A DNA stretch of 44,358 nucleotides. Source: an uncultured Clostridia bacterium. GTDB lineage: Bacteria; Bacillota; Clostridia; Christensenellales; Pumilibacteraceae. The notes beneath the pieces were generated by a model. It ran no database searches and was not told where the DNA came from. It was given only the letters and a program-made list of their open reading frames with translations. Positions 1-44,358 of this stretch are shown piece by piece (the first letter of the stretch is position 1; each line of letters begins with the position of its first letter). A program made the position numbers and the translations under genes. Location of the stretch: the NCBI GenBank assembly GCA_947066105.1, contig CAMSYM010000017.1, positions 1 through 44,358 on the forward strand. The letters are read 5' to 3'.

Positions 1-3000
1 GTGGCGGTAGCGTGCGTGCTGTGCTTGGACGTTTCCAAGCCCGTCGACGTCAACGGCGTCGAGCAGGATATCGCGCAAACTTCGTCAACGTTGTCCAATC
101 CGACAGGGGATTATACTGGCGTTGGCAAGTTGAAAAACGGAGACGTGCTTAATTATTCATATTCGGGCGGTTATTATTCGATCAAACTGCCTAAGGGAAA
201 ATATAAGCTTGAAGTGTGGGGCGCGCAGGGCGGATATTATACCAACAGCACGAGTTCGCTCGGTGGTAAAGGCGGATATACATACGCTACGTATGAGGTC
301 ACGTCTACAAGCGGTCAATATATATATATATATATCGGCGGTCAGGGAAAATCGGGAACGGGTTCCAATAAGACCGGCGGTTATAACGGCGGCGGAACGG
401 TTTATATCGGCAACGGCGGCGGGGCCGGCGGCGGCGCTACGCACATGGCTACGACCAGCGGTCTTTTGAGTGCGCTTAAAAGCAATCAATCGGCAGTTCT
501 CTTAGTCGGCGGCGGCGGCGGCGGATCGACGACCAATGCGCACAGCGGAACATACGGTTTGGGTGGAGCCGGCGGCGGCGGCAACAACAACGGCGGAGCT
601 TCGACCGGCGGCTGGATAGACGGTTCGGGCTATCAAGCGGGCGGCGGTACTCAAACTTCCGGCGGCAGGGGCGGTAAAGGCGCTACTACGTCGTCTTGTT
701 CGTATGTTATAGGTCAAAGCGGCGATTTCGGTAAAGGCGGTGTAAGCTATGGCGCAACCAATAGTACCGGGGGGTACGAAGCCGGCGGCGGCGGCGGCGG
801 CGGCTGGTGGGGCGGCGGCGGCGGCGGCGGCGATAGCAACAGTGCCGGCGCCGACGGACGTACCGGCGGCGGCGGCGGGTCCGGTCATATAAAGACGGGT
901 CTTTCCGGCGGCGGAACGAGCGGGAATTGGTCCGGTAACGGAAAGGCGAGAATAAACGTTATTTCAGTTAACCAAGGACCCGTATCCAAAAATGCAACTA
1001 TACAAAACGCGTCTGCGGCTAATTATTACCGCGGAACGAGTCGCAATTTAAATATTTCCGCAAGCTCTCTTGCAAGCGATAACGACTATGCAAATACTTC
1101 CGGCGCGACAGTAAACAGCGTTTATTTCAGCAACGGTTCGTCGTCTAATTACGATACTTTGCCGGGAACAAATGCGGGATTGTACCTTAATTCCGCATGC
1201 ACTACTTCCGCAAGCGCATATTTGAGTTGGAAGTGGACGAATAATCAAACTCTCACTATCACGGATATTAAAAAATATCCGCGTAACGGCGTCGACGGAT
1301 GTACTTCCAACGGGCGTTTGACTTTGTATACCAAAATGCGAGACAGTTTCGGCACGACTACTACGCGTGGTATTACGACCGTTATGTTTTATTTCGTAGT
1401 CAACGATCGCCCGATTACTGCCGCGTCGGATACGTTCAAACGAATTAATCGTACGGCAAACGGCAAGACTTACGAATATAGATACGGTAATCCTACGCAT
1501 ACCGGCGCCGATGCGGCTAAGTTGGATCATGTCGGTAATGTAAATAATATTTACAACCCTGTTCAGGGTGCAACGCAAAAAACGGTATTTTTGCCTAAGC
1601 CGATAGCTCCGACCGATACTTCGGGATATACTATCTATGCTTCGGATATATTCACCGATGCGGATACCGCATACGATAAGGTCGGGTTTAGGAGCGTTGC
1701 CGTAACGTCGGGTACTACAAACTATTCGAGTTATTATACGGTGACGTATAATGCCGACGGCAATTATGCTTCGGGAGTTGTTCCGTCGATAACCATAAAA
1801 CCGTCGAGCATACGTCCGCCGAGCGCTATTTATGTATGTTTGACTATAACCGCTCAAACGAGCGAAACAGCATCCAAAGTTGCAATAGGTGCGCAGAACA
1901 CGGCTGTCAGGCTTGTTTTCCGCTTGGCTAATACCCGTCCGTATTTTGCATCGTCGTCGGCGATCAATACCGGACTCTCCGAGCCGTACGTCGAACTCGA
2001 TCCCGGTCAATCCAAGACGATTTCATTATCGCAGATGATAAAGGATATCGACGATTCGTCGCTCAGTTCTTATTTTGCGCAAGGCTCTGACGGCGTTAAA
2101 GTACCCGTTAACGAGTATATACAAGTCGATGCATCGAATATCGCAGTGCCGCTTAGAAGCGACGTCGGCAGTAACTATTACGGCAAAACGAGCGTAAACA
2201 CGACGGCAGGCAAGCTTTCGTCGGCGACCGGCGAGGGTACGACCCCGACCGGATTTAAGACGGATGTTATAGCCGCAAACGGTAGTGCGGCGGCATCCAC
2301 GGCGGCGGTGGTTTACAGCTTTGACAATAACAATACTATACGATTTACCGCACGCGCCGCTACTCAATATATGTATGGGCAGAGCGGACGTTTGGGCGAT
2401 TTTTATGTTTTGGTGCGCGTAGTCGATCCCGCCGATGTTTCGGATACGGGTATATGGTATCCGATAGCGATAAAGGTAAGATCGTCCGCGCCGTCGGAAT
2501 TGCCTACGGTCGCAAATTTCGACTTGACGTTTGACGGTTCGTTTACGGCGGGCATAGCCGACACTCCTACGTCGATAGGTCGCGACGCCGTGCAGAACAC
2601 GCCCGAAGGCGTTATACTTACGCCGATAAGCTATATCGACGGCAACGGCGCCGTGCAGGGCATCGGCACTACGAGCTACGAATTCAATACCGAAAACGGT
2701 CACGCGAAGCCGTTTGCCATCGACCCCGATACATTTATGTATTCGGGCAATGGCGTTGCCAAAACGCGAGCGCTCAACGATATTATGATGCTTGACGGCA
2801 CGAGGATCGCCGACGTGGTCAATTTGTACGACACTTCGAGTTTCTTTAAGGTCGAGCTTATAAGCCTGTATGCCAACAGGGAAGTCTTTTCGCGGCTCGG
2901 AATGTCCGCCGCGCAACTGGCGGCGTTCGGAGTGCGGACGTTCTCCGGCGATAACGGCGATGTGGGTTACGAGTTTTACGGACTCAAAGTAACGCCGTTG

Positions 3001-6000
3001 CGTTCCACCGATTCAGAGTATTTCCAATTTGACGTCAAACTCAAAGATTCGCATGACGCTAAGGGGACCGTTCGCATTTGCATAAAGATAGCGAACCGAG
3101 CAGTGCAAGCGCGTCGCGGTAATTATACTGGGCAAACGCCGCCTATCACTACCGCGTACGCGTTGAATCCGTCGGCGTCTGGCGAATACGTCTATAATAG
3201 AAGTATCGGCGCGCTTGCCGTAAATTACGAAATAGAGCGTAACGACGTTGTTCAGATCACTCCGTACGATTTGGCGTACGATCTCGATATGGACAGCGCC
3301 AATGCGATAATGAACGTCAACGGGCTTAATACCAACCCGACCGACGCCGGCTTTTCCGAAGTTGCGGCTTATGTCAACCGTCAATACAACATACCGCATA
3401 CAAGCTCTGTCAACAGTCCTGCTACGTCTGCGACGCCCGTATACGCGCAGCGGCTCACGTTTATAAATACGGATAACTTTATAGCCAATGCAAATCAGTA
3501 TTCGGCGTATATCTCCGCTACGGTGGAAAACTCTTGTATCGTGGGCGGAACGGAATATGCCGTGCCGTGCATAAAGATCGTGGGATTGTCGCGTACGACT
3601 TCGGCGGTAGTACAGTTGCGCTTTACGATAGGCGACGGCAGTTCGAGTATCGACTGTATCGTTACGGTCACAGTAAAAAATGCCGCGCCTATACTCAATA
3701 CCGAAGAAAATCACCCCAAAGAGAATGAAGAAGATTTTCGTGTTTCCGAGCCGTATAATATGTCGGCGGAAATAGGCGGCGAGCTTAACAACGCCTATCA
3801 GTTTACCGCAAGACAGCTCGCTTACGATAAAGACGGCGATATACCGACGTTTATTTCGGGTAGCGCGCGCATTGTCGCAAAGGTGGGCGGAGAGTATTAC
3901 GACATGCTCGATGCGGACTTTAACGGCGTGTCGTCAGTCGACGATGCGGTTTATAAGCTTTCCGACTACGTTCAGACTACGCTCACCAAAAACGGTATGG
4001 GCGACGACGTAGTGTACATCAAAGCTTTGTCGTCTACCGAGCTGTTCCCGGTTCCCGTATATTTGGAGTTCAAAGTGCAAGACGGGTTTAGAGCGCAACC
4101 GCAAACGTCGACGTTGCACTTGCTCATCAACGTACGCAATTCCAAGCCCGTGTTTGTCACAGATAACCTTATGATGACGAACGACAGCGAAGGCGAAGAA
4201 GAATATTCGTGGCAGATAAGCTATGAAAATAAATCGGAAACAAAGATACCGAGATATATTTTCAACAGCAAAGAGCTCAGTGATTCGGGCGTAATAAGCA
4301 CCGCGTCGTCCAATAAAACCTGGTTGTTCGACGATTCCGACGCCGCGCAAAGCGCGATGCTCAATCCGTTGAAATGGGTGAACGACGATGATATCGTAAA
4401 TAACTATACCGAAAATTTGATCGCGAAAGTATCGGGAACGAGAGTCGACGGCAACGCTTTCGGGCTTAATCCCAATGCCGCAGTTATATATACGGCTATT
4501 TATCCGAGCGAGGAAGTTGCCAAGCAATACCTTGCGTTGGAGCTGTTGTTCTTTGAAAAGTATATCGACGGCACGGGCAACGTTGCTTTCCGTGCGCTCG
4601 GCAACGATAACCCTGCGGTCATGACGAGCCGTTATTGGGCGTTGAAGATAGTCGATAATGCCGGTAGCAATGCTACTGCTATATCCGCGAATATAGCAAT
4701 AGCTATAAAAGACGATCATCACGGTAAGCCGGTATATTCGGCGGATAAAACTACTTCGCAAACGGGCGATTCCGCGCTCACGGTATTCAATCTGTTCTAT
4801 TCTTACAAAACGCCCGGTATAACGGCAATGCATACTTATTACCGCACTGACGGCAATGCGGAAGCAAACACGCCCATAGGCGGCGCAGGTGAAAACACCG
4901 TTTACGCTTTGCAGATAAACGGTTTCGATTCCGATCGCAGTTATCAGTTTGACGGTCCCGCGCCGACTACGCAGGAGGCGTTGCAAAAAGCGACATTTAC
5001 AGAGAGATTTAAATATCAATATTTTGCAAAGACCATTACGCGCACGAGTGAAAATGACGAAACGGAAGTAGAAGTAACGTATAAGTACTATCCGGACAGT
5101 CAAAACGCGTTCTATTATGAGCCTATACAGGTCGGCGCAGGCGGTGTGGCCGATACTGTCGTGCCGATGAGTTATATGGCGATGCCCAAAGCGAGCGATG
5201 CGGGTACGGTCGGGGATCGCGTTCACGTAACGTTTGCCAATGCGAATGACGGACCTAAGCTTCAAGGAAGCAATAAATTGCTCGATGACGAATATCTTAA
5301 TTGGGGCGATCCGACAAATCTACAATACGTTTTCGAGAACTTGACCCTTACGGACGTAAACGGCGCGACTTGGTCGGGCGCAACGCTTAACGATAACCCG
5401 TATATCACCATCGGATACGCAAAAGATCCGATGATGCTTAAAACAGCATACGTCAACGATAAACGTTATACGCTCGAAGCTTCGGGCGAATCGCAAACGG
5501 TAGGAAGAAAACGCATCGAGCATAAAAATTCCGACGGTAGCAGTATTTATCATGAGGATAAATACGGGTTTACGTTTGCCAAAAAGACGGGCGGACGGCG
5601 GTCGACGGGCACGCTCAAACTTACGCTCGCGCTTAAAACGTCCGTTTATGCCGCTAACGAATATAAAGAGAGCGCAGTCGAATACGTAGACGTAGAGATC
5701 AATCTTGCCAACTCCAAGCCTACGGTTTCTTATAACGATGTAAGTCTTGTAGGGTATATAGACAATCTCAACGTCAATATGACGACGAGCGACGTCAACG
5801 GCAAAGTGGTGTCGCTCAACGATAAGGCGAATGTCGAAACGGCGGTCGGCGACTATAAGCTTTATTACAGCGATCCCGACAGCACAGATACGATGAAGTT
5901 CTTGTTGTCGTCGGCGACGGGCGAAGATGCGAGCGATATGACGCCTAGCGAACGCGATTATATAACGCAAGTGTCCAATATGAGCCTTTCGCCCACGGCG

Positions 6001-9000
6001 TTTGAAAAGTATTACCGCGTAGCGGAAAGCGACAACAATATAACGATCGACGGTACGCCCGTCACTCTCAACGAGTACAAAGAGCAATACGTTCCCAATC
6101 CGGGATATAATAAATTCTTTGAAATTTCGCCGAGCAACGGCGCGTCGTCTACTATACAGATAATCCCCAAAGCCAAGACGCAACTCAATATCCCGTCGGG
6201 AACGTCTGCTTCCGACCGTAAGGCTATACTCGACGAGTATAATCTGCTCGAAGACGGAAACGGCATATATTATCCGTTCAGAATATTGTTCTACGACGAG
6301 ATCAACGGTTCGCCCATAACCGAAGGCTCGTGGGGCGCGGCGATATTAAAGGTTTATATCGATAACGACCCTATAAAGGTCGACACGTCCGTGGTAACGG
6401 ATAAATACACGGCGGCGGGCGCTTACCGCAATACGCCCAATTACAAATTCAAGCTGTCCAAGGGTACGGACTTCTTTGTCGACGTATCGTCGTTGCTCGT
6501 AGACAACGACATCAAGCTCGACGGAACGTCGTTTGCGGTCGATAACGCAAGCTTCACGCCCGAAGAAAAACTGTTTAACGACTATTTGGTCATGCCCGAT
6601 CCCGACGATCACGTCAAGGTCGCGCCGTCTAACGGAAAGTTGCCGATAGTCGTCGGCGCGCCGGACGCAAGTTCCGGCATGCCCGCTTCGACATTGCGGT
6701 TCAAGGCCAACAACGCGTTCAAGGGTACCGTCGACTTGTTGTACACGTTTGGCGACAGCGTTGCGGACGTTACGGGAACGGGCGGGTCTTCCGTAAAAAT
6801 AATGTTCTCGATAACTTACAACAACGAAAATCCGACGGCTAACGTAGATACCTTCGGCGGTTCGGAATCTATAAACATCGTTATGAAAACGGGCGACAGC
6901 TTTACGTTGTACGCCGCCGATTCCAACTTGTTTGCGGGCGATGCCGACGGCGGATTCAATTCGATAGGTTATGTAAACGGGTATGTGACAGAGCGTGCCG
7001 CCGATTATTTCGACGCATTCCATTTCAAGACCGCGGGAACGTATACCGAAAACTCTATCGGCGCGCTCGGCTCGCTCATCGTGGGCAGCGACGATGCGCC
7101 GAGTACGCTCAGATTCAGCAAATGGGATGCTTTTGCCAATCCCAACGATGCGAGCATGTTCGATATAGCTGTCGGTAAACGCTATCAATGCGAGTTCAGC
7201 AGTAACATGTTGCCCATGAGCGTGACGTTGAAAGCGTTGGGCGTTACCGATACCGTTTATACGCTCACGCTTATCGACGGCGAGCAAACTACGACTACCG
7301 TCAACATCAATATTACGGTGCTTCCGACCGCGCCCACGGCGAGCGACAGTTTGTTGCCGAAGGGCATGACTAAGGTCGAGGGCAGCGATAATACTTATGC
7401 AATATCGCTCGAATACGGCGAGAGCAGAGAGTATACGCTCCGTAGCTTTATGAAGGACGTCGATCTTGACGATATCAGCGGTTTGGAAGTTTATCGCAAC
7501 GTCGACAACTCGCAGTATTCGATCGACAACCCCGTAGGCATATCCGCTATTTCGGTCGAAAGCACCAAGGTGCTTACGCAAAATGCGATATACATCACCG
7601 CAACGGACTTTATTCCTACCGAAGGCGAATATTCGTCGGTGTCGTTCCGCGTTGCCGACGCGCACGGCGCGATATCCGATTTTATCACGATCAACGTGTC
7701 GATAGCGCCTAAGGAAGTGGAAGTTATAGCTACTCAAACCAAAGTACACAAAGCCACGCTTAAAAGCTATGCCGATTACGAAGCGGACGGTCGATCCGTT
7801 TATATCGATCTTGTCGCGCCGGTAGGCGAAGCCGTGCTGTTGTCCGACCGCGACGCGCTTGCGCCTTCCGCTCGTTACGACGTAGAAGTATACGCTTTGG
7901 TCAAGAAAAACGCAGACGGCGTATTTTCGCAGTTGCTCCGTCCGACGGACGCCGGGTTCGTCGCAGACGATTGCAGGCTTGTAACGGTCAGCAGTTCGGG
8001 GATATCGTTCGGTAGCGGAGAGATCGTAGACTATGTCGAGCGATTCTTCACTGTGTCGTTGTCGTCCGACGGAAAGACTTTGGAATTTATACCCAATTCC
8101 GCTACCATAGCGGCGGAAAGCAATAACGCCGCGCTCGGCAATATTCGTTTGTATATCGTTGCCGCAAAGCGTTATATCAACGGCGACAAACAGACTATGA
8201 CGAGCAAACAGGCGTTTGCCGATATATCGGTAGCAAACTCCGCGCTCGTAGCCGTGCCGTCGTCGCCCGTTAACTCCGGCTATCCGATGATCAAGGTCGG
8301 CGAAGACGAAGAGCGTTTGCGCGAGTCGGCGTTCCTTGAATTTACGGGTTCCGCGGGGGATTCGCTCACATGGGATCTGTACAATAATCTCGATCCCGAT
8401 CTCGGCTTGTTCTACGATTACGATCTTATCAATAATCCCGCGATCAAGGTCGATAGACCGGACGGCGCGGGTTCTGTCAACGTCGGCGGATTGGAAACTA
8501 TCAATTTCGTTAAAGCGGAAATAGGCGGTATATCCGAAACGGTGTCCGGCAAAGGCGACGTTATTTCGGTAACGCCGTCGGGCGACGGTAAAAAGCTTAC
8601 CGTCAAGATCAACCGCAAGGTGTTCACGGGTCAACCGCCGAAGGACGGCAATACCAAGTCGTATACAGACGTTAAAGTAGACATATATTGCGCGGATACG
8701 ATAGGTATGCGTTCTGGCATAACCAACACGCAAAATCTCGTTAAGACGACGATCAACGTTCGAGTCGAAAACGACGTTCCAGAGATCAAAGAAGTTACCG
8801 ATCCCGCGCTCATATCCAAGCTCGGATATTCGCTCACTTACAGCGACGTCGAAGGATACGTGCTTGACGCCAAGCTTGAAAAAGGCGATAAGCTCTCGCT
8901 CAATATTCCCGACTTCATCGATGACGCCGATATCGATATGGACGAGTACGTGTTGCTGTATACGGGTAGCGAAAACAGCCTTATCACGAGTAGCGGCGTG

Positions 9001-10848
9001 TTGATGGGTTCTACGTCTCTCGACGGTACAAACGACGGCATAGGCAGAATAAAACAGGGATCGTCTACGTTGTTTACCGTGCGGCTCGTCACGTCCAGTA
9101 ACAGTTATGCCGTTTCCACGCTGAGCAAGATAGAGTTTACGTGTGAATCGGTGGCGCGCGGCGCAATAGGTACATGTCACATACAACTTCGCGACTCAGT
9201 GCAGGGCGCGGTGACTCGAATTTTGACCGTGAATATAACGGTAGATAATATAGCGCCTAAGGTGAAGCCCGATATAAACACAAGCATTACTATGATGGGT
9301 ATCGGGAAAGACGGCACCGAAGAAGATATGTTCGATGCGGCTAAATCGTATTTGATAACCGACTTCGTGACGGATGAAAACGGCGATAGCTATTTGGCGA
9401 CGGATCCCGAAAATGCAGAGAAATTGCCGACGTATGTGTTTGTCGACGCGATACTCGTTTACGACCTTGACGATCCGATAAATAAACCGTACTTATACGG
9501 ACCGAATTTAAAGGTCGTCAATGAAGATACCGGAATCGAGGAATACTCAACTACGACTTTGTGTCGTATAGATTGGGCTGAGACCGACGACAAGCATCAA
9601 ACGTTCCGCATAACCCCGATCGCCGGCGTGTACGGCGTGCAAAAGATAACGCTTACGGTCGTCGACAGCGGATACGAGGACGGCGCAAGCGCGGGCGTCC
9701 AAGACGGCAAGACGTTCGATCTTAACCTTACCATTACCGTAGCCAACCCGTTGGAGGACGTAGCGGAAGTGCTTGACGGCAAGAATATCGCTTACGGCGT
9801 GACGCGCGCGATAACGGTCGAAGAATTGCTCGGCGAAGAGAACGCGCAAGGCTACGAGATCGATTCGATAGTCGAAGACGGTACCAACAATCTCGGCATA
9901 TTCGCGCCCGGTCAGCAGGCGACTTATACGTCCGCCGATGGCAGCGCATCCGAAAACAAGTGGCGCATATACGCGCGTACGGAAGGCGCCGTCAATACCG
10001 TAGTTACGTTCAGAGCGGGCGATGTTACGCGCGTGCGCACATTGCCTATCACGGTCGTTCCCAACCAAAAACCGGTGCTGAAAGGCGATAAAAACATTTA
10101 CGATTATACGGTGAGCATGCTTACCGATAACGTTGCCCGTACTCTCAAAATTTATCCCGAAGATTGGTTCGACGACTTCGACGAAGGCGATATAATGACT
10201 TTTGTGTCGCCGATAGCGTCGTCGCAATCGGTCATGGTCGAAGCGGTGCTTGATTTCGATACCGCGGCGGACGGCGGCAGAGCGTTCATAATGCTCAAAT
10301 TCAACCGTCGCGGCGCGTCCGATATCACGCTCAACGTCAGCGACAAATCGGGCAAACTATACGAGTACACGATCACCGTCAATTGCACGGACGCTCCCGA
10401 ACTGTCTTGGTGGGAGAACATAGTTTCGCTTATCGAGTCCAACTGGATGTGGTTCTGGATAATCGTGGGCGCGTCGTTGTTGTTTATCATACTGTTGATA
10501 ATCATCATCGTGGTGGTCCACAAAAAGCGCAAGATGCGCAGAGAGATAGAAGCGCTTCTCAATGCGGAAACCGAGCTCGAAGAGGAAATGATGCGGTTGA
10601 GCGCAAGCTCCGCACCGTATCAGTCGTTCGGGTTCTTGCCGCCCACCAATCCCGCGGTCAACGATCCCGGTCTGATGATAGGCGGCAGTCCGACCAATCC
10701 CGCGCCCAACAGCTTGCAGCTCAATGCGGGTACGGGCATGGGCACGAAGCCGCAAAACCAGCAGATACCGCCTGCGGGCATGCCCAACGGCGGGCAGGGC
10801 AATGTTCCGCCTGCCGGTAACGACGGGTTCGATCCCGACGACTTTTGA
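1..10848 (+). CDS. Giant glycine-rich, repeat-containing surface protein (5' end probably cut by the window)
   Basis: An open frame of 3615 codons runs from the first base of the window. It has no visible ribosome binding site, and its first residues look like the end of a signal peptide, so the true start is probably upstream. Residues about 65-325 form a glycine-rich domain that opens with a KLEVWGAQGG-type motif, as in bacterial Gly_rich (PF12810-like) domains. From about residue 450 to 3470 there are at least a dozen beta-sandwich units of roughly 150-250 residues. Their boundaries look like VxNxxP, and they carry acidic DxDxD-type stretches (for example YDLDMDS, YDKDGDIP, DDADIDMDEY) that suggest calcium-binding cadherin/Ig-like repeats. 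Residues about 3482-3506 form one membrane helix, followed by a basic stop-transfer segment (HKKRKMRRE) and a Pro/Asn/Gly-rich cytoplasmic tail. There is no LPxTG signal. An adhesive or structural role at the cell surface is inferred; the ligand is unknown. Confidence 0.8.
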   Translation: MAVACVLCLDVSKPVDVNGVEQDIAQTSSTLSNPTGDYTGVGKLKNGDVLNYSYSGGYYSIKLPKGKYKLEVWGAQGGYYTNSTSSLGGKGGYTYATYEVTSTSGQYIYIYIGGQGKSGTGSNKTGGYNGGGTVYIGNGGGAGGGATHMATTSGLLSALKSNQSAVLLVGGGGGGSTTNAHSGTYGLGGAGGGGNNNGGASTGGWIDGSGYQAGGGTQTSGGRGGKGATTSSCSYVIGQSGDFGKGGVSYGATNSTGGYEAGGGGGGGWWGGGGGGGDSNSAGADGRTGGGGGSGHIKTGLSGGGTSGNWSGNGKARINVISVNQGPVSKNATIQNASAANYYRGTSRNLNISASSLASDNDYANTSGATVNSVYFSNGSSSNYDTLPGTNAGLYLNSACTTSASAYLSWKWTNNQTLTITDIKKYPRNGVDGCTSNGRLTLYTKMRDSFGTTTTRGITTVMFYFVVNDRPITAASDTFKRINRTANGKTYEYRYGNPTHTGADAAKLDHVGNVNNIYNPVQGATQKTVFLPKPIAPTDTSGYTIYASDIFTDADTAYDKVGFRSVAVTSGTTNYSSYYTVTYNADGNYASGVVPSITIKPSSIRPPSAIYVCLTITAQTSETASKVAIGAQNTAVRLVFRLANTRPYFASSSAINTGLSEPYVELDPGQSKTISLSQMIKDIDDSSLSSYFAQGSDGVKVPVNEYIQVDASNIAVPLRSDVGSNYYGKTSVNTTAGKLSSATGEGTTPTGFKTDVIAANGSAAASTAAVVYSFDNNNTIRFTARAATQYMYGQSGRLGDFYVLVRVVDPADVSDTGIWYPIAIKVRSSAPSELPTVANFDLTFDGSFTAGIADTPTSIGRDAVQNTPEGVILTPISYIDGNGAVQGIGTTSYEFNTENGHAKPFAIDPDTFMYSGNGVAKTRALNDIMMLDGTRIADVVNLYDTSSFFKVELISLYANREVFSRLGMSAAQLAAFGVRTFSGDNGDVGYEFYGLKVTPLRSTDSEYFQFDVKLKDSHDAKGTVRICIKIANRAVQARRGNYTGQTPPITTAYALNPSASGEYVYNRSIGALAVNYEIERNDVVQITPYDLAYDLDMDSANAIMNVNGLNTNPTDAGFSEVAAYVNRQYNIPHTSSVNSPATSATPVYAQRLTFINTDNFIANANQYSAYISATVENSCIVGGTEYAVPCIKIVGLSRTTSAVVQLRFTIGDGSSSIDCIVTVTVKNAAPILNTEENHPKENEEDFRVSEPYNMSAEIGGELNNAYQFTARQLAYDKDGDIPTFISGSARIVAKVGGEYYDMLDADFNGVSSVDDAVYKLSDYVQTTLTKNGMGDDVVYIKALSSTELFPVPVYLEFKVQDGFRAQPQTSTLHLLINVRNSKPVFVTDNLMMTNDSEGEEEYSWQISYENKSETKIPRYIFNSKELSDSGVISTASSNKTWLFDDSDAAQSAMLNPLKWVNDDDIVNNYTENLIAKVSGTRVDGNAFGLNPNAAVIYTAIYPSEEVAKQYLALELLFFEKYIDGTGNVAFRALGNDNPAVMTSRYWALKIVDNAGSNATAISANIAIAIKDDHHGKPVYSADKTTSQTGDSALTVFNLFYSYKTPGITAMHTYYRTDGNAEANTPIGGAGENTVYALQINGFDSDRSYQFDGPAPTTQEALQKATFTERFKYQYFAKTITRTSENDETEVEVTYKYYPDSQNAFYYEPIQVGAGGVADTVVPMSYMAMPKASDAGTVGDRVHVTFANANDGPKLQGSNKLLDDEYLNWGDPTNLQYVFENLTLTDVNGATWSGATLNDNPYITIGYAKDPMMLKTAYVNDKRYTLEASGESQTVGRKRIEHKNSDGSSIYHEDKYGFTFAKKTGGRRSTGTLKLTLALKTSVYAANEYKESAVEYVDVEINLANSKPTVSYNDVSLVGYIDNLNVNMTTSDVNGKVVSLNDKANVETAVGDYKLYYSDPDSTDTMKFLLSSATGEDASDMTPSERDYITQVSNMSLSPTAFEKYYRVAESDNNITIDGTPVTLNEYKEQYVPNPGYNKFFEISPSNGASSTIQIIPKAKTQLNIPSGTSASDRKAILDEYNLLEDGNGIYYPFRILFYDEINGSPITEGSWGAAILKVYIDNDPIKVDTSVVTDKYTAAGAYRNTPNYKFKLSKGTDFFVDVSSLLVDNDIKLDGTSFAVDNASFTPEEKLFNDYLVMPDPDDHVKVAPSNGKLPIVVGAPDASSGMPASTLRFKANNAFKGTVDLLYTFGDSVADVTGTGGSSVKIMFSITYNNENPTANVDTFGGSESINIVMKTGDSFTLYAADSNLFAGDADGGFNSIGYVNGYVTERAADYFDAFHFKTAGTYTENSIGALGSLIVGSDDAPSTLRFSKWDAFANPNDASMFDIAVGKRYQCEFSSNMLPMSVTLKALGVTDTVYTLTLIDGEQTTTTVNINITVLPTAPTASDSLLPKGMTKVEGSDNTYAISLEYGESREYTLRSFMKDVDLDDISGLEVYRNVDNSQYSIDNPVGISAISVESTKVLTQNAIYITATDFIPTEGEYSSVSFRVADAHGAISDFITINVSIAPKEVEVIATQTKVHKATLKSYADYEADGRSVYIDLVAPVGEAVLLSDRDALAPSARYDVEVYALVKKNADGVFSQLLRPTDAGFVADDCRLVTVSSSGISFGSGEIVDYVERFFTVSLSSDGKTLEFIPNSATIAAESNNAALGNIRLYIVAAKRYINGDKQTMTSKQAFADISVANSALVAVPSSPVNSGYPMIKVGEDEERLRESAFLEFTGSAGDSLTWDLYNNLDPDLGLFYDYDLINNPAIKVDRPDGAGSVNVGGLETINFVKAEIGGISETVSGKGDVISVTPSGDGKKLTVKINRKVFTGQPPKDGNTKSYTDVKVDIYCADTIGMRSGITNTQNLVKTTINVRVENDVPEIKEVTDPALISKLGYSLTYSDVEGYVLDAKLEKGDKLSLNIPDFIDDADIDMDEYVLLYTGSENSLITSSGVLMGSTSLDGTNDGIGRIKQGSSTLFTVRLVTSSNSYAVSTLSKIEFTCESVARGAIGTCHIQLRDSVQGAVTRILTVNITVDNIAPKVKPDINTSITMMGIGKDGTEEDMFDAAKSYLITDFVTDENGDSYLATDPENAEKLPTYVFVDAILVYDLDDPINKPYLYGPNLKVVNEDTGIEEYSTTTLCRIDWAETDDKHQTFRITPIAGVYGVQKITLTVVDSGYEDGASAGVQDGKTFDLNLTITVANPLEDVAEVLDGKNIAYGVTRAITVEELLGEENAQGYEIDSIVEDGTNNLGIFAPGQQATYTSADGSASENKWRIYARTEGAVNTVVTFRAGDVTRVRTLPITVVPNQKPVLKGDKNIYDYTVSMLTDNVARTLKIYPEDWFDDFDEGDIMTFVSPIASSQSVMVEAVLDFDTAADGGRAFIMLKFNRRGASDITLNVSDKSGKLYEYTITVNCTDAPELSWWENIVSLIESNWMWFWIIVGASLLFIILLIIIIVVVHKKRKMRREIEALLNAETELEEEMMRLSASSAPYQSFGFLPPTNPAVNDPGLMIGGSPTNPAPNSLQLNAGTGMGTKPQNQQIPPAGMPNGGQGNVPPAGNDGFDPDDF
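318..335 (+). repeat. (AT)9 dinucleotide tract inside the surface-protein gene
   Basis: Nine uninterrupted AT dinucleotides encode an alternating Tyr-Ile stretch just before the glycine-rich core. The length is not a multiple of three per unit, so slippage by one unit would shift the reading frame of the whole 3.6-kilo-residue protein. GGC-rich triplet arrays nearby (about 508-524, 785-835) would change length in frame. Confidence 0.9.
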
Positions 10849-10864
10849 TCGATGAAATGACCAA

Positions 10865-10906
10865 GCGCAACAAAAACGCCGAGAGATCGGCGTTTTTGTA
10901 TTGCGC
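10865..10906 (+). terminator. Intrinsic terminator after the surface-protein gene
   Basis: A core stem of 11 perfect pairs (AAAAACGCCGA, loop GAGA, TCGGCGTTTTT; 10872-10897) ends in a T-run on the 3' arm. Outer arms GCGCAA and TTGCGC extend the hairpin. It starts 17 nt after the stop codon. The A/T ends would let it work on both strands. Confidence 0.9.
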
Positions 10907-10944
10907 CCGCGCTTATTCTAATTTGACGGCTTTAACGCAAATGC

Positions 10945-10973
10945 TTGACAGCCGAGCAAAAACCGAGTATAAT
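10945..10973 (+). promoter_or_regulatory. SigA-type promoter of the phosphomutase-glutamine synthetase-purF-carAB operon
   Basis: A perfect -35 (TTGACA, 10945-10950) and a perfect -10 (TATAAT, 10968-10973) are separated by 17 nt. Transcription should start near 10980. This is the strongest promoter match in the window and the only clear one before 21285, so it probably drives everything to the end of carB-dapF. Confidence 0.93.
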
Positions 10974-10977
10974 TAAA

Positions 10978-11045
10978 ACCGATGAAAAAATATCGGTATT
11001 ATCAAAATAAAGAGAAGTGTATTTATCCGTACATTTCTCTTTTTT
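10978..11045 (+). promoter_or_regulatory. Operon leader with two successive stem-loops
   Basis: Right at the predicted transcript start, ACCGATG (10978-10984) pairs with TATCGGT (10991-10997) around a six-A loop. A second hairpin at 11011-11040 is followed by a U-run. If the inner A-U and G-U pairs form, its loop is also six nucleotides. A hairpin followed by a terminator in the leader is the layout of attenuators, including those controlled by ANTAR antiterminators. An ANTAR protein is encoded about 2.9 kb downstream in the same operon. The loops do not show the A1/G4 bases I recall as typical of ANTAR target loops, so assigning this leader to ANTAR control is inference. Confidence 0.5.
11011..11045 (+). 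terminator. Terminator-like hairpin in the leader, between promoter and first gene
   Basis: AGAGAAGTGT (11011-11020) pairs with ACATTTCTCT (11031-11040) over ten positions with one G-U pair, and six T residues follow (11040-11045). It lies downstream of the promoter and only 7 nt before the ribosome binding site (AAGGAGGG, 11052-11059). It therefore cannot serve the upstream gene alone and would reduce transcription of the operon unless it is overridden. Confidence 0.75.
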
Positions 11046-11062
11046 CAAAATAAGGAGGGATC

Positions 11063-12691
11063 ATGGATATTATTCAAAAAAAGTACGACGAATGGCTCGA
11101 AAAGGCGACCGAATGCGCCGACGAGCTTAGATCGATGGACGCCGAACAAAAAAAGGAAGCGTTTTACAAGGATCTGGAATTCGGTACGGCGGGGCTTCGC
11201 GGCGTGATAGGCGCGGGCACGGACAGATTGAATGTTTATACCATAGGCAAGGTCACGCAGGGGCTTGCCGATTATGTGCTTGCGCATAAGAAAAAGGGCG
11301 CGACGGTCGCGATAAGTTACGATTCGCGTAATTTTTCGCAGGAATTCGCGCGGCATGCGGCGGCTGTGCTTGCGGCAAACGGGATAAAGGCGTACATAAC
11401 GCGCAAACTTTTCCCCACGCCGTATCTGTCGTTCATGGTGCGCAAGTTCGAATGCGACGCGGGCATAATGATCACGGCGAGCCACAATCCCGCCAAGTTC
11501 AACGGCTATAAGGTGTACGGTCCGGACGGCTGTCAGGTAACCGATACCGCCGCCGCCGAGATATTCGATCATATACAAAAAGTGGATACTTTTAAAGTGC
11601 GGGCGTGCGATTTCGACGCCGCGCAAGCCGCCGGCGATATAGAGTTCGTCGAAGTGACGCGCGAATATTTGGACGCGGTGTACGCTTGCTCGGTAGGCGA
11701 CGCGCGCGACGTTTCGATAGTGTACACGCCGCTCAACGGCACGGGTACGGAAATAGTCCCGCAAATGTTCCGCGAGCGCGGCTTCGATAAAGTTACGGTC
11801 GTACCCGAACAGGCAATGCCCGACGGCGATTTTCCCACTACGCCGTACCCCAATCCCGAAAAAGCTCAGGCTTTGGAGCTTGCGATCGCGCTTGCGAAAA
11901 AGCAGAACGCCGATATAGTAATAGGCACCGATCCCGACGCGGACAGGATAGGCGTGGCGGTAAAGACCGCAGACGGATACCGATTGATAACCGGCAACGA
12001 GATGGGCGTGCTTTTGATCGATTATATCTTTACGCATAAAAAAGACCTGCCCAAAGCCCCCGTAGTAGTCAAGACCATCGTCACGACCGATCTTGCGTCG
12101 CGCGTCGCTCAAAGCTACGGCGCGGAAGTGCGAGAGGTGCTTACGGGCTTTAAGTATATAGGCGAGATAATCAAAAAGCTCGAAAGCAAAAACGAAAGCG
12201 ATCGCTTCGTGTTCGGCTACGAAGAAAGCTACGGATATTTATCGGGTACGTACGTGCGCGATAAGGACGCGGTGGTGGCGAGCATGCTCGTCGCCGAAAT
12301 GGCGGCGGATTACCTTAAAGAAGGAAAGACGCTTGCCGACGTGCTCGACGGTATTTACGCCAAGTTCGGCAAATACTATCACCGCACCGTGTCGTTTACT
12401 TACGAGGGCGTTTCGGGCGCGCAAAAGATGAAGGACGTGCTTGCGGGTATCCGCAAAGCTCCGCCCAAAGCGATAGACGGTTCGACGGTCGAGGAAAGCA
12501 TAGACTACTTGACGCAGACCGCGCTCGACTTGCCCAAGTCCGACGTATTGTCGTTCAAAGCCGAAGACGGAAGCAAGTTGATAGTTCGTCCGTCGGGTAC
12601 CGAGCCGCTCATCAAGGTCTACATCACCGCGGCGAGCGGCGGGGAAGCGCGTATCGACGCGATACTTTCGCAAGTAAAATCGTTCATGTAA
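11063..12691 (+). CDS. pgcA: Phosphoglucomutase/phosphomannomutase (alpha-D-phosphohexomutase)
   Basis: A 542-residue cytoplasmic enzyme that interconverts hexose 1- and 6-phosphates, feeding UDP-glucose and cell-envelope sugars. All four superfamily signatures are present: the phosphoserine loop TASHNP with catalytic Ser140, the metal-binding GTDPDADR at 288-295, the sugar-specificity loop GYEESYGY, and the phosphate-binding RPSGTEP at 509-515. It is slightly shorter than Bacillus PgcA-type enzymes (about 575-580 residues). An excellent ribosome binding site ends 3 nt before the ATG. It is the first gene of a long operon, preceded by a consensus promoter and a terminator-like leader hairpin. 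The family is certain. Whether it prefers glucose or mannose cannot be decided from sequence alone. Confidence 0.93.
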   Translation: MDIIQKKYDEWLEKATECADELRSMDAEQKKEAFYKDLEFGTAGLRGVIGAGTDRLNVYTIGKVTQGLADYVLAHKKKGATVAISYDSRNFSQEFARHAAAVLAANGIKAYITRKLFPTPYLSFMVRKFECDAGIMITASHNPAKFNGYKVYGPDGCQVTDTAAAEIFDHIQKVDTFKVRACDFDAAQAAGDIEFVEVTREYLDAVYACSVGDARDVSIVYTPLNGTGTEIVPQMFRERGFDKVTVVPEQAMPDGDFPTTPYPNPEKAQALELAIALAKKQNADIVIGTDPDADRIGVAVKTADGYRLITGNEMGVLLIDYIFTHKKDLPKAPVVVKTIVTTDLASRVAQSYGAEVREVLTGFKYIGEIIKKLESKNESDRFVFGYEESYGYLSGTYVRDKDAVVASMLVAEMAADYLKEGKTLADVLDGIYAKFGKYYHRTVSFTYEGVSGAQKMKDVLAGIRKAPPKAIDGSTVEESIDYLTQTALDLPKSDVLSFKAEDGSKLIVRPSGTEPLIKVYITAASGGEARIDAILSQVKSFM

Positions 12692-12734
12692 CGGAAAGGG
12701 GGCATACGCGGATACATTTTCGCGAGTGCCGTTA
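12689..12734 (+). promoter_or_regulatory. Stem-loop between the phosphomutase and glutamine synthetase genes
   Basis: GGCATACGCG (12701-12710) pairs with CGCGAGTGCC (12721-12730), with one A-A mismatch and one G-U pair. A competing outer stem pairs TAACGG (12689-12694) with CCGTTA (12729-12734). The hairpin sits directly before the ribosome binding site (ATAGGAG) of the glutamine synthetase gene. There is no U-run, so it is not a terminator. It could affect translation, RNA stability or protein binding. Confidence 0.45.
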
Positions 12735-12745
12735 TAGGAGTAATC

Positions 12746-13951
12746 ATGACAAACAACAAGGTCGAATTTATCGATTATCTCATGGAAAACGACGTCAAGT
12801 TCGTCAAACTGACGTTTTGCGATTTTTTGGGCAGACAGCGCAATATATCCGTGCTGACTTCACAGCTCGAAGACGCGTTCGAACACGGCGTGCTTATAGA
12901 CAGCGCGGCGCTTACCGGCGTCGGCGGGACCGACCTAAAACTGAAACCGGTCGGGTCGTTGTTGTCGGTATTGCCTTGGCGTCCGCATTCGGGTCGAGTG
13001 GTGAGCGTGTTTTGCAACATATTCAACGCCGACGATACGCCGTATATCGGCGATCCGATGGTGCTGTTGGATACGCAGGTAAAAAAGCTCGGCGCGCTGG
13101 GGCTTAAAGCGCAGGTGGCGACCGAGTGCGAATTTTATGTGTTCAAGGAAGAACACGCCGAGGAACTCGTGCCGTTCGATCAAGCCGATTATTGCGCGTG
13201 TTCGCCTTACGATAAGTGCGAAAACCTGCGGCGCGACGTTATAATCAGTTTGGAGGACATGGGACTCAAACCGATCTCGTCGCACCACGAGCGCGGAATG
13301 GGGCAAAACGAAATAGACTTCGAAAGCGCCGATCCGTCGTCTGCCGCGCGCAACTTCATAATGTTCAAGACCGCGGTCAAAAACGTATGCGCGCTCAACG
13401 GCACGATAGCGTCGTTCATGCCGCGCCCCGTCAGCGGTATGCCGGGCAGCGGCTTGCACTTGTTGATAACGCTTTCGGGCAAAAACGCAGATAAAGCGAC
13501 CGCGGCTTTCGCGGAAGGCGTTATGCGCAGATACCGCGAGATCACTTGCTTTGCCAATCCGACGCGCAACAGCTACCGTCGGTTAAAGCCCAATTTCGAA
13601 GTGTCGTACGATAACGTGCGCGGCAAGTCGTTGCGCATATTCGGCGATAACATAGTACAGCTTCGCACGCCCGATGCGAGCGGCAATATTTTTACGGTGC
13701 TGTCGCTCGTGTTTGCGGCGGGGCGCGAAGGCATAGAAAACGGCTATAATCTCCGTCCGCCGTGCGTAGGCGAAAACGACGGCTTTGCCGATATCGACGA
13801 GGCGTTCGCGTTCGCATCGAAAAGCGAGTGGTTGCGCGCCAACATCCCCGGCGTGTACGACGACGTGCTCGATTCGATGAAGCGCAGATACATCGCCGAG
13901 CAGGCGTTAAAGACCGACCGCGAAGTGTTTGACTTTTTAGCCGATATTTAA
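12746..13951 (+). CDS. glnA: Glutamine synthetase family protein, short atypical form
   Basis: A 401-residue member of the glutamine synthetase superfamily, which makes glutamine from glutamate, ammonia and ATP. Visible family features are an N-terminal beta-grasp part with FCDFLGR, the metal-binding ECE at 127-129, the ERGMGQNEIDF segment, MPGSGLH with His238, NPTRNSYRRL, and the late arginine segment LRTPDASGN. Several details differ from standard type I enzymes. The usual DGSS segment reads DSAA, the second His of GSGxHxH is Leu, and the C-terminal part is about 40-60 residues shorter with no recognisable adenylylation loop. A gene for an ANTAR regulator follows after 15 nt, and glutamine-using enzymes come next, which supports a role in glutamine supply. 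A related gamma-glutamyl ligase activity cannot be excluded. Confidence 0.82.
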   Translation: MTNNKVEFIDYLMENDVKFVKLTFCDFLGRQRNISVLTSQLEDAFEHGVLIDSAALTGVGGTDLKLKPVGSLLSVLPWRPHSGRVVSVFCNIFNADDTPYIGDPMVLLDTQVKKLGALGLKAQVATECEFYVFKEEHAEELVPFDQADYCACSPYDKCENLRRDVIISLEDMGLKPISSHHERGMGQNEIDFESADPSSAARNFIMFKTAVKNVCALNGTIASFMPRPVSGMPGSGLHLLITLSGKNADKATAAFAEGVMRRYREITCFANPTRNSYRRLKPNFEVSYDNVRGKSLRIFGDNIVQLRTPDASGNIFTVLSLVFAAGREGIENGYNLRPPCVGENDGFADIDEAFAFASKSEWLRANIPGVYDDVLDSMKRRYIAEQALKTDREVFDFLADI

Positions 13952-13966
13952 ACAAAGGAGGACCGA

Positions 13967-14533
13967 TTGGACGCACTTATCGTAGCGAACGCGTCGGCGC
14001 AACAGCGCGCGCTGACCGACGTGTTATACCACGAAAAAATCAATTGCGTGGTTTGCACTACCGCCGCCGAGGCTCGGCGGGCGTCGCTGTGCCGTCCTTT
14101 CGACCTGTTTATAATCAACAGCGGACTTTCGGACGAACACGGGAACGAGCTTGCGATGGCAGTCGCCGACGCCAACGGATGCGGCGGGATATTCGTCGAC
14201 GACGCCATGCGCGTGGATCAGCTTGCCGACGAGCTTAACGACTGCGGCATAATAACGCTTGCGCGCCCCGTCGCCAAAACGACGTTGCTGGACGCCGTGC
14301 GGCTCATCAAGGTATCCAATGCGCGCGTGCGCGAGCTGAAAGCGCAAAACGAAGAGCTTAAAGCCAAGCTCGAAGACATGAAGTTTATAACCCGCGCCAA
14401 GATAGCGCTTATGCGTTCGCTCGGTTATACGGAAGAGCAGGCGCACCGTTACATCGAAAAAAAGTCTATGGAAATGCGCGTGTCGCGCCGCAAGGTAGCC
14501 ATGGATATACTCAATACTTACGAGGCGATCTGA
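13967..14533 (+). CDS. ANTAR-domain RNA-binding antiterminator with degenerate receiver
   Basis: A 188-residue regulator. The N-terminal part (about 1-115) has the alternating pattern of a response-regulator receiver. However, the phospho-acceptor Asp is replaced by Asn51 (FIINSGL), the N-terminal acidic pair is missing, and the usual KP is RP, so phosphorylation is unlikely. A helical linker (about 115-135) is followed by a C-terminal ANTAR three-helix domain (about 135-186: ITRAKIALMRSLGYTEEQAH and onward). ANTAR proteins bind paired RNA hairpins and prevent termination. The start is TTG at 13967, 4 nt after AAAGGAGG. Clostridia are known to carry such genes (NitR type) next to glutamine synthetase, so nitrogen-dependent control of this operon is the likely role. 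Confidence 0.87.
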   Translation: MDALIVANASAQQRALTDVLYHEKINCVVCTTAAEARRASLCRPFDLFIINSGLSDEHGNELAMAVADANGCGGIFVDDAMRVDQLADELNDCGIITLARPVAKTTLLDAVRLIKVSNARVRELKAQNEELKAKLEDMKFITRAKIALMRSLGYTEEQAHRYIEKKSMEMRVSRRKVAMDILNTYEAI

Positions 14534-14537
14534 ACAA

Positions 14538-15950
14538 GTGTACTACGACAAACCAAAAGAAGAATGCGGCGTTTTCGGCATAATTTCGCCGCGACCGATC
14601 CCTACCGTTCCGCTGTCTGCGAGCGCGTTGATGGCTTTGCAACACCGCGGCGAGGAGAGCGCGGGCATAGCGACTTTCGTCGACGGTGCGCTCAAATGCA
14701 AAAAGGGCATGGGGCTTGTGTCCGAAGTGTTTTCTTCCGACTATTTGGAGTATGCGGCAAATACCAAGATCGCAGTCGGACACGTCAGATATTCGACTAC
14801 CGGTTCGTGCAATCTCGAAAACGCGCAACCGATAGAAACGGTGCATTCCAAAATTTCGCTCGCGCTCGCGCACAACGGCAATCTTACCAATTCGGCGCAT
14901 ATCCGCGGCGATCTCGTTCAGTCGGGCATGGTGTTGCATACCACCAACGACACCGAGATATTGAATATCCTTATCGTGCGCAACATGATAGAAACCAACG
15001 ACATCGAGCGCGCGGTAGTCAAAGCGATGAACTTTGTCGAAGGCGCGTTTTCCATCGTGATAGCGACAAAGGACAAGCTTATAGCCGTTCGCGATCCCAA
15101 CGGGTTCAAACCGCTGTGTATGGGGCGGCTCGGCGACGCGACGGTGTTCGCGTCCGAAACGTGCGCGCTCGACGCGTTGGGCGCGACCTTCGTCCGCGAC
15201 GTGAAGCCGGGAGAGGTCGTCAGTTGCGACGGCAAGGGCAATATCAATACATACATGCTCGACAATGCGTCGCAGAGCGGCTTGTGCGCGTTCGAGTTTA
15301 TTTATTTCGCGCGTCCCGATTCGGTCATCGACGGGATAAGCGTATACAAAGCGCGCGAGCAAATGGGCAGAGCGTTGTACAGACAAAAGCCTACGGACGC
15401 CGATTACGTTTGCGGCGTACCCGATTCGGGGCTGGTCGCGGCGCAGGGCTATTCGCAGGAATCGGGCATACCGACGGTACCCGCGTTCGTCAAAAACAAA
15501 TACGTCGGGCGGTCTTTCATATTGCCCGATCAAGTAAAGCGCGAAAGCGCGGTCAATATCAAGCTTAACCCCATACGCTCGACGGTCGAAGGCAAACGTA
15601 TCGTGCTTATCGACGACTCGATCGTGCGCTCGACTACGAGTACGCGCATAATAAGAATGTTGCGCGCGGCGGGCGCGAAAGAAATACATATGCGCATAAG
15701 CTCGCCGCCGTTCAAATACGAGTGCTATTTCGGCACGGACATCGACGACCGCGACAAGCTTGTAGCCAATCATTACGACACGGACGGTATTTGCAAAAGG
15801 ATCGGCGCGGACAGTTTGGAGTATCTGTCGCTCGAAAATCTCAAAGCGATATCGCCCAATACGTCGTTCTGTTTTGGTTGCTTTACGGGCGATTATCCCG
15901 CGCCCGTTACTCCCATGCTCAAAAATTCATTCGATGAATTCGGAAAATAG
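14538..15950 (+). CDS. purF: Amidophosphoribosyltransferase (glutamine PRPP amidotransferase)
   Basis: A 470-residue enzyme for the first committed step of purine synthesis (PRPP plus glutamine to phosphoribosylamine). The protein begins with a nine-residue propeptide ending in EE. Cleavage would expose the N-terminal nucleophile Cys10 (CGVFGI), as in Bacillus PurF. The class II glutaminase domain shows LMALQHRGEESAG. The phosphoribosyltransferase domain shows the PRPP loop VLIDDSIVRST. The C-terminal CFGCFTGDYP segment and other cysteines fit the iron-sulfur-containing, oxygen-sensitive Bacillus type. The GTG start lies 4 nt after the ANTAR gene stop with only a weak ribosome binding site (GAGG), which suggests translational coupling. 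No other pur gene is in the window. Its grouping with glutamine synthetase and carAB points to shared control by nitrogen. Confidence 0.96.
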   Translation: MYYDKPKEECGVFGIISPRPIPTVPLSASALMALQHRGEESAGIATFVDGALKCKKGMGLVSEVFSSDYLEYAANTKIAVGHVRYSTTGSCNLENAQPIETVHSKISLALAHNGNLTNSAHIRGDLVQSGMVLHTTNDTEILNILIVRNMIETNDIERAVVKAMNFVEGAFSIVIATKDKLIAVRDPNGFKPLCMGRLGDATVFASETCALDALGATFVRDVKPGEVVSCDGKGNINTYMLDNASQSGLCAFEFIYFARPDSVIDGISVYKAREQMGRALYRQKPTDADYVCGVPDSGLVAAQGYSQESGIPTVPAFVKNKYVGRSFILPDQVKRESAVNIKLNPIRSTVEGKRIVLIDDSIVRSTTSTRIIRMLRAAGAKEIHMRISSPPFKYECYFGTDIDDRDKLVANHYDTDGICKRIGADSLEYLSLENLKAISPNTSFCFGCFTGDYPAPVTPMLKNSFDEFGK

Positions 15951-15963
15951 ACGAGAGGTATAT

Positions 15964-17052
15964 ATGGAAAGATATCTGATAATGAAAGACGGCACGGTCT
16001 ACGTCGGCAAGGCGATAGGCGCGAGCGGCACGGCAATAGGCGAGGCGGTGTTCACGACCGCTATGTGCGGCTATTTGTTGACGCTGAGCGATCCGAGCTA
16101 TTGCGGACAGATAGTCATGCAAACGTTTCCGCTCATAGGCAACTACGGCGCTATCGAATCGGACGCGGAAAGCGAAAAGCCGTTCCTTAACGGTTATATA
16201 GTGCGCGAGCTGTGCGACGTCGGCTCGAACTACCGCAAGGAGTGCGAGCTTGACGAGTATTTGAAAAAGCACAACGTAGTCGGTATAGCGGGCGTGGATA
16301 CGCGCGCGATAACGCGCAAGATACGTAACATGGGCGTTATGAACTGTATGATCACGGACAGCGTAAAGGACTTGCCGCAAAAGATAGCCGCGCTCAAAAA
16401 GTATAAGGTGCGAGCCGCAGTAGAGCAAACGTCGTGTGCCGAGCCGCTCGAACTCGATCCGATAGACCAAACGCATAAATACCGCGTGGTGCTTTACGAT
16501 TTCGGCGCGAAAAAGAATATCGAACGAATGCTCGTAAAGTACGGTTGCAGTGTGATACGCGTGCCGTACAACACGACTGCGGAACAAGCGCTGGCGTATG
16601 AGCCGGACGGCATAATGCTGTCTAACGGCGGCGGCGATCCCGCCGACAATACGGGCGTGATAGAAGAGCTTAAAAAGCTCAACGCCCAAAAACTGCCCAC
16701 GTTCGGCATTTGCTTGGGGCATCAATTGCTCGCGCTTTCGTACGGCGGGAAAACCGTAAAACTCAAATACGGACACCGCGGCGGCAATCAACCCGTTAAA
16801 GATCTGTTAACGGGCAAAACTTACATAACCAGCCAAAACCACGGTTATGCGGTCAAGGCGGACAGCCTTGCGCCCGACGTCGGGAAGGTGCGGTTTGTAA
16901 ACGCCAACGACAAAACCGTCGAGGGCATAGACTATACGTGCGCGCCCGCTTTCTCGGTGCAGTTCCACCCCGAAGCGTGCGGCGGCCCGAAGGACACCGA
17001 ATTGTTGTTTGCAAGGTTTGTTCAAATGATGGAGGATAATCGTCATGCCTAA
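15964..17052 (+). CDS. carA: Carbamoyl-phosphate synthase small (glutaminase) subunit
   Basis: A 362-residue glutamine amidotransferase subunit that releases ammonia for carbamoyl phosphate, the precursor of UMP and arginine. The C-terminal class I GATase domain carries the triad Cys250 (GICLGHQ), His335 and Glu337 (QFHPEA), and the family segment HRGGNQP. The frame is open further upstream, but the ATG at 15964 is chosen because GAGAGG lies 5 nt before it and the family usually begins at this point (MERYLIMKDG). Upstream Met codons lie inside purF. The gap to purF is 13 nt, and the end overlaps carB by 8 nt, so the three genes are co-transcribed. Confidence 0.96.
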   Translation: MERYLIMKDGTVYVGKAIGASGTAIGEAVFTTAMCGYLLTLSDPSYCGQIVMQTFPLIGNYGAIESDAESEKPFLNGYIVRELCDVGSNYRKECELDEYLKKHNVVGIAGVDTRAITRKIRNMGVMNCMITDSVKDLPQKIAALKKYKVRAAVEQTSCAEPLELDPIDQTHKYRVVLYDFGAKKNIERMLVKYGCSVIRVPYNTTAEQALAYEPDGIMLSNGGGDPADNTGVIEELKKLNAQKLPTFGICLGHQLLALSYGGKTVKLKYGHRGGNQPVKDLLTGKTYITSQNHGYAVKADSLAPDVGKVRFVNANDKTVEGIDYTCAPAFSVQFHPEACGGPKDTELLFARFVQMMEDNRHA

Positions 17053-20000
17053 GGATAAAAGCATCAAGAAAGTACTCGTCATCGGCTCCGGTCCGATAAC
17101 GATAGGTCAGGCGGCGGAGTTCGACTATGCGGGAACGCAGGCATGCCGCACGCTCAAAAGCAAAAAGGTCGAGGTCGTTTTGGTCAATTCCAATCCCGCG
17201 ACGATCATGACCGATAAAGCCATGGCGGACGCTATCTATATTGAACCGCTTACCGTGCCTACGCTCGAACGCATAATCTTGCGCGAAAAGCCCGACGGCA
17301 TTTTGCCGGGACTGGGCGGACAAACGGGTTTGACGCTGTCCATGGAGCTTGCCAAATCGGGATTTTTGGCGGAACACGGCGTGCGGCTGTTGGGCGTGCG
17401 TCCCGAAACGATAGACAAAGCCGAAGACCGCGAGCTGTTTAAGGAAGCGATGCTCGAAATCGATCAGCCGTGCATACCGAGCGACGTAGTTACCGACGTG
17501 GACGCGGCGGTGGAGTTTGCCGACAAGATAGGCTATCCCGTTATAGTCCGTCCCGCATTCACGCTCGGCGGCGCTGGCGGCGGCATTGCCGAAAACGAAA
17601 AGGAACTGCGCGAGATAGCGCGCGGCGGGCTGGAACTTTCGCCCATACATCAAGCGCTCATCGAAAAGAGCATATACGGCTGGAAAGAGATAGAATTCGA
17701 GGTGATGCGCGATCGCTTAGGCAACGTCATTACCGTTTGCTCGATGGAAAATCTCGATCCCGTCGGTATCCATACCGGCGACAGCATAGTCGTAGCGCCC
17801 ACGATGACTCTGTCGGACAAGGACTATCAAATGTTGCGGACGGCGGCGCTCGATATAATCACGCACCTTAAAATAGAGGGCGGCTGTAACTGTCAGTTCG
17901 CGCTCGACCCCAAATCGAGCGATTATGCCGTAATAGAAGTCAATCCGCGCGTTTCGCGGTCGTCGGCGCTTGCGAGCAAGGCGACGGGCTATCCGATAGC
18001 CAAGGTCACAACGCTCATCGCGCTCGGCTATACGCTCGACGAGATCACCAACGCCGTTACAGGCAAAACATGCGCGTGCTTCGAGCCTGCGATCGACTAT
18101 TGCGTAGTCAAGCTTCCCAAATGGCCGTTCGATAAATTCGTGTACGCAAAGCGTACGCTCGGCACGCAAATGAAGGCGACGGGCGAAGTCATGTCAATTG
18201 CGCCGAGCTTCGAGGCGGGGCTGTTGAAAGCTGTGCGAGGCGCGCTCGGCACGGACACTTTGCGCAATCCGCATTACGAAAAACTGACCGACGCGGAAAT
18301 AGAGAGCATGCTCATGCCTGCGACCGATTATCGTTTGTTCATACTGTACGAAGCGGTAAAGCGCGGGATAAGCGTAGATAAGATATACGATATAACCAAG
18401 ATCGACCCGTGGTTCTTGAACAAGATCAAAAATCTCGTCGAGTACGAAAACGGCATAGCCGACCGTCCAATTACCAAAGACGAATATATGACGGGCAAAA
18501 AGCTCGGTTATCCCGACAAGGCGCTCGAAAAAATATCGGGCAATAAACTGCCCATGCATCGCCGCGCAGTATTCAAAACGGTCGATACGTGCGCCGCGGA
18601 ATTCAAAGCGGAAACGCCGTACTTCTATTCGACATACGACGACGAGAACGAAGCCAAAGAATTCATCGAAGAAAAAAAGAGCGACCGCAAGCGCGTCATA
18701 GTTTTCGGATCGGGTCCTATCCGTATAGGTCAGGGCATCGAGTTCGACTATGCGTCGGTGCATTGCGTGTGGGAGCTTAAAGAACTCGGCTACGACGTCG
18801 CGATAGTCAACAACAATCCCGAAACGGTGTCCACCGATTTCGACACGGCGGACAGACTGTATTTCGAGCCGCTCACAGAAGAGGACGTCGACAACGTTAT
18901 CGCGACCGAGCGCCCGTACGGCGTGGTGGTCGCGTTCGGCGGGCAGACTGCTATAAAGCTCACAAAGCACCTGTCCGAAAAAGGCGTGCGGATATTGGGA
19001 ACGCCCGCCGACTCGATAGACGCGGCGGAGGACCGCGAGCGGTTCGACGCATTGCTCGAAAAGCTGGACATAGCGCGTCCGCAGGGACGCACCGTCAAAA
19101 CGACCGAGCAGGCGCTCGCGGCGGGCAACGCGCTCGGCTATCCGGTGCTTTTGCGTCCGTCGTACGTTTTGGGCGGGCAAAACATGATAATAGCCTTCTC
19201 CGACGACGACGTTAAGGAATATATGTCGATAATACTCGACGGCAATCCCGACAACGTCGTGCTTATAGACAAGTACGTGATGGGTACTGAGATCGAAGTG
19301 GACGCCATATGCGACGGCGAGGATATACTTATCCCCGGCATAATGGAACACATCGAGCGCGCAGGTATTCACAGCGGCGACTCGATAGCGGTATATCCCG
19401 CGCAGAACATTTCCGATAAAAACAAGGAAGAGATAATCGATTATACCCGTCGGCTCGCGACCGCGCTCGATACCAAGGGGCTGGTAAATATCCAGTACAT
19501 AATAAGCGACGGAAAGATATACGTTATAGAAGTCAATCCGCGCTCGTCGCGCACTATCCCGTACATTTCCAAGGTGACGGGCGTGCCTATGATAAAACTC
19601 GCGACCGAGTGTATGGTCGGGAAAAAGCTCAAAAAACTCGGCTACGGCACGGGACTGTATCCGTCCGCGCCGTACGTCGCAGTAAAAGTGCCTATATTCT
19701 CATTTGAAAAGCTCACCGATCTCGACACGCACTTGGGACCCGAAATGAAGTCGACGGGCGAGGTTTTGGGCGTAGGCAAAACGCTGGACGAGGCGCTGTA
19801 TAAGGGGCTTGTTGCGGCGAGCTACAAGCTGAAACGCCGCGGCGGCATATTGATGACGGTGCGCGATACCGATAAATCGGAGATCGCCAACGTTGCGAAA
19901 AATTACTACGAACTCGGCTTCGAGTTGTACGCGACCGCAGGCACGGCGGAAGTTATACGGCGTTCGGGCATGCAGGTAACGGTAGCGGACAAGCTCAACG

Positions 20001-21088
20001 AGACCCCCAACGAAAACACGATGAGCCTGCTCAATTCGGGCAAGATAGACTATCTGATATCCACGTCCACTCGCGGCAGGATACCGACGCACGACGACGT
20101 GCGCTTGCGTTGCAGAGCGGTCGCAAGGGGGATACCTTGCCTTACCGCCATCGATACAGCAAACGCCGTGGCGCGCGCGTTGAAGAGCCGATACAGCCAG
20201 TACAATACCGAGCTTGTCGACATCAACAACATGCGCACGGAGCGGCAACGGCTCAACTTTATAAAAATGCACGGTTGCGGCAACGATTATATTTACGTAG
20301 ACTGCCTGACAAGACCTATCGGCAATATGGAATCGGTCGCAGTCAACCTTTCGGACAGGCATTTCAGCGTGGGCGGCGACGGCGTGATATTCATTTATCC
20401 GTCCGAAACGTGCGACGCGAAAATGCGCATGTTCAATTCCGACGGGTCGGAAGGCAAGATGTGCGGCAACGGAATACGTTGCGTAGGCAAATACCTTTAC
20501 GACAACGGCAAGACCGATAAACTCGACATCACGGTCGACACTCTTTCGGGCGTGAAAAAACTTAAACTTTTCGCGCGCGACGGCAAGGTCAATTCGGTAA
20601 AGGTCGATATGGGCGCCGTCATGCTCGATCCGGCAAAAGTACCCGTTAATATTTCGGGCGAGCGCGTGGTCGCGCATAAGATTTCCACGCCGCGCGGCGA
20701 TATGGATATAACATGCTCGTCTATGGGCAATCCGCACTGCACCGTCATAGTTTCGGACGTGCAAAACTGCGACGTGGAAGGCTTGGGCAAAATGCTCGGC
20801 GAGGACAAGTCGTTGTTCCCCGAAGGCGTCAACGTCGGGTTTATGCAGGCGATAGACCGTACTCACTTGAAGCTGCGCGTCTACGAGCGCGGCACGGGCG
20901 AGACCATGGCTTGCGGAAGCGGCGCGTGCGCGGCGGCGGTCGCGGCTGTTCTCAACGGCTTGTGCGATAAAGACACCGATATTTCGGTGCGCTTGCCGGG
21001 CGGAGAACTGACCATTCGTTATACGGACGACGCGGTGTATCTTACGGGCGAAGCGTGCGAAGTGTTCAGAGGAACGGTAAGGCTTTAA
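17045..21088 (+). CDS. carB-dapF: Fused carbamoyl-phosphate synthase large subunit and diaminopimelate epimerase
   Basis: One uninterrupted frame of 1347 codons. Residues 1 to about 1062 are a full-length CarB: a carboxyphosphate half (about 1-400), an oligomerisation part, a second ATP-grasp half starting near 549 (VFGSGPIRIGQGIEFDY), and an MGS-like allosteric domain (about 930-1050). After a linker of about eight residues, a complete DapF follows (about 1070-1347), beginning with FIKMHGCGNDY. It carries both catalytic cysteines, Cys1140 (MCGNGIRC) and Cys1290 (ACGSGACAA). CarB makes carbamoyl phosphate; DapF converts LL- to meso-diaminopimelate for lysine and peptidoglycan. No Shine-Dalgarno sequence precedes the ATGs at 20231 or 20267, so separate translation of DapF is not supported. 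GGAGG precedes the CarB ATG. Fusion, rather than two adjacent genes, is what the sequence shows; an assembly or base error removing a stop remains possible. Confidence 0.9.
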   Translation: MPKDKSIKKVLVIGSGPITIGQAAEFDYAGTQACRTLKSKKVEVVLVNSNPATIMTDKAMADAIYIEPLTVPTLERIILREKPDGILPGLGGQTGLTLSMELAKSGFLAEHGVRLLGVRPETIDKAEDRELFKEAMLEIDQPCIPSDVVTDVDAAVEFADKIGYPVIVRPAFTLGGAGGGIAENEKELREIARGGLELSPIHQALIEKSIYGWKEIEFEVMRDRLGNVITVCSMENLDPVGIHTGDSIVVAPTMTLSDKDYQMLRTAALDIITHLKIEGGCNCQFALDPKSSDYAVIEVNPRVSRSSALASKATGYPIAKVTTLIALGYTLDEITNAVTGKTCACFEPAIDYCVVKLPKWPFDKFVYAKRTLGTQMKATGEVMSIAPSFEAGLLKAVRGALGTDTLRNPHYEKLTDAEIESMLMPATDYRLFILYEAVKRGISVDKIYDITKIDPWFLNKIKNLVEYENGIADRPITKDEYMTGKKLGYPDKALEKISGNKLPMHRRAVFKTVDTCAAEFKAETPYFYSTYDDENEAKEFIEEKKSDRKRVIVFGSGPIRIGQGIEFDYASVHCVWELKELGYDVAIVNNNPETVSTDFDTADRLYFEPLTEEDVDNVIATERPYGVVVAFGGQTAIKLTKHLSEKGVRILGTPADSIDAAEDRERFDALLEKLDIARPQGRTVKTTEQALAAGNALGYPVLLRPSYVLGGQNMIIAFSDDDVKEYMSIILDGNPDNVVLIDKYVMGTEIEVDAICDGEDILIPGIMEHIERAGIHSGDSIAVYPAQNISDKNKEEIIDYTRRLATALDTKGLVNIQYIISDGKIYVIEVNPRSSRTIPYISKVTGVPMIKLATECMVGKKLKKLGYGTGLYPSAPYVAVKVPIFSFEKLTDLDTHLGPEMKSTGEVLGVGKTLDEALYKGLVAASYKLKRRGGILMTVRDTDKSEIANVAKNYYELGFELYATAGTAEVIRRSGMQVTVADKLNETPNENTMSLLNSGKIDYLISTSTRGRIPTHDDVRLRCRAVARGIPCLTAIDTANAVARALKSRYSQYNTELVDINNMRTERQRLNFIKMHGCGNDYIYVDCLTRPIGNMESVAVNLSDRHFSVGGDGVIFIYPSETCDAKMRMFNSDGSEGKMCGNGIRCVGKYLYDNGKTDKLDITVDTLSGVKKLKLFARDGKVNSVKVDMGAVMLDPAKVPVNISGERVVAHKISTPRGDMDITCSSMGNPHCTVIVSDVQNCDVEGLGKMLGEDKSLFPEGVNVGFMQAIDRTHLKLRVYERGTGETMACGSGACAAAVAAVLNGLCDKDTDISVRLPGGELTIRYTDDAVYLTGEACEVFRGTVRL

Positions 21089-21284
21089 TTAGAATTCGCA
21101 ATTAGGAATTCGGAATGCGGAATGACGGTCGATTAAGAATGCGTAATGCGATAATGCGTAATTGTCGGACCGTTGCGCGGTGAGAATAAATTAAGAATTC
21201 GGAATTATCGTCGATAAAGCGTTCCGGGCTAACTGCAATTTGCGTCGGTTCGGTATCGGGTCGCGCGTTGCGAACATAATTCGC
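21089..21284. repeat. Intergenic repeat fragments upstream of pyrG
   Basis: This stretch contains several copies of a GGAATGCGGAAT/GTAATGCG-type motif, the string ACGGTCGATTA, and a short ACCG...CGGT-GAGA hairpin motif. Related strings recur at 27131-27180, 39938-39976, 40390-40425, 43685-43720, 43945-43980 and 44305-44340. No coding potential is seen. There is no clear U-run terminator after carB-dapF. Confidence 0.7.
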
Positions 21285-21313
21285 TTGACATATATCGCTT
21301 TTTGGGCTACACT
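21285..21313 (+). promoter_or_regulatory. SigA-type promoter of pyrG
   Basis: TTGACA (21285-21290) and TACACT (21308-21313) are separated by 17 nt. The predicted transcript starts near 21320 and reaches the pyrG ribosome binding site (GGAGAG) after about 35 nt, leaving no room for a large leader. Confidence 0.8.
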
Positions 21314-21363
21314 TAACAAATCGATACAATACACATTCGGAAAAAGGTTTTCACGGAGAGATC

Positions 21364-22998
21364 ATGGAAAAATACATATTCGTAACCGGCGGGGTCGTAT
21401 CGGGACTCGGCAAGGGAATAACGGCGGCGAGTCTCGGACTTATACTCAAATCCAAAGGTTTAAAGGTCATCGCGCAAAAGCTCGATCCGTATATCAACGT
21501 CGATCCGGGCACGATGAGTCCGTACCAGCACGGCGAAGTTTTCGTTACGGAGGACGGCGCCGAGACCGATCTAGATCTCGGACATTACGAGCGGTTCATC
21601 GACGAAAACCTGAATAAGTTTTCCAATCTGACTACGGGCAAGGTGTATTCCACCGTATTGCAAAACGAACGCGACGGCGTGTATAACGGCGAGACCGTTC
21701 AGGTCATTCCGCACATAACCAGTCAGATCAAAAAGTTTATATATTCGGTAGGCAAAAAGATCGATGCGGACGTGGTCATCACCGAGATAGGCGGCACGGT
21801 AGGCGATATAGAAAGCTTGCCGTTTATAGAAGCCATTCGTCAGGTGAGCAACGACGTAGGCAGGGAAAACTGTCTGTTCGTACACGTCACGCTCGCGCCG
21901 ACCATCACGTCGAGCGGCGAAGTAAAGACCAAGCCGACGCAGCATTCGGTAAAGACGTTGCGCTCGCTCGGTATTTCGCCCGATCTCGTGGTTTTGCGCA
22001 CGAGCAAGCCGTTGGACGACAAGCTCAAAGAACGGCTCGCTATGTCGTGTAACATCGAACCCGATTGCGTCATCGAAAACCGCGACGCCGATCTTTTGTA
22101 CGAAGTTCCGTTGTTGCTTTTGAACAGCGGCATAGGCGATATCGTCGCGCGCGAGCTCGATCTGCCCGACGTTCCGCCTCAGCTCGACGAGTGGCGCGCA
22201 ATGGTGAAAATGGCGAAGGAACGCGAAGGCACGGTGACTATCGCGCTCGTCGGGAAATACGTGCAAATGTTCGACGCGTATCTTTCGGTCGTGGAAGCGC
22301 TCACGCACGGCGGCATACATAACGGCGTAAAGATCGATCTCAAATGGATAGACGCCGAAAAATTGACCGACGATACGGTCGCGAGCTATCTCGATCAAGC
22401 CGACGGCGTCATCGTTCCCGGCGGGTTCGGCGACCGCGGTATAGAGGGCATGGTGACAGCCGCCAAGTATTGCCGCGAGAACGATAAACCGTACTTCGGC
22501 ATATGTTTGGGTATGCAGATCATAGCGATAGAGTTCGCGCGCAACGTTTTGGGGCTTGCCGACGCCAATTCGCGCGAGTTCGATCCCGCATCGGCGCACA
22601 AAGTGATAGACATCATGGAAGATCAGGTCGGTTGCGAGAACACGGGCGGCACGATGCGGTTGGGCGCGTACGAGTGCATGATAAAGCCCGATACCACGCT
22701 CGCAAGGTGCTACGGCAACGGCGTGACTTCGGTCACGGAACGGCACCGCCACCGTTACGAATTCAACAACGCAATGCGCGAACCTATGCAAAATGCGGGG
22801 CTTACGCTCGGCGGCATTTCGCCCAACGGAAATCTCGTCGAATCGGTGGAGATAACCGACAAGCGGTTTTATCTAGGCGTACAGTATCATCCCGAATTCA
22901 AATCCCGCCCGGCGCGTCCGCAAGCCATATTCCGCGAGTTTATCGCGGCGGCGAAAGGTTTTGCCGCGGACAGGCGCGTTAAAAAAGGCAAAAAATAA
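21364..22998 (+). CDS. pyrG: CTP synthase
   Basis: A 544-residue enzyme that aminates UTP to CTP with glutamine and ATP. The N-terminal synthetase domain begins with the typical [15 protein letters not shown] and carries [13 protein letters not shown] and [12 protein letters not shown]. The C-terminal class I glutamine amidotransferase domain has Cys381 (GICLGMQ), His509 and Glu511 (YHPEF). The length is normal for the family. The ATG at 21364 has GGAG a few bases upstream. It is transcribed from its own promoter, separated from carB-dapF by a repeat-bearing gap, and followed by dapL after 54 nt. It is the third glutamine amidotransferase in this part of the window. Confidence 0.97.
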
Positions 22999-23052
22999 CA
23001 GCAAAACGTCGCGCGAGCGTATATTCAACGAAAGGAGTTTTGACGGTAAACA

Positions 23053-24249
23053 ATGAAACTCAATCGCAATTTTAAAAATTTAAAAGAGAATTATCTTTTT
23101 GCGGAAGTGGAAAAGCGGGTGAATGCGTATAAAGCGGAATTCCCGCAGTCCGACATCATAAGCTTGGGTATCGGCGACGTTACTCAGCCGCTGTCGCTCA
23201 AAACGGTGGAAGCGTGCAAAAGCGCCGCCGTCGATATGAGTACGCGTACGGGCTTTCGCGGATACGGACCGTACGACGGCTATGCGTTTTTGAAAAACGC
23301 GATAGTCGATTATTACAAAACTCGCGGCGTGGATATAAACGCCGACGAGATATTCGTTACCGACGGCGCAAAAAACGGTATCGGTAACTTTTTGGATCTG
23401 TTCGATACCGACAATACGGTCATGATCCCAGATCCCGTTTATCCCGCGTATGTCGACGCCAATGTTTTGGCGGGACATAAAATAGTGTACGTCGACGCCA
23501 CCAAGGACAACGGGTTTTTGGCGATGCCGCCCAAAAAGGGCAAGGCGGATATAATATATATTTGTTCGCCTAACAATCCGACGGGCGCGGCATATACCGT
23601 TGAGCAATTAAAGGAATGGGTGGACTTCGCGCTTGAAAATCAAGCGGTCATACTTTACGATGCGGCGTACGAAGCGTATATCGAGAACAATGGCATAGCG
23701 CGGTCTATATTCGAAGTGACGGGCGCGCGCGATTGCGCCGTGGAGTTTTGCTCGTTTTCCAAAATGTCGGGCTTTACGGGCGTGCGGTGCGGTTGGACGG
23801 TCATACCCATGGCGTCGCCGCTCAACCGTATGTGGTTGCATCGCCAAGCCATCAAATTCAACGGCACGTCTTACGTCGTACAGCGCATGGCGGAAAGCGC
23901 GTTGCGCGGCGGGTTCGACGACACCAAGCGCATGGTCGAAGCCTACAAAAAGAATGCGCGGCTCATCACGCAAAAGTTCGACGAGCTGGGTATAGAATAC
24001 GTCGGCGGCGTCAACGCGCCGTACGTATGGTTCAATTGCGGAATAGATTCGTGGCAGTTCTTTGACTATCTGCTCAAAAAGACGCGTATAGTCTGCACTC
24101 CCGGCAGCGGATTCGGCAGAAACGGCAACGGCTGGGTACGTCTTACCGCGTTCAACACCGAAGAACGTACCGTCGAAGCGCTCAAACGTTTCGAGCCGTT
24201 CTGGAAAGAATTTCAAGCCGTGGGCGATAAACTGTTCGCACGCGTGTAA
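23053..24249 (+). CDS. dapL: LL-diaminopimelate aminotransferase
   Basis: A 398-residue PLP-dependent class I/II aminotransferase that makes LL-diaminopimelate directly from tetrahydrodipicolinate and glutamate, bypassing the acyl-intermediate routes. DapL signatures are the N-terminal NYLFAEVEKRVN, the LGIGDVTQPL segment, CSPNNPTGAAY, and the PLP lysine Lys237 (SFSKMSGFTGVRCGW). Its product is the substrate of DapF, which is encoded in the carB fusion upstream. The best Shine-Dalgarno (AAAGGAG, 23031-23037) is 15 nt from the ATG, unusually far, but an in-frame stop at 23047-23049 excludes an earlier start. The next gene begins 13 nt after the stop. Confidence 0.95.
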   Translation: MKLNRNFKNLKENYLFAEVEKRVNAYKAEFPQSDIISLGIGDVTQPLSLKTVEACKSAAVDMSTRTGFRGYGPYDGYAFLKNAIVDYYKTRGVDINADEIFVTDGAKNGIGNFLDLFDTDNTVMIPDPVYPAYVDANVLAGHKIVYVDATKDNGFLAMPPKKGKADIIYICSPNNPTGAAYTVEQLKEWVDFALENQAVILYDAAYEAYIENNGIARSIFEVTGARDCAVEFCSFSKMSGFTGVRCGWTVIPMASPLNRMWLHRQAIKFNGTSYVVQRMAESALRGGFDDTKRMVEAYKKNARLITQKFDELGIEYVGGVNAPYVWFNCGIDSWQFFDYLLKKTRIVCTPGSGFGRNGNGWVRLTAFNTEERTVEALKRFEPFWKEFQAVGDKLFARV

Positions 24250-24261
24250 ACTCGCGGTCAA

Positions 24262-26382
24262 TTGAAGGTCACTGTCAAAATACCAAAAAACCATCTTACC
24301 GCGCCGATCGATCTCGGCGAAGTGATGGTATCGCACACCGTTTGCGGAGTACGTTTATCGTACTCTGAATTTCCGTTTTTGCAGTTTCCCGAAAAACGCG
24401 CGGTGCTGTTCGACGCTTATTCGACGTCGCACAAATACAAGCCGTTCGACACGGATTGCGGCGTTGTCGCGTTCCCGTTTTGTTTGACGTGTATGACCGA
24501 CGACGGCGAGCGCGTCGCGTATTGCGGACTTAGATTTACGGAAGCTCGCGCCGTCGAGTGGAAAACGTTGTGCGATAAATCCGCGCTCGGCAGGCTCGCG
24601 GTCGATAAATATGCGGCGGCGGTGCCTATAACGTCGGGCGTGTGCTGTATTGCGGACGAGACTGCCTACGACGCATATTTGTCGCATATCAAGGACTATG
24701 TGCATCCGCTCGACGGTTTGATCGTGCTTAACGGACAGACTCATACCGAAGTGGAAGTCGGCGGAAAGAAGCTTGCGGTATTTTCCACGGGCTGGGGCGA
24801 CGGACAATATAATTGTTACGTCGGCTATTCGGCGGACGGTTCGCCGACGGCGATCGTCGTCGATTTCGGCATGATCGAATATCCCGATACGGACGAAACG
24901 CCCGTCGAAGCGGAGATAGACGTCGCCGACGACACGTTTGTATACGATCCCGAAAAGACCGAGCGCGAAAACAATATAGCGCGGCAAACGCACGAGCTAA
25001 AACACACGGTCGATCCCGTCAAGCGCATGCGCGCGTTCGCTCGGCGCGGATATTCGTATCACAGCTCGCGCGATCTCGACGCGGCGCTTGCCGATTATCT
25101 TGCGGCTATCGAATGCTGCAAGCTGATAACCGATCGCGCGGAATTGCAATGGGCGTGGTCGGTGTACGACAACGCCGCGGAGCTGTTGAGCGCGCGTAGC
25201 GATTACGATTCCGTCGTGCGGCTTATGACCGAAGCGCTCGACGCGAGCGACGGGTTTTTCGCGGGAGCGTACGTTCGATTGATAGACACGTATCAAACTG
25301 TAAAGCGCGTGGACAAAGCGCTCGAAACGGCGGAACGCATGAAAGAAAAGCGTCCGACCGATCCCGTGGCGTATATCAAATACGCCGAGTGTTGCGTGTC
25401 GGCAATGGATTACGGCGCGGCGGCGGATGCGTTCGATCGCTTGGCTACCGAATTCAAGCTGTACGAAAATCTGTTCGACGAAGCGTCGTGCTATATCGCG
25501 CTCGGCGAACACGGAAAGGCGACGGACGCGCTCGAACGTCACCCGGCAAAGGAACAGTACGAGCAGTACTGGTATTACAAGGCGTACATCGATTACAAGG
25601 AGCGGCGGTTCGACAGGGCGCGCGAGCATGCGGAAATGTCGCACGCGCTCGACGGCGAATACATGCCTGCGCTGTATTTGCTGATCGACATCGAATCGGT
25701 TTTGCAGGAATATCATGCCGTGGCGCAGTATGCCGAACAGTACAAAAAGCTCAAACCCGACAACGAATACGGTTACAGCGTGTGCGCCGAAGCGCATCTT
25801 ATGCTCGGCAACTATTCGGAATGCGCGCGCAATTATTTGTATTTGTACGCGCGCATAAAACCGACGGACAAATACGCCGCGCTCGCCGCAATGATCTGCA
25901 AAACTACGGGCGATCAAAAGCGTTGCGCGGAAATGTTGCGTATACTCAAACGCAAGCGCAGTGCGTACTGCTACGGCGCGATATACGGCGTTTACAGCGC
26001 CAAGTACCGCGAGATAACCGACAGACTCGATAAAGTAGTCAAGCAATTGCGCGGCGACGAAGAATTTTTGTTTTTGTTCGCATTGTATTTGTTGCAGACC
26101 AACAACGTCGTGCCGGCGGCGCGCATGCTCGGCGAGCTTGGCAGGGGCAAGAACCCGACGAGCGAGATCGTCGCGTTGCAGATACGGCTGGCGGACAGAC
26201 TGGGCGACAAAAAACAGTTTTTGACCTTTTTCGATTATTACGTAGAGCATTTCGTTTCCACGGACATGCCCGCAAAGGAAAAGCGCGCGCTCGCCGAGCG
26301 GCTAATGCTCGCGCCGAAAATTCGTACGGATTGGTTGGCTTCCGTCGGTCGCGGCGCGCATCAATCGAACAAAGATCAGTAG
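24262..26382 (+). CDS. DUF4241-like domain fused to TPR repeats, function unknown
   Basis: A 706-residue soluble protein of unknown function with no signal peptide or membrane segment. The first about 215 residues resemble DUF4241 proteins, with a typical pattern of an ITSGVCCIAD segment followed by FSTGWGDGQYNCYVGYSADG and a late VVDFG. From about 245 to 680 there are helical pairs with TPR character (for example DLDAALADYLAAIECC, DYGAAADAFDRLATEF, RFDRAREHAEMSHALD), seven or more units. Such scaffolds usually bind other proteins. The start is uncertain: TTG at 24262 lacks a clear ribosome binding site, and ATG at 24325 would shorten the protein by 21 residues. It is probably co-transcribed with pyrG and dapL. 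I do not know a function for this combination. Confidence 0.8.
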   Translation: MKVTVKIPKNHLTAPIDLGEVMVSHTVCGVRLSYSEFPFLQFPEKRAVLFDAYSTSHKYKPFDTDCGVVAFPFCLTCMTDDGERVAYCGLRFTEARAVEWKTLCDKSALGRLAVDKYAAAVPITSGVCCIADETAYDAYLSHIKDYVHPLDGLIVLNGQTHTEVEVGGKKLAVFSTGWGDGQYNCYVGYSADGSPTAIVVDFGMIEYPDTDETPVEAEIDVADDTFVYDPEKTERENNIARQTHELKHTVDPVKRMRAFARRGYSYHSSRDLDAALADYLAAIECCKLITDRAELQWAWSVYDNAAELLSARSDYDSVVRLMTEALDASDGFFAGAYVRLIDTYQTVKRVDKALETAERMKEKRPTDPVAYIKYAECCVSAMDYGAAADAFDRLATEFKLYENLFDEASCYIALGEHGKATDALERHPAKEQYEQYWYYKAYIDYKERRFDRAREHAEMSHALDGEYMPALYLLIDIESVLQEYHAVAQYAEQYKKLKPDNEYGYSVCAEAHLMLGNYSECARNYLYLYARIKPTDKYAALAAMICKTTGDQKRCAEMLRILKRKRSAYCYGAIYGVYSAKYREITDRLDKVVKQLRGDEEFLFLFALYLLQTNNVVPAARMLGELGRGKNPTSEIVALQIRLADRLGDKKQFLTFFDYYVEHFVSTDMPAKEKRALAERLMLAPKIRTDWLASVGRGAHQSNKDQ

Positions 26383-26464
26383 GCGTGGAAGGCTATAACA
26401 CAAAAACAAGCGATTGTCAATACCTTCCGCAAAAATTTTCCCTATAAAATTTTACGGACACCCG
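26383..26464 (+). other. Weak hairpin after the DUF4241/TPR gene
   Basis: GGAAGG-CTAT (26387-26396) can pair with ATA-CCTTCC (26420-26428) with one bulge, directly after the stop codon. It is followed by an A/T-rich stretch rather than a clean U-run, so termination here is only possible. The rest is the upstream region of the next promoter. Confidence 0.35.
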
Positions 26465-26493
26465 TTGATTTTTTTACGCCGAACGTATATAAT
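26465..26493 (+). promoter_or_regulatory. SigA-type promoter of the 6S RNA candidate
   Basis: TTGATT (26465-26470) and a perfect TATAAT (26488-26493) are separated by 17 nt. The expected start at about 26500 coincides with the 5' end of the structured RNA. Confidence 0.88.
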
Positions 26494-26499
26494 ATAGGT

Positions 26500-26698
26500 A
26501 CATCCTGCGGTGTACGAGATAAAACCTTATTTATAACCTCAATCAAGAAAAGGGATGGCGCGTACGCTATGCATTATGTCGGGCCTCAGTAATTTTGACG
26601 CAAGTCAAGCAGGGGAAGACAGAAGCACGGCGTCAGCCGACCCACCTGCCATAAGGCGGGTTAAAATCAGGTAAACTCTGCGGCACAAGCGGGATTTT
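26500..26698 (+). ncRNA. ssrS: Probable 6S RNA (RNA polymerase-binding regulatory RNA)
   Basis: A non-coding stretch of about 199 nt with its own consensus promoter. The 5' end carries CCTGCGGTGT-ACG, and the 3' end carries CTCTGCGGCACAAGCGGGAT, both resembling conserved ends of 6S RNAs. The ends pair (ATCCTGC with GCGGGAT, then TGTG-like with GCAC) to give the closing stem, followed by T6 (26695-26700). A hairpin ACCTGCC-ATAA-GGCGGGT (26644-26661) lies where 6S RNAs have the hairpin on the 3' side of the central bubble. 6S RNA mimics an open promoter and sequesters housekeeping RNA polymerase in stationary phase. An alternative hairpin CGGCACAA/TTGTGCCG (26681-26706) overlaps the 3' end. I could not run a covariance search. 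Confidence 0.75.
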
Positions 26699-26709
26699 TT
26701 GTGCCGTAA

Positions 26710-27240
26710 ATTCACTAAGGCGAATAAAACTGTATTGTTTGTAATTCCGAACGAGCGCAGCACAGCGCATTACTTTTTTGTCCTACGTAGCAAGGTGAAG
26801 CCTTATTCTGAACAAGCGCAGCGCAGTGAAGGATCTCATCATTATTAAATATGGTTGAGATTCTTCGGTGGGCAAAAAACGCTCAGAATGACAAAAGAAT
26901 ACTGCGGGAATTCTTAATTATCCGTTAATGCCGAATTCTTATTCACATTGCGGCGGATCGCCTTGATTTCTCGGCTGCGCTTACGCTCCGCTCGAAATGA
27001 TGGGGTGTTAGGTTGTGGTATGCTTTTCTATAAATAACAGAGACGCTTTTCTACTCTCCCCATCATCTCGACCGAAGTGCGCTTTGCGCACGTAGCGGAG
27101 AGATCTAGGCGTTAGCCGCACATTACTCGATTGACCATAATTCCGCATTCCGCATTCCGCATTCCTAATTCTCTCTCCGCGCAGGGGGGGGGCTATCATT
27201 CCGCATTTCTAATTTCGCATTCGATATAATATTTGCTTTA
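26710..27240. repeat. Mosaic of interspersed repeats after the 6S RNA candidate
   Basis: No gene is seen. Two elements are present. The first is a foldback element at about 26774-26905: a forward arm that includes GTCCTACGTAGCAAGG and GAAGGATCTCAT, an AT-rich centre, then an inverted arm GAGATTCTTC...CAGAATGACAAAAG. The second is an inverted copy of the larger element described at 43540-44358: the ATCGCCTTGATTTCTCGG...GAAATGATGGGG part at about 26944-27007, an AT-rich spacer, and CCCCATCATCTCGACCG...GGCGTTAGCCGC at about 27053-27121, followed by repeated TTCCGCATTCC motifs to 27175. Confidence 0.85.
27184..27192 (+). repeat. G9 homopolymer upstream of the SPOR-like gene
   Basis: Nine consecutive G residues lie about 81 nt before the ATG at 27273. 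Such tracts vary in length by slippage, and this one lies in the upstream region of the next gene. Confidence 0.85.
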
Positions 27241-27261
27241 CTAATTGTCGGTCATGCGTCA

Positions 27262-27267
27262 TATAAT
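27262..27267 (+). promoter_or_regulatory. Possible -10 element giving a leaderless transcript
   Basis: A perfect TATAAT lies just 5 nt before the ATG at 27273, and no Shine-Dalgarno sequence is visible. Transcription starting six or seven bases downstream would begin at or next to the ATG. The -35 region is weak (TTACTA at 18 nt spacing), so this is tentative. Confidence 0.4.
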
Positions 27268-27272
27268 ACGGT

Positions 27273-27992
27273 ATGAGCGAGTACGATTCCGGCGCATATT
27301 TCGTGCGGCGCGGCGGAAGGCGCGACCGCAATCGCAAGCGCGGCGGCGGACGGTCGCGGCGTGCGGCGGGAGCGCTGATAACGGTGTTGCTGTTGCTTAC
27401 GGCGGCTATATGCGCATTGGTCGCGTTTTTACCGCGGTTGTCGACCGTGGGCGCACCCGCGCCCAATTTTAAGGGCAAAACGTTTTACATGCTTGCGACG
27501 GGCAGATCGACCGATCGCGAGCAGTCGCATGTGATGGCGCAGTACGCGGTGGAGCGCGGCGGCGCGGGATATATATACAACGACGGCGAGTATAAGATAA
27601 TAGCGGCGGTGTACGATAAGGAATCGGACGCAAAAACGCTTGCTTCGGTCAATGAAAACTCATACTATTTCGCATTGACCGTTCCCAAATGCAGTGTCGC
27701 CGAAACCGATGCGCGTGCGCTCGAATACTTGACGGGCGAGTGGTACGATACTGTCCGCACCGCCGCGTCCGAACTTCAACGCGGAAATATCGCCGAATCC
27801 CAAGCCGAGCATGCCGTCGCGTCGGCGTGTTTAAGGCTTAAAGCGTTTTCGGGCGAAACAAGCTCCGTGCTTTTGACTGCGGCGCTCGATGTTGCGAGCG
27901 AATACGATTGTCCCGACTCGTATTCGATCCTGTCGTATTTGCATTATGTGCATGTGCGCGCGATAACGCTTGCAGCAATATCGCTGTCGTAG
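27273..27992 (+). CDS. Membrane-anchored protein with SPOR-like segment
   Basis: A 239-residue protein with a very basic cytoplasmic N-terminus (Arg/Gly-rich, about 1-32), one membrane helix (about 34-53) and an extracytoplasmic remainder, a type II membrane topology. Residues about 70-120 (FYMLATGRSTDREQ, then GAGYIYNDGEYKIIAAVYD, then KESDAKTLAS) resemble a SPOR domain, a small fold that binds denuded septal peptidoglycan. The rest is helical and not recognised. No ribosome binding site is visible, but a -10 box 5 nt upstream suggests a leaderless mRNA. The gene stands alone between a repeat block and the hydrogenase operon. A cell-wall or division role is an inference from the SPOR-like part only. 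Confidence 0.72.
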   Translation: MSEYDSGAYFVRRGGRRDRNRKRGGGRSRRAAGALITVLLLLTAAICALVAFLPRLSTVGAPAPNFKGKTFYMLATGRSTDREQSHVMAQYAVERGGAGYIYNDGEYKIIAAVYDKESDAKTLASVNENSYYFALTVPKCSVAETDARALEYLTGEWYDTVRTAASELQRGNIAESQAEHAVASACLRLKAFSGETSSVLLTAALDVASEYDCPDSYSILSYLHYVHVRAITLAAISLS

Positions 27993-28076
27993 CGGATTGG
28001 TTTCTTCCACATTGGGCGGGGCGGCGTTATATCGGCGTATACACGATATGGTGGCGGACAAAACGGTGCGGCAAAA

Positions 28077-28092
28077 GTTCGCATATGCGAAC
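28077..28092 (+). promoter_or_regulatory. 16-bp perfect palindrome upstream of the hyd promoter
   Basis: GTTCGCATATGCGAAC is a perfect inverted repeat whose centre lies about 67 bp upstream of the predicted hyd transcription start. It looks like a binding site for a dimeric regulator. It does not match the Rex redox operator (TTGTGA-type) or the Bacillus LexA box (GAAC-N4-GTTC; here the arms are the other way round). The regulator is unknown. Confidence 0.6.
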
Positions 28093-28115
28093 ACGTTTAA
28101 AATGCGGAATTATAC

Positions 28116-28144
28116 TTGAAAATCAGCGAATTATGTGTTATTAT
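28116..28144 (+). promoter_or_regulatory. SigA-type promoter of the hydCBA genes
   Basis: TTGAAA (28116-28121) and TATTAT (28139-28144) are separated by 17 nt. The predicted start near 28151 gives a leader of about 79 nt before hydC. Confidence 0.78.
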
Positions 28145-28229
28145 ATACAAGTATGCGGTATAGGCGGGCAAGCAGTGCGTTCGTTCCGTATATTCGACAG
28201 TAAATTACCCAAAAGGAGTAAATACACCA

Positions 28230-28697
28230 ATGACCGATGAAAAGGACATAAAGTTCGCCGAAGTTCTGGAAAGTCTTAAAGACGTTCCCGGACCGGTAAT
28301 GATGGCGATGCAAAAAGCGCAGGATATTTACGGATATCTTCCGCTCGAAGTTCAACTCAAAATCGCCGACTTTTTCGGCGTGCCGCTTGCAACGGTGTAC
28401 GGCATAGCCACGTTCTATTCGCAGTTCAGGCTCGAACAGCCGGGGCAGATAAAGATAGCCGTGTGCTTGGGTACCGCATGCTACGTAAAGGGTAGCGGCG
28501 GCGTTATAGATAAATTCGGACGCATGCTCGGCGTAGAACCCGGTCATACCACCGCCGACGGACGGTTTACGCTCGAAGCGACGCGTTGTATCGGTTGTTG
28601 CGGGCTTGCGCCCGTACTTACCGTCAACGGCGAGGTCTACGGCAAGGTGACGGAAGACAGCGTGGACGAGATATTGGCAAAGTACAACAACATTTGA
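28230..28697 (+). CDS. hydC: NAD-linked [FeFe]-hydrogenase subunit C (NuoE-like)
   Basis: A 155-residue thioredoxin-like [2Fe-2S] protein of the NuoE/HydC/HndA family. The four ligand cysteines are visible as CLGTAC and CIGCC, with the typical GLAPVLTVNGEVYG after the second pair. The N-terminal helical part contains the family phrase GYLPLEVQLKIADFFGVP. In the trimeric hydrogenase this subunit passes electrons near the flavin of HydB. AAAAGGAG precedes the ATG by 11 nt. Gene order hydC-hydB-hydA matches bifurcating hydrogenase operons of Clostridia and Thermotoga, which oxidise NADH and reduced ferredoxin together to make H2, or run in reverse. Confidence 0.94.
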   Translation: MTDEKDIKFAEVLESLKDVPGPVMMAMQKAQDIYGYLPLEVQLKIADFFGVPLATVYGIATFYSQFRLEQPGQIKIAVCLGTACYVKGSGGVIDKFGRMLGVEPGHTTADGRFTLEATRCIGCCGLAPVLTVNGEVYGKVTEDSVDEILAKYNNI

Positions 28698-28871
28698 TCG
28701 CGCGTAGCTTGCGTGTACGGGCTTTGTGCGGCGCGCCGCGACGGTCGTGCGGATCCTATCCGCAATTGTTACGACGGCATACCGTTTGCCCGTTCGATGC
28801 GATCTTGCGGTCGAAACACGTGCTTATACTTAACGTTAAATTCAACACTCTCTTAATTTCAGGAGCGATAA
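28698..28871 (+). other. hydC-hydB spacer
   Basis: A 174-nt gap, long for an operon of subunits of one enzyme. It holds a small perfect hairpin GCGGAT-CCT-ATCCGC (28749-28763) without a U-run. A TATACT at 28825-28830 has no good -35 partner, so no internal promoter can be claimed. Confidence 0.5.
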
Positions 28872-30761
28872 ATGAAAACTTTACAGCAGTTACAGGAAAT
28901 ACGCGATAGGCTTAAAGCCACTATCGACGAACGGCAGGAGGGCGCGGCGGTCACGCCGGGCTTGCCGCGTATGTACATACTTGTTTGCGGCGGTACGGGC
29001 TGTACATCCGGCAACAGCAAGATCATATACGATAACTTCGTTTCTCGGCTCAAAGAAAAAGGACTGGAAAACGAAGTCAAGATCATCATGACCGGTTGTT
29101 TCGGTTTGTGTTCCAAGGGTCCGATCGCGGTCGTTTATCCCGACGGCTCGTTCTATACGCATGTTCAGCCCGACGACGTTACCGAGATCGTGGAAAAGCA
29201 TATCGTCGGCGGACAACCCGTCGAACGGTTGTTGCATGCCGAGAAGGACATCCACGGACAGCTTAAAAGCATCAACGATACCGATTTTTACCGCAGTCAG
29301 CGGCGCGTCGTGTTGCGCAACTGCGGCGTGATCGATCCCGAAAACATCGACGAATATCTCGCGACCGACGGCTACAAGGCGTATGAAAAAGCGGTTACGC
29401 AAATGACGCCGCAGCAGGTCATCGACGAGATCAAAAAGAGCGGACTTCGCGGACGCGGCGGCGCGGGATTTTCCACCGGCATGAAGTGGCAATTCACCCA
29501 CGACGCGCCGGGTACGGAAAAGTACGTTGCGTGTAACGCCGACGAGGGCGACCCCGGCGCGTTTATGGACCGCTCGCTTTTGGAAGGCGATCCGCACGCC
29601 GTCATCGAAGCCATGATGATAGCGGGCTATGCGGTCGGTGCGGAACACGGCGTTATTTACGTGCGCGCCGAGTACCCGATAGCCGTTCACCGTTTGGAAG
29701 TCGCCATAGCGCAGGCGCGCGAGTACGGTATACTCGGCGATAACGTTATGGGACAGGGCAAAAAGTTCGATCTGGAATTGCGTTTGGGCGCGGGCGCGTT
29801 CGTTTGCGGCGAGGAGACCGCCTTGTTGAACTCCGCGGAAGGCAAGCGCGGCGAGCCGCGTCAGCGTCCGCCGTTCCCCGCGATAAAAGGCTTGTTCGGT
29901 AAGCCGACGCTTATCAACAACGTCGAAACCTACGGCAATATCACGCAGATAATTCTCAACGGCGCGGACTGGTTCGCGTCCGTCGGCACGGAAAAGAGCA
30001 AGGGAACAAAGGTGTTCGCGCTCGGCGGCAAGCTCGAAAACGTCGGGCTTGTGGAGATACCCATGGGTACGCCGCTCCGCACGATAGTCGAGGATATAGG
30101 CGGCGGTTGCCCCAACGGCAAAAAGTTCAAAGCCGCGCAAACGGGCGGACCGAGCGGCGGGTGCATCCCCGCATCGCTTATCGATACGCCGATCGATTAC
30201 GACAACCTTATGGCTATCGGCTCGATGATGGGTTCGGGCGGGCTTATAGTCATGGACGAAGACAACTGCATGGTCGATATCGCCAAGTTCTTTCTGGAAT
30301 TTACCGTCGACGAGTCGTGCGGAAAATGCACGCCCTGCCGTATAGGCAATAAACGCCTTTTGGAAATGCTCGATAAAGTGACCAAAGGCGAGGCGACGCT
30401 CGAAGATCTCGATAAGATGGAAGAGCTGTGCTATTACATAAAAGACAATTCGCTGTGCGGACTCGGTCAGACCGCGCCCAACCCCGTGTTGAGTACGCTC
30501 CGCTATTTCCGCGACGAGTACGAAGCGCACTGCGACGGCAAGTGTCCTGCGGGCGTTTGCAAAGCGCTCGTCAGCTTTAAGGTCGATAAGGAAAAATGTA
30601 TCGGTTGCACGCTGTGCGCGCGCAACTGTCCCGTCGGCGCGATATCCGCGACCGAAGAGAAAGCATCCAACGGCAGACCGATCCATGTCATCGATCCCAA
30701 AAAGTGTATCAAGTGCGGGGTGTGTATATCCAAGTGTCCTAAGGGCGCAATATATAAATAG
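28872..30761 (+). CDS. hydB: NAD-linked [FeFe]-hydrogenase subunit B (NuoF-like, FMN and NADH binding)
   Basis: A 629-residue subunit in three parts. An N-terminal thioredoxin-like [2Fe-2S] domain (about 1-125) has CGGTGC and CFGLC. The central NuoF-type flavoprotein part (about 150-530) has GRGGAGFSTGMKW and CNADEGDPGAFMDRS for FMN and NADH, and the [4Fe-4S] motif SCGKCTPCRIG with a later Cys in NSLCGLGQ. A C-terminal pair of [4Fe-4S] clusters has CIGCTLCARNCPVG and CIKCGVCISKCPKG. This is the architecture of HydB/HndC in electron-bifurcating hydrogenases, where the flavin site joins the NAD(H) and ferredoxin branches. AGGAG lies 6 nt before the ATG. The protein is full length and no residue of the visible motifs is missing. 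Confidence 0.96.
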   Translation: MKTLQQLQEIRDRLKATIDERQEGAAVTPGLPRMYILVCGGTGCTSGNSKIIYDNFVSRLKEKGLENEVKIIMTGCFGLCSKGPIAVVYPDGSFYTHVQPDDVTEIVEKHIVGGQPVERLLHAEKDIHGQLKSINDTDFYRSQRRVVLRNCGVIDPENIDEYLATDGYKAYEKAVTQMTPQQVIDEIKKSGLRGRGGAGFSTGMKWQFTHDAPGTEKYVACNADEGDPGAFMDRSLLEGDPHAVIEAMMIAGYAVGAEHGVIYVRAEYPIAVHRLEVAIAQAREYGILGDNVMGQGKKFDLELRLGAGAFVCGEETALLNSAEGKRGEPRQRPPFPAIKGLFGKPTLINNVETYGNITQIILNGADWFASVGTEKSKGTKVFALGGKLENVGLVEIPMGTPLRTIVEDIGGGCPNGKKFKAAQTGGPSGGCIPASLIDTPIDYDNLMAIGSMMGSGGLIVMDEDNCMVDIAKFFLEFTVDESCGKCTPCRIGNKRLLEMLDKVTKGEATLEDLDKMEELCYYIKDNSLCGLGQTAPNPVLSTLRYFRDEYEAHCDGKCPAGVCKALVSFKVDKEKCIGCTLCARNCPVGAISATEEKASNGRPIHVIDPKKCIKCGVCISKCPKGAIYK

Positions 30762-30763
30762 TG

Positions 30764-30905
30764 CGCGCAAGCGATTTACGCGTAAGCTTGCTGCCGATTT
30801 ACGCGGTAAATACGTTGCTCGCTCTCGACGTAGCGCTGCTACGACTTCGAGCGACGCGCCTTTTTACCGCATAAATCGTCTACGCGATCTTATCGCGCCA
30901 TCGCT
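30764..30905 (+). repeat. Long imperfect inverted repeat between hydB and hydA
   Basis: CGATTTACGCGGTAAA (30795-30810) pairs with TTTACCGCATAAATCG (30863-30878) at 15 of 16 positions. Between them lies a second stem-loop centred on GTAGC-GCT-GCTAC (30830-30842), with CTCGA/TCGAG arms. Outside, CGCGTAAG (30779-30786) can pair with CTTATCGCG (30889-30897). The whole would fold into a hairpin of roughly 100 nt or more. There is no U-run at the 3' base. It fills most of the 233-nt spacer. Confidence 0.75.
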
Positions 30906-30994
30906 TTTGCTCACTATTCGTACATAGATTTATCGATCCAACATTCGTAAATACAATTTTGTATTCGGAATTATAATAGGAGAAATTCCCATTT

Positions 30995-32740
30995 ATGAAA
31001 AACGTCAATTTAAAAGTCAACGGGGTAGCGGTCACCGTACCCGAAGGCACGCGTATACTGGACGCCGCCGTCAAGGCGGGATTTAATATCCCCACGCTGT
31101 GCTATATGAAAGACCTTTGCAACGAGAGCAGTTGCCGCGTTTGCGTCGTTGAGATAAAGAACAACCGCAAGCTTATGACGGCGTGTTCGACGGTGGTTGC
31201 CGAGGGCATGGAAGTTTTCACCAATACTCCAAAGGTCCGCGCATCGCGCAAGATCACGCTCGAACTCATGCTGAGCAATCACCATAAGGAATGTCTCAGT
31301 TGCGTGCGTAGCGGGAATTGCGAGTTGCAGACGCTGTCCACCGAATACGGTTGCGACGCGACTAAATACAGCGGCGCGATGAACGATTACGACGTCGACG
31401 ACGTTACGCCGTTTTTGGTGCGCGACAACAATAAGTGCATACTTTGCCGTCGTTGCGTCGCCGCGTGCAATACCGTACAGACCGTCGGCGTTATCGACGC
31501 TGGCAACCGCGGGTTCGCAACGCGTATCGCAAGCCCGTTCGATAAGTCGCTCGGCGAAGTGCCGTGCGTGGCATGCGGTCAATGTATCAACGTTTGCCCG
31601 ACGGGTGCGCTCCGCGAAAAGGACAGCGCTTCCGATGTGGAGAAATTGCTCGCCGATCCGACCAAAACGGTCATAGTCGGCACGGCTCCCGCGGTACGCG
31701 CGGCGCTCGGCGAGGAGTTCGGGTATCCGATCGGTACGGATACCGAGGGCAGAATGGTCGCGGCGCTCAAAGCGATGGGCTTCGATAAAGTGTTCGACGT
31801 GAATATGGCGGCGGATATGACCATCATGGAAGAAGGCACGGAGTTTTTGGAACGGCTCAACGATCCGAACGCGACGTTGCCCATGATCACTTCGTGCAGT
31901 CCCGGTTGGATACGGTTTATCGAATACAATTATCCCGATCAGCTTAAAAACCTTTCGTCGTGCAAATCGCCGCAACAGATGTTCGGCGCGATCATGAAAA
32001 CGTATTACGCCAAAAAGCTCGGCATAGATCCCAAGGATCTTGCCGTCGTCACGGTCATGCCGTGCATAGCCAAAAAGTTCGAGCTTACGCGCGACGATCA
32101 GTCGGCGGCGGGCGTGCCCGATATCGACGTTTCTGTCACGACGCGCGAGCTTGCTCGGCTCATCAAAAAGTTCGGCATTAATTTCGCGGCGCTCGATCCC
32201 AAAACCGAATTCGACGATCCCATCGGCAAGGGCAGTACGGCGGGGCTTATATTCGGCGCGACGGGCGGCGTTATGGAAGCGGCGCTCCGCACGGTCGCCG
32301 AAGTCGTTACCGGCGAAAAGCTCGACAACGTCGACTTCAAAGCGGTGCGCGGCACGAAAGGCATTAAGGAAGCGTCCGTTACGCTCAACGGCAAGCAGAT
32401 AAACATAGCCGTCGCGAGCGGACTCGGAAATGCGCGCAAGATAATGGACGATATCAAGGCGGGCAAGAGCAAGTACCACTTTGTCGAGATAATGGCTTGC
32501 CCCGGCGGTTGCGTCAATGGCGGCGGTCAACCCATAGTCGACAGCGCAACGCGCAATCTCGTCGACGTGCCTAAGACCCGCGCCAAAGTCCTTTACAAAA
32601 AGGACGGCAAGAGCGAGCTTCGCAAGAGCCACGAAAATCCCGTCGTCAAAGCGTTGTACGAAGAATTTTTCGGCAAGCCCGGCAGCCACACTTCGCACGA
32701 AGTGTTGCATACGAGCTACGTCAAGCGCGACAGGTTTTGA
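30995..32740 (+). CDS. hydA: [FeFe]-hydrogenase catalytic subunit A
   Basis: A 581-residue catalytic subunit. From the N-terminus it has a plant-type [2Fe-2S] domain (CYMKDLCNESSCRVC and a later TACS), a His/Cys [4Fe-4S] segment (HHKECLSCVRSGNC), and two [4Fe-4S] clusters (CILCRRCVAACN, CVACGQCINVCPTG). The H-cluster domain carries L1 as TSCSPGW (299-305), L2 as MPCIAKKFE and L3 as EIMACPGGCVNGGGQP, and ends with the small-subunit-like YKKDGKSELRKSHENP segment. The domain set is the M3 type found in trimeric bifurcating enzymes. L1 has Ser302 where the best-studied enzymes have a second Cys. AGGAG lies 11 nt before the ATG. Maturases HydE, HydF and HydG are not in this window and must be elsewhere. 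Confidence 0.96.
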   Translation: MKNVNLKVNGVAVTVPEGTRILDAAVKAGFNIPTLCYMKDLCNESSCRVCVVEIKNNRKLMTACSTVVAEGMEVFTNTPKVRASRKITLELMLSNHHKECLSCVRSGNCELQTLSTEYGCDATKYSGAMNDYDVDDVTPFLVRDNNKCILCRRCVAACNTVQTVGVIDAGNRGFATRIASPFDKSLGEVPCVACGQCINVCPTGALREKDSASDVEKLLADPTKTVIVGTAPAVRAALGEEFGYPIGTDTEGRMVAALKAMGFDKVFDVNMAADMTIMEEGTEFLERLNDPNATLPMITSCSPGWIRFIEYNYPDQLKNLSSCKSPQQMFGAIMKTYYAKKLGIDPKDLAVVTVMPCIAKKFELTRDDQSAAGVPDIDVSVTTRELARLIKKFGINFAALDPKTEFDDPIGKGSTAGLIFGATGGVMEAALRTVAEVVTGEKLDNVDFKAVRGTKGIKEASVTLNGKQINIAVASGLGNARKIMDDIKAGKSKYHFVEIMACPGGCVNGGGQPIVDSATRNLVDVPKTRAKVLYKKDGKSELRKSHENPVVKALYEEFFGKPGSHTSHEVLHTSYVKRDRF

Positions 32741-32755
32741 TAGAATACAACATTG

Positions 32756-32782
32756 AAAGTGCGGCACATGTCGCACTTTTTT
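32756..32782 (+). terminator. Intrinsic terminator of the hyd operon
   Basis: AAAGTGCG (32756-32763) pairs perfectly with CGCACTTT (32772-32779), and the 3' arm runs into six T residues. It lies 16 nt after the hydA stop. Confidence 0.9.
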
Positions 32783-32882
32783 AATGCGTTCGGGCGGTTG
32801 AGTGTTGTATAAAGCGAGTATCCGATCGGTCTACGGTGTTGCGCTAGACATTAATTCGATGATATTGCGTTATAAAAAACAG

Positions 32883-32911
32883 TTGATTTACGCGCGCGTT
32901 TGGTGTATAAT
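32883..32911 (+). promoter_or_regulatory. SigA-type promoter of the yggS-sepF-lspA-rluD-pyr genes
   Basis: TTGATT (32883-32888) and a perfect TATAAT (32906-32911) are separated by 17 nt. The start near 32918 leaves a leader of only about 14 nt before yggS, so there is no attenuator of the PyrR type here. Confidence 0.85.
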
Positions 32912-32931
32912 TAAAATCGGCGGGATATAGC

Positions 32932-33594
32932 ATGACTGTCGACGAGATCAAACGTAATATCGAGCTTGTGACCGAGCGCGTGGCGCGCGCATCAGCACGG
33001 TCGGGGCGCGCGGTGACCGTCGTGGCGGCTACCAAAAACGTGCCTGCGGAGTTTATCGACGTCGCTGTCGATAGCGGTATAGATAATATCGGAGAAAACC
33101 GCGTTCAAGAGTATCTCGGCAAAAAGGACGGCGTACAACGCGCAATATGGCACTTTATAGGCACTTTGCAACGCAATAAGGCAAAGTATCTCGTCGGGAA
33201 CGTAGCGCTCATTCAGTCGGTAAACTGTATCGAGCTGGCGCGCGAGATAGACAGGCTTGCAAGATTGCGCAACGTGCGACAGCAGGTGCTTATCGAGTTG
33301 AACGCGGCGGGCGAGCAGTCCAAAACGGGTGCGCCCGTCGATATTGCGGACGACCTTATAGCCGAAGTCCGAGAGCTTAAAAACGTGGTAGTGCGCGGCA
33401 TAATGTCAGTTCCGCCCAAAGACGCGGGCGACGCGGTCTATGCAAAACTTGCCGCGAAGTTTGAAAAACATAAAAGCGACGCGTTCGATATACTGTCGGT
33501 GGGCATGAGTTCGGATTACGAGCGCGCGATAGCGCAGGGCAGTAACATGGTGCGACCGGGTACGGCGATATTCGGGTCGCGAACACATAGGTAG
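32932..33594 (+). CDS. yggS: YggS-family PLP-homeostasis protein
   Basis: A 220-residue single-domain TIM-barrel protein (PLPBP/YlmE/YggS family) that binds pyridoxal phosphate but is not known to be an enzyme. It is thought to buffer PLP and influence amino-acid and keto-acid balance. The PLP lysine is Lys35 (VAATKNVP). Other family segments are IGENRVQEY, WHFIGTLQRNK, and SVGMSSDYERAIAQGSNMVR with the phosphate-binding loop. The length is normal. It begins the conserved ylmE-sepF block of Bacillota, and its stop overlaps the ribosome binding site of sepF. Its own ribosome binding site is weak (GGCGGG about 8-10 nt upstream). Confidence 0.94.
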   Translation: MTVDEIKRNIELVTERVARASARSGRAVTVVAATKNVPAEFIDVAVDSGIDNIGENRVQEYLGKKDGVQRAIWHFIGTLQRNKAKYLVGNVALIQSVNCIELAREIDRLARLRNVRQQVLIELNAAGEQSKTGAPVDIADDLIAEVRELKNVVVRGIMSVPPKDAGDAVYAKLAAKFEKHKSDAFDILSVGMSSDYERAIAQGSNMVRPGTAIFGSRTHR

Positions 33595-33602
33595 GAGCTG
33601 TT

Positions 33603-34220
33603 ATGGCAAACGGAGATTTTTTCGACGCGTTCTTGCGTAACGCGAGCAATTACAACGGCGGCGCGCCCGAAGTTTACGAGGACACGCACGACGCAAACGG
33701 CAATTATACGGGCGGTGCGCGTAACAGCGGTTTTGCCGCGCCGCAACAGTCGTATGCGCAACAGCCGATCTTTCCGCAACAGCCCGCCGCGCCGACGTAC
33801 CCGCAACAGTCCGCGCCGATGTATACTCCGCCGCCGCACGGTTCGGCGGCACAGCGTACCGAACACAGTTTGGAACACCCGCCGCAATTCGCGCAGGTGA
33901 ACACGGGCGGCGTACAGTCGCAAGCAATGCCGCTCCCCACGCTCGATCAGTACGTATCGCCGCAACTCAATCAGAATTTCGTTATATACCGTCCGCGCAC
34001 AACCAAGGACGTAGAACAATTGATAGCGTATTTACGACGGCGCGAGCCTGCGCTGGTCGATCTCGATCCCATATCCGATTCGCCCGACGCGCAACGGCTC
34101 ATGGACTTTACGTCCGGCGCGGCGTACGCGCTCGGCGACAGAGTGATGACCATTCGTCGCAACCTGTTTTTGATAACGCCCGATACGATAGACGTACTAA
34201 AACCGGACGGAGAAGAATGA
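33603..34220 (+). CDS. sepF: Cell division protein SepF
   Basis: A 205-residue FtsZ-bundling and membrane-tethering division protein. The C-terminal about 85 residues form the SepF core (NQNFVIYRPRTTKDVEQLI, then LVDLDPISDSPDAQRLMDF, then GAAYALGDRVMTIRRNLFLI). The region from about 25 to 110 is a long low-complexity linker rich in Pro, Gln and Ala (repeated PQQ motifs). The N-terminal amphipathic membrane-binding helix seen in Bacillus SepF is only weakly recognisable (DFFDAFLRN). AGGAG is placed 5 nt before the ATG. The stop overlaps lspA by 4 nt. The neighbours yggS and lspA confirm the assignment. DivIVA, YlmG and YlmH, which lie between in Bacillus, are absent. Confidence 0.9.
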   Translation: MANGDFFDAFLRNASNYNGGAPEVYEDTHDANGNYTGGARNSGFAAPQQSYAQQPIFPQQPAAPTYPQQSAPMYTPPPHGSAAQRTEHSLEHPPQFAQVNTGGVQSQAMPLPTLDQYVSPQLNQNFVIYRPRTTKDVEQLIAYLRRREPALVDLDPISDSPDAQRLMDFTSGAAYALGDRVMTIRRNLFLITPDTIDVLKPDGEE

Positions 34221-35173
34221 TCGGAAAAATGTCGGACAATTCGTTTAAAAATTTCTTTTCCCGCGCATGGGAATTTATAAAGCGCGTAGCCAAGATCGTA
34301 TGGAACTATCTGAAAATCGCCAAGATGGAATGGATAGTTATGATCGGACTTTTCGCGTTGGATCTTATAAGCAAAACGATCGTGGAAAAAACGCTCGGCT
34401 ATCATAACGAATTGACGTTGATACCGAATTTTTTGGCGTTTGAACTGATCCCCAACTATAATGCGGCGTACGGCGCGGATTTTGTTAGCAAGTGGTTGGG
34501 AACTATGGGCGCGCGCATATTTTTCAGCGTGTTCGCCGTCGCGGCGTCGGTCGCGTTTATACTCGTGCTTATCAAAAACAAGGGGAAAAGCAAGGTCTTT
34601 CGCATCGGTATAGCTATGTTCGTCGCGGGCGCTATGGGTAATTGCATAGACCGCATGTTCATAGGCTGGGTGCGCGATTTCGTACACTTTACTTTTCAGC
34701 CGTATATTTTCAATATAGCCGACGCGGAGCTTATTTTCGGCGTCGTGCTTATCGTCGTGTATTTTCTGTTCCTGTACAGGGACAGCGATAAGCGCAAGGA
34801 GCAACCTACCGCGCCGCTCGTCGACGATCTCGGCGAGATAGCGCCAGTCGATATGACTGCGGAAACGGGCGAAAGTTCGGACGCGGGCGAAACCGCGCCC
34901 GTCGACGGTATCGACGCTACCGTCCAAGACGTTACTGTCGACGACGGTGTCGAGAACGAAACGCCGTCGGGTGAAGCTCCTGCCGAAAATGCCGAAAAGG
35001 TCGCGGCGGAACGAACCGAAAGCGCGCCGAAAAAAAGCGCGCCCGCAAAACGACGGGCGAAGCGATCCGCCGAAAAACCCGTGTCCGACGGACAAGTCGA
35101 ACAAGTCGAACAAGACGGCGTAAAGTCTGTCGTCGTTGAAAACGGTGTCGATACGGAGCGCGACGATACATGA
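34217..35173 (+). CDS. lspA: Lipoprotein signal peptidase (signal peptidase II) with long charged C-terminal tail
   Basis: A 318-residue membrane aspartyl protease that removes signal peptides from prolipoproteins. Four membrane helices occupy about 38-190. The catalytic region reads GNCIDRMFIGWVRDF with Asp154, followed by FNIADAE with Asp169. The NYNAAYG motif corresponds to the usual NxGAAF. LspA is normally about 150-170 residues. Here there is an N-terminal extension of about 35 residues and a C-terminal tail of about 125 residues after the last helix, first acidic (rich in Asp, Glu, Thr) and then alanine/lysine-rich (PKKSAPAKRRAKRS). The tail should be cytoplasmic and disordered. The start overlaps sepF and the stop overlaps rluD, each by 4 nt (ATGA), so translation is coupled. 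Confidence 0.92.
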   Translation: MIGKMSDNSFKNFFSRAWEFIKRVAKIVWNYLKIAKMEWIVMIGLFALDLISKTIVEKTLGYHNELTLIPNFLAFELIPNYNAAYGADFVSKWLGTMGARIFFSVFAVAASVAFILVLIKNKGKSKVFRIGIAMFVAGAMGNCIDRMFIGWVRDFVHFTFQPYIFNIADAELIFGVVLIVVYFLFLYRDSDKRKEQPTAPLVDDLGEIAPVDMTAETGESSDAGETAPVDGIDATVQDVTVDDGVENETPSGEAPAENAEKVAAERTESAPKKSAPAKRRAKRSAEKPVSDGQVEQVEQDGVKSVVVENGVDTERDDT

Positions 35174-36066
35174 CGACCGTCTACTGCACCGAAGGCGGCG
35201 CGCGGTTGGACGTGTTTTTGACCGACGAAACGGAGTTTACGCGTTCGCACATTAAAAATCTCATCGACGGCGGCAAGGTGTTTATCGACGGCGTGCCGGC
35301 GGTCAAGGCGGGGCAAACGGTCAAAACGGGCGATACCGTGTCGTTCGAGGACGAAGTACGGAGCGACGAAGTTTTGCCCGAAAATATCCCGTTGGACGTG
35401 GTATACGAGGACGCCGAGCTGGCGGTAATAAACAAACAGCGCGGGCTTGTGGTCCACCCCGGCGCGGGCAACCGCAACGGAACGCTCGTAAACGCATTGT
35501 TGTACAGGTTCGGCAACGTGTCGCAAGCGGGCGGCTCGGCGCGTGCGGGTATCGTACACAGGCTGGACAAGGATACGACGGGGCTTATGGTCGTGTGCAA
35601 GACCGATCGTGCGCACGCCGCGCTCGGCGAGCAGTTTGCCGCGCATACGGTGAAAAAGCTGTACCGCGCCGTACTCGACGGCGAGCTGAAATGCGATCGC
35701 GGAACAGTCGACGCGCCTATCGGGCGCGACAAAAAAAACAGGCTCAAAATGTGCGTGACTTCGGACGGCAGACGCGCCGTCACCGATTACGCCGTTTTGG
35801 AGCGGTTCAAAAGCAATTGTTACGTCGAGTTTACGTTGCACACGGGCAGGACGCATCAAATACGCGTTCATGCGGCGTACTTGAAGCACCCCATAACGTG
35901 CGACGCTTTGTACGGCGGAAGCACGCAAAAATTCGATGCGGCGGGGCAACTGTTGCACTCGCGTACGCTGGGCTTTACCCACCCGCGAAGCGGCGAACGA
36001 CTGGAATTCACGGCGGACGAGCCGCGCGATTTTGCGCAAGCGCTCAACGCATTGAGAAGCCGTTGA
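35170..36066 (+). CDS. rluD: Large-subunit rRNA pseudouridine synthase, RluD family
   Basis: A 298-residue RNA-modifying enzyme with an N-terminal S4 RNA-binding domain (about 10-70: RLDVFLTDETEFTRSHIKNL) and a pseudouridine synthase domain. The catalytic aspartate is Asp133 in HRLDKDTTGLMV. VVHPGAGNRNGTLVNAL and HTGRTHQIRVH are further family motifs. Bacillus YlyB is the counterpart and also lies between lspA and the pyr operon. The exact target uridines cannot be told from sequence; members modify helix 69 or neighbouring sites of 23S rRNA. It overlaps lspA by 4 nt and precedes pyrB by 18 nt. Confidence 0.93.
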   Translation: MTTVYCTEGGARLDVFLTDETEFTRSHIKNLIDGGKVFIDGVPAVKAGQTVKTGDTVSFEDEVRSDEVLPENIPLDVVYEDAELAVINKQRGLVVHPGAGNRNGTLVNALLYRFGNVSQAGGSARAGIVHRLDKDTTGLMVVCKTDRAHAALGEQFAAHTVKKLYRAVLDGELKCDRGTVDAPIGRDKKNRLKMCVTSDGRRAVTDYAVLERFKSNCYVEFTLHTGRTHQIRVHAAYLKHPITCDALYGGSTQKFDAAGQLLHSRTLGFTHPRSGERLEFTADEPRDFAQALNALRSR

Positions 36067-36084
36067 CGGATACAAGGAGATAAA

Positions 36085-37005
36085 ATGAAACGTAAAGACA
36101 TACTCGGGATCAAGGATCTGTCAAAGTCCGAAGTCAACGAGATATTGACGGTAGCGAACGCCATGCGCGAGCGACTGGACGACCGCGAGCGCGGCAGCGA
36201 GCTTGCGGGCAAGAACGTGGCGACGTTGTTTTACGAAAACTCGACGCGCACGCGCAATTCGTTCGATCTCGCCGCCAAAAATTTGGGCGCGTCGGTAATG
36301 GGCATATCCGTTGCGGCGTCGTCCGTGCAAAAGGGCGAAACGCTTGTCGATACGGGCAAAACGCTCGACGCGCTCAAAACGGACGCCGTGATAATACGCC
36401 ACCCCGTGGCGGGCAGTGCGCGACTGCTTGCGGAAACGATAAAAGCGTCGGTCATAAACGCGGGCGACGGCATGAACGAACACCCGTCGCAAGCGCTTTT
36501 GGACGCGCTCACGGCGACGCGGTATTTCGGCGGGCTTGCCGATAAAAAGCTTGTTATAGTGGGCGATATACGGCACTCTCGCGTGGCGCGCAGTAATATA
36601 TTGCTGTTCGGCATGCTCGGCGCGTCGGTCACCGTTTGCGGACCGTATACGCTTATACCCGACGGTATAGCGGGACTGGGTTGCGAAGTGGACAGCGATC
36701 TCGACAGCGCGCTCGACGGCGCGAACATAGTTATGCCGTTAAGGATACAGTTCGAGCGCATGAGCGGCGCGTTTTTCCCGTCGCGCGAGGAATATCACGA
36801 ATACTACGGCGTGACGCAAAAGCGTTTGCGGCTTTGCGCCGACGATCATATAGTCATGCATCCCGGACCCGTGAACCGCGAGGCGGAGATCGCCGGCGAC
36901 GTGGCGGACGGCGCGCGGAGCGTGATCGAAGAACAAGTGACTAACGGCGTTGCGGTGCGCATGGCTATGCTGAAACTGCTGTTGGACGGAGGTAACGTAC
37001 GGTGA
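36085..37005 (+). CDS. pyrB: Aspartate carbamoyltransferase catalytic subunit
   Basis: A 306-residue enzyme for step two of pyrimidine synthesis (carbamoyl phosphate plus aspartate to carbamoyl aspartate). The carbamoyl-phosphate site reads FYENSTRTRNSF. SSVQKGETLVDT carries the loop lysine, and HPSQALLDALT and the later MPLRIQFERM belong to the aspartate-binding half. No regulatory subunit PyrI follows, as usual in Bacillota. AAGGAG lies 6 nt before the ATG. The gap to rluD is only 18 nt. The pyrR and pyrP genes, which sit here in Bacillus, are absent, and so is any attenuator. The stop overlaps pyrC by 4 nt. Confidence 0.97.
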   Translation: MKRKDILGIKDLSKSEVNEILTVANAMRERLDDRERGSELAGKNVATLFYENSTRTRNSFDLAAKNLGASVMGISVAASSVQKGETLVDTGKTLDALKTDAVIIRHPVAGSARLLAETIKASVINAGDGMNEHPSQALLDALTATRYFGGLADKKLVIVGDIRHSRVARSNILLFGMLGASVTVCGPYTLIPDGIAGLGCEVDSDLDSALDGANIVMPLRIQFERMSGAFFPSREEYHEYYGVTQKRLRLCADDHIVMHPGPVNREAEIAGDVADGARSVIEEQVTNGVAVRMAMLKLLLDGGNVR

Positions 37006-38267
37006 TACTTTTGAAAAATGCGACCGTCGTCAATGCGGGCGGAATGCAACAAACGGACGTGCTGATCGACGGCGAGACCGTCGCGCGCATAGCGCCGAAT
37101 ATAGAATGCTTTGGCGCGGAAGAGATAGATTGCGACGGCAAGCTCGTATTTCCGGGATTTATAGACATGCATTGCCATCTGCGCGAGCCGGGGCAAACTC
37201 ACAAGGAAGATATCGGATCGGGTTCGCTTGCGGCGCTTGCGGGCGGATACACCACTGTGTGCTGTATGCCCAATACCGACCCGCCGACGGATACCGCCGC
37301 CGCGGTCGCGTATATCCGCAAACGCTCCGCCGAATGCGGGAATGCGGACGTTTTGCCCGTAGGCTGTATAACGCGCGGGCAAAAGGGCGAAGAGCTTGCC
37401 GAGTTCGGACACATGAAAGCGCAAGGCGCGATAGCGGTGTCGGACGACGGCTTGCCCGTAGGTAACGGCGCTGTAATGCTCAACGCGCTAAAATACGCCA
37501 AGACATTCGGGCTTACCGTATTGTCGCACAGCGAGGATAAAAGCATTTCGGGCAACGGCGTTGTCAACGCAGGCGAAAACGCGACCGCGAGCGGACTGCG
37601 CGGCATTCCCAAAGCCGCGGAGAGCGCGGCAGTCGCGCGCGACGTATTGCTCGCGGAGGAAGCGGGCGCGCGTCTGCACGTATGTCACGTGTCGACCGCC
37701 GAGTCCGTCGATATCATTCGTCAAGCGAAAAAGCGCGGCGTAAAGGTCACATGCGAAACGTGTCCGCACTATTTCGCGGCGACCGACGACGAGATACTTT
37801 CGTACAATACCAACGCCAAGATCAACCCGCCTTTGCGCGGAGAGCGCGACGTCGACGCTATAATCGAAGGCATAGTCGACGGCACTATCGACGTGATCGC
37901 TACCGATCACGCGCCGCATCATTTCGACGAGAAAAACAAGGAATTCGATTACGCGCCGTTCGGCACGGTCGGACTGGAAACGGCGTTTGCCGTCGCGTAT
38001 ACGCGGCTCGTGCTTACCGAAACGGTCAAGCTTTCCGACCTGTGTCGGCTCATGAGCGCCGCGCCCGCAAACATACTCGGACTTACCGACAGGGGCAGGA
38101 TCGAAGTCGGAGCGCGCGCGGATATAGTCATAGTCGATCCCGACGCGGAGTACACGGTGGATACGGCATACTTCAAGTCCAAGGGTAAAAATTCGTTGTT
38201 CGACGGTTGGCGGCTCAACGGCGCAGTCGTCGGCGCGATAGTTAAAGGAGAGAAAAAACAATTATGA
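37002..38267 (+). CDS. pyrC: Dihydroorotase
   Basis: A 421-residue amidohydrolase of the class I (Bacillus) type that cyclises carbamoyl aspartate to dihydroorotate. The zinc-binding DMHCHLREPGQTHKED, the later HSED, CHVST and ATDHAPHH motifs are all present. The start is GTG at 37002, inside the pyrB stop region (GTGA overlap), with GGAGG at the proper distance upstream. The length is normal (about 425 residues). The stop overlaps pyrF by 4 nt. The tight coupling pyrB-pyrC-pyrF suggests balanced synthesis of successive enzymes. Confidence 0.97.
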   Translation: MILLKNATVVNAGGMQQTDVLIDGETVARIAPNIECFGAEEIDCDGKLVFPGFIDMHCHLREPGQTHKEDIGSGSLAALAGGYTTVCCMPNTDPPTDTAAAVAYIRKRSAECGNADVLPVGCITRGQKGEELAEFGHMKAQGAIAVSDDGLPVGNGAVMLNALKYAKTFGLTVLSHSEDKSISGNGVVNAGENATASGLRGIPKAAESAAVARDVLLAEEAGARLHVCHVSTAESVDIIRQAKKRGVKVTCETCPHYFAATDDEILSYNTNAKINPPLRGERDVDAIIEGIVDGTIDVIATDHAPHHFDEKNKEFDYAPFGTVGLETAFAVAYTRLVLTETVKLSDLCRLMSAAPANILGLTDRGRIEVGARADIVIVDPDAEYTVDTAYFKSKGKNSLFDGWRLNGAVVGAIVKGEKKQL

Positions 38268-39154
38268 AAAACGTCACCGATAAACTTATAGACCGCATAG
38301 AAAAGCTCGGAAACCCGACGGTTGCGGGACTCGATCCGCGGATCGAGTATTTGCCCGCGTCGCTCAAAAAGACCGCTACGGACAAAAAGAGCGCGGCACA
38401 GGCGTTGACGGAGTTCAATTGCCGCATAATCGACAGCATAAAAGATGTAGTGCCGGCGGTAAAGATACAGTCTGCGTTCTACGAAATATTTTCGCATTAC
38501 GGCACGGAAGCTATGAACAAAACGGCGGAGTACGCGCAGGCGGCGGGGCTTATGGTCATGGCGGACGTCAAGCGCAACGATATCGGGTCGACTGCGGCGG
38601 CTTATGCCGAAGCGTATCTCGACGACGCGCTTTACGACTACATAACGGTCAATCCGTATTTGGGTCACGACGGTATCAAACCGTTCACCGATAAATGTAA
38701 CGCAAACGGCAAGGGTATTTTCGTGCTTGCGCGAACGTCCAATCCGTCGGCGGCGGTCATACAAAACATGAAGCTCGAAAGCGGCGAACCGCTGTACGTG
38801 CATATAGGCAAGCTCATAGAGCAATGGGGCGCGGACAACGTCGGTGAATACGGCTACGGCGCAGTCGGCGCGGTCGTCGGCGCGACCAATCCGACGGAGG
38901 CGGCGGAACTGCGCAAAACGCTCGAACACACGTTTTTTCTCGTTCCCGGCTACGGCGCGCAGGGCGGCAAGGGCAAGGATGCGGCGGCGTCGTTCGATAA
39001 GAACGGGCGCGGCGCGATAGTCAATAATTCGCGCGGCATAATCGCGGCGTATTTGACCGAAAAGTACGACGGCATGAATTATTACGATGCGGCGCGCGAA
39101 GCCGCTTTGGCAATGCGCGACGATCTTAACGATGCGTTGGGCGATATTCGATAG
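38264..39154 (+). CDS. pyrF: Orotidine 5'-phosphate decarboxylase, long (type 2) form
   Basis: A 296-residue enzyme for the last step to UMP. The substrate-binding GLDPRIEYLP and the catalytic Asp-Lys-Asp array in ADVKRNDIGST are clear, as is the phosphate-binding VPGYGAQGGKGKD near the C-terminus. Its length and the KRNDIGST pattern place it in the longer type 2 group rather than the about 230-residue Bacillus PyrF. It overlaps pyrC by 4 nt with GGAG upstream, and pyrK follows after 24 nt. In Bacillus the pyrF gene lies next to pyrE; the position here, before pyrK, differs. Confidence 0.96.
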   Translation: MKNVTDKLIDRIEKLGNPTVAGLDPRIEYLPASLKKTATDKKSAAQALTEFNCRIIDSIKDVVPAVKIQSAFYEIFSHYGTEAMNKTAEYAQAAGLMVMADVKRNDIGSTAAAYAEAYLDDALYDYITVNPYLGHDGIKPFTDKCNANGKGIFVLARTSNPSAAVIQNMKLESGEPLYVHIGKLIEQWGADNVGEYGYGAVGAVVGATNPTEAAELRKTLEHTFFLVPGYGAQGGKGKDAAASFDKNGRGAIVNNSRGIIAAYLTEKYDGMNYYDAAREAALAMRDDLNDALGDIR

Positions 39155-39178
39155 CATAAAACAAAGGACGATATTTAC

Positions 39179-39937
39179 ATGAAACCGATAAAAGCTCAAC
39201 TTAAAATTATATCTAACGAACGGTTCGGAAATAATTTACACCGCATCGCCTGCGAGAGCGCGCAAAAGCTCCCGCACATTGCGGCGGGACAGTTCGCGCA
39301 TATAAAAGTGCCTAACAAGGATCTGCGTCGACCTATCTGTGTGTATGCAAGCGACGATCGCACCGTAACGTTTATCATAGCAAACGTCGGCGAAGGCACT
39401 GCGGCGTTTACCGCACTCGGCGCGGGCGCGGAGTTCGACGCGCTGTTGCCGCTCGGCAACGGATTCCCCGTACTTCCCGACAAGACCAACATCGCGTTAT
39501 TGGGCGGCGGAACGGGTTGCGCGCCGTTGTTGAAGATAGCGCGCGACAATCCGTCGCTCAACGTTACGGCTTTGCTCGGTTTTCCCAATGCCGAAGCGCG
39601 CAAAGCGTACGGCGACGACTTCGACAAGGCGTGTAAAAAGGTTTGCTATTGCACGGACGACGGAAGCTACGGTTATCACGGATACCCGACCGAACTGCTT
39701 ACGGAGATCGCGCCCGAAGTACTGTATGTGTGCGGCGCGCCGGGCATGATGAAAACGGCTAAGGAATACTGCCGCAAGCTCGGCGTAATAGGGTTTGCGA
39801 GCGTGGAACAGCGCATGGGTTGCGGTGTGGGCGCTTGCTTGGTATGCTCGGTGCGTATCATGCAGGACGGCAAGGAAAAGCTTTTGCGCGCCTGTGCGGA
39901 CGGTCCCGTGTTCCCGTTGGAAGAGATCGTTTTGTAA
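39179..39937 (+). CDS. pyrK: Dihydroorotate dehydrogenase electron-transfer subunit
   Basis: A 252-residue FAD and [2Fe-2S] protein that carries electrons from PyrD to NAD. The ferredoxin-reductase-like FAD domain has RRPICVYASD, and the NAD-binding part has LLGGGTGCAPLLKIA and YVCGAPGMM. The C-terminal cluster loop has EQRMGCGVGACLVCSV and a final Cys in RACADGPVF, the standard PyrK pattern. AAAGGA precedes the ATG by about 11 nt. In most Bacillota pyrK directly precedes pyrD. Here the two are separated by 507 nt of repeats, although the proteins must form a heterotetramer. Confidence 0.96.
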   Translation: MKPIKAQLKIISNERFGNNLHRIACESAQKLPHIAAGQFAHIKVPNKDLRRPICVYASDDRTVTFIIANVGEGTAAFTALGAGAEFDALLPLGNGFPVLPDKTNIALLGGGTGCAPLLKIARDNPSLNVTALLGFPNAEARKAYGDDFDKACKKVCYCTDDGSYGYHGYPTELLTEIAPEVLYVCGAPGMMKTAKEYCRKLGVIGFASVEQRMGCGVGACLVCSVRIMQDGKEKLLRACADGPVFPLEEIVL

Positions 39938-40444
39938 TGCGGAATGCGGAATTAATGACCGCTACGCGGTGAGAGGGATATAGCTATTCTTTTGTCCTAC
40001 GCAGCAGCCGCAGGCTATTCTGAGCGAAGCGAAGAATCTCAACCATTTAATATTAGTGCGGCTAACGCCTGGATCTCTCCACTACACTCGCATACGCTCG
40101 TTTCGGTCGAGATGATGGGGTGAGTGGTTTGGCTATTCAAAGTATTCTTTTGTCATCCTGAGCGAAGCGAAGGATCTCATCCTTATTTAATAAAGTAGAG
40201 ATTCTTCACTGCGCTACGCTTGTTCAGAATAAGGCTACGCCTTGCTACGTAGGACAAAAAAGCAGTTGTATACTACGCTTGTTCGTAATAAGGCTACGTC
40301 TTGCTACGTAGGACAAATAACGATATCGCGCTACGCTTGTTCGGAATAGTCGAAACGGTGACGCGCGACAAGAAAAAACGGCTTAAATGATCGATCGACA
40401 ATAATTCCGTATTCCGCATTATTATTAACTCCATAGAGGTAATT
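39938..40444. repeat. Repeat block inserted between pyrK and pyrD
   Basis: No gene is seen. From left to right: a GCGGAATGCGGAATT fragment and an ACCGC-TAC-GCGGT hairpin (39938-39976); a partial foldback arm (about 39990-40033, GAGCGAAGCGAAGAATCTCA); a GCGGCTAACGCCTGGATCTC...CGAGATGATGGGG element (40057-40128); a complete foldback element (40148-40260: GTCATCCTGAGCGAAGCG arm, AT-rich centre, inverted arm ending in CTACGTAGGACAAAAA); two more inverted arm copies (about 40272-40320 and 40329-40351); and a reversed TTCCGTATTCCGCATT fragment (40404-40420). A weak promoter-like pair TCGACA/TATTAT with 19-nt spacing lies at 40395-40425. Confidence 0.88.
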
Positions 40445-41356
40445 ATGGTAAACACAAAAGTCAATATAGCGGGCGTCGAGTTTAAAAACCCGATAATCGC
40501 CGCGTCGGGAACGTTCGGGTTCGGGCGCGAATACAACGAGTTTTACGACGTGGGTAAGCTCGGCGGCATAAGCTCTAAGGGGCTGACGCTGTTGCCGCGA
40601 CAGGGTAATGCGCCCGTCAGAATAGCCGAAACGCCGTCGGGCATGCTCAACAGCGTGGGGCTTCAAAATCCCGGAGTGGAGTATTTTATACAGAACGAAT
40701 TGCCGTTCATGAAAAACACGGGCGCGGTCGTCATAGCAAACGCCGCGGGCGCGTGCGAGGAAGATTACGTCGAGATAGTGCGGATATTGAGCGGTACGGA
40801 CGTCGACATGATAGAGCTTAATATTTCATGCCCCAACGTAAAGAAGGGCGGCATGGCGTTCGGCGTCGATCCCGACGGAGTGGAGCATATAGTAAAAGCG
40901 GCGCGCAAGCAATGCAAAAAACCGCTCATAGTCAAGTTGACGCCAAACGTGGCGGACATCGCCAAAAACGCATTGGCGGCCGAGCGCGCGGGCGCGGACG
41001 CGATCAGTCTTATAAACACTGTCGCGGCTATGGCGGTCGACTTTAAAAAACGCAAGCCCGTGCTTGCCGCGGTCACGGGCGGGTTGAGCGGTGCGGCGGT
41101 CAAGCCGATAGCGTTGCGCATGGTTTACGAATGCCACAAGGCGGTAAAGATACCTATTATAGGCATGGGCGGGATAATGACGGGTACGGACGTCGGCGAA
41201 TTTATGCTGTGCGGCGCGACTGCGGTCCAGGTCGGCACAGCCAATATTTTCGATCCGTTCGCCGCCCTAACGATAGCAAATGAGTTGACAAACCTTTGCG
41301 AAAGTGATAATATTAACAATGTACAAACGCTGATCGGAGGATTATCCGTTGACTGA
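40445..41356 (+). CDS. pyrD: Dihydroorotate dehydrogenase, class 1B catalytic subunit
   Basis: A 303-residue FMN enzyme that oxidises dihydroorotate to orotate and passes electrons to PyrK. Class 1 features are the catalytic Cys129 in NISCPNVKKGGMAFG, the N-terminal NPIIAASGTFGFGREY, NSVGLQNPG, and the FMN-phosphate site GMGGIMTGTDVGEF. GAGG lies 6 nt before the ATG. The stop overlaps pyrE by 8 nt. Upstream is the repeat block, so this gene either depends on read-through from pyrK or on a promoter inside the repeats. Confidence 0.97.
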   Translation: MVNTKVNIAGVEFKNPIIAASGTFGFGREYNEFYDVGKLGGISSKGLTLLPRQGNAPVRIAETPSGMLNSVGLQNPGVEYFIQNELPFMKNTGAVVIANAAGACEEDYVEIVRILSGTDVDMIELNISCPNVKKGGMAFGVDPDGVEHIVKAARKQCKKPLIVKLTPNVADIAKNALAAERAGADAISLINTVAAMAVDFKKRKPVLAAVTGGLSGAAVKPIALRMVYECHKAVKIPIIGMGGIMTGTDVGEFMLCGATAVQVGTANIFDPFAALTIANELTNLCESDNINNVQTLIGGLSVD

Positions 41357-41924
41357 CGACGTAATGCAATTATTCGAACAATCGGGAGCGGTACTGCACG
41401 GGCATTTTATTTTGACGTCGGGCTTGCATTCCGACACATACATGCAGTGCGCAAAACTGTTCGAGTTCGGCGACATTTCCCAAAAACTTTGCGAAAAGTC
41501 TGCGGCTAAGCTTAAAAAGTACAATGCCGACGTTATAGTGTCGCCTGCGGTCGGCGCGATCATCTTCGGTTACGAGCTTGGCAAACAGCTCGGCATACCC
41601 AACATGTTCGCCGAACGCGAAAAGGACGGCAACTTCGCGTTGCGTCGCGGATTCGAGCTTAAAAATGGCGCACGCGTTATCATTGCGGAAAACGTCGTTA
41701 CGACGGGCGGCTCGGTAAAGGAAGTCATAGAACTTGTAAAGAGCCTTGGCGGGCAGGTCGTCGCGGTCGCGGAAGTGGTGGACAGAAGCGGCGGCAAAGT
41801 CGATTTCGGCGTGCCTAACGAGAGCCTGTTGCAGATAGACGTCAAAACGTATTCGCCCCAAGACTGCCCTATGTGCAAGGCGGGAACGACCGCCGTCAAA
41901 CCGGGGTCAAAAGGACTTAAATAG
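41349..41924 (+). CDS. pyrE: Orotate phosphoribosyltransferase
   Basis: A 191-residue phosphoribosyltransferase that makes orotidine monophosphate from orotate and PRPP. The PRPP loop reads IIAENVVTTGGS, with Asn where most members have Asp after the Glu. GHFILTSGLHSDTYMQ and the C-terminal CPMCKAG, typical of the clostridial long form, are present. The start is TTG at 41349, inside the end of pyrD, with GGAGG 8 nt upstream (41336-41340). It completes the UMP pathway in this window. Confidence 0.95.
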   Translation: MTDDVMQLFEQSGAVLHGHFILTSGLHSDTYMQCAKLFEFGDISQKLCEKSAAKLKKYNADVIVSPAVGAIIFGYELGKQLGIPNMFAEREKDGNFALRRGFELKNGARVIIAENVVTTGGSVKEVIELVKSLGGQVVAVAEVVDRSGGKVDFGVPNESLLQIDVKTYSPQDCPMCKAGTTAVKPGSKGLK

Positions 41925-41964
41925 AAATTCGCATATCGCGGCATACTATAAAGGTATTATAATT

Positions 41965-42300
41965 ATGGCTAAACGCACAAAAACGACCAAAACCAAGACA
42001 ACGTCCGAACGCAGAACCGTGGCTTTTTCGCTGAATAAGTTCGCGTTTTGGATAGTTATCGTAATAGGCATAGCTATGGCTGTGTCGGGCTTTTTGAATT
42101 TCTTCGATTGGGCGTGGGTCAATACGGCGTGCGCGTGGGTGCAAAGCCTGTGCTTCGCGCTCGGAATGTTTATTCCGGTAGTGTTGTCGTACCGCGTGGC
42201 GCGCAATAAAGGCATGGGTTGGTTCATTCTGTGGATAATACTCGTACTGCTCGTAATATTCGGACTTGTGTCGACGCTCATCGGCTTGTTGCGCATATAA
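41965..42300 (+). CDS. Small three-helix membrane protein, function unknown
   Basis: A 111-residue protein with a basic Lys/Thr/Arg-rich N-terminus (about 1-20) and three hydrophobic segments (about 27-46, 53-75, 82-108). I do not recognise the family. An AAAGGT sequence lies about 9 nt before the ATG. It starts 40 nt after pyrE, on the same strand, and is followed after 25 nt by another small membrane protein. The pair may be a functional unit or simply the end of the pyr transcript. Confidence 0.75.
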   Translation: MAKRTKTTKTKTTSERRTVAFSLNKFAFWIVIVIGIAMAVSGFLNFFDWAWVNTACAWVQSLCFALGMFIPVVLSYRVARNKGMGWFILWIILVLLVIFGLVSTLIGLLRI

Positions 42301-42325
42301 ATAAAATCAAACCAAAGGAAACATC

Positions 42326-42646
42326 ATGGCTGTCAAGAAAAAACAAAACGCTTTCGTAAGATATTTCGTGCCGTTCGGCTTGCGGCAGGTCGGCGATCTC
42401 GCAATGTTGGTAGGCGGGATACTGCTCCTGATCGGGCTTTTCACCGTCGAAGGCGTGCTTATTGCAGGCTTTATCGCGTATATACTCGGTTCGGGCATAT
42501 CGATAGCTCGGTGCTGTACTGTGTTGTTTTCCAAATCGGTCAACCACCGCGACCCCGCGTATAAGTCCGCAATAATAAATATAGTCATAATGGGCGTGCT
42601 GTTCGCACTCGCCGTGTTCGGACTGGTTTGGACGATTGTCGGTTAA
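42326..42646 (+). CDS. Small membrane protein, function unknown
   Basis: A 106-residue protein with a basic N-terminus (VKKKQNAFVRYF) and hydrophobic segments at about 22-40, 43-62 and 80-104. A short polar loop with SVNHRDPAYKS lies between the second and third. The family is not recognised. It resembles the preceding gene in size and layout but not obviously in sequence. AAAGGA lies about 7 nt before the ATG, and a terminator follows directly. Confidence 0.75.
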   Translation: MAVKKKQNAFVRYFVPFGLRQVGDLAMLVGGILLLIGLFTVEGVLIAGFIAYILGSGISIARCCTVLFSKSVNHRDPAYKSAIINIVIMGVLFALAVFGLVWTIVG

Positions 42647-42653
42647 ATACTCC

Positions 42654-42682
42654 GCCGCGCTTTGATACATGCGCGGCTTTTT
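42654..42682 (+). terminator. Intrinsic terminator at the end of the pyr block
   Basis: GCCGCGC (42654-42660) pairs perfectly with GCGCGGC (42671-42677), and five T residues follow. It begins 8 nt after the stop of the last small membrane protein. Confidence 0.9.
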
Positions 42683-42737
42683 AATTGCTACGGTAAAAAT
42701 ATACTATGTTTGCGCTCGGTGCGGCGCGCGGTGTTTT

Positions 42738-43454
42738 ATGGTAAAAAAATACAAAAAAACGGATAACGTTTCGTATGCGCTCGGCGCGACGGTCACGATG
42801 GAACTTTTAAAACGCAAGCCGCATGCGGCGCGTTGCGTGTACGTTTCGCCCAAGTCCGAAGTTTCGGCGGCGGTCGATAGCGCTCGCGCGCTCGGCGTGC
42901 CAGTCGTCGAAAGCGAAAAAGCTTTTAATATTTTGAGTCCCAAAGAGAATTGTTTCGTGATAGGCGAGTTCGATAAGTTCGACAGCGCGATAAACGCCGA
43001 AAATAACCATATCGTGCTTGTCAACCCGTCCAACAGCGGCAATCTCGGCACTATCATGCGCGATATCGCGGCTTTCGATTGCGCCGACCTTGTCGTGATT
43101 CGCCCCGCCGTCGATCCGTTCGACCCTAAAACAGTGCGCGCGAGCATGGGCGCGGCGTTCGGCATAAGCTTCGAGCTGTTCGATAGCTTCGACGAGTATG
43201 CGGAAAAATTCGGCAAGAACAGAACGATCGTGCCGTTTATGCTTAACGGACGACCGTTTGCGAAAACGCGTTTTGACGGAACGCAAAAGTATACGCTCGT
43301 TTTCGGTAACGAGGCGACCGGACTGCCCGATACGTTTAACGGTTACGGCGCGGTCAGGATAGAACAATCCGAAAAAGTGGACAGCCTTAACTTGTCCACG
43401 GCGGTCGCGATCGCGTTGTATAAGCTGAGCGTGGCGTATGAGAATTCGGAATAA
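42738..43454 (+). CDS. SpoU/TrmH-family RNA 2'-O-methyltransferase
   Basis: A 238-residue SPOUT-type RNA methyltransferase. The three conserved motifs are visible: NSGNLGTIMR (motif 1), LVFGNEATGLPD (motif 2) and SLNLSTAVAIALYKL (motif 3), which form the knot that binds S-adenosylmethionine. The N-terminal substrate-binding part (about 1-85) is short and divergent, so the target tRNA or rRNA nucleoside is unknown. An ATG at 42669 would add 23 residues but lies inside the terminator hairpin of the preceding gene, so ATG 42738 (MVKKYKK) is preferred although its ribosome binding site is poor. A TATACT at 42700-42705 may be a -10 element. It stands alone between a terminator and the repeat region. 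Confidence 0.88.
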   Translation: MVKKYKKTDNVSYALGATVTMELLKRKPHAARCVYVSPKSEVSAAVDSARALGVPVVESEKAFNILSPKENCFVIGEFDKFDSAINAENNHIVLVNPSNSGNLGTIMRDIAAFDCADLVVIRPAVDPFDPKTVRASMGAAFGISFELFDSFDEYAEKFGKNRTIVPFMLNGRPFAKTRFDGTQKYTLVFGNEATGLPDTFNGYGAVRIEQSEKVDSLNLSTAVAIALYKLSVAYENSE

Positions 43455-43733
43455 GGAAGAGATTCTTCACTGCGCTACGCTTGTTCTGGATATCAATGAT
43501 AAAGTTAGATAAATATATGGCTAACAACAACAAACACCCCATCATTTCGAGCGGAGCGAGAGTAAAAGCAGTAATATTAATTTGTTCGTAAGTACGATAA
43601 ACTGTAATTATAGAAAACAAAAACTTCGCGTAGCCTTTGGCTACCGAGAAATCAAGGCGAGCCGCCGCAAGGTGAATAAGTAATTCGGAATTCGGAATGC
43701 GGAATTACGGTCGATTGAGTATTAGTGCGGCTG

Positions 43734-43897
43734 ACGCCTGGATCTCTCCACTGCACTCGCTATCGCTCGTTCGGTCGAGATGATGGGGAGAGTGGAACGG
43801 CTTTACTATACGTTTATATTCAGAAAATAGAGTGCAAAAATGCATTGCTTTTATATAGAAAAGCGAACAACAACCAACACTCCCATCATTTCGAGCG
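43734..43897 (+). repeat. 164-bp direct repeat, copy 1
   Basis: Identical over 164 bp to 43986-44149, offset by 252 bp. It covers most of the composite unit (the ACGCCTGGATCTC block, the spacer, and the start of the CCCATCATTTCGAGCG block). Perfect identity implies recent duplication. Confidence 0.92.
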
Positions 43898-43985
43898 GAG
43901 CCGTAGGCGCAGTCGAGAAATCAAGGCGAACTGCCGCAAAGTGAATTCGGAATGCGGAATTACGGTCGATTATAGTTATGCGGCT

Positions 43986-44149
43986 ACGCCTGGATCTCTC
44001 CACTGCACTCGCTATCGCTCGTTCGGTCGAGATGATGGGGAGAGTGGAACGGCTTTACTATACGTTTATATTCAGAAAATAGAGTGCAAAAATGCATTGC
44101 TTTTATATAGAAAAGCGAACAACAACCAACACTCCCATCATTTCGAGCG
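43986..44149 (+). repeat. 164-bp direct repeat, copy 2
   Basis: The second exact copy. After it the sequence differs (AAGCAGTAGGCACAG instead of GAGCCGTAGGCGCAG). Another partial unit follows from about 44233 that matches 43886-43998 closely, so the array is a mosaic rather than a simple tandem. Confidence 0.92.
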
Positions 44150-44358
44150 AAGCAGTAGGCACAGTCGAGATGATGGGGGTGGGTGAAAAAGTGTTGCTAT
44201 TATCTATGCAAAAAAGCAACCAACAACCAATGCTCCCATCATTTCGAGCGGAGCCGTAGGCGCAGTCGAGAAATCAAGGCGAACCGCCGCATAGTGAACG
44301 AGTAATTCGGAATGCGGAATTACGGTCGATTATAGTTATGCGGCTACGCCTGGATCTC

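Follow-up and report, generated by a model that had tools for sequence, protein, structure and literature searches.

The protein described here, present in many Clostridia, joins two unrelated enzymes, one that produces carbamoyl phosphate and one that produces an amino acid of the cell wall; their closest described relatives are found apart. Human CPS1, to our knowledge, carries no appended epimerase fold. It nevertheless offers one parallel, since PMC4655335 places an amino-acid effector, N-acetylglutamate, at the C-terminal end of this carbamoyl-phosphate synthase (CPSase). The CPSase large subunit of E. coli, CarB (1a9x, 1bxr), has 1,073 residues and ends after its allosteric domain with no diaminopimelate epimerase (DapF) attached; according to PMC6245113, the E. 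coli CPSase dimerises by way of its regulatory domains, Lys993 binds UMP and Thr1042 contacts ornithine. The solved DapFs (2otn, 9mro, 1bwz) likewise stand alone. It is known from PMC4227774 that the E. coli DapF dimer still activates RppH when both of its cysteines are mutated, a case (6d13) in which a DapF dimer regulates another enzyme independently of epimerase activity, although the two are separate proteins and the partner is a different one. Another relative with the DapF fold, O-ureidoserine racemase (7vdy), is named for another amino acid, but its solved chain is not fused to CarB. A search by title and start of abstract, in which most subscription papers lay outside coverage, returned no description of a CarB-DapF fusion, in agreement with the sequence-only reading of this DNA, which knew of none. 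The fusion is also not mentioned in the parts seen of a gut amino-acid reconstruction (PMC9026213). The architecture of a central enzyme in common gut bacteria was therefore found described nowhere in the literature searched.

In the window, by which we mean the whole analysed stretch of 44,358 nucleotides from an uncultured Clostridia bacterium, one open frame on the forward strand (17045..21088) encodes 1,347 residues uninterrupted by a stop codon, and its two halves are covered by profiles of the two enzymes. The NCBIfam CPSase large subunit profile matches residues 1-1050 with 1454.4 bits (cut-off 599), TIGR01369 is matched at full length over positions 1-1052 (1416.6 bits, cut-off 1027), and TIGR00652, the DapF profile, matches residues 1071-1345 (275.6 bits, cut-off 114.65); the Pfam matches agree on both halves. 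The CarB part comprises residues 1-1062 (17045..20230, +; PRK05294, TIGR01369), its end being set by comparison with stand-alone CarBs. It matches E. coli CarB over residues 1-1048 and has identical residues at the positions aligned with Lys954, Thr974, Thr977, Lys993 and Thr1042; K983 (19991) is the equivalent of the UMP-site lysine Lys993, and T1034 (20144) that of Thr1042. The allosteric (MGS) domain occupies about residues 940-1062 (19862..20230, +; PF02142, alignment to 1a9x). It is followed by the linker MRTERQRL (residues 1063-1070; 20231..20254, +), placed by a junction alignment of 14 loci and a conservation table, and by the DapF domain (residues 1071-1345; 20255..21079, +). Since the 26 stand-alone CarBs stop at the start of the linker or earlier, near residue 1062, and the DapF profile begins at 1071, the linker is about eight residues long. 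The DapF domain matches solved DapFs over its whole length, 2otn being the closest by sequence, and has the pocket residues and both catalytic cysteines, Cys1140 (20462..20464, +; equivalent to H. influenzae Cys73) and Cys1290 (20912..20914, +; equivalent to Cys217). The window protein matches 46 PDB sequences, no single one of which spans both enzymes. The gene for the small subunit, carA (15874..17052, +; PRK12838/TIGR01368), the partner expected beside a CPSase large subunit, adjoins carB and overlaps its start. Thus the single frame, the curated profiles and the relatives discussed below confirm what had been claimed from the sequence alone, that CarB and a DapF with complete catalytic residues share one polypeptide with a linker of about eight residues.

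The surrounding gene order is a glutamine-synthetase-like (glnA-like) gene (12746..13951, +; a TIGR00653 match below its cut-off), an ANTAR protein, one more frame, carA, carB::dapF, pyrG for CTP synthase (21364..22998, +; TIGR00337) and dapL for LL-DAP aminotransferase (23053..24249, +; TIGR03542 over its cut-off), the last encoding the step that precedes DapF. The glutamine-synthetase-like gene and the ANTAR-domain gene upstream of carA together take up positions 12746-14533. In this genome, which has 28 contigs and is 96% complete, the only dapF matches are the two halves of the fused DapF and a 19-bit scrap elsewhere, so that the second stand-alone dapF, a search for which had been proposed, was not found genome-wide. 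The genome-wide search returned a single CarB, and meso-DAP dehydrogenase (Ddh) had no match in the genome. As far as the families searched show, the fused gene is the sole source of meso-DAP, there being no other DapF and no Ddh match.

The same fused frame in close relatives had also been proposed as a check. Among 100 relatives searched, the junction is in frame in 18 of the 19 other genomes of the same genus, 15 of the frames being full length and three interrupted by contig ends, while the remaining genome (G010) had no match to the fused protein. Among the matches listed, frames of about 1,350 residues also occur in further families, both of the order and of the class, and of 398 genomes sampled across the phylum at least 19, counting the window genome, have the fusion. 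When named genomes were scanned with the 42-residue junction as query and the best 80 of at least 353 relatives were kept, 78 of the 80 loci had fused frames; one locus (L127) is fused through the junction with its frame broken just after, and another (L124) is cut by a contig end. Most of these named records are metagenome bins, which is what an assembly artefact or a chance frame would have in its favour. However, the same junction in Ruminococcus sp. FC2018 and Mogibacterium kristiansenii, both in records titled as strains, together with its recurrence in the relatives and in 78 of those best 80 loci, rules this explanation out, and we give it practically no chance. By filing, the 78 fused loci comprise 74 from Clostridia, two with no class, one from a Treponema bin and one from a Solobacterium bin; the last two (L121, L130) may reflect transfer, misbinning or mislabelling. 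Two short records titled as bacteriophage, MT837649.1 and MT838905.1, match the whole carB::dapF protein (identities of 65 and 63%), and may be contigs of bacterial rather than phage origin.

It could be argued that cells also produce a free DapF, by initiation inside the frame or by cleavage, with the fusion as no more than a read-through product. An in-frame ATG is present at residue 1063 (20231), and the position of the DapF start codon is TTG in three of the 29 loci listed (L007, L013 and L027). In the window, however, this position is CTC, which is not a start codon, and the remaining listed loci have CTC, CTG, CTT or ATA. Synonymous variation among 19 same-genus rows is 0.35 at the junction against 0.22-0.35 in its surroundings; as it is not lowered, it gives no pointer to a conserved hidden start site. 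It is the protein sequence of the linker region that is conserved across families, with E1056, N1061, R1064, F1072, K1074 and M1075 invariant in 14 loci from many of them. A hidden internal start is unsupported by this variation despite the three TTG codons, the earlier claim of no clear internal start is upheld, and separate production of DapF appears very improbable.

With respect to origin, a FastTree tree of the CarB core places all 84 fused rows in one clade with support of 100 against 26 stand-alone rows, and a single origin of the fusion is therefore likely from these alignments. The DapF tree (158 of 180 rows, most near copies dropped) has some stand-alone copies among the fused ones and needs four changes between the fused and stand-alone states, with 56 of its 154 inner branches open. 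We read these stand-alone copies as fission, duplication or weak resolution. Several independent fusions are not supported by the CarB tree, although the DapF tree mixes some copies. Four unfused loci, picked from 30 unfused genomes for the closeness of carB and dapF, have dapF only a few kb away from carA-carB, and three of them also have dapL and a glnA-like gene nearby. A one-time joining of nearby carB and dapF genes would be the simplest story. In one unfused relative (G096:C6:39785-42926), CarB itself is split into adjacent frames of 330 and 779 residues.

The DapF domain has not remained an intact enzyme throughout. Our set of 126 fused sequences consists of the window, 28, 19 and 78 sequences (L003 is the window itself and was not counted again; L022 was missed by the motif search). 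Both catalytic positions are readable in 123 of them: 70 have both cysteines, the form that we call type I and to which the window belongs, and 53 have lost at least one. The first cysteine is replaced in 51 of these 53 (by Ala in 36, Gly in 13 and Ser in 2), while one Mogibacterium sequence (L123) keeps the first and has lost the second. By contrast, both cysteines are kept in all 57 stand-alone DapFs counted. These are 57 of 64 rows, three of them with the second cysteine read from the full frame; left out were two duplicates (L134, L243), two partial copies (L127, L236), two rows from a single Cys-less copy that is cut by a contig end but includes the junction (L124, L192), and a Cys-less copy cut at a contig start and taken as a fused fragment (L227). 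In the DapF tree 43 Cys-less rows, our type II, form one clade (support 88; 42 of them 100), whereas the others scatter, and at least seven changes of cysteine state are needed among the fused rows. The type II clade has the first cysteine in only one of its 43 rows, L123, which is without the second, so that, in contrast to the solved DapFs, the pair expected of a diaminopimelate epimerase is lacking. The DapF tree puts one member (L077) in the clade (88), yet the CarB tree groups it with type I; this placement and its type I MGS motif indicate that it is better read as a separate cysteine loss, and the counts of 43 and 39 given for the clade include it. All four type II domains tested, out of the 43, pass the TIGR00652 cut-off (205-277 bits), and genomes may consequently be credited with an epimerase that they do not have.

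A second, stand-alone dapF accompanies a Cys-less fused copy in 28 of 47 genomes and an intact one in four of 30, counts that were read by hand, on which a Fisher test ignores kinship, and that include a partial gene at a contig start (G403) among the 28 and a genome with a second fused copy (G459) among the 30. Type I is thus usually the cell's only DapF. Of the 19 Cys-less genomes without a second dapF, 12 have Ddh and seven have neither; these seven may still use the domain, or their assemblies may be incomplete. Ddh is not special to Cys-less genomes, since it is also present in 12 of the 26 intact-copy genomes without a stand-alone dapF and absent from the other 14. In a Neglecta bin (L101:2887-3820) a stand-alone dapF lies directly behind the fused carB::dapF and both keep their cysteines, a possible step before loss of the fused activity.

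Loss of the cysteines has not been followed by decay of the domain. Among 14 top pairs per group, analysed by a simple method at high dS, dN/dS is 0.02-0.07 in type I domains (14 pairs) and 0.08-0.26 in Cys-less domains (nine pairs, dS being undefined in the other five), and in pairs with both values defined the Cys-less domain has about twice the dN/dS of the CarB core. The Cys-less domains are, by these estimates, under purifying selection that is weaker than on type I domains or the CarB core. Because this selection persists after catalysis has been lost, the domain probably does something for CarB, which suggests that the Cys-less DapF kept in some relatives now helps to control or support it. 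The substrate pocket and the linker are mostly kept in the clade, and 42 of its 43 rows keep the aromatic residue aligned with Tyr268 of the E. coli DapF dimer interface, whose place in the sequence we assume, the residue number being that in a PDB title. All five residues that bind the distal end of DAP, as named in PMC12039745, are kept in 35 of the 43 rows; this retention may be partly inheritance.

Two other explanations of the Cys-less domains have to be weighed here. The first is a neutral fusion followed by a ratchet, in which the genes were joined by chance and CarB came to depend on DapF for folding or stability, with no regulation by DAP. It would fit the closeness of carB and dapF in some unfused relatives, the near-universal dimer-interface aromatic, the several separate cysteine losses and the weaker constraint on Cys-less than on intact domains. 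It does not, however, account well for a ligand pocket that mere structure would not need and that is whole in 35 of 43 rows, nor for the change of the CarB effector motif in the same clade, and we regard it as rather unlikely. The suggestion made from the sequence that the fusion is simply tolerated by chance is disfavoured as well, since it appears to be a single ancient event that many families have retained, and since the domain persists after its catalysis is lost. The second is that the type II domain has become a new one-base enzyme rather than a regulator. DapF-fold relatives with changed cysteines, such as PhzF and the hydroxyproline dehydratases, do other chemistry. Chains of this kind are among the Foldseek matches of the model of one type II protein (L074), in which solved DapFs rank first, and the second cysteine remains in 41 of the 43 rows, next to the five distal pocket residues. 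Yet besides the first cysteine the pocket is mostly unchanged (N11 in 36 and R209 in 35 of 43), and the domain sits at the allosteric end of a CPSase; a one-base enzyme therefore seems improbable to us.

The allosteric end of CarB differs between the types, as does the operon. Of 70 type I rows, 69 have the lysine aligned with Lys993 and one has a gap there, against six rows with the lysine among the 43 of the Cys-less clade, all of which keep the threonine aligned with Thr1042; the type I motif persists in the ten Cys-less rows outside the clade. This change in the MGS motif lends support, at the level of sequence, to the earlier suggestion of an involvement of CarB's allosteric end. Where a flank of 4 kb or more was available on one side, and with arg queries from L074 and pyrG and dapL queries from the window, arg genes adjoin 26 of 39 Cys-less clade loci against none of 36 type I loci, the window included; conversely, dapL or pyrG adjoins 26 of the 36 type I loci and none of the 39. 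Of six Cys-less loci outside the clade, one has arg genes and none has dapL or pyrG. A locus with shorter flanks outside these counts (L051) has pyrG. The operon order of L074 is argG, argH, argF, carA, carB::dapF.

These observations lead us to favour, by a modest balance of probability, a reading in which the window gene encodes a bifunctional polypeptide whose DapF dimer would tie CPSase protomers together and through which DAP could influence the CPSase. The type I protein would be the large subunit of a glutamine-dependent CPSase with the cell's only DapF at its C-terminus, a fused domain that would still make meso-DAP. Since DapF dimerises and CPSase dimerises through its regulatory domains, which here bear DapF, the fused domain could bridge two protomers, and DAP bound in its pocket could report the diamino acid to CarB. 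After loss of epimerisation in type II, with the dimer aromatic, pocket and linker mostly retained, the domain would remain as a regulatory or structural part of an arginine-type CPSase without the UMP-site lysine. More tentatively, and at a probability that we put well short of even, the type II DapF may be a pseudoenzyme that senses DAP or a different diamino acid and controls an arginine-operon CPSase which UMP no longer regulates, type I being both catalyst and regulator. If this were true, levels of a cell-wall precursor would set carbamoyl phosphate supply. The fusion would also provide a natural series from an active fused enzyme to a retained pseudoenzyme, in which the contribution of an appended domain to its partner could be examined. 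AF2 models that cover the MGS domain and DapF, each from 35 rows, are confident in both domains for the window (pLDDT 87.5, pTM 0.65) and for L074 (pLDDT 88.1, pTM 0.76); in the window model confidence falls below 50 just before the linker, at model residues 128-133 (protein residues 1052-1057), and because of this low confidence at the junction the models give no fixed MGS-DapF interface.

Other features of the window were noted in passing. Positions 1-10848 hold a 3,615-residue open frame whose N-terminal region includes a glycine-rich ALK/LTK-type domain (PF12810). At 28230-32740, NuoE-like, NuoF-like and [FeFe] hydrogenase genes are consecutive, a row that we take to resemble an electron-bifurcating hydrogenase. 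The motif GAATTCGGAAT is clustered and largely intergenic, with 23 matches at no more than one mismatch against 1.5 expected, and its sites include 21092-21205, 27140-27171 and 43681-43705.
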